Below are positions 1 through 64,000 of a stretch of DNA of 64,000 bases, one piece after another. How positions within the stretch are numbered: the first letter of the stretch is position 1; each line of letters begins with the position of its first letter. Source of the stretch: Apostichopus japonicus. Lineage: Eukaryota > Echinodermata > Holothuroidea > Aspidochirotida > Stichopodidae. The DNA is taken from assembly GCF_037975245.1 (NCBI RefSeq), contig NC_092577.1, positions 36,572,898-36,636,897 on the forward strand. The letters run 5' to 3'. A program made the translations under genes and the position numbers. The notes below the pieces were generated by a model. The model worked only from the letters and a program-made list of their open reading frames with translations, did no database searches and was not told the DNA's origin.

Positions 1-381
1 TTAAAACCCTTAATCATATAGATCACAGCCATGACGTATGTGCCTGTAAAATTCCCGAAACAATATGTAATCCATTTATTACATCAGACTTTTTTACAAC
101 TAGGCTACAAACGTCAATTTCAGTCATGACTCACGGGTAAAGTCAACCCAGTCTCATTTAATGATTTCATAGCATGAAATTCAAGCACAACATTATGTTT
201 CACTTGGTGATGAATAAGGCTTCAAGTTTGGCATTGTTATTGTTTTCTTATACAAAATACTTGTTTCTGGACGAGGTTTTGTAACCTTGGGTACCTAGAA
301 CCAACACAACACAGAGAGATACTCAAAATGCCTCCTTTAAAGTTTTCAGTGTAGTACTAACCAATAACCATTGATGTCAAC

Positions 382-620
382 AGGCGTACGAGGCGTAGCG
401 GAGGGGGCAGGGGAAGTCCGCCCCCCCCCCCCAAAAAAAAATACAAAATTCAGGGACACAAAAGTTGTTGAAAAACTCCGGCAGCCTCGTAACAAAAAAT
501 GAGTTTAAAATTTAAAAATATATATATTACGAAGGTTTTAAACACAGCCACTTGCCCGATTCCCCCCCCCCCCCCCGAATAATTCCCGATTCTTGCCGAA
601 TCGTTCCCGATTCTACCCGG
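382..620. mobile_element. Degenerate end of a GGCGTACG-type hAT element
   Basis: CAGGCGTACGAGGCG at 383 is followed by a G-run/C-run block and a second C-run near 566, as in the element at 40495. No matching right end or target duplication was found, so this is a remnant. Confidence 0.4.
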
Positions 621-1041
621 AATGTTTCCAATTCTTACCCAGTTCGTTCCCGATTCTTGCCCAAATCGTCAACGGCTCTTGCCTGAATATTCGACACATT
701 ATGAAAAGTCATGATATAGAAAATATTTCCATCCGTTTTCATATCATAAAATGTCAGGGGACACTTCAAACAGCATAGTTTAAAGAACGATCCGGACCAG
801 GTGCCAACTATTGTCGGTAAGCCACTGCTTACAAATGACAATGTCAGTAAAATCGTACTCGCAACCGGCATCAGCATGTTTAATGCGACTCGTGTATTAG
901 TTTCAAAATTCGGGCAAAACGTTCTGTACTCCAAATTGGGACGGTTCTGTTGGTCTATGAACAGGGGGAGGGAGGGGTCAATATCATCATTCACAAATTT
1001 CCTGGTAAAATGTGGTCACTTTAATTTATAACAACTTACAT

Positions 1042-2981
1042 CAGGCGCGTATCCGGGATTTTCTAACCCGAGGGGCGCGAATTACTATCTAAGCGGAGCG
1101 CCACCATCAGTTGGCGCGGAGCGTACAAGAAAATTTCTGGTTTTGATACCCCCCCAGATCACCGGAAATGGCACTTCTCGGGCTTGAAAATGACCAACCA
1201 GATGTGCACTTTTGCCTGAGAATCAAGTATTTCCCAAAAGTTTTTTTTCCATCCATAACCTTTTTGAAGATTGTCACCAGTCACACATCATGTTCGACCT
1301 GATTGCATGTCCTATGGATCATTGCTTTTGTAGGTAATTCTACGTCACGGCCCACAATATCCGAAAGCCCCACTTTTCAAGGTTTTAAGCCCTTTATTTG
1401 TTGAGAATTTGAAAATTCACATTTCTCGTGAAAAAAATCACTTTTAAACATACCCATAATGTTGCACAAAATTCAATCTATGGACAACCAATATAGAAAA
1501 ACCTCCTGGAACCCCTAACAGACAGGTCAAAATTGCACGAGTAGAGGAAAGTATGATGAAGAATGTTGGTCAGGAAATTTTCTAAAATTCAGACACAGTT
1601 AATTTATTGGTGTAGAAATATTGCAACCTCTTATATGGCTATTATAAAACTTCGTTAAAGGGAATGAAAAATAGCAGATATTTCCGATATCAGGTATATC
1701 GAACCGAACACTACACACATAGGCGTAGGTCCCGTAGGAGGCGGGGGCTGCAGCCCCCCCCCCCCCCCCGCAACCATTTTTTTCGGGCACCTACTGAAAG
1801 AAAAATAAATAGCAATGAATAGCTTAAAAATGATCTCCTTGGTAATTAAAATAAAGTTGTAAGCTTGGCCGACATTACTACTGTAAAAGAGAGTTTTGAC
1901 ATAAATGGATCTGTATGCTTTTTCTCCATCTACATAAGACATTTGGTTGTTTACATTAGCATCCGGCGGTATACTGTGCAACTTTCACGGACCGTACGGT
2001 AAACGATGCCATGCAATGTAATGACCCATGCTTGCTTATATGATATTGGCATCGATATGTTGAACGCGCGCTCCGCGCGCGAAAAATTGTGGCTTTTTTT
2101 CGGGCAAGTCATTACAGCCCCCAAATCCAATTGGGCTCCTACGCCTTTGACTACACACAAAGACAGTTTTTGAGGCTGTTCATCGTGGAACATGCATTCA
2201 ATGCTCACTGATATGATGTTATATCTGCTCTTTGCTTTACAAATTCGAACAGGCGTGTAGCGAGTAATTGCCAAGAGAGGGGCGAAGCCTGTAGGCAAAC
2301 TATCTAAGCGAAGCGCCACCATTGGCGCGAAGCGTTCAATAAAAATTTTGGCCGAAAATGCCTCCCAGATCGCTGGAAATGACACTTCCCAGGCCTTGTA
2401 AGTTGCATCTAAGCATTGTCTATTTTGAAATTACTAGCGATGTCATAAAGAAAAATTGCTTTCGGGGGGGCGGCGGTCGCCCCCTTCCCGAAATGCGTCA
2501 TGTTCCCCGACGACTCGGTCGAGTTCAAGACCAGCCACAGTTGGTTCCATGTAGCACAATTGTACAATTGTTTAAGGCGTCGATACACACACACGCGTTA
2601 TGATAGACCATATATAGTATTTATATAGATACATTAGTGAGAGAGGAAAAATGGAAACGTCAAAAATGGAGTTGTCGGTGTAAGGGGTAGGGTGAGGCGC
2701 AAACCCCCTCCGTAATCCTCGATCTGTCACTGGCTACCATGTGTATATAATAGGGATCAGCGCTTTAACTATGACTGTTCCTCTTTCTCTTCCCGAGGTC
2801 TTGGCTATCTTCTACTCCCTCCTTTTCTCCTTTTTCTCTCTTTTTTCTTTTTCTTTTCCCTTCCTTCCTCTCCTCCTTTTCTTTTTCCCCCTCCTTTTCC
2901 CTTTTTTCTTCTCTTTTTTCTCTCCTCTTTTCCTTACCCGGGGGGCGCGCGCCCCCAACGCCCCCCCTGGATACGCACCTG
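1042..2981. mobile_element. Composite hAT-type non-autonomous elements
   Basis: It begins CAGGCGCGTATCC and ends GGATACGCACCTG, an inverted pair. The flanks (ACTTACAT / TACATAAT) do not form a clean 8-bp duplication, so the outer borders may come from two insertions. Parts recur at 51.1-51.7 kb and 56.4-56.9 kb, including an AGCGGAGCGCCACCAT block. It contains the nested element at 1718-2149, a truncated CAGGCGTGTAGCGAG copy from 2250, and a long pyrimidine tract at 2760-2935. Confidence 0.65.
1718..2149. mobile_element. hAT MITE with ACTACACA target duplication
   Basis: Ends CATAGGCGTAGG and CCTACGCCTTTG are flanked by ACTACACA at 1710-1717 and 2150-2157, an exact 8-bp duplication. A G5-CTGCAG-C15 hairpin lies just inside the left end. 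No transposase frame. It is nested in the composite at 1042-2981 and is related to the element at 55019. Confidence 0.85.
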
Positions 2982-3689
2982 TACATAATTGCATTACTTT
3001 CAGGTAAATCGATGTTTACTTGCTACAGTGACGTCATGGAATCCTGCATTTGAGTAGAATCTATTTTGGGAAATGTTGCCTTTAAAATTATAACGAAAAT
3101 GAAAATGACTCGGGTCAGATTTAACTAGTTACTCTCTTGACGTGTGTGTGGTGAGATATTGTCCCTTTTTGCGGATGTGTCACCGTATCGAAGACGAAGA
3201 CGAATCTGTCTCATGATTGAAGTATTCCAAAGTTGAAGGGAGTTTGTTGCTGCGAATTGCGAAATGAAAACTGCAAACGTTTCAACCCAGCGCCACAACC
3301 GCTTTGAAAAACATCTACAACACTGAAGTTCATTGGTTCCTAGAGCCACAACAGGAACGCATGCGTATCGTTTCCTCAAAGGGGATTTCCCTGTGTAACC
3401 TTAGAAGTTAGAGCTTGAGCACGCATAGTAGCTTTTAAAACACAGGCGGTTTTGCAAACGACAGATGAACACATGGCTCTCAGCGGGAGGAACCTCGGTC
3501 CGAAGTTCTCCGAATATTAATTTATCACAGTACTTGATAGATCACGGAAGGACAACGAATAAATAAGAAGTAATTTAGCCAAGGGATAGCAATATTAAAA
3601 GGATTAATCATCCACTGGGTTCAATAATTTACAAGTCAAATCTGTCTTATTAATAAAGTGTGTCTAAGACACGCATAATCGAAGGGGCT

Positions 3690-3845
3690 ATGGAACATTT
3701 GCTTTTTCACTGCAACGTAGTCGTGAGATGTACGTTAACGAAATTTAACTTGAGCAGAATATCCATTCTGATGGTGTTCATTGTTTCCTCTCTCGGCTCG
3801 ATGAGGCAAATGGCGACAGCATCTGGGATTGTTGTCGAAAGTACG
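3690..3845 (+). CDS. Candidate first exon with signal peptide (unknown membrane protein)
   Basis: The ATG at 3690 opens 52 codons ending at donor GAAAGTACG|GTAAGT. The segment RISILMVFIVSSLGSMRQMA is a basic-then-hydrophobic stretch typical of a signal peptide, placed about 20 residues from the start. No domain is recognisable. I infer that it starts the plus-strand gene whose transmembrane exon lies at 27180-27612, because it is the only strong signal-peptide exon upstream. That link is not proven: it ends in phase 0 and the next clear exon (7739) needs phase 2, so at least one exon between them is missing. Confidence 0.45.
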
Positions 3846-4122
3846 GTAAGTTGCATGAAAATCGCCACTACTAAGAAGCTAAGTTAGCCTACTGTTATAA
3901 CGATCTATGCTAGGCCCAACTTAAATTTAAATACTAAGTTTTGGCCTTAAACTTGTACAACATTTAGTTAGCCTAGGCCTAGACTGTACTATGCCATAGG
4001 TTACTCTTTATGTTTTTCTTACAAAGTTACAGCGAAAAACTACAGTCAAATACGATACGATAGGCCAGTGAGCGAAACCTGAGTCTATATTCTGCTTACT
4101 GAATATTAATTATTATGTGTGA

Positions 4123-4458
4123 TTGTATGCATTATTGATTGGAGTCACAAGGAGAGACAGAGTAACCAACCAAAACTTAAGAGAGAAAACCAATGTCCAA
4201 GACATCATAAAGGAAATCAAAGTCAAGAAATGGCGTTGGGCCGGCCATTTGGCCAGGCAACATGATAACAGATGGACAAAGAAAATTACCAACTGGACCC
4301 CAAGAACTTGTGTCAGAAGGAGAGGCAGGCAGAGTAGAAGATGGACAGATGAACTCAGAGAATTTACAGGTGTTCTATGGCAAAGGAGAGCACAGGACAG
4401 ATGGAAATGGAAAATCGATGAAGAGGCCTTCCTCCTGCAGTGGAGCGAAATAGGCTAG
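4123..4458 (+). mobile_element. Non-LTR retrotransposon fragment (C-terminal region)
   Basis: The open frame carries VKKWRWAGHLARQHDNRWTK and RRRGRQSRRWTDELREF, the RWAGH..R..D.RW and RRRGRP..RW motifs that follow the reverse transcriptase in RTE/Jockey-type LINEs. It ends at TAG 4456. The upstream RT domain is absent, so it is a truncated copy lying in the intron after the 3690 exon. Confidence 0.8.
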
Positions 4459-6449
4459 AAAGAAAGTATGCATTAACGTGATAATACTACAGCATGTTTC
4501 CTGTGTACAAAAATTTGAACATCTTTTCCGTTGTAGGCTATAGCGATTTGCCTGTTTTGTATAACAATATCATTTTGCTATGTTTTGCCAGATAACTTAT
4601 TCCCAGACTACCGTAGTATACTAGACATGGATAAATTATATTGAGAAGCTTCAAATATCCACTCTGTTGTTTCCAACATATATCTTAGTTAGGCAATGCA
4701 GCCATACATGCAGATTAATGAATCTGTACCAAGATGGGGTTGGGATGTGGGAGGGAGGGTAAACTGTAACCATTTTATTTAATAAATATAGATAAAGTAT
4801 AGTGTAACACCAGTTAGCAAATTCAAATGACAAATTATTTTGCCTCGTTGCCATGAAGTTTTGCTGAACTGTGAAAAATGACAATTTCCAATGGCAAAAC
4901 ATTTTCTGCGCTTTTAAATATCAGTGGTTGCCATTCTTGGAGCGTAGGAGCCAAGAAGGATCAAGAATAGGGTAAGAAGATATTTACCAACCCACTCCCC
5001 AATAATTTGCCAAATTAATGTCCAAGGAGGAAATCCATTTCACATTAATGCCTCTTTGCGACATCAGTTGCACATATTTTGCCTTTGAAAATCACCAACG
5101 CAAGAAGATTTACTGGAAAATGCTGCACAGCTCCAGGATGGTTTTATCCCATGAATCCTCAGCAGGGCTCTCCTCCTAAGGGGGGGGGGGGCCTGCTCTC
5201 AGTTAACTTGATTGTTCATCTTACTGTACGTCAGTGTCCAAGTGCCAGGGGCTGTTCTTTCTATCCCCACTAACAGGTAAACTTAAGTCAAGTGTCAATC
5301 ATAGGTTTCTTCATTGACCTTCTAGCTGATCTAGACTCAGTACAGTAGATGTAGTCTAGGAGCCTGTAAGAAGTAAATACGAACTTACAGAAGAGTCCTT
5401 TTTATTTATCATCAGAGAAACAGGGAACTGAAATCGAGCTGTTCACTTTTTTGCACAGGAAAATACTTTAGTTTAGTCTGGATATATAATTATCATTTTG
5501 TAGAGTTCTTATTTACTGCTCTTTGAAAAATCATAAGAAATAAAATGCAAGTGGGTGTGCCATATTGGTTGCACTTGAAATTTAAATTTACAAAATGGTG
5601 TTGTCAATCTAAGACACGTCAAAAGTAGGATGGAGGAGTTTGGTCTGTTCATAAGTTCTGTATGGACATAATCTTATTGTGTTTCATAGATTTACACAAT
5701 AGTCATTGCAGTTGCACACAAAAGGCATTACTGGTCTTATAAGGATATCGATTCAGCCTTGATGCAAGCAGTTTTGCAGCTGCTTCAGTTTTTTTTTTTT
5801 CTTTTATTTTGTATTTAATAATACACAAACATGTGCCATTGGGGGCCTCCCAATCACCCACGTCCATATAGCACACTGATGGCATAGATGAGTATAGTGC
5901 CCCTTTCTCAATATTACACTTGATGCAGGCTATTGGCCTTTAAGTGACCAAATAATCAGGCCATTGAGAGTAATTACACCCAAGCTTATATATGCATGCT
6001 TAACCATCAACATAGCTGATCTTCAAAACAGACAGAAGAACTTGCACTTGTACAGTAGATGTTAGTTATAGCTGCTGTCAATATTTTGACAAGATGGAAT
6101 TTATTCATTCCTCTGAGGATGTAAATCAAATTGGTCATGGTCATTAGTTTAATATGTAAAGAGGATGCACTATTGAAGATGCTATTATGGGGTTGGTTAT
6201 TATAGTTATGTAGAGAGGATGCTATTAGGGATAAATGAACTAGCTTTCTTCCTGCTGCTAATCTTTAGTAATAATGACTTCTTGTGTCTTATAGGCTGCA
6301 GCCTGCTCGTTATGAATGAATGCTTCCAATTACCTCTTTTTGGTATATATTTTTGGTTGTAGTTCTAGAACCTTGTTTGTAAAAACTTCACCCTCTTAGA
6401 TGGGTATATCTTTGGGGAAATGGGAGGGGGGAGGGGGTTCCAAGGCGGT
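4459..6449. other. No gene recognised
   Basis: AT-rich sequence with a G12 run near 5180. A 65-codon frame at 5079-5273 contains CTAPGWFYPMNPQQGSP and a few cysteines, but it has no convincing acceptor and reaches a stop before the nearest donor. It is therefore not called. Probably intronic. Confidence 0.4.
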
Positions 6450-6457
6450 ATTAATGC

Positions 6458-7504
6458 AGGGTTGGCAATTTTGTTTTAATTAAAATCGATTTTTATTTTA
6501 AATTTTAAATTGGATTTGTTATTTTAAATTTTAAATGGATTTTTTTTTTTTAAAAACACATGTCTTTGATGAATGCAAATGTCAAGTAACTAAATTTTGG
6601 AGGCATTAATGAGTCTCTAAATTACTACCATGAATGGTACAGGTATGAGCCTACAGGATGTATTATGCAGTTTGGAGAAAGATAAAATCTTATGATTTTC
6701 CATATTTTCATTACACTTTTGTTTCAATATATGTAGCCAACCTGGCCACTAGATGTTCTAGAGTATACAACAAGTACATTATTCTTGTTGAATACTATTT
6801 TCACTATCTTGTTACAAAAAATAATCAACTATTTACATAACAATAGGATGTCTGCTTGATTTTTCTTTAAATTAAATCTTGCTCTCCATACAAAAAAGAT
6901 ATTGACCTCACTGATACACATGTGGACACCTGCCTGCACCTAGATGTATCTCATACAGTGTACATACAGGTACAGGCTATTCCACATAAAATTGAACCAC
7001 CACTCTAAAGCCTTGAACATGAAGAAGGACCAATGTTGAACTTTAGAGTCTATTGACTGTACAATGTACACCTTCAGGTTTGCATTTTAGTGGTAACGTT
7101 GACAGTGGTTTTATATGTCCATTATGCTTTATTTCACTGGGGTAAGTCCACATACTTGAACATTTAAGACAAATTTACACATTGAAGCTTTGTTTTTATT
7201 TTATAACTTTAGTTGGAAACACCTTTGGAACCTTTAATTTACAAGTGTAAGGTGACTAACAGATTCTGCACACTAATTTATGTAACAAGTTACATGTGCT
7301 TGTATGCTAAATAGATTTCAAACTACAGAAGCAGATTGACTCACAGTAGTTTCTTACAGACTTAGTAAAATCACAACAAATTGAATAAAATGTTAAAATA
7401 TGAAGAAAAAACTTGATTTAAATCAGTGATTGAAAAAAAACTTTGTTTAAATCACAATTTAAATAAATGATTTAAATCACTGGGACTTTCATCAGCCAAC
7501 CCTG
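6458..7504. mobile_element. hAT-type non-autonomous element, CAGGGTTGGC ends
   Basis: Inverted ends (C)AGGGTTGGC at 6458 and GCCAACCCTG ending 7504 are flanked by ATTAATGC (6450-6457) and AGTAATGC (7505-7512), 7 of 8 bases alike. The subterminal regions are rich in TTTAAAT repeats. There is no transposase frame. It ends about 235 bases upstream of the exon at 7739. Confidence 0.8.
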
Positions 7505-7738
7505 AGTAATGCTAACTTGAAAGTAGTCATCTTAATTATATAGTACATCAACTACCAGATATTTTGAAAATGAAAAATTCTTACCAGTGATGAAAATTGT
7601 GTTTAATCACGATGTTCCTGTGTTCAATCTAGATGTTACTGTGTCCAATATATATATTCAATTGTCCTGATTAGTTACAACAAGGTTTTCTTCATTTTTT
7701 TTGCAAATATCATTGAATGTGCTTCCAATATTTTGCAG

Positions 7739-7850
7739 GATAGGTACAGTAGATGGAGAAGTACATGATTTGAGTGGATACTGGTTCATATTTTGCTCAA
7801 ACCAGAAAATTTTGCGGTTCAGTACTTCCTCCAAAACTTATAATCCTTAT
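7739..7850 (+). CDS. Candidate internal exon, unknown gene
   Basis: A 112-base open segment between acceptor ttttgcag and donor TAT|GTAAGT. It encodes IGTVDGEVHDLSGYWFIFCS plus NQKILRFSTSSKTYNPY. Both splice sites are strong and the frame is open throughout. No family is recognised; the Tyr/Trp/Phe-rich beta-like composition would suit an extracellular domain. Phase 2 in, phase 0 out. Confidence 0.5.
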
Positions 7851-10649
7851 GTAAGTAATATGGAGTACATGTCATTTAATACATTTTGTACATTGTAGAG
7901 GACAGGTTTTAGCAGATCTACTGCTTTCCCTGAATTTTATCGTTGTTGGTGTCAACTAATTAGGCTTGACTGACGCCTATAGAAATGCTTCTTCCATGAA
8001 TACTTGGTAATTGCCAAACATGTGTACTGTAGTACTAAAGAGTTCAGTACAATACTACACAGAACAGTATACTGCATGTATATTTTGATGATAAATACTG
8101 CATTAAGGCAGTATATATATACGATCTCAGATAAATCATACTAGCAGTAATATATTTTACAGTTAGACAGAGTGAAAGGACAATGTTAATTAAGTATATG
8201 CCCATGCAGCAATATAAATTACGACAGCAAGAGATATAACGCACCACAACATGTCATAATGTACATATGTACTTATGAACACAACATTAGATAGGCTCCA
8301 TTTCACATGACAATTAAGACCGCAGACGATATCTCTGACTCAACAGTGTTTTGGCAAGAGTCACATATTAAGATACAGTATGTATCACAATAAACGTCAG
8401 TCCTCCCAAATTATTGACTGCTATTCTGAAAGCTTCTGTATGATGAAGTTACTGCGGCGATGAAAATTAATATAATTTATTCAAACCTCACGTATGCCAG
8501 TACATTAATTTTGTTCTAAGTACTACTTGTCTTAAAATGAATTTTTCATACGTTTATAAAGTCTGACAGATCATAAATGGTATACTGTATGTTTACTAAA
8601 CTGGGAAGTGCATTGCATATATACATGTACTGTACATAGGTACTGTACATAGGTACTTTACATAGGTGCTGTACATAGGTACCGTACATACAGTAGGTAT
8701 CCGTACATAGGTACTGTACATAGGTAGGCTACTGTACAGTACATAACAAATTAAAAGCTCATTATAGTGAGTTTTTGTATGAGCTAAAGTGCAGTCACAT
8801 ACATGTACAGTAATTACATTTTAATAATAAATTTAAGTGCAACTGACATGTAGTTTTAACATACTTCATTGTATTCAGCAGTTTATTCCTAGATATGAGA
8901 GGTTTCTTTGATTTGTTTTTATGGTTGAGATCTTTGCACAATACGTGAGATTTGGAGGTCCAACCCACCATGAAATGAACAGGGCTCATTTTTAAGAAAC
9001 TTTCCCACCATGAGATGATTCAATTCAGTGCGTTTTATGACTATAAGACTGTGAAAGTTAGATCCATCCCACCATGACAGTGCATGTCAAAATTATACTG
9101 AGTTTATACAGTACAACATGGTAGGTTAAAAACAAGCCTATCCTTCTTTACACTCTAAATGATACTGAGTCTAGTATACAGTACTGTATGGTAGGTTTAC
9201 TAGCCTACATATCCTTCTTTTACACTCTTAATTAAACTGAGTCTATACTGTAATGCAGTGTTGCCAAGAGTAAACATGAACTCTGTACATTGCATACATT
9301 ATTTAGTATGAATCAAATGGAATTGTGAACAGAAAGAGATACTGGTAGCTGGTGATATTATTTACATGCATGTTCAAAGTTCATTTAATTATTTTTTTAT
9401 TTGAACTGAAATAAATCAAAAGAGTAAAAAGTGCTGCATAAATTTCTCATAGATTTAACTGACTGAGCACTGTTGATCAGTTAAATGCAAAAGGAATTTG
9501 ACAAACAGGCATTCACAAGGGAGTTGCCCACACAGTTTGTACTTTTTGCTGTTTTCTCATCATAATTGATTGAAAAATTAAAACAATGGAAACTTGAAAA
9601 TTCAGATTTGGAATTTTTGGGTTAGCACTGCACAGTGTATTATTATTTGAACTTGCTAGTACATTCCAGGGAATATTTGTCATTTCAGATATAATTTAAA
9701 GAATGCAAAACCTGTCCGTGTGATGATGAGTCAGCAAAGCTATGTAATTGGCTTTATAGTCATGAATGTTATATCATACGCTACACATCCCTTGGGTATT
9801 CCATGTAGTGATTACATTCTGTAAAATTTCATCATTTTAAAGTAAATTGATTTTCCATGAAAGGTTTACAATTTATGTCTGCAACACTGAGTGGGTTAAA
9901 ATGTTCTTTACTTCAATCCACATTGATTTAAAAGGAACTGTTGTATTGGACTTCTGAAAAATACAAAAGATAAATTGAAGGAGAGGGACGTGATCATAGA
10001 GAGGGTCAATAGGGGCGCAGTACAAGAATGTTTGGCCTATGCAGTTTATAGGCTAAGGTAGATTGGAGTGTGTAAATATAGGAGGCAGATAAATTATAAT
10101 GCATTATGAAAACACACAACAACAGTGGCTTTTGGGGTTTCTTCTAGATTGTCTTAGTCTGAATTCAAATGCACTTTGCAAACTAACGAAATATGCACCA
10201 CTCTTCTGAAAGGGTTAATTAACATAGGAAGCAGCCAATTAACTGAACTGGCAGTTTCTTGGATCAGTCTCACATGTCATCTGATATAGTACTTACTGAA
10301 ATCAGATGCAGCTTAAAATAAAATTTGCAGATGGATATAAGTTGACCATCCACTCATTGATGCCATTCACTAATAAACATCAGAGCAAAATGTTCTTTTT
10401 TTAGACCATCAATACTCAATGATCTGAAGTGTTACTTCCATTATCTATGATTGATTGAGTTTCCGGCTGATTTCACCTCTCAAGGTAGGTTACCACATCT
10501 GGATGCTCAGCATAGAATTATTTTAGTACTACAGGGAATCTCCTCCATGCAACTGGATGTAATTGAAGGGAACTCAGATTCATTGATAGAGTGGGTGAGA
10601 GAGGACCAACATTGCAGGGACGGGTAATTGAGGTAATGAGTGGGATATG
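7851..10649. other. No gene recognised; contains a short microsatellite
   Basis: AT-rich and stop-dense. At 8615-8745 a roughly 16-base unit with core TACATAGGTACTG repeats about eight times. Near 9130-9240 a segment around CTGAGTCTA..CAGTA is duplicated. Otherwise nothing recognisable; probably intronic. Confidence 0.5.
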
Positions 10650-10657
10650 GGAATTAG

Positions 10658-12376
10658 TAGTGTTCAACCGATTATGCATAACAGAAAATACCGATTACCG
10701 ATTATTTTTTCCATAATCGTACCGATTCAGATTCCGATTACGATTATTTGAAAATGCGAAAATATCCCGTATATACGAAATCGGCAATAAAGTTTGACAG
10801 AAACAATAATTGTTGTGATTTTTCCCTGTTTCCTTTTGCTTCGTTGTTATACAAGGCTCTAAGGTATCATTTTTGTATGTACCAAATTACCTCTTGAGTT
10901 TCTCGGAAAGAAAAAAAAAGTGTTTTTTTTTTAAATTTCCAAAATACGGAAATATGACATCCTACCTAGTCAGTACTGTGCTAAGCGAATGGCCTAACCA
11001 CCTCGACGTGAATGTCACCTGTTAATGGCTTGAAATGGGCTAAGAATAGTTACTCAAAATATCCATCTCAAAAAGTATCTCAGACAAACCATCCATCTTC
11101 AATCTTTACCAAAGTGTAAATTTTAATGACATGTTGCCTTCATTCCGACATTATTTTCTACTTATTTTCAGTATTATACCGTTTATGAACAAATAGAAAT
11201 GTTACGAACTTCAAGTTAAACATACCTATTCGTTACCTATTTAACTCTATTCAGGTTCAATTAGAAAATGTAAGCTTAGGCCAATCAAACTGAAAAGCAA
11301 ATTGTACCATCGTAACTTGTTTAATATTACTCTAAAATGTAATACCAGATTGATGTAAAGAAATAATAACAACTAGAAACTACTCCAATATAAAATATAA
11401 CATTCCCTCTATAAGACATATCACTTACAGTACCTTCCAAACAAATGCCGATTTCCAGCAAATTGAAAGTTTGCTACGCATTTTTTTTTGTGTTGCAAAC
11501 CGATGGTTAGGCTACATTTCTCATTGACTTAGTGTGGTTGTTAGGCTAACATGTGGTCGAAGATTGCAGTTTCCGTGGATATTTTTATTTGTATTTGCGA
11601 CACAACTAGAGCGAATAAACAGATGGCAAGGTTAGATTTCCATGCAGTTGACTTAGTGTGAAGTAAGGCTACCATGTGGTCGGAGATTTGTGAGGATTTT
11701 AGGTTATTTTCGCTGGTGCTGAAATTGCTTCGTGCACGCCGTAATTTTCCACGGTAACTTCCCGGGGATTGTGCGCGACCCTACCGCACTGCTTCAAATT
11801 TGATGCGGGATGTGAAAACTGTTTGCGCGATTCGCGCTGCAACTGCAATTCCTAGCTAAAGCAAACGCATGTCACAATTAATTTTACACAGACATCTGAT
11901 ATAACGAGGGCGATTTTTCTTATATTTCTTTTTCACACTCGTAATTGTGCTTTAGGAGGGCTTTTTAGCACATCGCTCCCGCTTATTTTCGACCCTGTCA
12001 AGCACATTCGTTAATTCGCGAAATTGGTATTGCTGCTATGCCTACTGTGCCAAGAAATTTGAAGTCACTAACCACGAGGGAAGCAAAATCGGCGACCCTG
12101 GCAGCGTAAATTGATGAAAGTATACACTGTGAAAGACGTATATAGAGGGTGTCTTATTTTAATATTTCGTAGTAAAAGAACAAACCTAATACATCAGTTG
12201 ATATTTTCAACTTCCATATGTTTTTGAATAATGATATTTTCACCTTCCATATGTTTTTGAATAATCGGTATGAAATAACTGGTATTCCACGTAATTTTTA
12301 CCGATTCCGATTATGTTCCGATTATGCAATATTCGTACCGATTCCGATTCCGATTAGGTTAATCGGTTGAACACTA
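10658..12376. mobile_element. hAT-type non-autonomous element, 1.7 kb
   Basis: Ends TAGTGTTCAACCGATTA and its inverse are flanked by an exact GGAATTAG duplication (10650-10657 and 12377-12384). Both subterminal regions carry repeated CCGATT motifs (transposase-binding-like). No long open frame, so it needs a transposase from elsewhere. Confidence 0.9.
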
Positions 12377-12384
12377 GGAATTAG

Positions 12385-15300
12385 TAGGATTGGGGATGTT
12401 GCAGAGGGACGTGGAGAGTGTCAGAGGAAGATGGATAGAAGAGGAAGGATAATGTGATATTGTGATTGAGTAAAATGGAAAATTGAAGAGGTCTGGTTGG
12501 AATTAGATTCTTGCTCGATGATGGGAATTAAGGAACAGAGGATGGAGCTGGGAACAGGAAGAGGAGAGAGGGAGATTGGAAATGCATGGGAATGAGGGGA
12601 AGAAACCAAAGAGAAGAGAAGGGGGAGTGGAGGCTAAAATAAAAACTTTTGTTTCCAAAGCGCCATTTTGAAACATTTCATACCTTCCATAACTTACCAT
12701 TGTATGACAAAAGTAAAGCTAAAATTGCCAACGCAGTGATTCTATTTTTCATTTAAAAATGTCAGCGAAAGAAAAAGTTAGGATCCTTTTTAACAGCCTA
12801 CCGGTAGTTGTCATGGCAAGGGTACACCATACAATTACAACACAGTTTATTGCAATGCATGATGTACTATATAACTGGGCATGCAGCTGCAGGAATCCTC
12901 ATGCTGTATGTTGTTAACAAACCTCATGACCTTTGCACTCTTGCACAATCCTTTCCTGAGAGTTCTTTACTTCTTGATCCGGCAGCGTTCTCCAGTGTGA
13001 ACCCACCCAGGTTAATCTTTGTTATCTCCCTGTGGGGTAACGAAACTCTGATCTCCATATGGCTTTCTCGAATGTGAACAAGGCCTAAGATATTGTTTTT
13101 AGAATGTATATTTTTGTTTATGTGGTTCTTACCTTAAATATAGTACTACAATCTTAGCATGTATGGGGCTGGCAGCTTGTAGTTTTATTACTGTACAAGT
13201 TTTCCACAGTATTTCAGAATCTGAATAATTATGACAAACGGCAAGATTTGAGTGAAGGTCAAATTACCATGACTAATCCCTTAAGTACTATCCCTTACTA
13301 ATTGGTCATTCCTTTCTAGGAGTTCCTGTTTACTAATTAAGACCAAAAGTAATTAGATATGGTCTGGTACCAGCTTCTGTTTTCACATGTAGGAGATGCT
13401 TAAAGCAACATGCTTGTACATATGTGTTTAAAATATGGTCACCCAGTTAAATGTCAGGCTTTTGTTAAATCCTCGATCTGGCTCCTAACTCAAAATAATA
13501 TTGCCATATAGCGGTCGATATGCAGTCCCAAAAATCCAGGAATTCTCTGCAATATTTGGGTCTTGAATCCCTGTGGCAAGTATTGGTAGTATATATATTT
13601 ATTTCAAAGTATTTACTATCAAACTAGGGGTCTGCACATATATAAGAAAACATCTGTGATAGGAAAGAATTAATGCCTGTATGCATTCCACGATGAAGCT
13701 TCTGTTTTATTTAGAAAAACTAAGTTTGCATCTAATTTAAGTGCCAAAACATTTCAGAAAGGGGATCCCCAGGCCCCATCAGTGGAGGTCTACTAAACCC
13801 TGGTACTAATCAGAACACTGCTTTGTTTTAATCAAAGTGGGAATTATTTCATCTTCAAAAAATGTACTTTTTGTCAAACTTTTGTCAACTTTTGTCAACC
13901 TTAAAACATATATATATACAACCACAATATTTTTATATTGTCATGTGTTGAATTTACGTAATGAATTAATACCTTACATGGCACCACATACACATGCAGT
14001 TATGCCCAGAAAGTTATTTACCTGGATTGCTTTTGTGTATGTAATCACTGGAATAAAGTTCATAAGGTCCTTCTATCCATATGGTTGTAATTTGTTATAT
14101 ATATATAGGTTTTCAGCGATTGTCAAGGGACATAGCACATATTATTGAGATTTATACACTTTTATACAAGATTAGACCCCCACCCTCCTTGTAAGGTGAC
14201 ACTATGGTATTTTACATAAGATATTCAGTTTTTATTCCATTCAATCCCTTTGAGTCCATCCCTTTCGGGTTCAAGTAGCCTCAAAGAAAGTTTTTTGGTA
14301 AAACCCTACAAATTAGACATACTACATGGCTGGTATGTTAATTGGTAGAATTCAAATCGCTTAGTCCTTCTGGGCTAGACTGACTTTTCTTGGGACCAGC
14401 TGACACAAGTTTGAAATGGCAGAGGTGACCAGGGATCTAGGCTTTTATTTGGTATGTTGTTGGTGGAGACTCTGTCTTGTAGAGCAATTACCAACCAGCC
14501 AACTCCACTAATAACCCACTGACCAGTACACAACAAGCAAGCGCAAGGTTGCCCCTCAGACAAAACTAAGATAATATCACTGTAAGAGATCACATCACTC
14601 CAACCAATCAAAAACCCCTTTAAACAAAACCCTATTGTCCTGAGCAAGTTTTGTTATGTGTTGGGTATGCTAATTAGTGAAGAAGATATTAAAGCAATAT
14701 GACTGTTTCTTTCAGCTGGTGATTTGATGTCCTGTCATGCAAGACCAAAACCCTAGTCTTCTCTGGGAAATTTGTAAATTTAATATTCGATCTGTCTCTG
14801 TATGAAGTTTCGCAAGCTATTACAGCTCCGTAAGTCCTCAGAAAGGAAAATTTTGTAAAATATTTGGGTACTAGTAACAGTATAGTACTAAATGCATACT
14901 AGTAACAGATCAATTGAGCAACAAATAGGTGTACCTTAAGTAGGACATCCTGTTTGCAGACTTTGGAACCTGGCTAGCTTCCCACCTGCATTCCTGCATT
15001 CCATTTTGCATATATTGCAACTCTTTAAATGTAGTTCATACAAAACATATATGCAACAAAATCGATTAATGAATTTATACATTCATGCATGCTGATTGAA
15101 GACGAAGGGAGATGAGAAAATTCTTACTGGAAAAGGAAACTGTCAATTAAAGCAGCAGCTGAGTACAACTCAATGTTACATAACGATGCTCCACTTCCGA
15201 TGAGAATCTCACAAGTAATTATTAACAGAAGCAATCAGTGTTGAGTGCATGCTAATGCTATGAAGGATCCTTCATGTCGAATACATGTATGATCATAGCA

Positions 15301-16325
15301 CAGTACATATAGCATGTGTTTTAAACTATAGCTCAACAAAAAACTTTAAACTTGGTAGGTATGTTGGTAGCCCTTCGTGAGCAGATGATCCTATTGTTTT
15401 TCATGGAGGTTAGAGGTCATTTGAGGTCAACAGATGTCAAAGTCTGAGGAATTTTGAAAATTTGATAACTTCAGAAGTTGCTTGAACTTCAAACTTGGTA
15501 TGTATTTAGCCTCTTCTAAATACATGTCTACAGTTTCCCTTGAGGTCAAAGGTCAATTACAGGTTACAGTCAGAATAAGTCTGATTATGCAGAAGTGAAG
15601 TCTGTTTGACCTTCAACCCTCTTTGCATTATGTATGAATTAATTCTGCAAGACTTGCAATCTAATGCTCAGCAATTCAGATTGCTGGAAAATCCTGTATC
15701 TAAAGTTTCTTCTCATATTGGCAAGGAATCACTAAGTCATTTGACTTTGTGGTATATAGATGAGGGATAATTTTGACAGATATTGTATAACACATACAAT
15801 GCATACAACCAAAGAGCAAAAGAGGCAAGTGCCTGGGGACCCCAAGGTCAAGCCTTCGCATCCCTAAAAATTTCCAGGCAAGATCACCAACGTTCTATTT
15901 CTTGTTGTATCTGTAAAATGTAATTAAGTGTGCTTTTACAATATTCTTTTTATTTTCCCAAACCCAGTCTGTGGCCTTATTATTTCTGCTTTTTTGTTTC
16001 TGCACATGAATTAATGGCAGTTTTCACACAGTAAAGATGAATAGAACTGGCTGACTTTGTTTGCCTAACATCATTCAGAAAGATGCTAGTTTTATGCATT
16101 CAAATGAATCATTGATCAATAATAAACATTGATTTTGACACATGTATGCTAACATATGAACGTTGTATTAAATGTGATCATGATAATATAGTGTTGAACT
16201 GCCTTTTATTTCATCTGGGTAGAAGGAAAACGGCTATAGTATGCATTTAATAGCACATATTACATATGTATCTAAGAAGATCTTACGAAGTATGATAATT
16301 CAAGAACCTACGTACATACATGTCT
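12385..16325. other. No gene recognised
   Basis: AT-rich sequence without repeats of note. One weak exon-like segment at 12893-13009 is discussed under rejected items. Likely intron between the exons at 7739 and 18136. Confidence 0.4.
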
Positions 16326-16329
16326 TCAT

Positions 16330-17260
16330 TAGTCACTAATGCCATGCTCCCAAAGATTCATCCATGTTAGATGGTCATCCATGTTGTAACAGTAGTCCAT
16401 GTATTCTCTCAAAGATCATTCCCTGCTCTTAAAGGCCCACACATCCTCTAACAGCCCATTCATGCTTTCAGTGTTCCATGTATGCTCTCAAAGATCCATC
16501 CATGCTCTAAAAGACTCATATTTGCTTTAACAGCCACACATGTCTGCATTAGTTAAATGTCATGATCTCAAAGATAAATCCATGTTAAGAGGTTCATCCA
16601 TGTTGTAACAGCTCATGCATGCTTTCAGTGTTCCTTGTATGCTCTCAAAGAATCATCCATGCTCTAAAAGACTCATATTTGCTTTAACAGCCACACATGT
16701 CTGCATTAGTTAAATGTCATGATCTGAAAGATTCATCCATGTTAAGAGGTTCACCCATGTTGTAACAGCTCATGCATGCTTTCAGTGTTCCTTGTATGCT
16801 CTCAAAGAATCATCCATGCTCTAAAAGACTCATATTTGCTTTAACAGCCACGCATGTTTGTGTTCATTTAGTTCAATGCCATGATCTGAAAGATTCATCC
16901 ATGTTAAGAGGTTCACCCATGTTGTAACAGCTCATGCATGCTTTCAGTGTTCCTTGTATGCTCTCAAAAAATCATCCATGCTCTAAAAGACTCATATTTG
17001 CTTTAACAGCCACACATGTCTGCATTAGTTAAATGTCATGATCTGAAAGATTCATCCATGTTAAGAGGTTCACCCATGTTGTAACAGCTCATGCATGCTT
17101 TCAGTGCTCCATGTACAGTATGCTATCAAAGATCCATCCATGCTCTAAAAGACTCATATTTGCTTTAACAGCCACACATGTCTGCATTAGTTAAATGCCA
17201 TGATCTCAAAGATTCATCCATATTAAGAGGTTCATCCATGTTGTAACAGCCCATATACCA
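16330..17260. repeat. Minisatellite, roughly 155-bp unit, about six copies
   Basis: A unit containing AAAGATTCATCCATGTTAAG, GTTGTAACAGCTCATGCATG and CTAAAAGACTCATATTTGC recurs about six times with a few differences; the outer copies are more diverged. Intronic if the left-hand exons form one gene. Confidence 0.9.
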
Positions 17261-18135
17261 TGTTTCAACACTTTTAAACTGACTGTTTCATAATACATGC
17301 AAAACGTTGATAATTGTCAGAACGTTTTAAATGTTTGTGTCATCTTCAGATTTTGATGTTTTGAAAATTTATTTTTAAGACTTCTACTGTTTCTTTAATA
17401 GTAAATCTCACATATTTTGCATTATTGATTGTTTTAAGACTGTTAACTTAAGATGTAAGGGAGGGTGCAAAGTTGTTATTTTAAGATTTTTGACGTACAG
17501 TATATACTTTATTGTATCGCGTGCAAATGGTTCTTTCGGAGTAAGAGATTACCTAAAATACAAGACTGCATTATTTTCATTGTTATTATTTTGGACGGTA
17601 TAATTGGATCTCAACAATGGGAAATACAATTTTGTTGGCTGCAGGGTTAACTATTGTAATCCACCATAGTAATGCTAATCATTCTACATGTCCATACATA
17701 GCTAAATCTGTTGCCAAACAACAGTCCTTGGAGCATTGAAAAGGATTTCCTGTTGACAAACAATGCAAAATTTTACATTGAAATGAAAAATATTCCGTGC
17801 TGCTAGTTGAAAACCCCATCTTACTTAATAGCTGGCCCTTAACTTGAGATATGGTTGATTGCATGTAACCTATTTTGCTTCGCTATTCCTTCAACTACTC
17901 CAGGAAGTTGGATCACAGTAGGGGGTCTGTGATGTCATCTGAATAAATGCTCTTAAAATGGAAGCTTTTCTTATGCTATTATAATCTTCTTGTTGATTTA
18001 TCCTTGAAACATGGTTTGGAATATTTTATTACCTAGTTGCTTCTACCTAAAAATTCATATTTTTTTTAGCAATATTATTTTTCTGTGGATTTAATGATTG
18101 ACAAAGTACAAAAAAAAACACAAATACATTTTCAG

Positions 18136-18319
18136 ATGTATTGCCCTCTTACTGTCCGATGCATTTACAAATTATCACAAAATTCATGATACAAAAATGC
18201 TATGAGGATGTGGGATTCATCTATCGATTGAAAAAGGTTTCAGCAAGTTTGCTAGGCAATGAAATTATACAACCAGAAACTCCTTTTAACCAGCAGTGTG
18301 GAATAGTAAACTCTTTAAA
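18136..18319 (+). CDS. Candidate internal exon, Cys-containing extracellular segment
   Basis: An open 184-base segment between acceptor cattttcag and donor TTTAAA|GTAAGT, phase 1 in and phase 2 out. It encodes VLPSYCPMHLQIITKFMIQK, then CYEDVGFIYRLKKVSASLLG and ends with NQQCGIVNSLK. Its phase matches the next candidate exon at 21023. Three spaced cysteines suggest a secreted or extracellular fold. No homologue is recognised. Confidence 0.55.
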
Positions 18320-18329
18320 GTAAGTTTTA

Positions 18330-20005
18330 CATTGTCTATATGGTTTTGATTCCATCTATTTTAACTGACATAAAATTCCTGGTTTCTGATTCCGTTGGAT
18401 TACATGCGACATTACATGTAAACACAGCTGAGTTTTCATTCTCTCGGTGGGTACCAGAGTCATTTGTCTCCTTTAACAGTATTGACCCGAAGACAGCTGA
18501 GAGTGGAGACTGACCACCAGGGAATTGAGCAGTTCACTTTATTTCAACCTTGATTAATATTTTTCTTGCACGTGTTCCTACATAGTCTGAAGGTGACAAT
18601 CAGCATCTCCCTGTTACAGCCTCACTCAAGAGAAACCAATATTTTCTTGCAACGTAGCTAAATTAAAATTTATAAACAGGAATAGCCCATCCGAAATGTA
18701 TTACATGTTAACCATTACCATGGCAACCTGCATCTAGCATAAGGTCAAAGACAAAATACTACTGTTTGATTTAATTTGTAGAATTTGTTGTTGGCTCCCG
18801 GCTGCCTTGGTAAGAGCCATTATTAAATATTCCGACTGAGGATCGAAACATATTTCACACAAGAGTTTTTGTCACCTTCAATGTCATTAGAATACAGATA
18901 CAAATTTTCAGGTAGTTTATTTCTGGTATTTTGTTTCTCAGCTGAAGTATTTTTTATTTACATGCATGTTAGCTAGTGCAATTACCAACAATTTAAGTCA
19001 CAACACACACCTAGATATGACTGTAATATCTACTGGAAATGGTCTACATTTTGTGTACACTTGAAGTATTTATTTTTGGATCTTTATTGGTGGATCCAAG
19101 AAAATAGAGAGGATCACAAACTGCTTTGTATGTTAATGAATCTGTGCATGAATATGCATAAACATATATGGGATTAGTCTCTTAAAGGATGCCTTTTGTT
19201 GGTGGATCCACGAAAATGGAAAGAATCTCAAACTGCTTTGTATAAATGAATCTTTGCCTGCATCAACATTTATATGGGATTAGTCTCTGGAAGGTTGGTT
19301 GTAGTAATGTTTCTGTATATGCCAGTTTTCAATATATTCACCAATAAGCTTAAAATCACTGGAATGCAACATAGCAGGCTAAAGTGATGATAACCCAAGC
19401 GATTCTTCACTACAGGCATAAATGTTAATGTCAATCCAAATTTTCATTTTCACTGAACTTTTAGTGCAGTAAGCTGGAAAGGTTGAAGTTTAAATTTGGC
19501 AAACAAGTACTGAGACTTTCATACAATTCTTAAACTTTTAATGTGTTACCGTAGTTGTGAGGGATGCACAGGGTTATCTTGGATAGAAGACCAGATTTAT
19601 AGCAAAAAGTGTTTTGTTCCAGCCAGGTTTAGCTATTACTATTCAAAATGCCTTTAGTACAAGTACAAATCCATCAAGAATTACACACAAACTTCAAACA
19701 AGGAAACTACTGTATGCTAGAATATATGTATCTAATGCAGTACTATGCAGCGTATCGCTTCATGTCTAGATATATTGACCAATCACCATGAAGCATGATC
19801 TCCTCGCTACATACCTACAATATAGCAAACAGTTACTTACTATACTTACAGCATATGATCCAGCCTTCATTCATTCATAATTGAGAACTAATTATAGGAA
19901 TAGAATGGAAATCATGCCCAAGAGGATAATTCCTTGACTAACTCTCAGCTTGGCTATAAATAATTGATTATCATAGATCTGTTTTTGTTATACACAACAT
20001 CCATA
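18330..20005. other. No gene recognised; one short duplication
   Basis: A segment of about 115 bases with GGTGGATCCA.GAAAAT and GGGATTAGTCTCT occurs twice in tandem (about 19080-19190 and 19198-19300). Otherwise unremarkable AT-rich sequence. Confidence 0.5.
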
Positions 20006-20007
20006 CA

Positions 20008-20330
20008 CTGGTGCTGTGGCCAGGGGATAAAGACAGTGGCTTATGAAGCAATGAGGCTTAGCAATCGAGAGGTTTCGGGTTCGATACCCGGCAGGGTCAT
20101 AGCAAAGTAAATTTAGCATTAAAGAGCAGTCTACGGTATTCCCATCTGAAATGACTTTTGAAATGAAAAGATTCCAAATGTTGAGTTAAAATGTTGAATT
20201 AGAAGCCACCGACGTAAAAGTTGTAATCAATAGGCCCTTGCGGGTTTCAGTCCCACATATGTGGTGGCCTAAGTTCATCTACGAGGGGTGAGTGGAAGTT
20301 AGTTTCAAAGCTAATTAGGAGTCGCAATGT
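20008..20330 (+). mobile_element. tRNA-derived SINE
   Basis: A box A-like GTGGCCAGGGGATAAAG is followed 50-60 bases later by a perfect box B GGTTCGATACC in a T-arm with five base pairs (TCGGG / CCCGG). The anticodon arm is degenerate and a non-tRNA body continues for about 230 bases. This is the structure of a pol III SINE, not a functional tRNA. Confidence 0.7.
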
Positions 20331-20569
20331 TGAAAGAAGGAAGTTTAGCAGGATATTCTAATAACGTGTTGAAACATGACAATTTTCATTGATATGGATC
20401 CATGTTAAACACTGCACCGTAAGTAAGCAGACCTATTACAACAGCCTACAGCTAGCTGTTTGAATCAGTAATGTCCTGATGTATAGATTCACTTCAGCTT
20501 CCATGCGGATTGAATACCATAGTCTCAATTAGCAAAACTCGCAGATAATTACGTAGCCCATATCTGACA

Positions 20570-20862
20570 ATGTTGAATAAGGGATGGGGGAGGGGGTACA
20601 GAGGATGGAGGGGAATTAGTTACATGGGTGTAGTTAGGGGGAGCCTAAGGAGGGGTAGGGGAGAGAGTAAAGATGCTGTAAGGGAATTACATGGGTGTAG
20701 TTATCGAAGCCAGGGGTGGAGGCAGGGCAGCTGGAATAGGGTAAAGATGCTGTGAGAGGCATGACATGGATGTAGTTAAGGGGGCCGGGGGAGGGGGCAG
20801 GGGAGCTGGGATTAAGGAGAGGGTGAAAATGCTGTGAGAGGAATGACATGATGTTCATGGAG
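20570..20862. repeat. G-rich tandem repeat, about 85-bp unit, three copies
   Basis: Repeated blocks carry ATGGATGTAGTTA, GGGGGAG and GTAAAGATGCTGTGAGAG. The short frames here on both strands are shadows of the repeat. Confidence 0.75.
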
Positions 20863-21022
20863 AAAGTGATATAGAATAACATCCATGCACATGCATTTAT
20901 GTTTTAGTTGAAACACCTCATTCATGATTTCAGCAAAATTTAAGAGGATAAATATATTCCTGCTTATAGGCCAATAACATTATTAATTATATGAAACCTT
21001 TATTGTCTTCTTTCCCTTCTAG

Positions 21023-21085
21023 AGCACACCAGGCCAATGTGAACTATTTGCTGAACAAGGAGACACACTGTCCATCATGTACACA
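21023..21085 (+). CDS. Candidate short internal exon
   Basis: A 63-base segment between acceptor cccttctag and donor ACACA|GTAAGT. Joined in phase to 18136-18319 it reads K-AHQANVNYLLNKETHCPSC, adding a CxxC pair. A 36-44 bp minisatellite begins about 10 bases after the donor. Phase 2 out. Confidence 0.5.
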
Positions 21086-21094
21086 GTAAGTAAA

Positions 21095-21996
21095 ACTAGA
21101 TTCACATCTTCATCTAGATGTATCTAGTATAACTAGATACACATCTTCATCTAGATGTGTATCTAGTATAACTAGATACACATCTTCATCTAGATGTATC
21201 TAGTATAACTAGATACACATCTTCATTTAGATGTATCAAGTACAACTAGATACACATCTCCATCTAGATTTATCTAGTATAACTAGATACACATCTTCAT
21301 CTAGATGTACATCTTGTATAACTAAATACACATCTTCATCTAGATGTATCTAGTATTACTATATACACTTCTTCATCTAGATGCAGATCTAGTATAACTA
21401 GATACACATCATCATCTAGATGTATCTAATATAACTAGATACACATCTTCATCTAGATGTACATCTAGTATAACTAGATACACATCTTCATCTAGATGTA
21501 CATCTAGTATAACTAGATACACATCTTCATCTAGATGTACATCTAGTATAACTAGATACACATCTTCATCTAGATGTATCTAGTATAACTAGATACACAT
21601 CTTCATCTAGATGTACATCTTGTATAACTAAATACACATCTTCATCTAGATGTATCTAGTATAACTAGATACACATCTTCATCTAGATGTACATCTAGTA
21701 TAACTAGATACACATCTTCATCTAGATGTATCTAGTATAACTAGATACACATCATCATCTAGATGTATCTAATATAACTAGATACACATCTTCATCTAGA
21801 TGTACATCTAGTATAACTAGATACACATCTTCATCTAGATGTACATCTAGTATAACTAGATACACATCTTCATCTAGATGTACATCTAGTATAACTAGAT
21901 ACACATCTTCATTTAGATGCATCTAGTATAACTAGATACACATCTTCATCTAGATGTACATCTAGTATAACTAGATACACATCTTCATCTAGATGC
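21095..21996. repeat. Minisatellite of palindromic units (36-44 bp)
   Basis: About 22 copies of ACTAGATACACATCTTCATC with TAGATGTA(CA)TCTAGTATA. Each unit carries CTAGAT/ATCTAG inverted pairs, so strands can fold. It begins about 10 bases after the donor of the exon at 21023-21085. Confidence 0.95.
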
Positions 21997-22289
21997 ATAG
22001 GCCTTTTTGTTCAGCAGTGTAGTAGGCTGAAACATATTCTGGCTTTACCAAGAATGCTGATTGAAACCAATGTTATTTTAGTATAACTTGTTAACTCCAG
22101 AGAAATTTGATACAGTGAAGTACAATCATGAAAATTATATAGCACTTATTTGAATGAATATACACACAATGATGTGGATGTTCCATGCTTGGTAACAAAT
22201 ATTCAACAGTAACTCACTTCACCCCTCCTTTGAAGCTCATTTCCTAGAAAAACATAACTGTAATGTACATGATACTAATGTTTTACCTG

Positions 22290-22680
22290 GAACAACGTTC
22301 CACAAGCTAATGCAACATATACAGACATACACTAATGTAGAATATATAGACATACACTAACGAAACAAATACAGACGTACACTTATATAACATACAGACA
22401 TGCACTGCAACATGGCTACGACCATACACTAATGCAACATGACTGACTACAGACATACACATTAATATAACATACAGACTCACTATTAAACTTTTGAATG
22501 TAGAATGTAGAACATACAGACTCACTTATAAATGCAAATACAGACATACACTAATGTAGAATATACAGACATAAACAAATACAGACATACACCGATGCAA
22601 CATATACAGACATGCACTAATGTAACATATACAGATATACACGAATGTAACATAAACTGGCATACACTTTTTGATAGAAC
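22290..22680. repeat. Diverged short tandem repeat (ACAGACATACACTAATG)
   Basis: A 22-25 base unit with core CAGACATACACTAATG and a TAGAACATA/TAACATA spacer is repeated irregularly. The short frames on the minus strand are repeat artefacts. Confidence 0.8.
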
Positions 22681-22689
22681 TTTGGAAAT

Positions 22690-23600
22690 GAAAACCTATG
22701 TATAGTTTCCTTCTCTTTTGCCATAGTGTCCTCAGCTTGAATGAAAATTTCACCTTTCTATTCTACTGTACAGCAGGGAAATTTTATCCAGGAAGGCATC
22801 ACAAAATGCTATGGAAAGTGTATTAATTGCTATATAGCAACTTGTGCAAAGATGTATAGCAGGTTTTGTGCACAGGTACCATAGTATTTTGTAAGGGAAA
22901 GTTCAGAACCTTTGAAAGTAGTATACAAAATATGAACGCTAAATTAGTCCCTGTACAGTGCAATATACTATACTGTACACTATTGTTGTCCGTCTCTTTT
23001 GCAGCAGTGTCCTCAGCTTGAGTGAAAGTTTTACACCTCTGATTTACTGTACATGCAGCTAGTGCAATAAACTGTATACTTTAGTGTCCTCATTTGCAGT
23101 AATGTCCTCAGCTTGAGTGAAAGTTTTACATCTCTGAGCTATTGTGCATGCAGCTAGTCATTATAAGAAACTATGCACTGTAGTGTCCTTCTCCTTTGCC
23201 AGTGTCTAATCAGCTTGAGTGAAAGTTTTATCTCTATTTACTGTACATGCAGCTTGTGCAATAAACTGTATGCTATAGTGTCCCTCTCTTTTACAATAGT
23301 ATCCTCAGCTCTGACCTACTGGACAATTGCAATATACTGTGTACTATACTGTCCTTCTCCTTTGCGGTAATGTCCTCAGCTTGAATGAATGTTTAACTGA
23401 TTAGCACATACATGCAGCTAATGCTATAAACTGTATGCTATAGTGTCCTTCTCCTTTGCGGTACTGTCCTCAGCTTGAATGAATGTTTAACTGATTTACA
23501 CATACATGCAGCTAGTGCAATAAACTGTATGCTATAGTGTCCTTCTCTTTCCCCATCGTGTTCTCATCTTGAATGAAACTATATTACCTCCATGATTTAC
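22690..23600. repeat. Tandem repeat, about 110-120 bp unit, around seven copies
   Basis: Units contain AGTGTCCTTCTCCTTTGC, TCCTCAGCTTGA(G/A)TGAA and CATGCAGCTAGTGCAATAAA. Copies are diverged, so the array is older than most others here. Confidence 0.8.
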
Positions 23601-23744
23601 TGTACAGTGCAATAACATACATGTACTGCGACACCATCACGTAAGTACTGTATTTGAAGTATTGGCCCTTATTATAAACGTATACATGCAACTTAACTTT
23701 TAACTCGAGATTAAATCCCATGATTACTTCCTAAATTGTGAAAG

Positions 23745-24093
23745 CACAGAAGTGATTCGCGCACAAAGAAATGTCTGGTGCCGGTAATCTGACCTAGTTT
23801 CGAATGAGCTGTAAACACCGCCATGGATCCCAGAAAATATACACACAGCTTGCTACCGTCAGTATTTAGACACTAGTGTACAGTCAGTACATACGGCTAC
23901 GGTCAATACCCACAGCACAGTGTATATAACAGCGATGGACATCTCAGGTCCAGCTAAAGATAACAAGGTATCACGTTTCATTACTGTCTGCATTTTGTAG
24001 CAACAAGAAGAAAACTTCCCTTGCAAGCAACGGAAAGTTAACTTTTTTCAGAGGGCGGCACGCAGTTTGGGGGCGAGTCTTCAATGCCTTTAA
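23745..24093. mobile_element. TTAA-type MITE, left end truncated
   Basis: Nearly the same sequence as 24981-25346 and 34344-34693. The right end GAGTCTTCAATGCCTTTAA is intact; the left TTAAAGGGTG end is missing. Confidence 0.75.
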
Positions 24094-24801
24094 TGTAACC
24101 TGCAATTATCACAATGGGGTTGATAGCTCATAATGTACATATAGCCTTACTAGGTAAATTTGCATACTTTCCAGCAGTTAACATAATGTTTGGTTCTTTC
24201 TGTGAGAGCAGGTCAAATTACAATACCATTTCAAAATAAACTTAAATATAGACTGATGTAACCAACATGCTTGGCTTGCAAAGATTATTAACTGAGATAA
24301 ACACAAAGGAAGCATGGTTTACAGAATAAGCTTGGCTGTGGTGATACTTCATAGGGACTTTACTATGTCACTTGCTCATCTTTGTAAATTAAAGTACTAA
24401 AAAATGTGGCCTGCGGTAATACAGTTATTATCAGATTAATGAATAATTTGCAATGACAGTTTGTCTCTGTTGTTGTTAATGAACTACACACCATCAGGTG
24501 ACTATATGCAGCAGCCCTCCTGTGGCAGCTCCATGCTGGACTCTGCCAAGATCTGCGAAATGTTTTGGCAGAGATTTGACTGATTTTAGCAGCACAGCAC
24601 AGGCTCTGAACTTTGCAGGGAGCTTTAATGATCTGCTTCCAGTCATAATATTAGGGATCATTTCAAGGTGATTGGTTCCCAGCTGATGGTGAACTGCTCC
24701 CAATGGTCATGTATATAGTCATTTGATATTGTTGGAATGCTCTAAAGATCTGAAGTCAGGTTTAATAGAGCAACAGTCTAAAAGGCAATCAACATCTAGT
24801 A

Positions 24802-24867
24802 CCATGGAACTATAAACATGGAGCTATAAACAGACTGTTTATAGCTCCATGTTTATAGCTCCATGGC
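24802..24867. repeat. Near-perfect palindrome of two CATGGAGCTATAAA units
   Basis: Arms of about 30 bases (CATGGAACTATAAACATGG then AGCTATAAACAG, and the inverse) flank a 2-4 base centre with one mismatch. The same CCATGGAGCTATAAA motif forms a second palindrome at 56026-56051. Confidence 0.9.
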
Positions 24868-24980
24868 AGTACCAAGAGTATCTTTCACAATCACTGTATG
24901 TACTCACTCTTGAGTTTAACAAGGGAATCATTGATCAATGCCATATTTGGTGGGTCTTTTCAACTTCGGAACCATTCAGT

Positions 24981-25346
24981 TTAAAGGGTGTAAAGACTCG
25001 CGCACAAAGAAACGTCTAATGCCGGTAATCTGACCTAGTTTCCAATGAGGTGTAACAGAAGTGTTAGACACCACCATCGATCCCAGAAAATACACACACA
25101 GCTTGCTACCGTCGGTAATTAGAGACTAGTGTACAGTCAATACATACAGCTACGGTCAATACCCACAACACAGTGTATATAGCAGCGATGGACATCTCAG
25201 GTCTAGATAAAAGATAACAAACTATCACGTTTCATTACTGTCTGCATTTTATAGCGACAAGAAGAAAACTTCACTTGCAAGCAAAAGAAAGCTAACTTTT
25301 TTCAGAGAGCAGCCCGCGGTTTGGGGCGAGTCTTCAATGCCTTTAA
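24981..25346. mobile_element. TTAA-flanked MITE
   Basis: TTAA at both borders (24981 and 25343), with terminal repeats AGGGTGTAAAGACTCGC and the inverse of AGGCATTGAAGACTCGCCCC. A TTAA target fits piggyBac- or Kolobok-type transposases; which one cannot be said from this copy. No coding frame. Confidence 0.8.
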
Positions 25347-25389
25347 TTCATTTAGCTAAATCACAATGAGATGACAATAGACCTTAACA

Positions 25390-25600
25390 TTTAATGTTCT
25401 TGTTTGCAAAACACATTTCTTTAGATTTGTTAGGGTTAAGCAACAATTTTTTCCTGTCACAAGTGTCAGTGACAGAACGCTGATAAAAGGAAATGTCTTG
25501 AAATTTTACCCATCATGGCAGTATCATCAGCATACTTTGTGACAGAAATATGCTCATTTGCAGAAGGACTTCCCAATGTTGCGTTATAATAGCTCACACA
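25390..25600 (-). mobile_element. LINE reverse-transcriptase fragment (YADD motif), frameshifted
   Basis: On the minus strand GSPSANEHISVTKYADDTAM then MGKIS is the catalytic YADD block of a non-LTR reverse transcriptase. A frame change follows, then LLLNPNKSKEMCFANKN, matching the usual LN..KTKEM.F motif. Broken and truncated. Confidence 0.75.
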
Positions 25601-26196
25601 ACAGATATTGCAATGAAAAGTTCCTTATCAAATTAAATTAGTCATCCATTAATTGATTTCTAATTACAGATATTTATTTTGCTAGCTGTCTTAATATCCT
25701 TCCTTTTGCAGTTGTGGAATAAGTCCAGTACATGTACTAGTAATAGCTCACTTACAACATATTGAGGCCATTGGCCTGCAACAAAGTATGACATCATAAG
25801 GATCACAAAATAATGGTGTTTGAATACAAGAAGAAAGGGAAGTTCCCTCAGACTCCACTGCAATTTGTCTAAATATTCATTTGTCATTAAGACGGAGAAG
25901 AACACAATTTTATTCTGTGGTCCAAATGGACACAAAATGACCTTTCTTTATCGGTTTGAGAAGCCGGAACAGTCCAAAAGAACAGCTTATATCAGCCAAC
26001 ATAAGGTCTTCTGCATGAAAACGGATACTAGTTACAACCCATGTTCGTAATAGTTCTGCAAGGTTAAAGAGAGGATAAGGTGTCTTGATCAGAGAGTGGA
26101 CAGGGTGTGGGGTTGGATGTGGGTTTGACCCTTATTACTTTAGTTTCAACTCACTCAGATGGACTCTGCAATGATAATACAATTATTTATTTGCAG

Positions 26197-26306
26197 GAAG
26201 CCTATGGAGATGCTGACCAAAGCGCTTCAAAACAGACCATGATAACTCTTGGAGATCCGGGTATTAACAGAGGTTGGAATGATGGTCTGCCAGGAACATG
26301 CTTGAA
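26197..26306 (+). CDS. Internal exon upstream of the transmembrane exon
   Basis: An open 110-base segment between acceptor tatttgcag and donor TTGAA|GTAAGT. It encodes EAYGDADQSASKQTMITLGD then PGINRGWNDGLPGTCL. It starts in phase 0 and ends in phase 2, which joins the exon at 27180 (AA+T = Asn). No known domain is recognised. Confidence 0.6.
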
Positions 26307-26439
26307 GTAAGTCCAAAAACATATTCCATCTTCTGTCTTTTGGGGGTATGTTTCAGATTGCTTCTTCTTTTTACAGTATAAAACCTGTTTACAATTGAAG
26401 GTAACTAATATAAGTATACTGTAAAACAAACATTAGTCT

Positions 26440-27068
26440 GTAACGTATTTCTATTTCATGAAGATAGTCTGTAATCGTGTTCAATTATCTAGTCTGTAAC
26501 CCTGTTCTATTTCAAGTATCTAGTCTGTAATCCTGTTACATTTCAAGTATCTAGTCTGTAATCCTGTTCTATTTCAAGTATCTAGTCTGTAATCCTGTTC
26601 TATTTCAAGTATCTAGTCTGTAATCCTGTTCTATTTCAAGTATCTAGTCTGTAATCCTGTTCCATTTCAAGTATCTAGTCTGTAATCCTGTTCTATTTCA
26701 AGTATCTAGTCTGTAATCCTGTTCTATTTCAAGTATCTAGTCTGTAATCCTGTTCTATTTCAAGTATCTAGTCTGTAATCCTGTTCCATTTCAAGTATCT
26801 AGTCTGTAATCCTGTTCCATTTCATGAATCTAGTCTGTAATCCTGTTCAATTATCTAGTCTGTAACCCTGTTCTATTTCAAGTATCTAGTCTGTAATCCT
26901 GTTCTATTTCAAGTATCTAGTCTGTAATCCTGTTCAATTATCTAGTCTGTAACCCTGTTCTATTTCAAGTATCTAGTCTGTAATCCTGTTACATTTCAAG
27001 TATCTAGTCTGTAATCCTGTTCTATTTCAAGTATCTAGTCTGTAATCCTGTTCTATTTCAAGTATCAT
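26440..27068. repeat. Minisatellite, 31-bp unit, about 19 copies
   Basis: TCTAGTCTGTAATCCTG(TT) followed by CTATTTCAAGTA repeats with few substitutions. It lies in the intron between the exons at 26197 and 27180. Confidence 0.97.
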
Positions 27069-27179
27069 CTATAAAGTATTATATTAGTCCTTACAGTTCT
27101 AGGGTTGTATGATATTTTATTGCTTTCATTTCTTCTGATTCATTGTTTTATCTTTCACATTTATTATTTAAATTTCTAG

Positions 27180-27612
27180 TGAACTCCGAAAACTGATAGT
27201 TCCTGCCCTTGTAGCTTTCAGTCGACTCCCTCCACATTTAAGTTCTAACGTGAATATAACTTACCTCATCAAGATCGTCGAGATTGAGAAACCTAAATTT
27301 CCATCCATGGACGAAATATTTCAATTTGAAGAAATGCCCATTTCCACGATCGTTATGGTTACGGAGGAGACATTAATACCGGGTGAGAGGAACGATGGAA
27401 TTGATGAAGAAGACCCTGACATCAATCGAACAGATGGAGAGAACGAAAGAAGAAAGACGAGCCCCCCTAAGGATCAGCAAGAGGTTGATGTAGCTATCGT
27501 CGTGTTTTATTTGCAGTTGGCAGCCATCCCAGTTGTGATTTTACTGATTCTGATCATAGCTTATTACATTTACAAGATCAAATATCCTCACAAAAGAACT
27601 ACTTTCTTTAAG
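27180..27612 (+). CDS. Exon encoding juxtamembrane stalk and transmembrane helix of an unknown type I membrane protein
   Basis: A 433-base exon between acceptor aatttctag and donor TTTAAG|GTGAGT. In order it encodes a hydrophobic/polar region (ELRKLIVPALVAFSRLPPHL), two N-glycosylation sequons (NIT and NRT), a long acidic stalk (DGIDEEDPD...), then a single hydrophobic helix FYLQLAAIPVVILLILIIAY followed by the basic stop-transfer KIKYPHKR. This indicates a type I single-pass protein with a very short cytoplasmic tail, since only about 17 codons remain in the next exon. Signal peptide and extracellular exons are presumably those to the left. I do not recognise the family. Confidence 0.78.
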
Positions 27613-27739
27613 GTGAGTGATTTAGACCCTGAGTGTTAAAGTCGGGCAGCTCATTGACCGGCTACTGATTCTACCATGGTAGCAACATCACTTAGATTGG
27701 AATTGTTCTTATGTAAGGATGAGATGCACAGTCTTATTG

Positions 27740-28345
27740 GACTATTACACCATCTGTTAGGTGAGTTACACCATCTGTTAGGTGAATGACACCATCTGTT
27801 AGGTGAATGACACCATCTGTTAGGTGAATTGCACCATCTGTTAGGTGAATTACACCGTCTGTTAGGTGAATTACACCATCTGTCAGGTGAATTACACCAT
27901 CTGTTAGGTGAATTACACCATCTGTTAGGTGAATAACACCATCTGTTAGGTGAATTACACCATCTGTTAGGTGACTTACACCATCTGTTAGGTGAATTAC
28001 ACCATCTGTTAGGTGAATAACACCATCTGTTAGGTGAGTTACACCATCTGTTAGGTGAATTACACCATCTGTTAGGTGAATAACACCATCTGTTAGGTGA
28101 ATTACACCGTCTGTTAGGTGAATTACACCGTCTGTTAGGTGAATGGCACCATCTATTAGGTGAATTACACCATCTGTTAGGTGAATGGCACCATCTGTTA
28201 AGTTAATTACACCATGTTGTTGAATTAAGCCATCTGTTAGGTGAGTTACACCATCTGTTAGGTGAATTAAGCCGTCTGTTAGGTGAATTTAGCCATCTGT
28301 TAGGTGAATGACATCATCTGTTAAGTGAATTACATCATTTTCACA
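27740..28345. repeat. Minisatellite, 21-bp unit, about 28 copies
   Basis: The unit CACCATCTGTTAGGTGAATT(A) repeats tandemly, decaying towards the right. It lies in the intron after the transmembrane exon. Confidence 0.97.
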
Positions 28346-28849
28346 GTGAATCACACCATCTTAGCAGAGAATCACAACATCTACAGGGAAAATCACACCA
28401 TTTTGTTGGAGATATTTAATATCTCTTTAAGGTTTACATATTTGTGCATTTAAGTTATTGTTGCAATAGAGGGTACATACGTGCAATGTCAGTTCTCTTA
28501 TAGAAGAGAACGTTATGGTTCCATATATTATATGACAATTGAAATATATTTTGTCTTGTTTCCTCCCCATGATTTGTACTTTCATCCAATGGGACGGAGA
28601 TGCAAGTTGAGCATGGTAGGATACATTAAGTGTGAATAAACAAAGAATTTAAAAGAATTCCTTTGTACATCATGCACTATTGTTTAAACTAAATATGAGT
28701 GCATATTATAATTCTTTACTGTCCCGGCCACTTCCCAAGCCTCTTTTCCAGAGTGAATTAATAATTACAAATTTTGTTATGAATAGTTTTTGAGTCGCCC
28801 AATCAATTTTGTAATTTTTGAAATAACAAACTAAGATTATTATGACAAC

Positions 28850-29160
28850 CTAGTGAAATTTCATGTTACTTAGGTGAAATTGTATACTACTCAAGTGAAA
28901 TGGCATTTTACTTAAGTAAACTACATGGCCTATCTGAAGACTTCAATTTCCCCGTAAGCAAAATAGGCAATAAATTTTACTTAGGTAAAATGCCATTTCA
29001 CTTAAGTAGAATTCAGTTTTACTTTAGTAGAGTTGACTTAACTAAAGTATAATTGGACGATATTGACCTCTTAAGTAGAATACAATTTACTGAAGTAAAA
29101 TTAAATTCTACTTAAGTGGAATTCCTTTTTAATAAAGTAGAATGAAATTTCACTCAAGTA
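28850..29160. repeat. Inverted-repeat-rich AT element (CTTAAGT motifs)
   Basis: AGTGAAATGGCATTTTAC near 28896 is inverted at 28977 as GTAAAATGCCATTTCACT. CTTAAGT-type palindromes recur about every 20-30 bases, ending in a G16 run near 29170. Possibly an old foldback element; no target duplication was seen. Confidence 0.6.
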
Positions 29161-29880
29161 AACTTAGGGAGGGGGGGGGGGGGGAAGGGGAATGTTAAAA
29201 CAGCTTATGATAGGGCCCTGCTTGCATGTGGAGATTCGAAAAGAATATTGTCTTTTCTTTGAAATACAGAATTAGCCAAAAGATACATTGAAAGTGCACA
29301 AAGGACATAACAGTGTCATCATTTGGTTGTAGGATGGTACATTACATCTTTAAACTCCACCTTAGCATAGTAGTCCCCTTCTGTAGGCTAGATGAGATAT
29401 GGTCGGTTAGGAGGGGCTCCAGCCATGGGGCCCAGAATAGATTAATATAGGATAATTAATCATTGATTCTCTTTCTTCATTTATCATAAAGAAGAAGTTA
29501 ACACTTCAAATTACACCTCTCTTACCCAACCTTCCATGCCCACAAGACTTAAGTAACCTACAGTACCCCTGCTCCGATGTTTCCTTTCACAGTCATGTTT
29601 CCACTGCATGTTAATATTTTTCAGAGAGAGACAGTTGGCAGACAGGTTGAAGCTGTTGCCCTTGGTGGTATGCCACCCTCATGATGTTACCGTGGTGATG
29701 GGCAGGGCCTCCAGTAGTAGTGACTGGAAAGGAACCAATCTCAGCTGGAAATAATCTTCTAACTTCAAACGCTTCCAGTAATTTAAAGAGGTTATATTCT
29801 TTCAAACAGAAAGTTGTTGTAAAGCTTGACAATGTGAGACATTTGTTTGAAAATTGAAATAATCCTGCCTCATTTGAAAC

Positions 29881-30162
29881 CAGGCGCGTAGCCAGGGGGG
29901 GCGACCGCCCCCCCTTGAGCATATTTTTTGGGTATGTTTTTTATGATATTGCTAGTAATTTAAAGCTTAGATGCAACTTACAATGCCTGGGAAGTGCCAT
30001 TTCCAGTGATCTGGGAGGTATTTTCAGCCAAAATTTTCTTGTAATCGTAGCGCCAACTCATGGTGGCGCTACGCTTAGATAGTTTTCAATGTCAAATCTA
30101 CAGCTCTGATAGTTTGCCTACAGGTTCGCTCCTCCCTTGGCAAATTCCTCGCTACACGCCTG
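29881..30162. mobile_element. hAT MITE with TTTGAAAC target duplication
   Basis: Ends CAGGCGCGTAGCCAGG and CCTCGCTACACGCCTG with an exact TTTGAAAC at 29873-29880 and 30163-30170. A G7-CGAC-CGC7 hairpin sits inside the left end. Internally it shares the GCGCCA..TGGTGGCGCT block with copies at 2.3, 41.1, 42.0 and 50.8 kb. Confidence 0.92.
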
Positions 30163-30889
30163 TTTGAAACTAGTGCCCTGCTGGAGTTCTCAGTGTCTGG
30201 CAGATCAGAATTCAGAGGGGAGTGATAGACTAAAGGTGGGGGCAGGGGTGGGGGCAGGGGTGGGTGAGGCAGCAAATTTGGTGTTTTGAAAACCAGTTGA
30301 CCACCAAAGAACTGACCAGTCAAATATTAAGGTGGATAGCCACCGCCATGTCATTGGGCTAGCTGGGTTGAGAGTAAACATTTAACCATTGAACCAGAGA
30401 GCAAAGCATTTGGTTCTTTTCTCAATACCTTGAATTTTCTCCTACTTCTCCACGCCCTGTTGACAGCCATCGCCTACAATTACCATGGCCTTTGTACTTT
30501 TCTTTCAAGTATTTTATTGTCTGTTAATTAGGTTAATTAAGTTTATTTAGTGCTCAGGAATGTTTTTTGGTATACCTTTTGTTACCCCATCCGATTCCCC
30601 TTTCTCCCTTGCTCCAAATTCCATCCGCCCCCCCACCCCACCCAAAAAATGAAAGCAAAACAAGCAGTGAGATAAGAATAACACTACAACAGTTTGGTGG
30701 AAAAATGATACATATTACACTGCAAGGGTTTTGTTTTACAGTCTTGTGAAGATATGTCTTTGTTGCTATGTTGTTCTAAAAGTTTTCACGTGATTTATGG
30801 GTGGCATATAAGTTTGATTCCACCATGTGATTGCTATGCGCCATTAGGGACTGAGAATACCCAAAGTGTTGGCCATAAATTCATGTGTA

Positions 30890-31720
30890 AGATACAGGTA
30901 CAGGTTCACTGTAGAGAGTTTGTTATGTGTGACATAACATTTGTAAGATCCTTACAGGTTCACTGTAGATAGTTTGTTATGTGTGACATAACATTTGTAA
31001 GATGCTTACAGGTTCACTGTAGGTAGTTTGTTATGTGTGACATGAATTCATGTGTAATATGCTTTAATACAGGTTCACTGTAGATAGTGTGTTATACGTG
31101 ACATAACATTTGTAATATGCTTACAGGTTCACTGTAGATAATGTGTTATGTGTGACATGAATTCATGTGTAAGATGCTTACAGGTTCACTGTAGAGAGTT
31201 TGTTATGTGTGACATAACATTTGTAAGATGCTTACAGGTTCACTGTAGATAGTTTGTTACATGTGACATGAATTCATGTGTAAGATGCTTACAGGTTCAC
31301 TGTAAAGAGTTTGTTATGTGTGACATAACATTTGTAAGATGCTTACAGGTTCACTGTAGATAGTTTGTTACATGTGACATGAATTCATGTGTAAGATGCT
31401 TACAGGTTCACTGTAGGTAGTTTGTTACATGTGACATAACTTCATGTGTAAGATGCTTACAGGTTCACTGTAGAGAGTTTGTTATATGTGACATGAATTC
31501 ATGTTTAATATGCTTACAGGTTCACTGTAGGTAGTTTGTTACATGTGACATGAATTCATGTGTAAGATGCTTACAGGTTCACTGTAGAGAGTTTGTTATA
31601 TGTGACATGAATTCATGTCTAATATGCTTACAGGTTCACTGGAGGTAGTTTGTTACATGTGACATAACTTAATGTCTAATATAATGCTTACAGATTCAGG
31701 TTCACTGTAGGTAGTTTGTC
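30890..31720. repeat. Minisatellite, about 53-58 bp unit, roughly 15 copies
   Basis: Units contain GCTTACAGGTTCACTGTAG, AGTTTGTTA and either a CATAACATTTGTAA or a CATGAATTCATGTGTAA variant. Two variants alternate, suggesting higher-order duplication. Intronic, ending about 70 bases before the exon at 31789. Every unit includes TTACAG, which resembles a splice acceptor. Confidence 0.93.
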
Positions 31721-31788
31721 ATGTGTGACATAAATTGGTTTTAATAATTGCTTTGGATGGTGATCAACTATGTTTGTTCTGTTTACAG

Positions 31789-31842
31789 GATTTTTTGGGT
31801 CATGATAAGACCATGCATTCACCAATACACACAGGGGCGTAG
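31789..31842 (+). CDS. Presumed terminal exon of the membrane-protein gene, interrupted by a hAT element
   Basis: After acceptor ctgtttacag the phase-0 frame reads DFLGHDKTMHSPIHTGA and stops at TAG 31840-31842. The last codons and the stop lie in the terminal repeat of the hAT element that starts at 31832. If one target-duplication copy and the element are removed in thought, the frame ends one codon differently (PIHIN, stop), so the insertion changed only the last residues. It joins in phase with the 27180-27612 exon (tail of about 25 residues). Exon identity rests on splice sites and phase only. Confidence 0.5.
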   Translation, partial: DFLGHDKTMHSPIHTGA

Positions 31843-33014
31843 CGAGCGGGGGGGTGTGGGGGGTGTCACACCCCCCCAATAATTTGGTCGCTGTCGGCAA
31901 ATTTTGGGTCTGTCGGCAAAAGGAGAAAAGGTGAAGGGAGTGGAAGGGGAAGAAAGAAGGAAAGCTGAATAGAGAAAAGGAGAACGGGAGCTTCTTCCGT
32001 GCCAAATTTGACTTAAAATATGCACCAGATTGCATCTAAGGACGTTTCAAAACTGAAACTTTTCCAAAGGGGAGGGGTAGACCCCCTACCCTTAGACCCC
32101 TCCCCCATTTCAGTCACCACTTCCAGATCCGTCGGCAAATCAAATTTGACTTAAAATATACAGCAGATTGCATCTAAGGACGTTTCAAAACTAAAAAATT
32201 TCCAAAGGGGAGGGGGACACCCCCTCCCCTTAGACCCCTCCCCAATTTCAGTCACCACTTCCAGATCCGTCGGCAAATCAAATTTAACTTAAAATATACA
32301 GCAGATTGCATCTAAGGACGTTTCAAAACTAAAAAATTTCCAAAGGGGAGGGGGATACCCCTCCCCTTAGACCCCTCCCCCATTTCAGTCACCACTTCCA
32401 GATCCGTCGGCAAATCAAATTTGACTTAAAATATACAGCAGATTGCATCTAAGGACGTTTCAAAACTGAAACTTTTCCAAAGGGGAGGGGTAGACCCCCT
32501 ACCCTTAGACCCCTCCCCCATTTCAGTCACCACTTCCAGATCCGTCGGCAAATCAAATTTGACTTAAAATATACAGCAGATTGCATCTAAGGACGTTTCA
32601 AAACTAAAAAATTTCCAAAGGGGAGGGGGACACCCCCTCCCCTTAGACCCCTCCCCCATTTCAGTCACCACTTCCAGATCCGTCGGCAAATCAAATTTAA
32701 CTTAAAATATACAGCAGATTGCATCTAAGGACGTTTCAAAACTAAAAAATTTCCAAAGGGGAGGGGGATACCCCCTCCCCTTAGACCCCTCCCCCATTTC
32801 AGTCACCACTTCCAGATCCGTCGGCAAATCAAATTTGACTTAAAATATACAGCAGATTGCATCTAAGGACGTTTCAAAACTAAAAAATTTCCAAAGGGGA
32901 GGGGGACACCCCCTCCCCTTAGACCCCTCCCCCATTTCAGTCACCACTTCCAGATCCGTCGGCAAATCAAATTCTCCACACCCCCCCAACAAAAACCCCT
33001 TCGCTACGCCCCTG
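31832..33014. mobile_element. hAT non-autonomous element with internal 138-bp minisatellite
   Basis: Terminal repeats CAGGGGCGTAGCGA and inverse are flanked by an exact AATACACA duplication (31824-31831, 33015-33022). Inside, seven copies of a 138-bp unit (starts at about 31999, 32131, 32269, 32406, 32544, 32682, 32820) carry TCGGCAAATCAAATTT and GAGGGGGACACCCCCTCCCC. No transposase. It sits on the presumed last codons of the membrane-protein gene. Confidence 0.95.
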
Positions 33015-33029
33015 AATACACATAAATTA

Positions 33030-34335
33030 GTTGAACATTCCCAAATGGAAGATATTGGGGCAGTGTGTGTATAGCAAATGGCAGATAGGACACCTGACAA
33101 AACTGTGATAATAATTCAGACTCTTGCAGAAGTCATATCTATAAGCTGATATTCCCTTTGCAAAAACCAAACCCATTGTGGGCCATATATGGCTATTTTA
33201 CAGATGAGGTCTAGAAATTTCTATGTGATCAATTTTGTTTGTACATTTCTTGCACATTTAATGACAGTGGTGATGGATGCTCTTTAAGGTGTTATCCACC
33301 CTGTTGTTATTGTCACGGAATTCAATATCAGAAAATACCTTCATGTACCAGTGCTAAAAGGTGTATATATCAGGTTGCTCAACTTCATAGTCAAATGGGT
33401 GAAATAATCAGGTTGCAGAGGTCAGAAGTTATTTGATCCATGCATAATTCTTGGAAGAGTTGATAACAGCTAGATGGCGGTAAATATATTAAACCAGGCA
33501 GGTTTTACCAAGGAACGAACAAAATACATGAGGATCATGTCTTTCACCGCAACAGATGAGTTCCTTAAAAACAATGAAGGCTCTATTTCCCCCCCCCCCC
33601 CTGCAAAGAAGAAAACATTCCAGAACACACCACTAGTCATAAATTTCCCAAAGGTTTACATGCTGTTTTGACAACTACTACATCCTGGAACTTTAAAAGA
33701 AAAGAAAGCGAGAGTTGGGCCAATTTCAGAGATTGTCTGCAAAAGAAAAGAATAATTTGACACTGAGCAAGGTGAGAATATTCACTGAAGAATCATGATT
33801 GATTGTGATTTCATTATGGGATTGGATCTCAACAAAATTAGCTAAGGAAGAAGAAGAAGGAAGTAAATAATATTTTAATTGTGATTAAGAATACCTATTT
33901 AGTGTGTAGAAGTACCACATTGTTTATTTATTTGTTTTATCACAAATAAATTACAATGTGAAAGTAGCCTATGGTTTTTGGTGGAGGTCAAAGGTCATCT
34001 GGGTTCATCAGAGGTCAAATCGTGAAACCCTTGTAAACATGTACACCCTCACTATACATTACATCAGAATCATGAAGACACTTCTCATGTTACATCATTG
34101 AAACCACAATGCATTTTTTCATTCTGGTTTTAATTGTGATTAAGAATACCTTGTCAAATTAAAGACCAGAGGTAGAGGTAGAAAAGAAGTGATGGATGAG
34201 AAACAGGCTAGGGAGGAGGGGGATGTGTGGTCAAGAGGGAGGGGATGGATGCTAATATGCCAGTCTCCCTACACAAGGGAAACTGACCCAGCTGAACTGT
34301 AACCATGTGCCTTGAGTACACAGCTCCATTGGTAG
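33030..34335. other. No gene recognised
   Basis: AT-rich sequence with a C13 run near 33590 and several AATAAA hexamers, for example near 33945. Part may be 3' untranslated sequence of the left gene. Nothing else recognised. Confidence 0.4.
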
Positions 34336-34343
34336 TTCAATCT

Positions 34344-34693
34344 TTAAAGGGTGTGAAGACTCGCACAAAAAGAAATGTCTAATGCCGGTAATCTGACCTA
34401 CTTTCGAATGAGGTGTAACAGAAGTGTTAGACACCACCAGAAATTACGCACACAGCTTGTTAATTAGACACTAGTGTACAGTCAGTACATACAGCTGCGG
34501 CCAATACCCACAGCACAGTTTAAAAACGATAGAGCGATGGACATCTCAGGTCCAAATAAAGATAACAAGGTATCACGTTTCATTACTGTCTGCATTTTGT
34601 AGCAACAAGCAGAAAACTTAACTTGCAAGCAACGGAAAGTTAACTTTTTTAGAGCGCGGCACGCGGTTTGGGGTGAGTCTTCAATGCTTTTAA
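34344..34693. mobile_element. TTAA-flanked MITE
   Basis: Same family as 24981-25346: TTAA at 34344 and 34690, terminal GAAGACTC core inverted at the ends, internal GCCGGTAATCTGACCTA block. Confidence 0.8.
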
Positions 34694-34699
34694 AACCTG

Positions 34700-37480
34700 C
34701 TCAAATTGCATATGGAAACTGACAGCTGGGATTGGATTCCTCGGAAAATCTCTGATTACAAATCTCTGGAGATGCAACAAATTGTACATAACTCTTGGGT
34801 CTGCTCTACGATCAGTAATATTTCAGAAACACAACTATATTGTTCACCATCACAAAACGCTATTTAGAAAACTGTCAAAATGGGGAGGGGTCAACCCCAC
34901 CCCTCCTGTGAGGTTCAACACCTTGGGATTAAGAGCGATCATCTCGTAATTTATATTTATGTAAACATGTTCGGGGACAAATTCAATTTTCATGTGTATA
35001 ATAAACTGTGTGTCACAGCTAATTTACTCAGTTTGTCAATATAACACAAGTAACATAATGCATGTTTTGCATTTCCTCTGCTAGTGTTGTTCCATCCACA
35101 TTATACAGACCCATTTTCATTATTTAGAACCAAATCATCTTGACAACTGTTTGACACTGTGCTTTGGGTGATGGAAGGTCCACATAGGTTCTTTTATTTT
35201 AAAATGTCTATTTACAGTTTAAACAATAATTGTGATATTTTGTTGTTGTTTATTCTGCTATTTTTGGAGTCACATTTCATTGGATGTGCTAATGTTTCAA
35301 CTTTTCAACTGTTTGTCTTTCGTACACACTTTGGGCCAAATGCTTTGTTAAATTTACTTTTTATTATCCTTTTGTGAAATAAAAAGCACAGGCAAGTTGT
35401 AATGCTAAATGTAAATTTCACAAGGTTATTATTATCATGTTAATGCAAGTTTCCATTAGTGACATTACTATAATGATGGTGTCATAGCTGGAAAAAAAAG
35501 TTAAAAGAATACTAAGAGAAGAGTAAAAAGATTTTAATATCAAACACAAGGAAAAAAAAAACGTGCTTCAATTTATTTCTGTCACATACTTTGCTTTACA
35601 AGTTAGAACAAAACAAAATATTATTAACATAATTTGTCAAAGCTGCCTGTATGTATTCATGTTTAGAAACTGATAGCGGTGTCAGAATCTAGAATGGTAG
35701 CAACAGTGGGAAGGATAATAATAATTATTACCCAAATCAATAGATATTTGCAGTTGTATTCTGGATGAACAAATATTATCTCTTTGAAAAAAAGATATTA
35801 AGCATAATCAATAAGCATCTGTTTCTTTCATTATCTCTCCCATGTAACTGTATTCAAACATACCCAGCAGCACAAACATATGATATACAACAACATATTT
35901 ATGTCTTTTGTTAAATGTAACTACTCTCTTTCTATATGTACAGCACTTCAATTCTCTGTTTCATTACCATAACAAAGAGTAAAACATAATTATAACAAAA
36001 AATGTCTTCTTCTTTACTTCAACAATTACTTCTGTCAATTGGTTCTCAATGGACTTATTTCATACTTATTATCACCTTTCATTCAGTAATTATTATATTT
36101 GCCTGATGGCATGATACGTTGATGATACTATATACTGTATTCATGATGAAATACTTAATCATTTGGTCTATGTATATTGAAGGTGGAAACATGCCTTCTA
36201 TGTTATGTCGAAGATGGAAACAGGCCTGTAATTAAGACAAGTTATGGAGGGAGAAGGAGGAGGGTTTGATTTAACTCTTTCCTCCCCTCTCACTCTTCCA
36301 AATGGAGTAATAACAGAAATGTCCAAAAACTGGAAATTTTCTGCCTCCTCAAGTCAAAACACATCCTCATAACATTTTGTTTGAAGAAGATTATGAATTT
36401 TTCAAACTTGGGATGTCCATGATAGGTCTACAGACACCTAGCCTATTTGCCCCATATTCATTACATTTGTTGTGTGTTATAATCTCATTCAAATCTGTTG
36501 AAATCATTTGAAGAGCTCTTTCGTTTCCAAGATATACACATTTGAAGTTTTGATAAATCTGGAGAAATGATTTCTATTGCCTCTAAGAGTGGTTAAGAGG
36601 GATACAGGACAATGTTGTTTATAGCTACTTACATGATTACTAATGGATGTTAGAGTGATTAGGACAATGTTGTTCCTGGCTATTTACATGATTTCCAATG
36701 CCTATGAGAGTGATTAGGACAATGTTGTTCCTAGGTGTCCATAGACCTTTAAGTATTTCCATCTGTCAGCAATTGTATCTTACTTTCTTAATTCTAGGTA
36801 GACCTACTTTATCTCAGCAGCAGTAGGCTTTAATTTTTGTTGTTGCTGCATTCTTGTAAATATATTTTTGCTGTTCTGTGTAAATGTATAAACATGGAGT
36901 GACAATTCTTACAACTTCATCATAATACAAGTGTGCTGTTCTACCTTGAGTTCTGTGTTAATAAGTATAGTAGGTTTAATATTGCTGATGTATTTGTCTT
37001 TCTTCATGCTAAAGTATCATTAGGTTTATGAGTAAATACTATAATATTAGTTAATTCCTTGTTTGATACTTACATAATTGTATGTTATAATCATTTGATA
37101 CAATCAACTTGTACAGTGTGACTTCAAACATAGGATCCCTTCTACAGCATATGAAATGTAATAAAATATGATTTGTTTGCACAATGAAATTTCTATTGTT
37201 CTTGATGAATATTTCCTTGTCCACACCCACCATGTAAGAGTGGTGAACCAGGAGACTACTCAACAAAGAATATCAATCATCACAACATCACAGTTCCAGA
37301 TAAACATGGGTAGATGTACAATCACCCCCTCCCCCCACACCCTCCCATCTCACCCCTTGCAACCTAACACGCACAAATTAACAGTATTTAGACCTCATTA
37401 ATAGTCTAAATAGGCCTCAGAATGCATCATCCTTTTATAAATATAACTTTTATTTTATCTCGATGAGGACTCTGGACCCC
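34700..37480. other. No gene recognised
   Basis: AT-rich, stop-dense sequence. Near 36590-36740 a 68-base segment with TGATTAGGACAATGTTGTTC occurs two to three times. This is the convergent gap between the plus-strand gene and the amidase gene, so it may hold both 3' ends. Confidence 0.4.
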
Positions 37481-37494
37481 TCCACAAAATGAGC

Positions 37495-38065
37495 GTCCGC
37501 TTCAAAGACCACATGACAGCAACCTTCCTTTATGACATCTTGGATCCACCCCTGCTCTGGACCCCTTTGGCATCATATACTTAACCCCCTCCTCACCCAC
37601 ACCCTCTTTTATGACATCTTGGATCCACCCCTGCTCTGGACCCCTTTGGCATCATATCTTTACCCCCCTCCTCCCCCACACCCTTCTTTATGACATCCTG
37701 GATCCACCCGTCTGGACCCCTTCGGCATCATATCCTTACCCCCCTCCTCCCCCACACCCTTCTTTATGACATCCTGGATCCTTCCCTGTCTGGAACCCTT
37801 CGGTATCATATACTTACCCCCCTCCCCCACACACTCCTTTATGACATCCTGGATCCACCCCTGTCTGGACCCCTTTGGCATCATAAACTTACCCCCCTCC
37901 TCCCCCACACCCTCCTTTATGACATCCTGGATCCACCCCTGCTCTGGACCCCTCCGGCATCATATACTTACCCCCTCCTCCCCCACACCCTCCTTTATGA
38001 CATCCTGGCTCCACCCCTGCTCTGGACCCCTTTGGCATCATAAACTTACCCCCCTTCTCCCCCCA
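37495..38065. repeat. C-rich minisatellite, about 78-bp unit, roughly seven copies
   Basis: Units read CACACCCTCCTTTATGACAT, CCTGGATCCACCCCTG and GACCCCTTTGGCATCATA. Length variation is mostly in the C-runs. Gly- or Pro-rich frames on both strands are repeat shadows. It lies 0.6 kb beyond the amidase stop codon. Confidence 0.95.
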
Positions 38066-38683
38066 CACCTCTGACTTTAAGTTTTGATTAAATTTGTCAA
38101 GAACCATAAACACTAGGTATGCCTTGCCTGGAATTTTTCACAGGGGCACATTGACCTTGGGGGCCATGGAGGTTCCTAGTCTTCCAATCATCTGTCTTAA
38201 TTGATTATCCAGCAATGCATCATCATTAGAGAATATTATCACGCAAATTTAAAAGACAAAGTTACTAAATCCCACAAAAATGGCTTTTGTGCCATAAATC
38301 TTTCATAAAAAGTTTGCTTATCAAAATGAATCAACTTTTGACACAAATTTGTTTAATATTATTTTACTAACCTCTTGTGGTGATGAAGCATTTTTTAATC
38401 ACATTATACTATTGTTCGTAATAAAATTGATACAATAATTCACACAATTCCAAGAAATGCAAGCCAAGAACAAATCACAGCTATTGATTATTTTATCAGT
38501 ACCTGAGATTAAACCTAAATTCATCAGGCAGAACAAACTGTTTTGGCAATGAAGTAGGGAATGTTATCACATGTTTAACAACATCAAATTCCAAAGGTTA
38601 GATACCAACAACGTTCAGTATATGATGCACCAATGCATTAGCTTTTTGCACATTAGATGTGTTGCTGTACATGCAACCAGGTG

Positions 38684-38871
38684 CTAGGTATACATGAATT
38701 CCAGCTTTCGGGCTACTTTTAATAATTTGACCTCTTCGAAAGGGGATGCTTCTAGGTGGGCCCCAACTGGAAGGTTGTCGATGAAACCGACATTTAGGGA
38801 CAAAGCCGGAAACCCAGTCAGATCGGCAGAGAAGAGGTTGTCACTCATGTTCTCAGATTCAGTTATCAGAT
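38684..38871 (-). CDS. Amidase exon 11 (residues 455-516, stop)
   Basis: Acceptor ttttctgtag before 38871, stop TAG at 38686-38684. It encodes the C-terminal block [19 protein letters not shown] followed by [14 protein letters not shown], equivalent to TGHPALS..CG..DGLPVG in bacterial amidases. Phase 1 joins exon 10 across a 3.5-kb intron that contains nested hAT elements. Confidence 0.92.
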
Positions 38872-41800
38872 CTACAGAAAATAAAATATGAAAAGAGGTT
38901 CTCACTCATGCTGTCAAATTCAGTTAACAGATTTGTGAAGGATTCCACACAAATTATGCATTATTTGTTTGGAATATCTCTAACATGCATGATATTTCAA
39001 ACTTTTGTGGCAACATTGTGTGACAAATACTTATAAGTGAAATACATTTAGCAAAACAGTCTTTGCTGAAGTTTAGAGCCATCAAGTAAATGCATTTTCT
39101 TTTGTTGATTCCCTTAACCTCAGCAAGCTACATATATGGGTTTTCAACCACATGTTTTCCAATATTCCAAGTTATGCAAATATCCAAACTAATATTTTAG
39201 TATATATGAACATGAGGTATGTACTTAAAAATATAAAATTGCTAAAAGAAAATAATATTAAATGCAAACCAAATAGTCAACAGTTACACATAAAACCTTC
39301 AGGACACCTACTTAAAGAACAGTTTGACTTTAATTTCTTACTGAATTTTGACCTTGTAGATATTTAATTCTATAAATACCTAATGGATGAGTTTATGGTT
39401 TATTTATATTGGCAGTTTAATGCTATAGCTACCAGATGTGACAAATCCAATTAAAGCCCGGCAGCAACGATAACAACCATCGACTGGATGTCCCTAATTT
39501 CAGGTGTCAATTACACATCAAATGGTGCAGGCCTACAAAACGGAAACACCTTGTAATATCCTATTGATATTGCTCAACTATTAAATTATAAAGCTTAAGT
39601 TGATGCCCTTTAATGACCTTCATAAACTTGGAGTGCATAAAGAAAGCCATAATAAGGTGTCCTCACCCTCCACCCAGAGATTAAGCCAGCCTTGCTTTGC
39701 ACAGCCAGTTCTGCAAAATCACAACCTAAATTGTGAACAACTTTCGGAATATATGTGAACCCTGCATCTAATTCATGTAAATTTCTACCACTTGCAATGG
39801 CCTTATTGATTTGTTTGTAAACAATATTTATCGATGTTGAAATATTTTGTGCAATGATTCATAAACAAGAGAGGAGAGGGAAAAAAATAATGGGAAAGTA
39901 CTATTTATCAATCTTTTACAACCAATGTTGGAAAGTCAGGCCACAACAGGGCCGACCAGGGACGGATGATGGTGGAGAGGGATGATGACTGGGGGAGGGG
40001 GGGATGGATGATTACCAGGAGGGTGATAACAGGGGATGCATGATGATTGGCAGGGATGATGACGGTGAACAGATCATGATGATGGGGAGGGATGTTTACT
40101 ATACAAAGTAGATATTTTATTCCATACTGTAGCTAGCAATTAACCATTTCCATTGAACTATGAAGTTGCTAAAAGGCCCTTAGAATAGCTCCAAAAAGCA
40201 TGAAACTTTGCCCTCAGATAACCCAAACAATTGCAAAATATCACAGGGGCTGTTGATGCCCACACGTGTCCCTCAAGAAAATTCGTTTGCAATGTTTTGG
40301 CATCATGATTTTGTGACACAAAAATAGCACACCCAGTTTTTCATTTGCACACCTAAATGGCCAAATCCTGCCACAACCCCCTCCTCTACCCCAACCCCCC
40401 AGACCCTCAACATGACCCTTTAAAGTAAACATTATCTTTTACCAGTATTTAGTATCCATGATATTCAAGCCTGCCTATTTTGTATCATCTCAGGCATAGG
40501 CGTACGAGGCGGGGGGGCAGGGGGGCAGACTGCCCCCCCAAATTTCCAGAGGACAAGAAATTCGGGCAAAAGTCCTGAAAAATTCGGGCAGCCTAAGAGG
40601 AGAAAGAATTTTTTTTTTTTTTTTCTCCTCTTAGGCTGCCCGAATTTTTCAGGACTTTTGCCCGAATTTCTTGTCCTCTGGAAATATATATAAATATGCA
40701 GTAGCTTGCCCGAATCTTTTTCAAATTTTTGCCCCACAATTCCATGGTTTTCTTTATTTAGCATCATGATGCCCGAATATTTCCGTGTAACACCACCGTA
40801 AGCGCAGTTCATCTGGGCTACCACGCTTTTTGCTCGATCAATTTTTTTCTAACTAGTCAATTGCATACCTAGACCAAGGGCGGCGGAACCGGGGGGGGCA
40901 CAGGGGGCACGTGCCCCCCACTTTTCCTCAGGTTAAAAAATGTGCCTTTTTTCTACATAAAAATTGAGGTGCCTCAAGTTAGCAAGAGGCCAGGGAACCA
41001 GAATGAACACTCGGGGAGGGCCGTTTCCAGCCATCTGAGGGGTTTATAAAACCAAAAATTTTCTCTATAGTACGCTCCGCGCCAACTGATGGTGGCGCTC
41101 CGCTCAGATAGTCGTGCATACAACTTTGCAAATCCTGGCTAAGCCTGTGACTTTTAATGAATTTCTGTTGGTCAAACTCAAAGCTATTTCGAATGGAAAA
41201 AATTTGTTAAGATATTAACAAGAAAAAAAAACTCTAATTCGGAAGATTCCTACATTAGCAACTAGCATGATTTCACCTCATTTTGTCTCAAAAGAAAACT
41301 TCCTTGTTTCCCAATTTGCGCTTTGGATATTGCAGTGCTAGTATGCATATTTTCCTTTGGGGGGGGGGGGCGTTGATGGAGTGATGTGTATACACAAATA
41401 AGATAATACAATAAGAGTTATAAATTAGGGTACTAAATATAAGGCTGTATCATTCCAATCGAATTTTTGCAAAGTGCCCTTTGATGTCGGTGCCTCCCCC
41501 CCCCCAGAATAAAAGTGCTTCTGCCGCCCTTGACCTGGACATCCCCAACATGAGTGTATATAAGAAACATTTTCTTTTCCATGGATGGTGGGGGGGTGCC
41601 TACAAGTACAGGTTTATCATATTCTTTGTTATATTTTATACTTTTTTTGTGAGACAAATTGCAGTCTCAGCCGACACAGCGACATTATCCCGCCTACGTG
41701 TCGTTGAACAATGTATGTTTTTCTGGAGGTAGCTGAGTACTGTGTTAAAATAATAAATAAGGTAACTAAATAGGAGCTTAAAAAATATACTGTCCCATTT

Positions 41801-44800
41801 TTCCCCTTCAAAGTGATGTTACCATTTTTTCTTCTTCTAATTTACCAAATTTTTGGGGAAGTGTAAATTTCTAAAACGTGAGATTATAAAATAAAGAATG
41901 TTTAGGTGCAACTTGCAAGGCCTCAGAAGTGCCGTTTCCGGCAATCTGAGAGGCATTGTTTGCCAAAAATTTTCTTGTACGCTACGCGCCAACCGATGGT
42001 GGCGCTCCGCTTAGATAGTGTCACGGGAACTTTCGGGCACAAAAAGTTCTGCCCCCCCAAACTGAAATGGTCCCGTACGCCTATGATCTCAGGTTTGGAG
42101 GAGTGGAGGGAGAAATCTCCAAGTATAAAATGTTGTGGGAACAGGTGGGGGGGGGGGATTTGGTAAAAGTCACCGCACATTAAGGCTCACTGGGCCCATT
42201 GCCCATTATACCACTCCTAAAAGTTGCCGTCACTCTCCTTTCTAGTCATCTGCAACTATTATAACTATTCCAACCATCTCTATTACTTCTCCTAAGGGTA
42301 CATTCTTTTTTGCTGCTTCTTAACAATGAGAAGAGGAAGACACCATGTACTCACCAAACACTGAACTGTCTTTGGTGGGTAACTTGGGTGCTAAAAACGG
42401 GACTGTTGGCATAGCAACAACATCGTACGTCTTAAGGATTGCCTCATATTCTTCTCTCAGTAAACGTCTGAGATTCTGAGCTTTACCGTACCACTGGCCA
42501 GGATAGTTCTGTTTGATATATTCCGCAGATAACATAAACATCTAAATTAAAAGAGAAAAATGAACAACTCTGAATTTATGGATCCCAACTTACAACTATA
42601 TTTGTTTGATGATTTAAAGGTCATTTCATGACTTTCTAACATTACAAAGAGAAGCTATATTTGCAAGCTGTGTGGTAGAACACATTGTGGGCTGAGTGTG
42701 GCTGGTTGGCCGAATGCAGCCCTCGAGCCAATTTTCTGCCTTCAATGATAAGGTTTGCTCAACTCTAGTAATGCTGTGCACTGAATTTGAATGGCAAGGA
42801 TAGAGGGTTAGGGCATACTTGTAATCTGCCAATTTTTTGCCTTTTGCTGATTTTGAGCTCTGAGATAAATGAAGGCAACATACTATTGACAACAATTACT
42901 GTGGTAGTCTACCCGTCCTTGCATTCCACCTCACAGCTGCTATCTTCCTATTCCTACTGACCCTCCTAATATGGTTTGAAAACCATGAAATGTGTATTTT
43001 TATAAAAATACGACTACAGGCCCAGTCACCTTTTAAGGTAGGCAAATTTGATGGATATCCAAATCTCCATTCTCAAACGTTCCTTTATTGTATACACACC
43101 TATGTGTTTACACACCTATATGTTTACACACCTATGTGTTTACACACCTATGTATTTACACATCTATGTGATTACACATCTATGTGTTTACACACATATG
43201 TGTTTACACACCTATATGTTTACACACCTATGTGTTTACCTTGCCATTGTGTGAGAGATCCTTGGCTTTGGTCTTGAAAGATTTTCCAGCAAAGGCCATC
43301 ATACTTGTTGGATAGAAGCCGGAATGTCCAGTTCCACCACCTATTGTAATGTAATGTAAATAAAATCTTATATAGCGCACTACGCGCGATGCATCTGTGC
43401 GCTTTACAAACAATCTAGAAAATACAATGCCATAAAACATTAAATAGAAAAAACAGTAAATACATATACCATCTACAGAAATATACAGAAATATGAGATC
43501 GAAAAACTATTGAAAGTACTGGTGAAGCGTAAATTCGATAAAACAGATTGACTACAAAATCTACAATTTGAATGCTAAAAAGTGAAAATTGTGATCAGGT
43601 ACGTGCTACTGTATGTTCTTCAAAGGAGTGTTGCAGCATATACACTCTGAGAACCTTCACGGTCTGACTGCTGTCAAGGAGGCAAACTGCTGAGCTAGAA
43701 GGGGCCCCTAAGGGTCATGGCTGGAAGTTTTTGTGTAATAATTGATTTGTGCCATCATAACCCCAGTGAACATGGGTCTGCATCCTACCCCATTTGCAAC
43801 CACCCCCCCCCCCCTCATACCCCCTTACATTCTGAAAACTGTATCAGGCTACCTGGCTAAGCAGTCCCTCCTTGAATGTCTGTACAATCACACCTTTTGC
43901 TTGCTTCATTTCTAGCCACTTAAAAGTGTATATTTATTTTAATTTTGTGATACCATGATAATTAAAACATGAATGTAGAAAGAGTCAGACATTTACCACC
44001 ACAGTTGAACATGTTATCAAAGGTTCCTTCACAGGCTAAGCATTCCCAAATAGCGCCACCTTTTGAGAAATGGGAGAGACACAGATCAGTAAGCTAGTAT
44101 TTCTCACAGGCTAGTCCTTTCTTTTACAAGACGGCCACTTGTTAGGATGTTATGTACGTTATATTGTGGTCAGGGGTGTACTGTAGTACCAGTGACGTGA
44201 GGTTAATACTTCAATAAAAACATAACTAACTAAAGTTGAGCTCTTATATATGATATTTTAGTTTCTGACATTTATAGGCAAATATGCTGCAAGTCAAGAA
44301 ATCGGTTATGTCTGGCTTGACCCTTAATGAGACAGGATACTACTAGAGATGTTTGTTTGAGCAAAAAGGCATTTTGAGAATTGCAGATTAAATAAATAAA
44401 AATCACGTTTCTTTATCTACCGACTGGTTGACATGCATGTCTGCAATAAGGTACACTTTAAGTTTTTTAACTTGAAAGCCAGACTGATAATGTTCAACAG
44501 CAAATTAGGTTTTGTTTTCAAAAGATCTACATTTTATTAAAAGGCAAAGCTATACTTCACCAGGGTAAATTAAACAACTTTACTAAAAACTAATATATTG
44601 AAAGGTCAATATACAGATATAAATGACTTAAGATCTGCTTCCTAACTGCACTTTTTTTTAGCTGCTAGTTTAAGTGAACTTTTCTGTTAAAACAGGATGC
44701 TAAGGAAATCATTCTGAAGAGGTCTTGTGTCACAATTAGGAATGTATCCCGGGGTTTGAGTCAAATTAAATCTTCCTTAGCTGTTTGACACTGTACAGGA

Positions 44801-47800
44801 TTAACTGACATGTCCTAATCATAGTATGTTAATACATTTCTATGCGTGTACCAATTAGGCCAGGACAGAGATGTGTGCTTTCCAATTACTGAGTGTGGGC
44901 CAGGGGTTAAGTTAGTGATTTCAGTGATTTGCATTAAGCATACACAAAAAATTGGAGATAATGATACCGGAAATTTTCACATGGACCTAGCCATTTCATT
45001 TTCAAACATAGTTGGCTATGGAGTGGGGAGGAGTGGGCATGTGTGGGGAGGAGTGGGGAGGGTAACTCACTTTCCCTTCTTCTTTATTACCATGGATCCT
45101 GTTCTGACCCCCTCCTGATGAGAAGTCACATAAATATTTAGGAGGTAGACAACTTGAAATTCAATAAATACACAATTTATATTGAAATGCATATAATAGT
45201 GACATTATTATCTATTAAAGTTGGAATTTTTTTTTACTTTTTGGAGAAAAAAGGTTGCGCTTAGAATATCCAGCTTGATGTCTGAATGCAAACAACACAT
45301 TCCAAAAATTTCATAGCTACTGCTAGCCAGAAATAATCATGTGGCTTGTTGATCTGATCAAATGCAATTCAACAGAAACAACATAGGTTATTGATCAAAT
45401 GCACTTCGACGGAAACAACATAGTTTGTTGATCAAATGCACTTCAACAGAAACAATGTAGTTTGGTGATAATCAAATTTGCATTTAAATAACAACAATAG
45501 TATTTATCATGCCGTGAATTACTGGGTATAGCTCCAACAATCTTAACTTGGCAAATAAGTAATATACAAGTCACATGAAGCTAGAGGTGAAACAGTTTCA
45601 CATAAGTCTAGACTCTTTGGTGCATAAGTACATAACTTGTTAAATAACTATTTAAAGCTTAATAACCTAATTGCACATTGATAGCTTAGAAGACAAAAAC
45701 ACTTTATTTGTGCAGATTATTGCACTAAATATGTTGAATACTCCTAGTGCACGTGAAGTGCAGCATGGTCCAAAGAGCTACCAGAGACATTTTAGTTTGA
45801 AAATATGAAGTGATGACAGTTTACTTACTGTAATTCAACATTGGTATTGAGACTTCCTCCACCTCAGCCCCAGCTTGTTTCAACGCCATGATGGCGCCTC
45901 TCACCAGATCGTTAACATAGTGGTCAGAGTGGGGCCAGTTGAATCCCTCTGACACGAGACCAATCTTCAATCCTGATATGTCGAAATCTTCTATCTGAAA
46001 GTAACATTTATGATGTTTCATTATATAATGGGTATAAGTATATATGTAACAACATACAAGAAATGACACAAAAGATAAATGCATAGTATATGTAGCATAC
46101 CCCATAGTGTGGCATAGCAAGGAGCAACTAGGTGCACCAATAGAAATGGGCCCCTAAGAACAGTCCACAACCATGGTTTGGACTTAGATGAGCAATGTTA
46201 GATATTGTGCACCTTTATATGCCCAGATATGCACTCACAATTAGCTATCTCATGTTGACTGAGGACTGGATTTCCAATTGATATGATTGCTTATTTCTTA
46301 TAATTATGTAATACGTATCCTTTCGAACGTAACCAGTTTGAGAATAACACAAAATAATATTCCTACTAGAATTTACTACCAATTTAATTTTGTTTTGAGC
46401 GAGCCCTATAATTTCAAATTGGAATCTTCTGAATGAAGAGAATTCAGCTACCACAGATTTGGTCTATTCCTGTTAAAACATCTGCAAATTTAGTTGTCAT
46501 GGTTAAGGAAATTAAAAGTGCCATGAAGGACAAAATTGCCAGCTAAATGATGAAAATATCTACAACGGTTAACAGACCACACTACTTTGATGATTTAGTG
46601 TGCTTATGCAAGCTAATGATCAGGTTTATAAACATTGTTTGATGGTATGCTTGTACAAGCTAATGAGGTTTGATGAAGCATTTCCCAATTATTTAGGAAC
46701 AAACTTTAAAGTTTGTGTATATTTGGTGCTCAGGTTGCCATCATCATGATTTTGTTTTAAATTTGGATTTTAAACATAAGTTTATGAAACCTTAGAGAAG
46801 TGTCAGATCGGATTATTTGCTGTTGGTGTTTGTTGTTTGCTGATTGGATGCTGTTGTCAAAGTGAATCGATTTTCCTGGTGTAAAACAAAGTATCCGGTT
46901 TCTGGTTTACAAGTGATACAAGCTTCAAATTCAATGTAAATGTGCATGATTATAAGAGAAAAATACCAACCTCTTTTGAATATTCATGACATGGTAATAT
47001 GCTTGGTTGGCGTGGATCAAGCCCATTATCATATCCAGCAAGTACCTGCAGAAAATGTAACAACAAATGAAACACGTCCATCTGAATACAAATATCCAAT
47101 CTATCATTCACATATGATCCAAAGGTGATGTTCTTGTTTGTGAAGGATTCTTTTGTACTTGACATGCATTTCCCTTCCAGATATAACATTAATTTGCCTG
47201 CAGGACTGTGATAATAAGGTGATGAAATTTATATTAACTGAGCATGTATATGGATATGCACTGGTTTATTTTCAATTTCAGCCTACCTGCAGGACTGTGA
47301 TAATAAGGAACTTTAAATTAACGGAGCATGTATAGGGATATGCACTGGTTTATTTTCAATTTCAGCCTACCTGCAGGACTGTGATAATAAGGAACTTTAA
47401 ATTAACGGAGCATGTATTGTATAGGGATATGAACTGGTTTATTTTCAATTTCAGCCTACCAAACTCCATGAAGTTGAGGGAGAGAAACCTGGCAAATTTT
47501 GTTATCAAGACCATTCACAAAGTGGTTCGCACACGGAATCTAAGATTTATCCAAACATATTTGTCTACTTTCAATTCACTTTCCCGGTGGAAGTTTATCA
47601 TTGAAAGCTCTATGGGAGCTCGCGAGTGAGAGAACACATTATACAAGCACTTAAAAGGGAACAGCTTTAAACCACCTGGTCATTCACACATGCATATAAG
47701 AGGGCTAAATTTGTCACAAGTTTGCATATTCCTTTACTGTCAATGAGACCCTAATTACTATAGTATAGGCCTATATTAGACAATGTTTTGCTACACCATT

Positions 47801-50800
47801 TCAATTAACCAAATGAATTAACAATCTAAGGATTGCGGGGTGGAGTCCTGGCCGGATCATTACGTTCATCATACATGAATAAGGGTGTGAATCATACATG
47901 AATTAGGATGTGAATCGTACATGAATAAGGGTGTGAAATTAGGGTGTTTATCTTGCATGTATTGACAGACATTGACACCGGCTTGCTTATTCAGTTAGTA
48001 CATAACAATACCTCCAACAGTAGAGCACAGTCATGGACGGTTTTTGCCATCGGACCTAAATGATCCAATGATGGATCCATGGACATAGCACCAGTGTAAG
48101 GTACCAATCCAAACGTTGGTTTCTGTCCCACGATGCCACACCATGCTGCTGGAATCCGTATTGAACCCCCTTGGTCTCCGCCGATTGCCAGGTCAACAGC
48201 ACCGGAAGCTACCTGCATGTGAAATAACATGCTACATTGTATATGTCACCAGAAGCTATTTGCAACATGTGCAAAACGCATGAAAGAAATGACACAAAAC
48301 ATCTTTAAATTGACTGATCGATTGCATACCGAAGAGGTCGTTTTTTAGGCTTGAAAAACTAGTCTAATTGGTGGCAGGTTAATAGACCATGCTTCATTTT
48401 CATGAATTTTAGGACTTACGATTAATGCATATAACTATTTCTGAAATCTACCGATATTTGTGCTACTTAACCTCACAATATGGGATTATTGAAGAGAGCT
48501 TGTAGAGCTATTTTGTGAGCAAAAAAATCTACTGTTTAAAGGAAAATGAGAGTAAAAACAAATAAATCTTATCCAAGTTAACAGGACACAAGTATTTCAC
48601 CCGTCCAAATTGTTGGTGCCCCTCCTTCAATTGTTGGTCCCCCTTCAACTCCTGGCTATGACCCTGCATCCAGCCCCTTCTCCCTCCTCCTCTCCACCCT
48701 ATCCCTCTCAACAAAAAACAGGTGAATAATTTCTAAATGATATCATAAGCCATTTATTCAATTTTACACAAGTTAAACAATTAAGTTCTGCACAAGTTTC
48801 TTAACTTGCACAATGCACTTAAAATGGGTTTTTTTTTCACCACAACAATATGCTAGTGAGCTACGCTGAGCTAATGAGCTACGCTAAGCTACGTTGAGCT
48901 GCTGAGCTACTGAGCTACGCTGAGCTAGTGAGCTACGCTGAGCTAGTGAGCTACGCTGAGCTAGTGAGCTACGCTGAGCTAGTGAGCTACGCCGAGGTAG
49001 TGAGCTACGCCGAGCTACTGAGCTACGCCGAGCTACTGAGCTACGCCGAGGTAGTGAGCTACGCCGAGCTACTGAGCTACGCTGAGTATAGTGAGCTACG
49101 CTGAGCTAGTGAGCTACGCTGAGCTAGTGAGCTACGCTGAACTAGTGAGCTACGCTGAGGTAGTGATCACGCTACGCTGAGGTAGTGAGCTACGCTGAGC
49201 TAGTGAGCTACGCTGAGCTAGTGAGCTACGCTGAGCTAGTGAGCTACGCTGAGCTCGTGAGCTACGCCGAGGTAGTGAGCTACGCCGAGCTACTGAGCTA
49301 CGATGAGTATAGTGAGCTACGCTGAGCTAGTGAGCTACGCTGAGGTAGTGAGCTACGCTGAGCTAGTGAGCTACGCTGAGCTAGTGATCACGCTACCCTG
49401 AGGTAGTGAGCTACGCTGAGCTAGTGAGCTACATTGAGCTACGCTGAGCTACTGAGCTAAGCTGAGCTACTGACTATACTAGTGCACATAGGATGTTGTT
49501 TTGAACTTCACCCCATTATGGCATATCTGTTGTGAAATGTGCAAATTACACGATATTGGGCATTTCAATAGGAAGAGTTTAGTCTGGACCAGAAAACAAT
49601 TCAGGGCTTCACAAGCTGTTAATCATTTTGAGAGGTAGAGAACAAATAGTACCAGTGCTGCACTTCCCCCACTGGAACCCCCTGCACTGTGGAGAGGCTT
49701 AACAGGATTCCTGATTGTCCCTTTCCCAGAGGTGAAACTGGATCCAGAAAAGCACAGATTCTCGCAGGCTGCCTTACCGATGATATGACCACCTGAACGA
49801 AATGAAGAAACAGAAGGAATGATCAAAAGTGATTTTGTCACATTAATTATGTCTTTCATCATAATTGAACCCCTCGTAGTTATTATGCTTGCATCCTAAT
49901 GAGACAAAATGGCAACATGTTATTTACTGCATGTATGTGGATGGATATCTGTCCCCAGTACACTTTCAGCAGGTGTTGTTTCAGAGCTGAGTTAATCCTG
50001 ATCTGTCAACGTTCATGTATTTTCCATCTCAGCTGTTTGTTGCATCTTAGCCTCCTACCAAGAATCTCCGTATTGGAGCTGGTGCAAGGCTCTAAACACT
50101 GTAGAATACAATTTCATTCCACCAGATATTCAGTAAATTTAACACTAAGATTTCCGGTCCAAGGGTAACAATCCATATTCAGCTCTCTTTGCTATCCTCC
50201 TCTCGACAAGCATCTCCCAGCCCTCTTCTTCCCTTCTCCACTTGTCTCACATTGCTTTGAAGTTTGGATCTTGCAAACCAAACCAAGATCAGAGATATTT
50301 ACAGCCTGGAAAATAATCATAGTAAATGACATATAAATGCATTATAATATATATATTATACTCTCAAAGGTAAAGTGTGCTTCCAATTCTGTCTCTCTTC
50401 CAGCCTACTGTACAACCCCTTTCTTAATTTCTCTACCCTTCCTTCCCCAACTGTAGCTTCTTACCTGTATCCCTCCAACTCACGCACTACCCTCCTGCTG
50501 GCAACACTTTCCATCTTCAATACCCCTAGTACCATGGGCGGCGATCATGGGGGGGGGGGGGGACGGGGGGACATGTCCCCCCCCCCAATATTTTTGTTGG
50601 GGGGATATAGTATCTAATATCCCCCCCAATATTTGGTGGCATAGTTTTTTTTTTAAGCATATGTTTTGTATTTTTTTATGATATCGCTAGTAATTTCAAA
50701 ATAGAAAATGCTTAGATGCAACTTAAAAGGCCTGGGAAGTGCCATTTCCAGCAATCTGGGAGGCATTTTCGGCCAAAATTTTCTTTTGCGCTTCGCGCCA

Positions 50801-53800
50801 ACTTATGGTGGCGCTAGGCTTAGATAGTCTGGGTACAAGCTTTGCCCCTCCCGTGGCAAATTCCTCACAAGGCGCCTGTTTAACTGTGTCACAATTTGTT
50901 ACTATAAATGACCGAAAGTAGTTTTTACTTTTTTTTCGAAATGAATAGCTAGACGGACCGCATCCGTAATGAAATTTGGTTGGAATCTTGTGTATGAGTG
51001 TAAGTACGTACAATCACACATATGATCCACATCGATATGGGTTCACTGGGTTTCCATTTGGCCTGTTTCCTACAAGATTTCTAACCGCAGGTGCTTAGCC
51101 AAGGGAGGGGGGGGGGTGAAGGGTGGAGACCGCCCTCCCCCTCGAGCATATTTTTTTGGTATTTTCTATGATATCGAAGTTTTATAGTAGCCGTTATAAG
51201 AGGTTTCAATATTTTTACACCAATAATTTAACTGTGTCTGAATTTTCGAAAATTCTTTGAACAACATTCTTCATCATACTTCCCACAGATCTACTCGTGC
51301 AATTTTGACCGGTCTGTTAGGGGTTGAGGGGGGGTTTTCTATATTGGTTGTCCATAGATTAAATTTTGTGCAACATTATGGGTATGTTTTGAAGTGAATT
51401 TATTATTCAAATTCTGAACAAATAATGGGCTTAAAACCATGAAAAGTGGGGCTGACGGGTATTAAGGGGCGTTACGTAGAATTACCTACAAAAGCAATGA
51501 TCCACAGGGGATGCAATGAGGTCGAACATGATGTGTGACTGGTGACAATCTTGAAAAAATGTATGATAAATGAAGAAAAAAATCTATTAGGTAAAACTTG
51601 GTTCTCAGGCAAAAGTGCACATCTGGTTGGTCATTTTCAAGCCCGAGAAGTGCCATTTCCAGTGATCTGGGGGCTATCAAAACCAAAAATGTTCTTGTAT
51701 GCTGCGCGCCAACCAATGGTGGCGCTCCGCTTTGATAGTAATTCGCCTGCATCCAAGCAAATGTCCCCCAATATTTGAAACAGATCGCCGCCCCTGCCTA
51801 GTACCTCCTTTAACTTCCTCCCTACTTCAGACCCATCGAATCCTACCGTCCCTCCTTCCATGAGCCACCGCTCTCCTCCAAACACTCCTGATACCAATAC
51901 TTTGTTCTTGCTGTCCATAATTACTCATACCTTCGTCCAAAATTCTTGTAACTACCGAAGCATCAAACTCTGGCATGTATCCCTCTAATGCACCACAACC
52001 ATTCATCATGGGAACTCCAGCTACTGCTATGTTATCTTTGATGGCCACGGTCTTCCCTGCAAGTTTCCCATCCTCTGCGCCTTTAATGTCTGTTTTCCAG
52101 TACCTGTACATAAATAAACATTCTCTCTTTTTGCATGCAAACGTCAAAGGGGATGCACCAATTTAAAACCTCTGTCTGGGTGATATGAACTCAGAATGTA
52201 GAGAAAACATTTGAAAATAATTACACCCTCAGGGATTAAACAAACCTTCTTAATGGACCAGATAGTCCCTAACAATTATGCTCTTCCCCTACCCCATTAA
52301 TATTTTCACTCCTCCCCCTCACCCTTCCCCAACCCCTCACCTTCAGGTTGGTTTTAAGATGTACTGGGCAGAAACAAATGAGTACTAATGTGTGACTGCA
52401 TCGGTTCATTAACTATTCCTTCAGTATTACACAGAAAATTACTTACGTTATTGAAGCTTGAAATTTCTCAAAGGGGAGCTCAGGTGGACAGCCTCTCCCC
52501 TTACACCCCTCCCCCAGGCTGCCATGTTCATTACTTAAAATCCAACCCTTCCCTCCTCCCTTTTATCTATAGGCATGACTATTGAAATGTATTACAAACC
52601 ATCTATTCAGAGGGCTGTCTTTAGCTGTTGGTCTAGTGCCTGGTGTCCGAGGATACTTGACTGGTAATGTTGGTTCCACCAACCCTCCCCCCCCCCCCCT
52701 TGTATATAGGCATGACTATTAATACACACCATCCATTAAGAGGGTTGTCTTTAGCTGTTGGTCTAGTGCCTGGTGTCCGAGGATACTTGACTGGTAATGT
52801 TGGTTCCACCAACCCTCCCCCCCCCCCTTGTATATAGGCATGACTATTAATACACACCATCCATTAAGAGGGTTGTCTTTAGCTGTTGGTCTAGTGCCTG
52901 GTGTCCGAGGATACTTGACTGGTAATGTTGGTTCCACCAACCCTCCCCCCCCCCTTGTATATAGGCATGACTATTAATACACACCATCCATTAAGAGGGT
53001 TGTCTTTAGCTGTTGGTCTAGTGCCTGGTGTCCGAGGATACTTGACTGGTAATGTTGGTTCCACCAACCCCCCCCCCCCACCCCCTTGTATATAGGCATG
53101 ACTATTAATACACACCATCCATTAAGAGGGTTGTCTTTAGCTGTTGGTCTAGTGCCTGGTGTCCGAGGATACTTGACTGGTAATGTTGGTTCCACCAACC
53201 CTCCCCCCCCCCCTTGTATATAGGCATGACTATTAATACACACCATCCATTAAGAGGGTTGTCTTTAGCTGTTGGTCTAGTGCCTGGTGTCCGAGGATAC
53301 TTGACTGGTAATGTTGGTTCCACCAACCCCCCCCCCCACCCCCTTGTATATAGGCATGACTATTAATACACACCATCCATTAAGAGGGTTGTCTTTAGCT
53401 GTTGGTCTAGTGCCTGGTGTCCGAGGATACTTGACTGGTAATGTTGGTTCCACCAACCCTCCCCCCCCCTTGTATATAGGCATGACTATTAATACACACC
53501 ATCCATTAAGAGGGTTGTCTTTAGCTGTTGGTCTAGTGCCTGGTGTCCGAGGATACTTGACTGGTAATGTTGGTTCCACCAACCCCCCCCCCCACCCCCT
53601 TGTATATAGGCATGACTATTAATACACACCATCCATTAAGAGGGTTGTCTTTAGCTGTTGGTCTAGTGCCTGGTGTCCGAGGATACTTGACTGGTAATGT
53701 TGGTTCCACCAATCCCCCCCCCCCACCCCCTTGTATATAGGCATGACTATTAATACACACCATCCATTAAGAGGACTGTCTTTAGCTGTTGGTCTAGTGC

Positions 53801-55634
53801 CTGGTGTCCGAGGATACTTGACTGGTAATGTTGGTTCCACCAACCCTCCCCCCCCCCTTGTATATAGGCATGACTATTAATACACACCATCCATTAAGAG
53901 GGTTGTCTTTAGCTGTTGGTCTAGTGCCTGGTGTCCGAGGATACTTGACTGGTAATGTTGGTTCCACCAACCCTCCCCCCCCCCTTGTATATAGGCATGA
54001 CTATTAATACACACCATCCATTAAGAGGGTTGTCTTTAGCTGTTGGTCTAGTGCCTGGTGTCCGAGGATACTTGGCTGGTAATGTTGGTTCCACCAACCC
54101 TCCCCCCCCCCCTTGTATATAGGCATGACTATTAATACACACCATCCATTAAGAGGGTTGTCTTTAGCTGTTGGTCTAGTGCCTGGTGTCCGAGGATACT
54201 TGACTGGTAATGTTGGTTCCACCAACCCTCCCCCCCCCCTTGTATATAGGCATGACTATTAATACACACCATCCATTAAGAGGGTTGTCTTTAGCTGTTG
54301 GTCTAGTGCCTGGTGTCCGAGGATACTTGACTGGTAATGTTGGTTCCACCAACCCCCCCCCCCACCCCCTTGTATATAGGCATGACTATTAATACACACC
54401 ATCCATTAAGAGGGTTGTCTTTAGCTGTTGGTCTAGTGCCTGGTGTCCGAGGATACTTGACTGGTAATGTTGGTTCCACCAATTTGTCGATGGTATCATA
54501 ATTTTCGCAAAATTTCTTCATGAAACTCTGGTATTGTTTCAGGTCTTCTGTTCCGTTCAACTTTAGACCTAGCTTTGTTGATATATTTTCCAACTCTTTC
54601 AGAGACGGTGGCCTAATAGAAGGTTCATTATAAACTTGATCTGGGTAACAAAGTTTACAAGAAACTTATTAATAAGCTGATATAAATTTGTTCAATTAAT
54701 GTATATAGCCAGGGGAGATCCAAGGAGGCGACCCAGGCCCCCATTTCTGTTTTTTATGGCCCTTTTATCATAAAAAATACACTTTGAATAAGACAGAATT
54801 AAATTAACGTTCATGGCAAGCTATGCTTAGATCATTTATAAATCCATAGTTCAGCACAGACCTTCAAAATAATGATATAAATAGGCCAGTGATATAGGCT
54901 TGTACATATGCACATGTCTACCGTATTCAGCCAGTAATATAGGCATTACTGTATATGTACAGCCGTTTTCCTACAAATTTTTTAGTTTTGCTGTCGCAGT
55001 ACCACAGCTATATGGATTCATAGGCGTAGGAGGCGGGGCTGCAAATATTTTTGTGAATTTGCAATGTGTTTTCAATGGATAAACTTATATTATTATCATT
55101 ATTATTGTAACGACTTCCCGAATAATTATAACCAATATGGAAGGGTAATATTACGGAAAATGATTGTATGTTATTGCCATGCGATGTAATAAGCGATGTA
55201 TGCCTATATGATATTCAAAATAACACGTCGAACGCGCGCGGAGCGCCCGAAAAATATTGGTTATATATTTTGCGGGCAAGTCGTTACAGCCCCCCCCCCC
55301 CAATCAAATTGGGCTCATACGCCTATGTATGGAATCAATTTCCTATCCAAAACAGACCCTGGGGCGAACCGTGTCCGTTGATGTTAAGTACACATTATAA
55401 TCGCTCATTTTTTTTGGTAGAATTGAGTTACTATTAATGTTGTCTAGTTTCCAACTGAACGCATGCAATGATCAATTGCATATTGTTTGATATGTAAAGC
55501 AACACTTTATTACTTACCACCAGACACGGACATTTCAGATGTTGGATATTGATTGCTCGAATCTCGGATATCAGACATATGTTCCTCGATATCAGTCGTA
55601 CGTTCTGAATATCAAGTTCATAGACTTCTTCTGT
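38684..55634 (-). CDS. Amidase-signature family amidase, complete 11-exon gene
   Basis: Eleven exons with GT/AG borders and compatible phases join into 1551 coding bases (516 residues). The start is the ATG at 55533, because the preceding frame is closed and only this start joins exon 2 in frame. The family hydrolyses amides to acids and ammonia through a Ser-cisSer-Lys triad. Here Lys108 lies in the KDNIAVAG motif, Ser183 in [10 protein letters not shown] and Ser207 in [13 protein letters not shown]. The spacings of 75 and 24 residues equal those known for FAAH (142/217/241). The DQGGS form, an N-terminal IRPPS motif, YPRTPG..P...NPLNGWYW and VPYTGA...DHLGP point to the Rhodococcus-type aliphatic amidase subfamily (EC 3.5.1.4-like) rather than FAAH or GatA. 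No signal peptide or membrane segment is seen, so it is probably cytosolic. Substrate is unknown. Introns carry several minisatellites and nested hAT elements. Confidence 0.93.
38880..40486. other. Amidase intron 10, unique part
   Basis: AT-rich intron sequence without recognised coding content. A degenerate GGATGATGA-type G-rich stretch lies at 39955-40095. Confidence 0.5.
40543..40684. repeat. Long perfect hairpin, two 63-bp arms
   Basis: The arm from TTTCCAGAGGACAAGAAATT to GAGGAGAAA (40543-40605) is repeated as its exact reverse complement at 40622-40684 around a T-rich loop of 16 bases. It lies just inside the left end of the hAT element at 40495. Confidence 0.95.
40875..41532. mobile_element. 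Nested hAT MITE, CAAGGGCGGC ends
   Basis: Ends CAAGGGCGGCGGAA and TTCTGCCGCCCTTG are flanked by ACCTAGAC (40867-40874) and ACCTGGAC (41533-41540), 7 of 8 alike. A G8-CAC...GTG-C6 hairpin follows the left end. It interrupts the element 40495-42085, so it is younger. Confidence 0.85.
42355..42541 (-). CDS. Amidase exon 10 (residues 393-455)
   Basis: Acceptor ttaatttag before 42541, donor TTTG|GTGAGT after 42355. It encodes [20 protein letters not shown], then [20 protein letters not shown], the P-T-x-P region conserved near the C-terminus of the family. Phase 0 in, phase 1 out. Confidence 0.94.
43090..43240. repeat. 16-bp minisatellite starting at the exon 9 splice donor
   Basis: On the minus strand GTAAACACATAGGTGT repeats about nine times; the first unit is itself the donor of amidase exon 9. 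Each further unit keeps a GTAAACA-like donor core. Confidence 0.93.
43240..43340 (-). CDS. Amidase exon 9 (residues 359-392)
   Basis: Acceptor ttacaatag before 43340, donor AAG|GTAAAC after 43240. It encodes [20 protein letters not shown] and ends DLSHNGK, phase 0 out. The donor is the first unit of a 16-bp minisatellite and the acceptor lies at the end of a retroelement-like tail (see findings). Confidence 0.88.
43341..43440 (-). mobile_element. 3' tail of a retroelement next to exon 9
   Basis: On the minus strand TTGTAAAGCGCACAGATGCA and GTGCGCTATATAAGATTTTA lead to (TTACA)n. This resembles the GCGCTATATAAAT-plus-short-repeat tail of L2-like LINEs and related SINEs in aquatic animals. The tail runs directly into the exon 9 acceptor. 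Confidence 0.5.
43997..44059 (-). CDS. Amidase exon 8 (residues 338-359)
   Basis: A 63-base exon with acceptor ctcaaaag and donor GGTG|GTAAAT. It encodes [20 protein letters not shown]. The IW....EG....M...G pattern fits the same position in bacterial homologues. Phase 1 at both ends joins exon 7 and exon 9. Confidence 0.88.
45340..45470. repeat. Short tandem repeat, about 41-bp unit, three copies
   Basis: TGATCAAATGCACTTCAACA with GAAACAACATAG(T/G)TT repeats three times in amidase intron 7. Confidence 0.85.
45829..45994 (-). CDS. Amidase exon 7 (residues 283-338)
   Basis: Acceptor ttactttcag before 45994, donor TACA|GTAAGT after 45829; phase 0 in, phase 1 out. It encodes [19 protein letters not shown] and the helix [20 protein letters not shown], the usual segment after the catalytic core. 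Confidence 0.93.
46971..47045 (-). CDS. Amidase exon 6 (residues 258-282)
   Basis: A 75-base exon, phase 0 at both ends, with acceptor ttctgcag and donor GAG|GTTGGT. It encodes [15 protein letters not shown], which continues the LLLEV.AG.D..DPRQ stretch conserved in Rhodococcus-type amidases. Confidence 0.92.
47195..47465. repeat. Tandem repeat, about 90-bp unit, three copies
   Basis: GCAGGACTGTGATAATAAGG, ATTAACGGAGCATGTATA and GGTTTATTTTCAATTTCAGC repeat three times in amidase intron 5. Confidence 0.93.
48012..48212 (-). CDS. Amidase exon 5 (residues 191-257, nucleophile Ser)
   Basis: The acceptor acatgcag precedes 48212 and the donor GAG|GTATTG follows 48012, phase 0 at both ends. It encodes [20 protein letters not shown] with the nucleophile Ser207, then the subfamily motifs [12 protein letters not shown] and [18 protein letters not shown]. 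Confidence 0.96.
48852..49478. repeat. 18-bp minisatellite GAGCTACGCTGAGCTAGT, about 34 units
   Basis: The unit repeats with small variants (CTGAG/CCGAG, CTAGT/GTAGT/CTACT) through most of amidase intron 4. Units are built from an AGCT-centred 9-base half unit. Confidence 0.97.
49653..49792 (-). CDS. Amidase exon 4 (residues 144-190, GGSSGGS signature)
   Basis: The acceptor cgttcag precedes 49792 and the donor CTG|GTACTA follows 49653. It encodes [17 protein letters not shown] and ends with [13 protein letters not shown], the amidase signature with the cis-Ser (Ser183). Phase 1 in, phase 0 out. Confidence 0.95.
50534..51797. mobile_element. Composite hAT element with CTAGTACC target duplication
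   Basis: Ends ATGGGCGGCGATC and GATCGCCGCCCCTGC with an exact CTAGTACC at 50526-50533 and 51798-51805. A G14-ACGGGGGGACATGTCCCC hairpin follows the left end. Inside are a CAGGCGCGTAG-family copy (to about 50880) and a block shared with 1.15-1.7 kb. It lies in amidase intron 3, about 130 bases from exon 3. Confidence 0.88.
51931..52103 (-). CDS. Amidase exon 3 (residues 86-144, catalytic Lys)
   Basis: The acceptor tgtacag precedes 52103 and the donor GAAG|GTATGAG follows 51931. Phase 2 in, phase 1 out. It encodes [20 protein letters not shown] followed by [15 protein letters not shown]. The Lys of IKDN is the general base of the amidase triad (Lys108). Confidence 0.95.
52570..54482. repeat. 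Exon-derived minisatellite: about 15 tandem copies of the exon 2 end plus splice donor
   Basis: The unit of about 124-132 bases holds the last 83 bases of amidase exon 2, its GATG|GTGTGT donor, CATGCCTATATACAAG of intron 2 and a G-run of varying length. The copy at 54400-54482 is part of the true exon. The rest fill intron 2. Copies are nearly identical (rare changes, such as VK to AK near 54075 and N to S near 53765); the leftmost copy (52570-52690) is most diverged. Confidence 0.97.
54400..54640 (-). CDS. Amidase exon 2 (residues 6-86)
   Basis: The acceptor ttacccag precedes 54640. The donor is GGATG|GTGTGT after 54400, ending in phase 2. It encodes the N-terminal helical region typical of this subfamily ([12 protein letters not shown], then [19 protein letters not shown]). 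The last 83 bases (54482-54400) are also the exonic half of the tandem array that follows in intron 2. The copy here is the one continuous with the unique exon sequence. Confidence 0.92.
55019..55327. mobile_element. hAT MITE in amidase intron 1
   Basis: Ends CATAGGCGTAGGAGG and CATACGCCTATG with TATGGATT (55011-55018) and TATGGAAT (55328-55335), 7 of 8 alike. Internal GCGCGCGGAGCG block is shared with the related element at 1718-2149. Confidence 0.85.
55518..55634 (-). CDS. Amidase exon 1 (5' UTR plus residues 1-5)
   Basis: The acceptor tttttcag precedes base 55634 and the donor GTAAGT follows 55518. The ATG at 55533 opens MSVSG plus one base, which joins exon 2 in phase 1 to give [18 protein letters not shown]. 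Because the exon has its own acceptor, at least one further untranslated exon should lie upstream (to the right), which I could not locate. Confidence 0.8.
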
Positions 55635-55639
55635 CTGAA

Positions 55640-56335
55640 AAATGATATGCCTATTCTATACTGGAGCTTTCCAAATAAACAAATAAAGATTTGATGAGGG
55701 TTAAAGGTTGTTTAAAGTGTTTACAGCTACCTCGATTTCTGCTCTTATTATTTATTTATTAATTATTTATAAAACAGGACGATAATATTTGTATGGTCTG
55801 TCTGGTTCAAGGCTCATATTTGTTAACAAGTTTGCCGTATATACAATGGCAGTTGGTGTAGTAGAGCTACTGCATACAGTTAACACCACCGAAAATTGGT
55901 TGCTCATATATTGTACAATATTGTTGTTCCTTCCAACAGCGGCGAAGTCGGAGGGGTCGAAACGGAGACGAAAAAATGCACGCACGAAATCAGTCATATA
56001 TAGGCTATTGGCAAGCTAGTTGTACCATGGAGCTATAAATAGCTCCATGGTTGGACTACTGCTAGACGAATGTGCTAAAAAGGAAATTATGGCACAGGTT
56101 TACAGTTAAGACTTTCCAAAACAAACATTTCCCCTTAGACCCCTCAGCTAGTAGAATGAAAACGGTTAGTGAAATTTCATGTACCAGCCCCTCCCCCAAA
56201 TACCAAATCGAGACATATGATAGACTAGAGCAGGTGCAAAAGCAAGTTATTACTTCTGGTAGACTTCACGCTAGAAAAATCAATCCGGGACTCAATTTCT
56301 AAAGAACATTACATAGGCTAAGCCTAAACATATAA

Positions 56336-56338
<3 letters not shown>
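55640..56338. other. Region upstream of amidase exon 1
   Basis: No coding sequence recognised. The promoter and a further 5' untranslated exon of the amidase gene are expected here or further right. It contains the CCATGGAGCTATAAATAGCT palindrome at 56026-56051. Confidence 0.4.
56026..56051. repeat. 26-bp palindrome sharing its motif with 24802-24867
   Basis: CCATGGAGCTAT and ATAGCTCCATGG flank a two-base AA centre. The same CCATGGAGCTATAAA half-site builds the larger palindrome 31 kb away. Confidence 0.85.

Positions 56339-56388
<50 letters not shown>
56339..56388. repeat. (AT)n microsatellite, about 50 bases
   Basis: Uninterrupted AT dinucleotides directly abut the CAGGGGCGTATCC end of the element at 56389. 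Confidence 0.98.
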
Positions 56389-56391
<3 letters not shown>

Positions 56392-56882
56392 GGGCGTATC
56401 CAGGATTTTCTAACCGGGGGGCGCGAATTACTATCTTAGCGGAGCGCCACCATCGGTTGGCGCGCAGCGTACAAGAAAATTTCTGGTTTTCTGGTGTTAT
56501 GATAGACCATATATAGTATATAATATATAGATACATTAGTGAGAGAGGAAAAATGGAAACGTCAAAATGGAGTTGTCGGTGTAAGGGGTAGGGTGAGGTG
56601 CACGCCCCTTCCGAAATCCTCGATCCGTCACTGGCTACCCTGTGTTTATAATAGGGATCAGCGCTATAATGATGTCACTGTTCCTCGTTCTCTTCCCGAT
56701 GTCTTGGCGTTTTTCTTTTACTCCCTCCTCTTCTCTCTTTCTTCTTTTTCTCTTCCCTTCCTTCCTCTCCTCCTCCTCTTTTTTCCCCTCTTTTTTCCCC
56801 TCTTTTTTCTCCTCTTTTTTTCTCTCCTCTTTTTCTTACCCGTGGGGCGCGCGCCCCCAACACTCCCCTGGATACGCGCCTG
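56389..56882. mobile_element. Deleted derivative of the 1042-2981 type element
   Basis: Ends CAGGGGCGTATCCAGG and CCTGGATACGCGCCTG. The first 100 bases match 1042 onwards and the rest matches 2598-2981, so a central segment is missing. No 8-bp duplication (ATATATAT / GTTTTGGA). Contains the same pyrimidine tract (56690-56840). Confidence 0.8.
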
Positions 56883-56939
56883 GTTTTGGACGCGGTTTTG
56901 TTCATCCGCCAATATTTGTCTGTTTATTGCTAATTAAGT

Positions 56940-57990
56940 TGGTTGGGTGCGTGGGGGAAAAAACCTGATTTGCAGTTTTTGCCAAAACAAAAATCGATCC
57001 AAAATCGATTTCGCCCAAATGACGTAACAGGGGTTAACCGATGCTCAGGAGCCCAAATTTGCAACTCCCAGGTCCATATCTGCTTCCGTTCGGGAGATAC
57101 GCGGTCCCAAAGGACCCGATAGAAATACGTGTTCTTTATAAGTGCACAATTTGGAAAACCCCCTCTTTTCAGCCCCCTCACTTGTCCTCTCTGAAACACC
57201 CATCGACATTAAAATTAGACGTGGAGTAGAAGACACCCTTGTCTTTGTTATACACCAATTTCGTGTAATTATCTGACCGGGAAAGGCTTTTTGTTTATAT
57301 GATTTCTATTTTTTTCATAAATCATAAATCAGGTTTTTTGCCCCCTGCACGCCCCCACACAACACCCAATTCTAGAATAAACTTCAGATTCGTAATTAGC
57401 GTGTCGCGAACTACCAGAAAAGATACACATTTATCGCCTTTGCGATAAATGTTTTTTCACCTAAAAAAACACGTAGGCCTAAGGGATACGCACCTCTTGC
57501 AGTTTTTGCCAAAACTGACACATTTATTCGTAAATGTCAAGATAAAACTCAAGATGACAAATTTGATTTGACTGCTTTGAAATCACGTATCACTGGCAAG
57601 ATGCGTCGAGCACCCTCTTATGACACTTATTTCGCTCAGTTTGCAACTTCAGAGGAACAATAGAAAACCGAAAAACTTTTAGGGACAACAAAAGGTTTGA
57701 TAACCTTTGTTCGTCGTAAAAGTTTTTCGGTCTTACTTTTCTTTGAGGTAAATATTTTTTGTCGCAAAAGCGATAAATGTGTATCTTTTCTGGTAGTTCG
57801 CGTTGTGTGGGGGCGTGCAGGGGCAAAAAACCTGATTTGCAGTTTTTGCCAAAACTGACCAAAAATCGATTCAAAATCGATTTCCCCCAAACAGGGGGTA
57901 ACCTATGCTCAGGAGCCTAAATTTGCAACTCCCGGGTCCATATCTGCTTCCGTTCGGGAGATACGTGGTCCCAAAGGAATCTGCCTAGCC
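56940..57990. repeat. Repeat complex with direct and inverted copies
   Basis: A segment with GATTTGCAGTTTTTGCCAAA, CGATTT and TGCTTCCGTTCGGGAGATAC occurs at 56965-57120 and 57829-57985 in direct orientation. Between them 57405-57444 is inverted at 57763-57802 (39 of 40 bases), and GGGGGCGTGCAGG is inverted too. Possibly a foldback element. Confidence 0.8.
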
Positions 57991-58009
57991 CTCCAAAAGA
58001 TTTTATTGA

Positions 58010-58605
58010 TAAGATCCAAAGTACTATTTTTGATTTATTTCGAACGGGAAAACTGATAAAGTAAGGAGACTTACTATGTTTAACCCCATTGAAAAGGGAG
58101 GTTTAAAAATCATATATGTTCACAGCTTTGTTGGTGCTCTCAAAACCTCTTGGGTCAAGCGTTATTGTGATAATGCCAACACGGGGTATATTGGAAGCTC
58201 CTTTTTTCATTCCTCTCTGTCGCCGTCCGGTAAAGAGTTGCCTTTTAATTGTAATTTTCATGACCAGGATATTTCCTGTATATGAAAATACCTTCATTGG
58301 ACAAATTTGTATGGTTTTGAGTAATCTTAGCTACCTTTAAGAAGCCTTCGGAAGACTTGGGTGAGCAAATCCCCAATAATTTTATTAGAATTGATAATAC
58401 CATTGTTTATGACAAAAAGCTTTTACGACGCTGGTTTACTGTTTGTTAGGGATATGTCGTTGCCAGATTGGAAGCAATTGTCCAAATAATGCTTTTCTGA
58501 CCAGTCTTTTACATTGTTAGGCTATTGTATGCTTTTATAGAAGACTTCCTTTCACATTGTATATTTGGACGTGAAAATAAATAAATCAAATCAAATAACT
58601 AATAA
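58010..58605 (+). mobile_element. LINE fragment, L1-like 3' part
   Basis: The frame NPIEKGGLKIIYVHSFVGAL then KTSWVKRY matches the KGGL(K/R)M..I.SF..ALK.SW..R motif after the reverse transcriptase in L1/Tx1-type LINEs. Stops and frame changes follow, and the sequence ends in AATAAATAAATCAAATCAAAT-like tail near 58580-58600. Confidence 0.7.
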
Positions 58606-58616
58606 TTATTTCTAAA

Positions 58617-58960
58617 CAGTTACAGTGGTTAGTGCTATGTACTTAGAAAGTAAGACAAACTCTCTGTCTAGAATTCAACTCCCAGAGGATGTATTGATTT
58701 GGTATTTCTTTTCCTCATTTTGCAGTTAAAATGTTAGAAAAGCCTATCATTTCTCAATTAACAGTTACTATGGCGCAGTTGTTATGTTGTAAAATTTTGC
58801 ATATTTATTATTGTTTTCTACAAAGAAATTGTCAATAAACTGAAAGAAATGAGACATACTCCTTGTCTTGAGTTCAAACACCAGAGGATGCATCTGATTT
58901 TCTATTTATTTGCCTCCTAATGTTGTGAAGATTAAATATTAGAAACGAATATTAATTCTC
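58617..58960. repeat. Diverged flanking copies of the tRNA-like array
   Basis: Segments at about 58617-58690 and 58765-58890 keep CAGTTAC..TGGCGCAGTTG, GACAAACTC and CCAGAGGATG pieces of the 163-bp unit, strongly decayed. Confidence 0.6.
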
Positions 58961-60180
58961 AACAGTTCTAGTGGCGCAGTTGGTAGTGCTCTGGACTGGA
59001 GAGACACAGACAAACTCCATGTCTCCGGTTCGATCCCCAGACAGAGCATTTTGATTTTCTGTTCTTTTCCTTCTTCCATTCTGGACTTTGAAGTTTAAAT
59101 ATTAGAAACGAGCACTCATTCTCAACAGTTCTAGTGGCGCACTTGGTAGTGCTCTGGACTGGAGAGACACAGACAAACTCCATGTCTCCGGTTCGATCCC
59201 CAGACAGAGCATTTTGATTTTCTGTTCTTTTCCTTCTTCCATTCTGGACTTTGAAGTTTAAATATTAGAAACGAGCACTAATTCTCAACAGTTCAAGTGG
59301 CGCAGTTGGTAGTGCTCTGGACTGGAGAGAGACAGACAAACTCCATGTCTCCGGTTCGAACCCCAGACAGAGCATTTTATATTTTTGCTCTTTTACTGAT
59401 TCCATTCTGGACTTTGAAGTTTAAATATTAGAAACGAGCATTAATTCTCAACAGTTCTAGTGGCGCAGTTGGTAGTGCTCTGGACTGGAGAGACAAACTC
59501 CATGTCTCCGGTTCGATCCCCAGACAGAGCAAATTTTTTTGGGCTCTTTTATACTGATTCCATTCTGGACTTTGAAGTTTAAATATTAGAAACGAGCACT
59601 AATTCTCAACAGTTCTAGTGGCGCAGTTGGTAGTGCTCTGGACTGGAGAGAGACAGACAAACTCCATGTCTCCGGTTCGAACCCCAGACAGAGCATTTTA
59701 TATTTTTGCTCTATTACTGATTCCATTCTGGACTTTGAAGTTTAAATATTAGAAACGAGCATTAATTCTCAACAGTTCTAGTGGCGCAGTTGGTAGTGCT
59801 CTGGACTGGAGAGACAGACAAACTCCATGTCTCCGGTTCGATCCCCAGACAGAGCATTTTATATTTTTGCTCTTTTACTGATTCCATTCTGGACTTTGAA
59901 GTTTAAATATTAGAAACGAGCACTAATTCTCAACAGTTCTAGTGGCGCAGTTGGTAGTGCTCTGGACTGGAGAGAGACAGACAAACTCCATGTCTCCGGT
60001 TCGATCCCCAGACAGAGCATTTTATATTTTTGCTCTTTTACTGATTCTATTCTGGACTTTGAAGTTTAAATATTAGAAACGAGCACTAATTCTCAACAGT
60101 TCTAGTGGCGCAGTTGGTAGTGCTCTGGACTGGAGAGAGACAGACAAACTCCATGTCTCCGGTTCGATTCCCAGACAAGC
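58960..60180 (+). repeat. Tandem array of tRNA-like units, 163-bp period, eight copies
   Basis: Units begin at about 58971, 59134, 59297, 59460, 59618, 59781, 59942 and 60105. Each carries a box A-like GTGGCGCAGTTGGTAGTGC (a good D-arm) and box B GGTTCGATCCC, then a spacer ending GAAGTTTAAATATTAGAAAC. The T-stem and acceptor stem do not pair and the anticodon loop lacks the usual T33, so these are tRNA-derived rather than ordinary tRNA genes. Unit differences are small insertions in the variable region (GAGACACAGAC, GAGAGACAGAC, GAGACAAAC). Confidence 0.88.
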
Positions 60181-60281
60181 TCCATGTCTGCTGTTCATGT
60201 CCAGGCAGAGCCTTTTACTTTTCTACTCTCTGGAGGGAGTGGAAGTATAAATATAAGAAACAAAGTTTCCCCAGAGGGAAC

Positions 60282-60355
60282 CGAAATGGTGCAGTTGGTA
60301 GTTCCATCATTCAGTAAGCGATTGGTTTGGATTGCATCGGTTCAAGTCCCAGGTG
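60282..60355 (+). other. Single tRNA-like sequence
   Basis: TGGTGCAGTTGGTAG and GGTTCAAGTCC are correctly ordered box A and box B-like elements, but the arms do not fold convincingly. It follows the array and may be a diverged member. Confidence 0.4.
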
Positions 60356-60379
60356 AGTACTCGCAAAAGGAGTTCTGAC

Positions 60380-60610
60380 AAGTGGATTAGGTGAATCCCG
60401 AATGCGGGCGGTCCCCCTCTTCCTGACAGGTGGGTAAGGTGAGTACCGAAGGGGAGACATGGGAAAGGTGTGGACAAGGTGATGTCGCCACCCCCTCCCC
60501 CTGACAAGGTAAAGGCACGGACAAGTGGAGTTCGCCGCCACCCGCTCCCCCTGACAAGGTTCATGCGCAGACAAATAAAGTTCGCCGCCACCCCTCCCCC
60601 CTGACTAGCT
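60380..60610. repeat. Short G/C-rich tandem repeat, about three copies
   Basis: AGTTCGCCGCCACCCGCTCC and CCTGACAAGGT are repeated at about 55-base spacing. Overlapping short frames are repeat shadows. Confidence 0.75.
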
Positions 60611-60711
60611 ATTCTGGGGGTGAGGGAGTAGTGGAGAAAATCTTTTACAAAAACGACTAAGTCCAAACAGCAGGATCTTTAAATATTTGTAAAGCTTTTC
60701 ACACCAGAGGC

Positions 60712-60775
60712 CCACCTAATGGTCTAGTGGTAAAGACTTTTGCTTTTGCATGTCAAGGTCCCTGGCTCAAACTCA
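60712..60775 (+). other. tRNA-Gly-like degenerate sequence
   Basis: TAATGGTCTAGTGGTAAAGAC resembles box A of tRNA-Gly/Glu; the expected box B is degraded (GGCTCAAACTC). A tRNA-derived remnant. Confidence 0.4.
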
Positions 60776-60779
60776 ATCT

Positions 60780-62630
60780 TTGCTTTTCCTTTTACAATAC
60801 TCCAGTAAAAGGTAGAAAAAAAAAGAGATGCTTGGAAATAACTATTTTTTTTTAATGACAAATCAGTTCATGGACAGGATGTTTCTTCATCCCTCCAACC
60901 ACAATTAATACCCTTCAACTACCTGTCCAGTAACAGGTTATCCCTTATCAAATACTAATCAAAACATGCAATACATCATTCATAAACATTCTTAGCGATA
61001 CCTGCATCTACTATTGAGATGGTTGGGTGACAACAGAGAGTTAGTTTCTATAATGTTTCTATTACTTATAATATCAGCCTGGAAGGCAGTTATTGAATAG
61101 TGCTAAGCAGTCACATGTACATATGGGATATGCCCTATGGCCTTTTACTTCACACCAGGTGGCTATCTCCAATTCACACAGGTACATTCTTTTTGGACAT
61201 TTTTTTTAAAAACATTTGGAAGACCATTTTCACATGAGGGGAAAAAGAATGGATTTCTCCTAGATAAAAATAATAACCCCATCTTACTTCAGCCAGACAG
61301 GGCTTGAATCCATAGGTTTGCTTGACAATAGGTTCCCAATAAAAAGGAGGTGGCCTTCCATGGATGATCGATGATTCAGTTTACAATAATACCATGGCAC
61401 CCCTGCTACCATCAATATCATTTTCTTTAACTTTCATTAATTAACTAAATCTGATTTTGAATTAGTTTTAGATAACTCTTAACTTTTACATTTTTGCCCT
61501 CCAGTTTGAAAAAGGAAATGATACTACCATAGCACAAACAACATAAATGTGGAAAGGTTGCTCCCTTTCATTGCCGTCTCAATCACCCCCCCCCCTCCCC
61601 GCTCCGACTACCACACCCCAAATTATATACACGAAGAGTGCATTATTGAAAGTTTCTCTAAATAAAGCCTTATCAGTAAACCTGTGCTACTACAAACTGA
61701 AAATTCAATTCAAAGATTCTCCCTCTTCACTTTCATTTCTCCTTCTCGATCCTTCGCCTCACCACCCCCCCCCCACCCCTGGTCCTTCCAACTACCATCC
61801 ATAACTCCTGCCAATATCAAATTCAGTCACCTTAACATCCCCATAAAGTGTCAGTCGGTCAAGCACCACAATGTTTGTAGACCAAGAAATCAACAACCGA
61901 AACCCATTTTTAAAACTTTAAAGCCCCATCAAATAAAGATGCTGTTTTTTACTTCTTTTTCTCTAAACGAGATTAACACACAAACACCAAATCCAAAATA
62001 TATAGAATTCCACTTCCCATTCTGAATATTCTTCAATTTTTTTTTTGCCTAGCCATGTTAAAAAAGTGAGTGTTATTCTTTTTGGCCTTCCCCCATCTTT
62101 GTGTTTGCATTGCAACAAGGTGTAGTTTTCTCTACTAAAAAAAACAAATCAAATCAAATAAAACTTAAATAAAAGATGATAACAGCACACCCAGGAGAAG
62201 AGTGAGAGCCCTCCCAAATACTACCGGCTTATGTATACAAAAGACCTCACGGACGCAGATTAAGGGTAAAGGAGTTACACCAATTTGAAGTTCCAAATAA
62301 CCTGGACTAACCCATTTGACCTGACGTGTGTCATTCCTGTGGTCTTATGATGGATGTTTATGAAATGTGATATATCAATCTGTGGGTGCCTCACCTGAAT
62401 GTACCCAGAACCACGACATGCAATACATGCAGATATAATCATGAAACTGTATAATGCCAACACATACATACTGTAACAATGAAGACCAAAGAAGAGAGTA
62501 AAAAAAGAAAAATAACATGGTTGGTAAAAGATATCACTCCTATTCGCCTGCTGACATTCCCACTGGGGATCGCATTTGATCCCAGAGAGACGCGATCTTT
62601 TGATCCTTTTTCCGACATCTTGGCAAATCT
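60780..62630. other. No gene recognised; downstream of SRP68
   Basis: AT-rich with C-runs near 61590 and 61765 and an AAATCAAATCAAATAAA tail-like string near 62145, as seen at the end of the LINE at 58.6 kb. The first part left of 62635 should contain the SRP68 3' untranslated region. Confidence 0.4.
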
Positions 62631-62634
62631 AGAG

Positions 62635-62933
62635 TTACTTTTCACCCCCACTCCACCATCCATGCAGGAACCCACCCAAACCCCCCTGCGCGGCCGATTT
62701 ATTCTGTTTCAGTTTCTCGTCCAAGGAGGGAAACTCTATATGGTTCAGCACTATGTCAAAGAAGAGCGGTTTGCACGGTGACAGCTTTAAGTCCGGTGGG
62801 AATGCCGTGAAGTTGGGCTTGGCGGCAAGGTCCGGCTGGTTGGCGTTGTACCGGTCCAGCCTTTCCACCAGCGGTTGATTGTCCTTCAGACCGAGTTGCG
62901 CCATTCCTTTGCTGATGGAAGGTTCACTGGAAT
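62635..62933 (-). CDS. SRP68: SRP68 signal recognition particle protein, last coding exon
   Basis: The acceptor attttcag precedes 62933 and the frame ends at TAA 62637-62635, giving 98 residues. The stretch DRYNANQPDLAAKPNFTAFP and PPDLKLSPCKPLFFDIVLNH match the C-terminus of animal SRP68 as I know it, followed by IEFPSLDEKLKQ. SRP68 with SRP72 binds 7SL RNA and targets ribosomes making secretory proteins to the ER; this C-terminal part is the SRP72-binding region in the family. The tail after the conserved core (GGLGGFLHGWW) is Gly-rich and ends SGGEK. Earlier exons are expected beyond the right edge. The first two bases belong to a codon split by the preceding intron. Confidence 0.9.
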
Positions 62934-62939
62934 CTGAAA

Positions 62940-64000
62940 ATTAACGCAAAGAGTTTCTTGGTAAGCCATGGCCTTTTTTTTAAAGTATTCTTGGGTGGAG
63001 GGTATTTTCTATGGGTGAGAGTAGTCGGAGGGTGGGGGAAGTCAATTCAATTAATTGTGAGAAATGTCATTCAATTAGGAACCACATAAGGCCTATTCTC
63101 ATCTTTGTAGTAAGTTTGTCAGCTTGAGCTACCTGACAGTTCATAAGTAGGGGGGTATATTGGAGTGGAATTTGAGATTTGAATCCCTGAATAGAGAAAG
63201 TTTACAAAACTTGATAATTTGCAGTCATTTTTTGTTGTTGCTGTCACAAACAGAAATGGATACCCACTTTCTATTATTTGGAGAAGACAGAAACTGGTTC
63301 ATTCGAAGTCTACAAGGCCAGATACACTCTTTTTATTTTGGCTTTCAATTTCTTTATTCTGACAAATTTCGATAGTACAAAAAAACAGCATTTTTGATAG
63401 GGCTTTTGATACTTCCTTGTGATCCCTGGACATCATACATTCAGCTACGAGCAAAAATAACTGTTGTCTGTCCTGTCCACTACAATACTCCTATTGTAAT
63501 ATTTTCACACCCTAAGGGCTAATAGGTCTCTCCACCCCCCCCCCCCAAAAAAAGGGGTGAAAAGGGGCGGTGCTGCTTCCAACTGAATTAATCTTTTCAC
63601 TCATTGTTTAACAAAAGAGAAAAATTTGGGAAAGAAAACAACAGATTATTAATATAAATGCCATGTTTCTCTGAATCATTGTCTATGCTCTGATGGAAAA
63701 CATTTGTTCCAGTAGCAGGGTCAATTCCCAGGTTCCAAATGGACTCGGCAGTTTAATCTAGTGCATTTTCCTGACGATCAGACCCAAAAGAGAACATCGA
63801 TATGTCTCTCCACCGTTATCCCAAAGAAGAAACCTTTCAGAAACTCAAGGGTACTAAAGGAATTTCAAACTAACCAGGGTCCTGCACAAAAGTAACAGGG
63901 TAGTAGCATGATGGTCTCTGCCTGATTCCCCCTCCCCCAACCCTATTTCTTTTCTTAATTTTTTGGTATTCATCCTTTCATATATAGTCCATCTTGCATT
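62940..64000. other. Probable SRP68 intron
   Basis: No further exon was recognised on the minus strand. The sequence is AT-rich with a C12 run near 63535. The preceding SRP68 exon is expected beyond the window. Confidence 0.4.

Follow-up and report, generated by a model that had tools for sequence, protein, structure and literature searches.

Results

An amidase gene on the minus strand of the window

We analyzed a stretch of 64,000 nucleotides, hereafter the window (C17:36572898-36636897), from a genome of 671,581,487 bases in 35 contigs. The minus strand of the window carries an amidase gene, and our model of it covers exons 2-9, with the first exon and firm ends beyond exon 9 lying outside it (Table 1). 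When exons 2 and 3 were joined, their product was colinear with PRK07235 (NF005565, E 5.5e-47) and with PDB 3A1I/3A1K (E 1.9e-21), and the junction between the two exons lay in register. The limits of exon 2 (54640-54400) and the start of exon 3 (52103) agree with those placed by the initial annotation. A single open frame runs across exons 2-7, and its product aligned to residues 8-320 of 3A1K (E 1e-94) with both GGSSGGS and GGSIRIPA present. The match to NF005565 (PRK07235) covered positions 2-320 of the 506 in the profile (E 1.7e-142) and scored 475.7 bits against a cut-off of 545, the query protein being partial; PF01425 was matched by two of three single frames. Colinear homology (PRK07235 and PF01425) and the signature motifs of amidases are both found in the host gene, and the gene looks intact over the part traced.

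Exon 8 was placed by eye. A family search with its 33 residues alone returned no match, and one small exon upstream of it is probably missing from the model. The coordinates listed for exon 9 are the limits of the open frame that contains it, with the 3' end of the exon left unset. At window positions 62638-62940 the minus strand, which also carries the amidase gene, encodes the C terminus of a homologue of SRP68 (PF16969, E 2.7e-10).

Table 1. Features of the amidase gene and of the array in intron 2 (window positions; a slash marks the splice junction).
Feature	Position	Strand	Remarks
Amidase exon 2	54400..54640	-	acceptor TTTGTTACCCAG/ATCAAG, donor TGGATG/GTGTGT; homology across junction
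Amidase exon 3	51931..52103	-	acceptor ATTTATGTACAG/GTACTG
Amidase exon 4	49653..49792	-	encodes GGSSGGS
Amidase exon 5	48012..48212	-	encodes GGSIRIPA
Amidase exon 6	46971..47045	-	
Amidase exon 7	45829..45994	-	
Amidase exon 8	43240..43340	-	by-eye placement
Open frame containing amidase exon 9	42323..42541	-	matches PRK07235 380-439; acceptor TTTAATTTAG/ATGTTT
Repeat copy 1	54353..54482	-	130 bp: real exon end, donor and 47 intron bases; T-type G tract
Repeat copies 2-14	52683..54352	-	126-131 bp each, within intron 2; 83 exonic-like bases and donor GATG/GTGTGT
Repeat copy 15	52546..52682	-	diverged edge copy, donor GATG/GTTTGT; ends at GGGAAGGG before TTGGATTTT
TTGG after copy 15	52542..52545	-	same as TTGG at unit start in exon 2 (54482-54479)
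Starts of units 1-8	54482, 54352, 54225, 54097, 53970, 53843, 53712, 53582	-	
Starts of units 9-15	53456, 53326, 53198, 53067, 52940, 52812, 52682	-	

The end of exon 2 and its donor form a 15-unit array

From position 54482 down to 52546, the minus strand consists of 15 head-to-tail units, each of which repeats the final 83 coding bases of exon 2 with a donor and 43-54 bases of the intron. Tandem Repeats Finder (TRF) reported the array as a 127-bp unit in 14.7 copies (52593-54482, 97% matches, score 3528). Units were counted from the TTGG that stands 83 bases upstream of the exon 2 end. On this count units 1-14 measure 126-131 bp. The 83 exonic bases are followed in each by 30 intronic bases and then by a G-rich tract whose length varies, the intronic part amounting to 43-48 bases per unit. 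The final 83 bases of exon 2 are themselves the exonic part of copy 1. The unit sequences, once checked, bore out the initial annotation, which had described the exon 2 end, its donor and adjoining intron bases as amplified into a 15-unit minisatellite in intron 2. Its further statement that every unit offers the same donor is true of 14 of the 15 copies, which carry GATG/GTGTGT, but not of copy 15, in which the site reads GATG/GTTTGT.

The 113-base core (83 exonic and 30 intronic bases) is identical in 12 of copies 1-14, with copy 4 differing at one base and copy 6 at two, and the mean pairwise identity of these 14 cores is 0.996 (91 pairs). Such uniformity agrees with the recent spread or homogenization that had been proposed. 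Copy 15 shows three exonic differences and a longer, diverged intron part, and its length is 137 if its end is set before the next TTGG. Among the copies we counted six exonic substitutions in five codons, four of which change the residue; an N-to-S change in the conserved NPLN motif occurs twice. The copies that lie beyond the exon appear to have changed free of coding constraint. The G tracts of copies 1-14 fall into two interleaved types, in the order T A A A A T T A T A T A A A, and the T type is common to the real exon copy and copies 6, 7, 9 and 11. Inspected by eye, the exonic-like part of each unit is preceded by a G tract and no pyrimidine tract. In line with the earlier description, copy 1 alone lies on an exon with an acceptor, and the later copies have, by eye, no upstream acceptor of their own.

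Later donors lead to a stop in the allele as assembled

An exon 2 that is read through remains open across the intron part of unit 1, after which the frame shifts on entering copy 2. Because unit 1 is 130 nt long (1 mod 3), exons extended to any of the 14 later donors all meet the same stop, at 54305 in copy 2. Thus, in its assembled form this allele should not yield the in-frame read-through products that had been thought possible.

Of all bases in an assembly, those of homopolymers are the least certain in number. With unit 1 set to 129, splicing from donor 2 to exon 3 gave no stops in 180 residues, and full read-through stopped in copy 3; with unit 1 set to 131, full read-through stopped in copy 2. 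A unit whose length is a multiple of 3, such as unit 8 with 126, stays open in the amidase frame. The proposal that the length of the G run decides whether the frame is kept therefore stands for donor 2, which opens when unit 1 is 129 long, but not beyond donor 2, where the stop in copy 3 intervenes. A change in the G run of unit 1 could thus allow one in-frame product, that of donor 2.

Predicted U1 pairing is equal across copies 1-14

The donors of copies 1-14 have a predicted U1 pairing of -6.6 kcal/mol and that of copy 15 one of -6.1. Better pairing than that of the donors is predicted for two further GTs, which lie at the unit border (-7.0 and -7.3). Since the values for copies 1-14 are equal, the later donors are not weaker than donor 1, and given also the two better border GTs, this measure fails to single out donor 1. 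Among the 999 GTs that the same strand has elsewhere than in the array (window 39001-59000), 50 paired at least as well as donor 1. The units furthermore contain G runs of 3-13, and a G-quadruplex pattern matched nine times in the array on the transcribed-sense strand. From exon definition and by analogy with the lancelet cases discussed below, we infer that donor 1 is the donor used.

Discussion

The array resembles the mirages of amphioxus

The founding paper on mirages is said to be that of Canestro in 2002. Mirages are tandem repeats of amphioxus that span exon-intron boundaries, and the definition used here, taken from PMC3087553, also includes undisturbed regular splicing and a copy number that varies between haplotypes or in the soma. 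They have been described in Adh3 and the globin genes BflGb6 and BflGb9 (PMC3087553), and in PGBD5 and TnC (PMC3902484). In BflGb9 the duplication, with a unit of 157 bp, takes in the 3' border of exon 2, and in BflGb6 units of 150-160 bp, six and three on two haplotypes, form clusters whose edges escape homogenization (PMC3087553). Data on Adh3 and RT-PCR of the globins suggested regular splicing, with cryptic use of the splice signals in the units held possible (PMC3087553).

The amidase array has the same architecture. Its copies 1-14 combine exon sequence (83 bases), a splice site and intron sequence (43-48 bases). One edge copy, copy 1, is an authentic exon border, namely the 3' end of exon 2, with its junction in register with amidases. 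The inner copies are homogenized and a cluster edge is excluded, copy 15 having diverged and the exon-side copy 1 not. Amphioxus mirages likewise consist of tandem units that carry the end of an exon and the splice site there, and their edge copies are left outside homogenization (PMC3087553), and BflGb9 shares with the amidase array the donor side (PMC3087553, PMC3902484). The differences lie in copy number, 15 units versus six and three in BflGb6, in the G-tract tails, which vary unit length and frame, and in the host. The reported range of mirages, which is outside their structural definition, is the cephalochordates, whereas the host here is probably an echinoderm. Contig C35 (16,099 bases) carries genes that, named by eye, read cox1, nad4L, cox2, atp6, cox3, nad3, nad4, nad5, nad6 (minus) and cob, with nad1, nad2 and the large rRNA on the cox1 strand, an order of echinoid/holothuroid type. 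A literature search by title and abstract found no report of exon-border arrays in echinoderms. The amidase array is a new case of a known phenomenon, probably in a new phylum.

Repeats at or near exon borders have been described in other settings. Human segmental-duplication genes carry minisatellite repeats at exon-intron boundaries, where 162 alignments yielded 27 intron modifications after inspection (PMC2812944). Minisatellite expansion takes place there as in the amidase array, and the authors see in it a route to new introns, but the human units average 30 bp in four copies, lie in young paralogues and come with transcript evidence (PMC2812944). Intron creation by tandem duplication of AG/GT segments (Rogers; Gao and Lynch; Zhuo et al., cited in PMC3087553) draws on the same raw material; in contrast to that process, the amidase array shows no new intron, its copies lying within an existing one. 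Intron minisatellites are described for an earthworm metallothionein, without exon-border units in the parts examined (PMC12783039).

Proposed origin and significance

We consider it very probable that a mirage-type minisatellite was seeded across the border of exon 2 and intron 2, was homogenized, and is spliced out from donor 1, most likely as a neutral element. Tandem arrays of any period make up 18.6% of the bases of the window, so an occasional seed that spans an exon border is to be expected. The founding duplication would have joined the TTGG in exon 2 to the intronic TTGG about 137 bases downstream, and this 4-bp match may tentatively be taken as candidate microhomology. Unequal exchange or slippage, in further rounds, would then have expanded the exon-proximal units to 14 nearly identical copies, with copy 15 at the edge remaining diverged. 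The interleaving of the G-tract types, with the T type including the real exon copy, points to exchange along the array.

Because an upstream acceptor and a real exon are present only at copy 1, the exon would be defined there, and splicing from donor 1 (54400) to 52103 would take out intron 2 together with every other copy. In the assembled sequence, a message spliced from any later donor would carry an early stop. Spliced out in this manner, the array would be tolerated and most likely neutral, and it probably leaves the protein unchanged.

If the species assignment is right, a clean and long donor-side mirage in a second phylum, the Echinodermata, would mean that mirages are not a lancelet oddity. 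Moreover, with 15 near-identical donors in one intron, the array offers a natural test case for spliceosome choice when 5' splice sites are identical, and it supplies material for the route by which tandem duplication is proposed to give rise to new introns. Apart from these points, an array such as this one is unremarkable where minisatellites are dense. We think it very improbable that echinoderm genes, too, often contain exon-border minisatellites and that the G run of unit 1 is a splice switch tuned by slippage. Were this true, the length of that run would determine whether donor 2 yields a 43-residue in-frame insertion or an early stop, and somatic or population variation would alter amidase output.

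Alternative explanations

The array might instead act as a regulator, its repeated donors and long G tracts recruiting U1 or hnRNP H-like proteins to the nascent RNA and thereby setting the amount of functional amidase, with the stop-bearing products of later donors degraded. Roles of such recruitment are known from vertebrate work. The equal predicted U1 pairing of 14 donors, the G runs of up to 13 and the nine G-quadruplex matches fit this reading, as does the early stop that follows from all 14 later donors as assembled, which poison splicing needs. However, substitutions in the exonic-like copies alter amino acids, and lancelet mirages are reported not to disturb splicing (PMC3087553, PMC3902484), even if cryptic use is considered possible in the former paper; a regulatory array is in our judgment improbable. 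That the copies serve as alternative or additional exons, or that read-through lengthens the protein, is scarcely credible. A unit with a length that is a multiple of 3, as in unit 8, is open in the amidase frame, and donor 2 with exon 3 would be free of stops were unit 1 129 long. Against this, unit 1 is 130 long and the copy 2 stop lies in the path of all 14 later donors, full read-through would end in copy 3 or copy 2 at lengths of 129 or 131, and by eye a G tract takes the place of a pyrimidine tract before each exonic-like part.

We give equally little credence to an assembly artefact with inflated copy number. Short-read assemblies are error-prone at tandem arrays, but the assembly of A. 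japonicus was built from PacBio HiFi reads at 64-fold coverage with a mean read length of 14.7 kb (PMC10344927). If the genome analyzed here is that assembly, its reads far exceed the 1.9-kb array, and since the genome appears to fit it, an invented array of this size is unlikely. The copies, furthermore, are not all identical, and their variants are interleaved. Another reading accepts the array and gives its position a cause, in that minisatellites of this genome would be attracted to donor sites, with exon borders preferred as seeds rather than hit by chance. It draws on a second array in the amidase gene, a 16-bp unit in 9.4 copies (43089..43239, minus strand) that begins at the first intron base after exon 8 (AAG/GTAAACACATAG...). 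In the block 42330-54640, two of eight arrays touch a donor and none an acceptor. When these eight arrays were placed at random in 4000 trials per version, however, at least two touched a donor in 51% of trials if any place was allowed, and in 14% if at most 83 exon bases could be covered. Non-random siting of arrays at donors is therefore not significant by random placement, and we hold such attraction to be unlikely.

Tandem arrays in the wider sample

To the share of the window in tandem arrays corresponds 11.2% in 200 kb taken at random from the same contig, a figure that includes one stretch consisting wholly of satellite. Prevalence was assessed in 303,801 bases, comprising the window, 20 random 10-kb stretches of C17 and four other stretches (the two window flanks, one of C20 and one of C1). 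This sample held 116 tandem arrays, and the single one to score above the amidase array was a 22-bp satellite. Such a 22-bp satellite fills an entire 10-kb stretch at 26.5 Mb of C17 (L018, 1-10000). With that satellite excluded, 35 arrays of period at least 40 were screened by scanning 83 distinct edge frames with Pfam, and ten of these frames were rescanned singly. At E 0.01, 18 Pfam families were matched, each in one member. No second exon-border array was recognized among the 83 edge frames, in a screen in which the positive control, the frame of amidase exon 2, was also without a Pfam match. The zinc-finger matches all fell in one frame (L031:2273-2737) and represent a natural tandem domain. 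The PF18280 match in L034:6416-6880 was taken as a sum over repeats, no single stretch passing, and the remaining weak families had E values of 0.0015 or worse. The array of L024 is donor-like (CAG/GTAA) and shows by eye no coding sign.

Several other arrays were observed in passing. A 45-bp unit in 22.9 copies (L034, 4159-5187) overlaps an open frame on the minus strand (4371-5267) without a Pfam match and is possibly a coding repeat. In the window, a 163-bp unit in 7.7 copies (58926-60177) contains by eye a tRNA-like stretch, for which neither ARAGORN nor Rfam at gathering score made a call; Rfam gave no matches on the whole window. The units of the array after exon 8 (43089-43239) carry sites like ATAG/GTGTGT, with a likeness to the exon side that is weak by eye. 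Finally, the intron that precedes amidase exon 6 contains an 84-bp unit in three copies (47197-47460), whose CCTGCAG/GTAGG resembles the acceptor of that exon, TCTGCAG/GTACTT.
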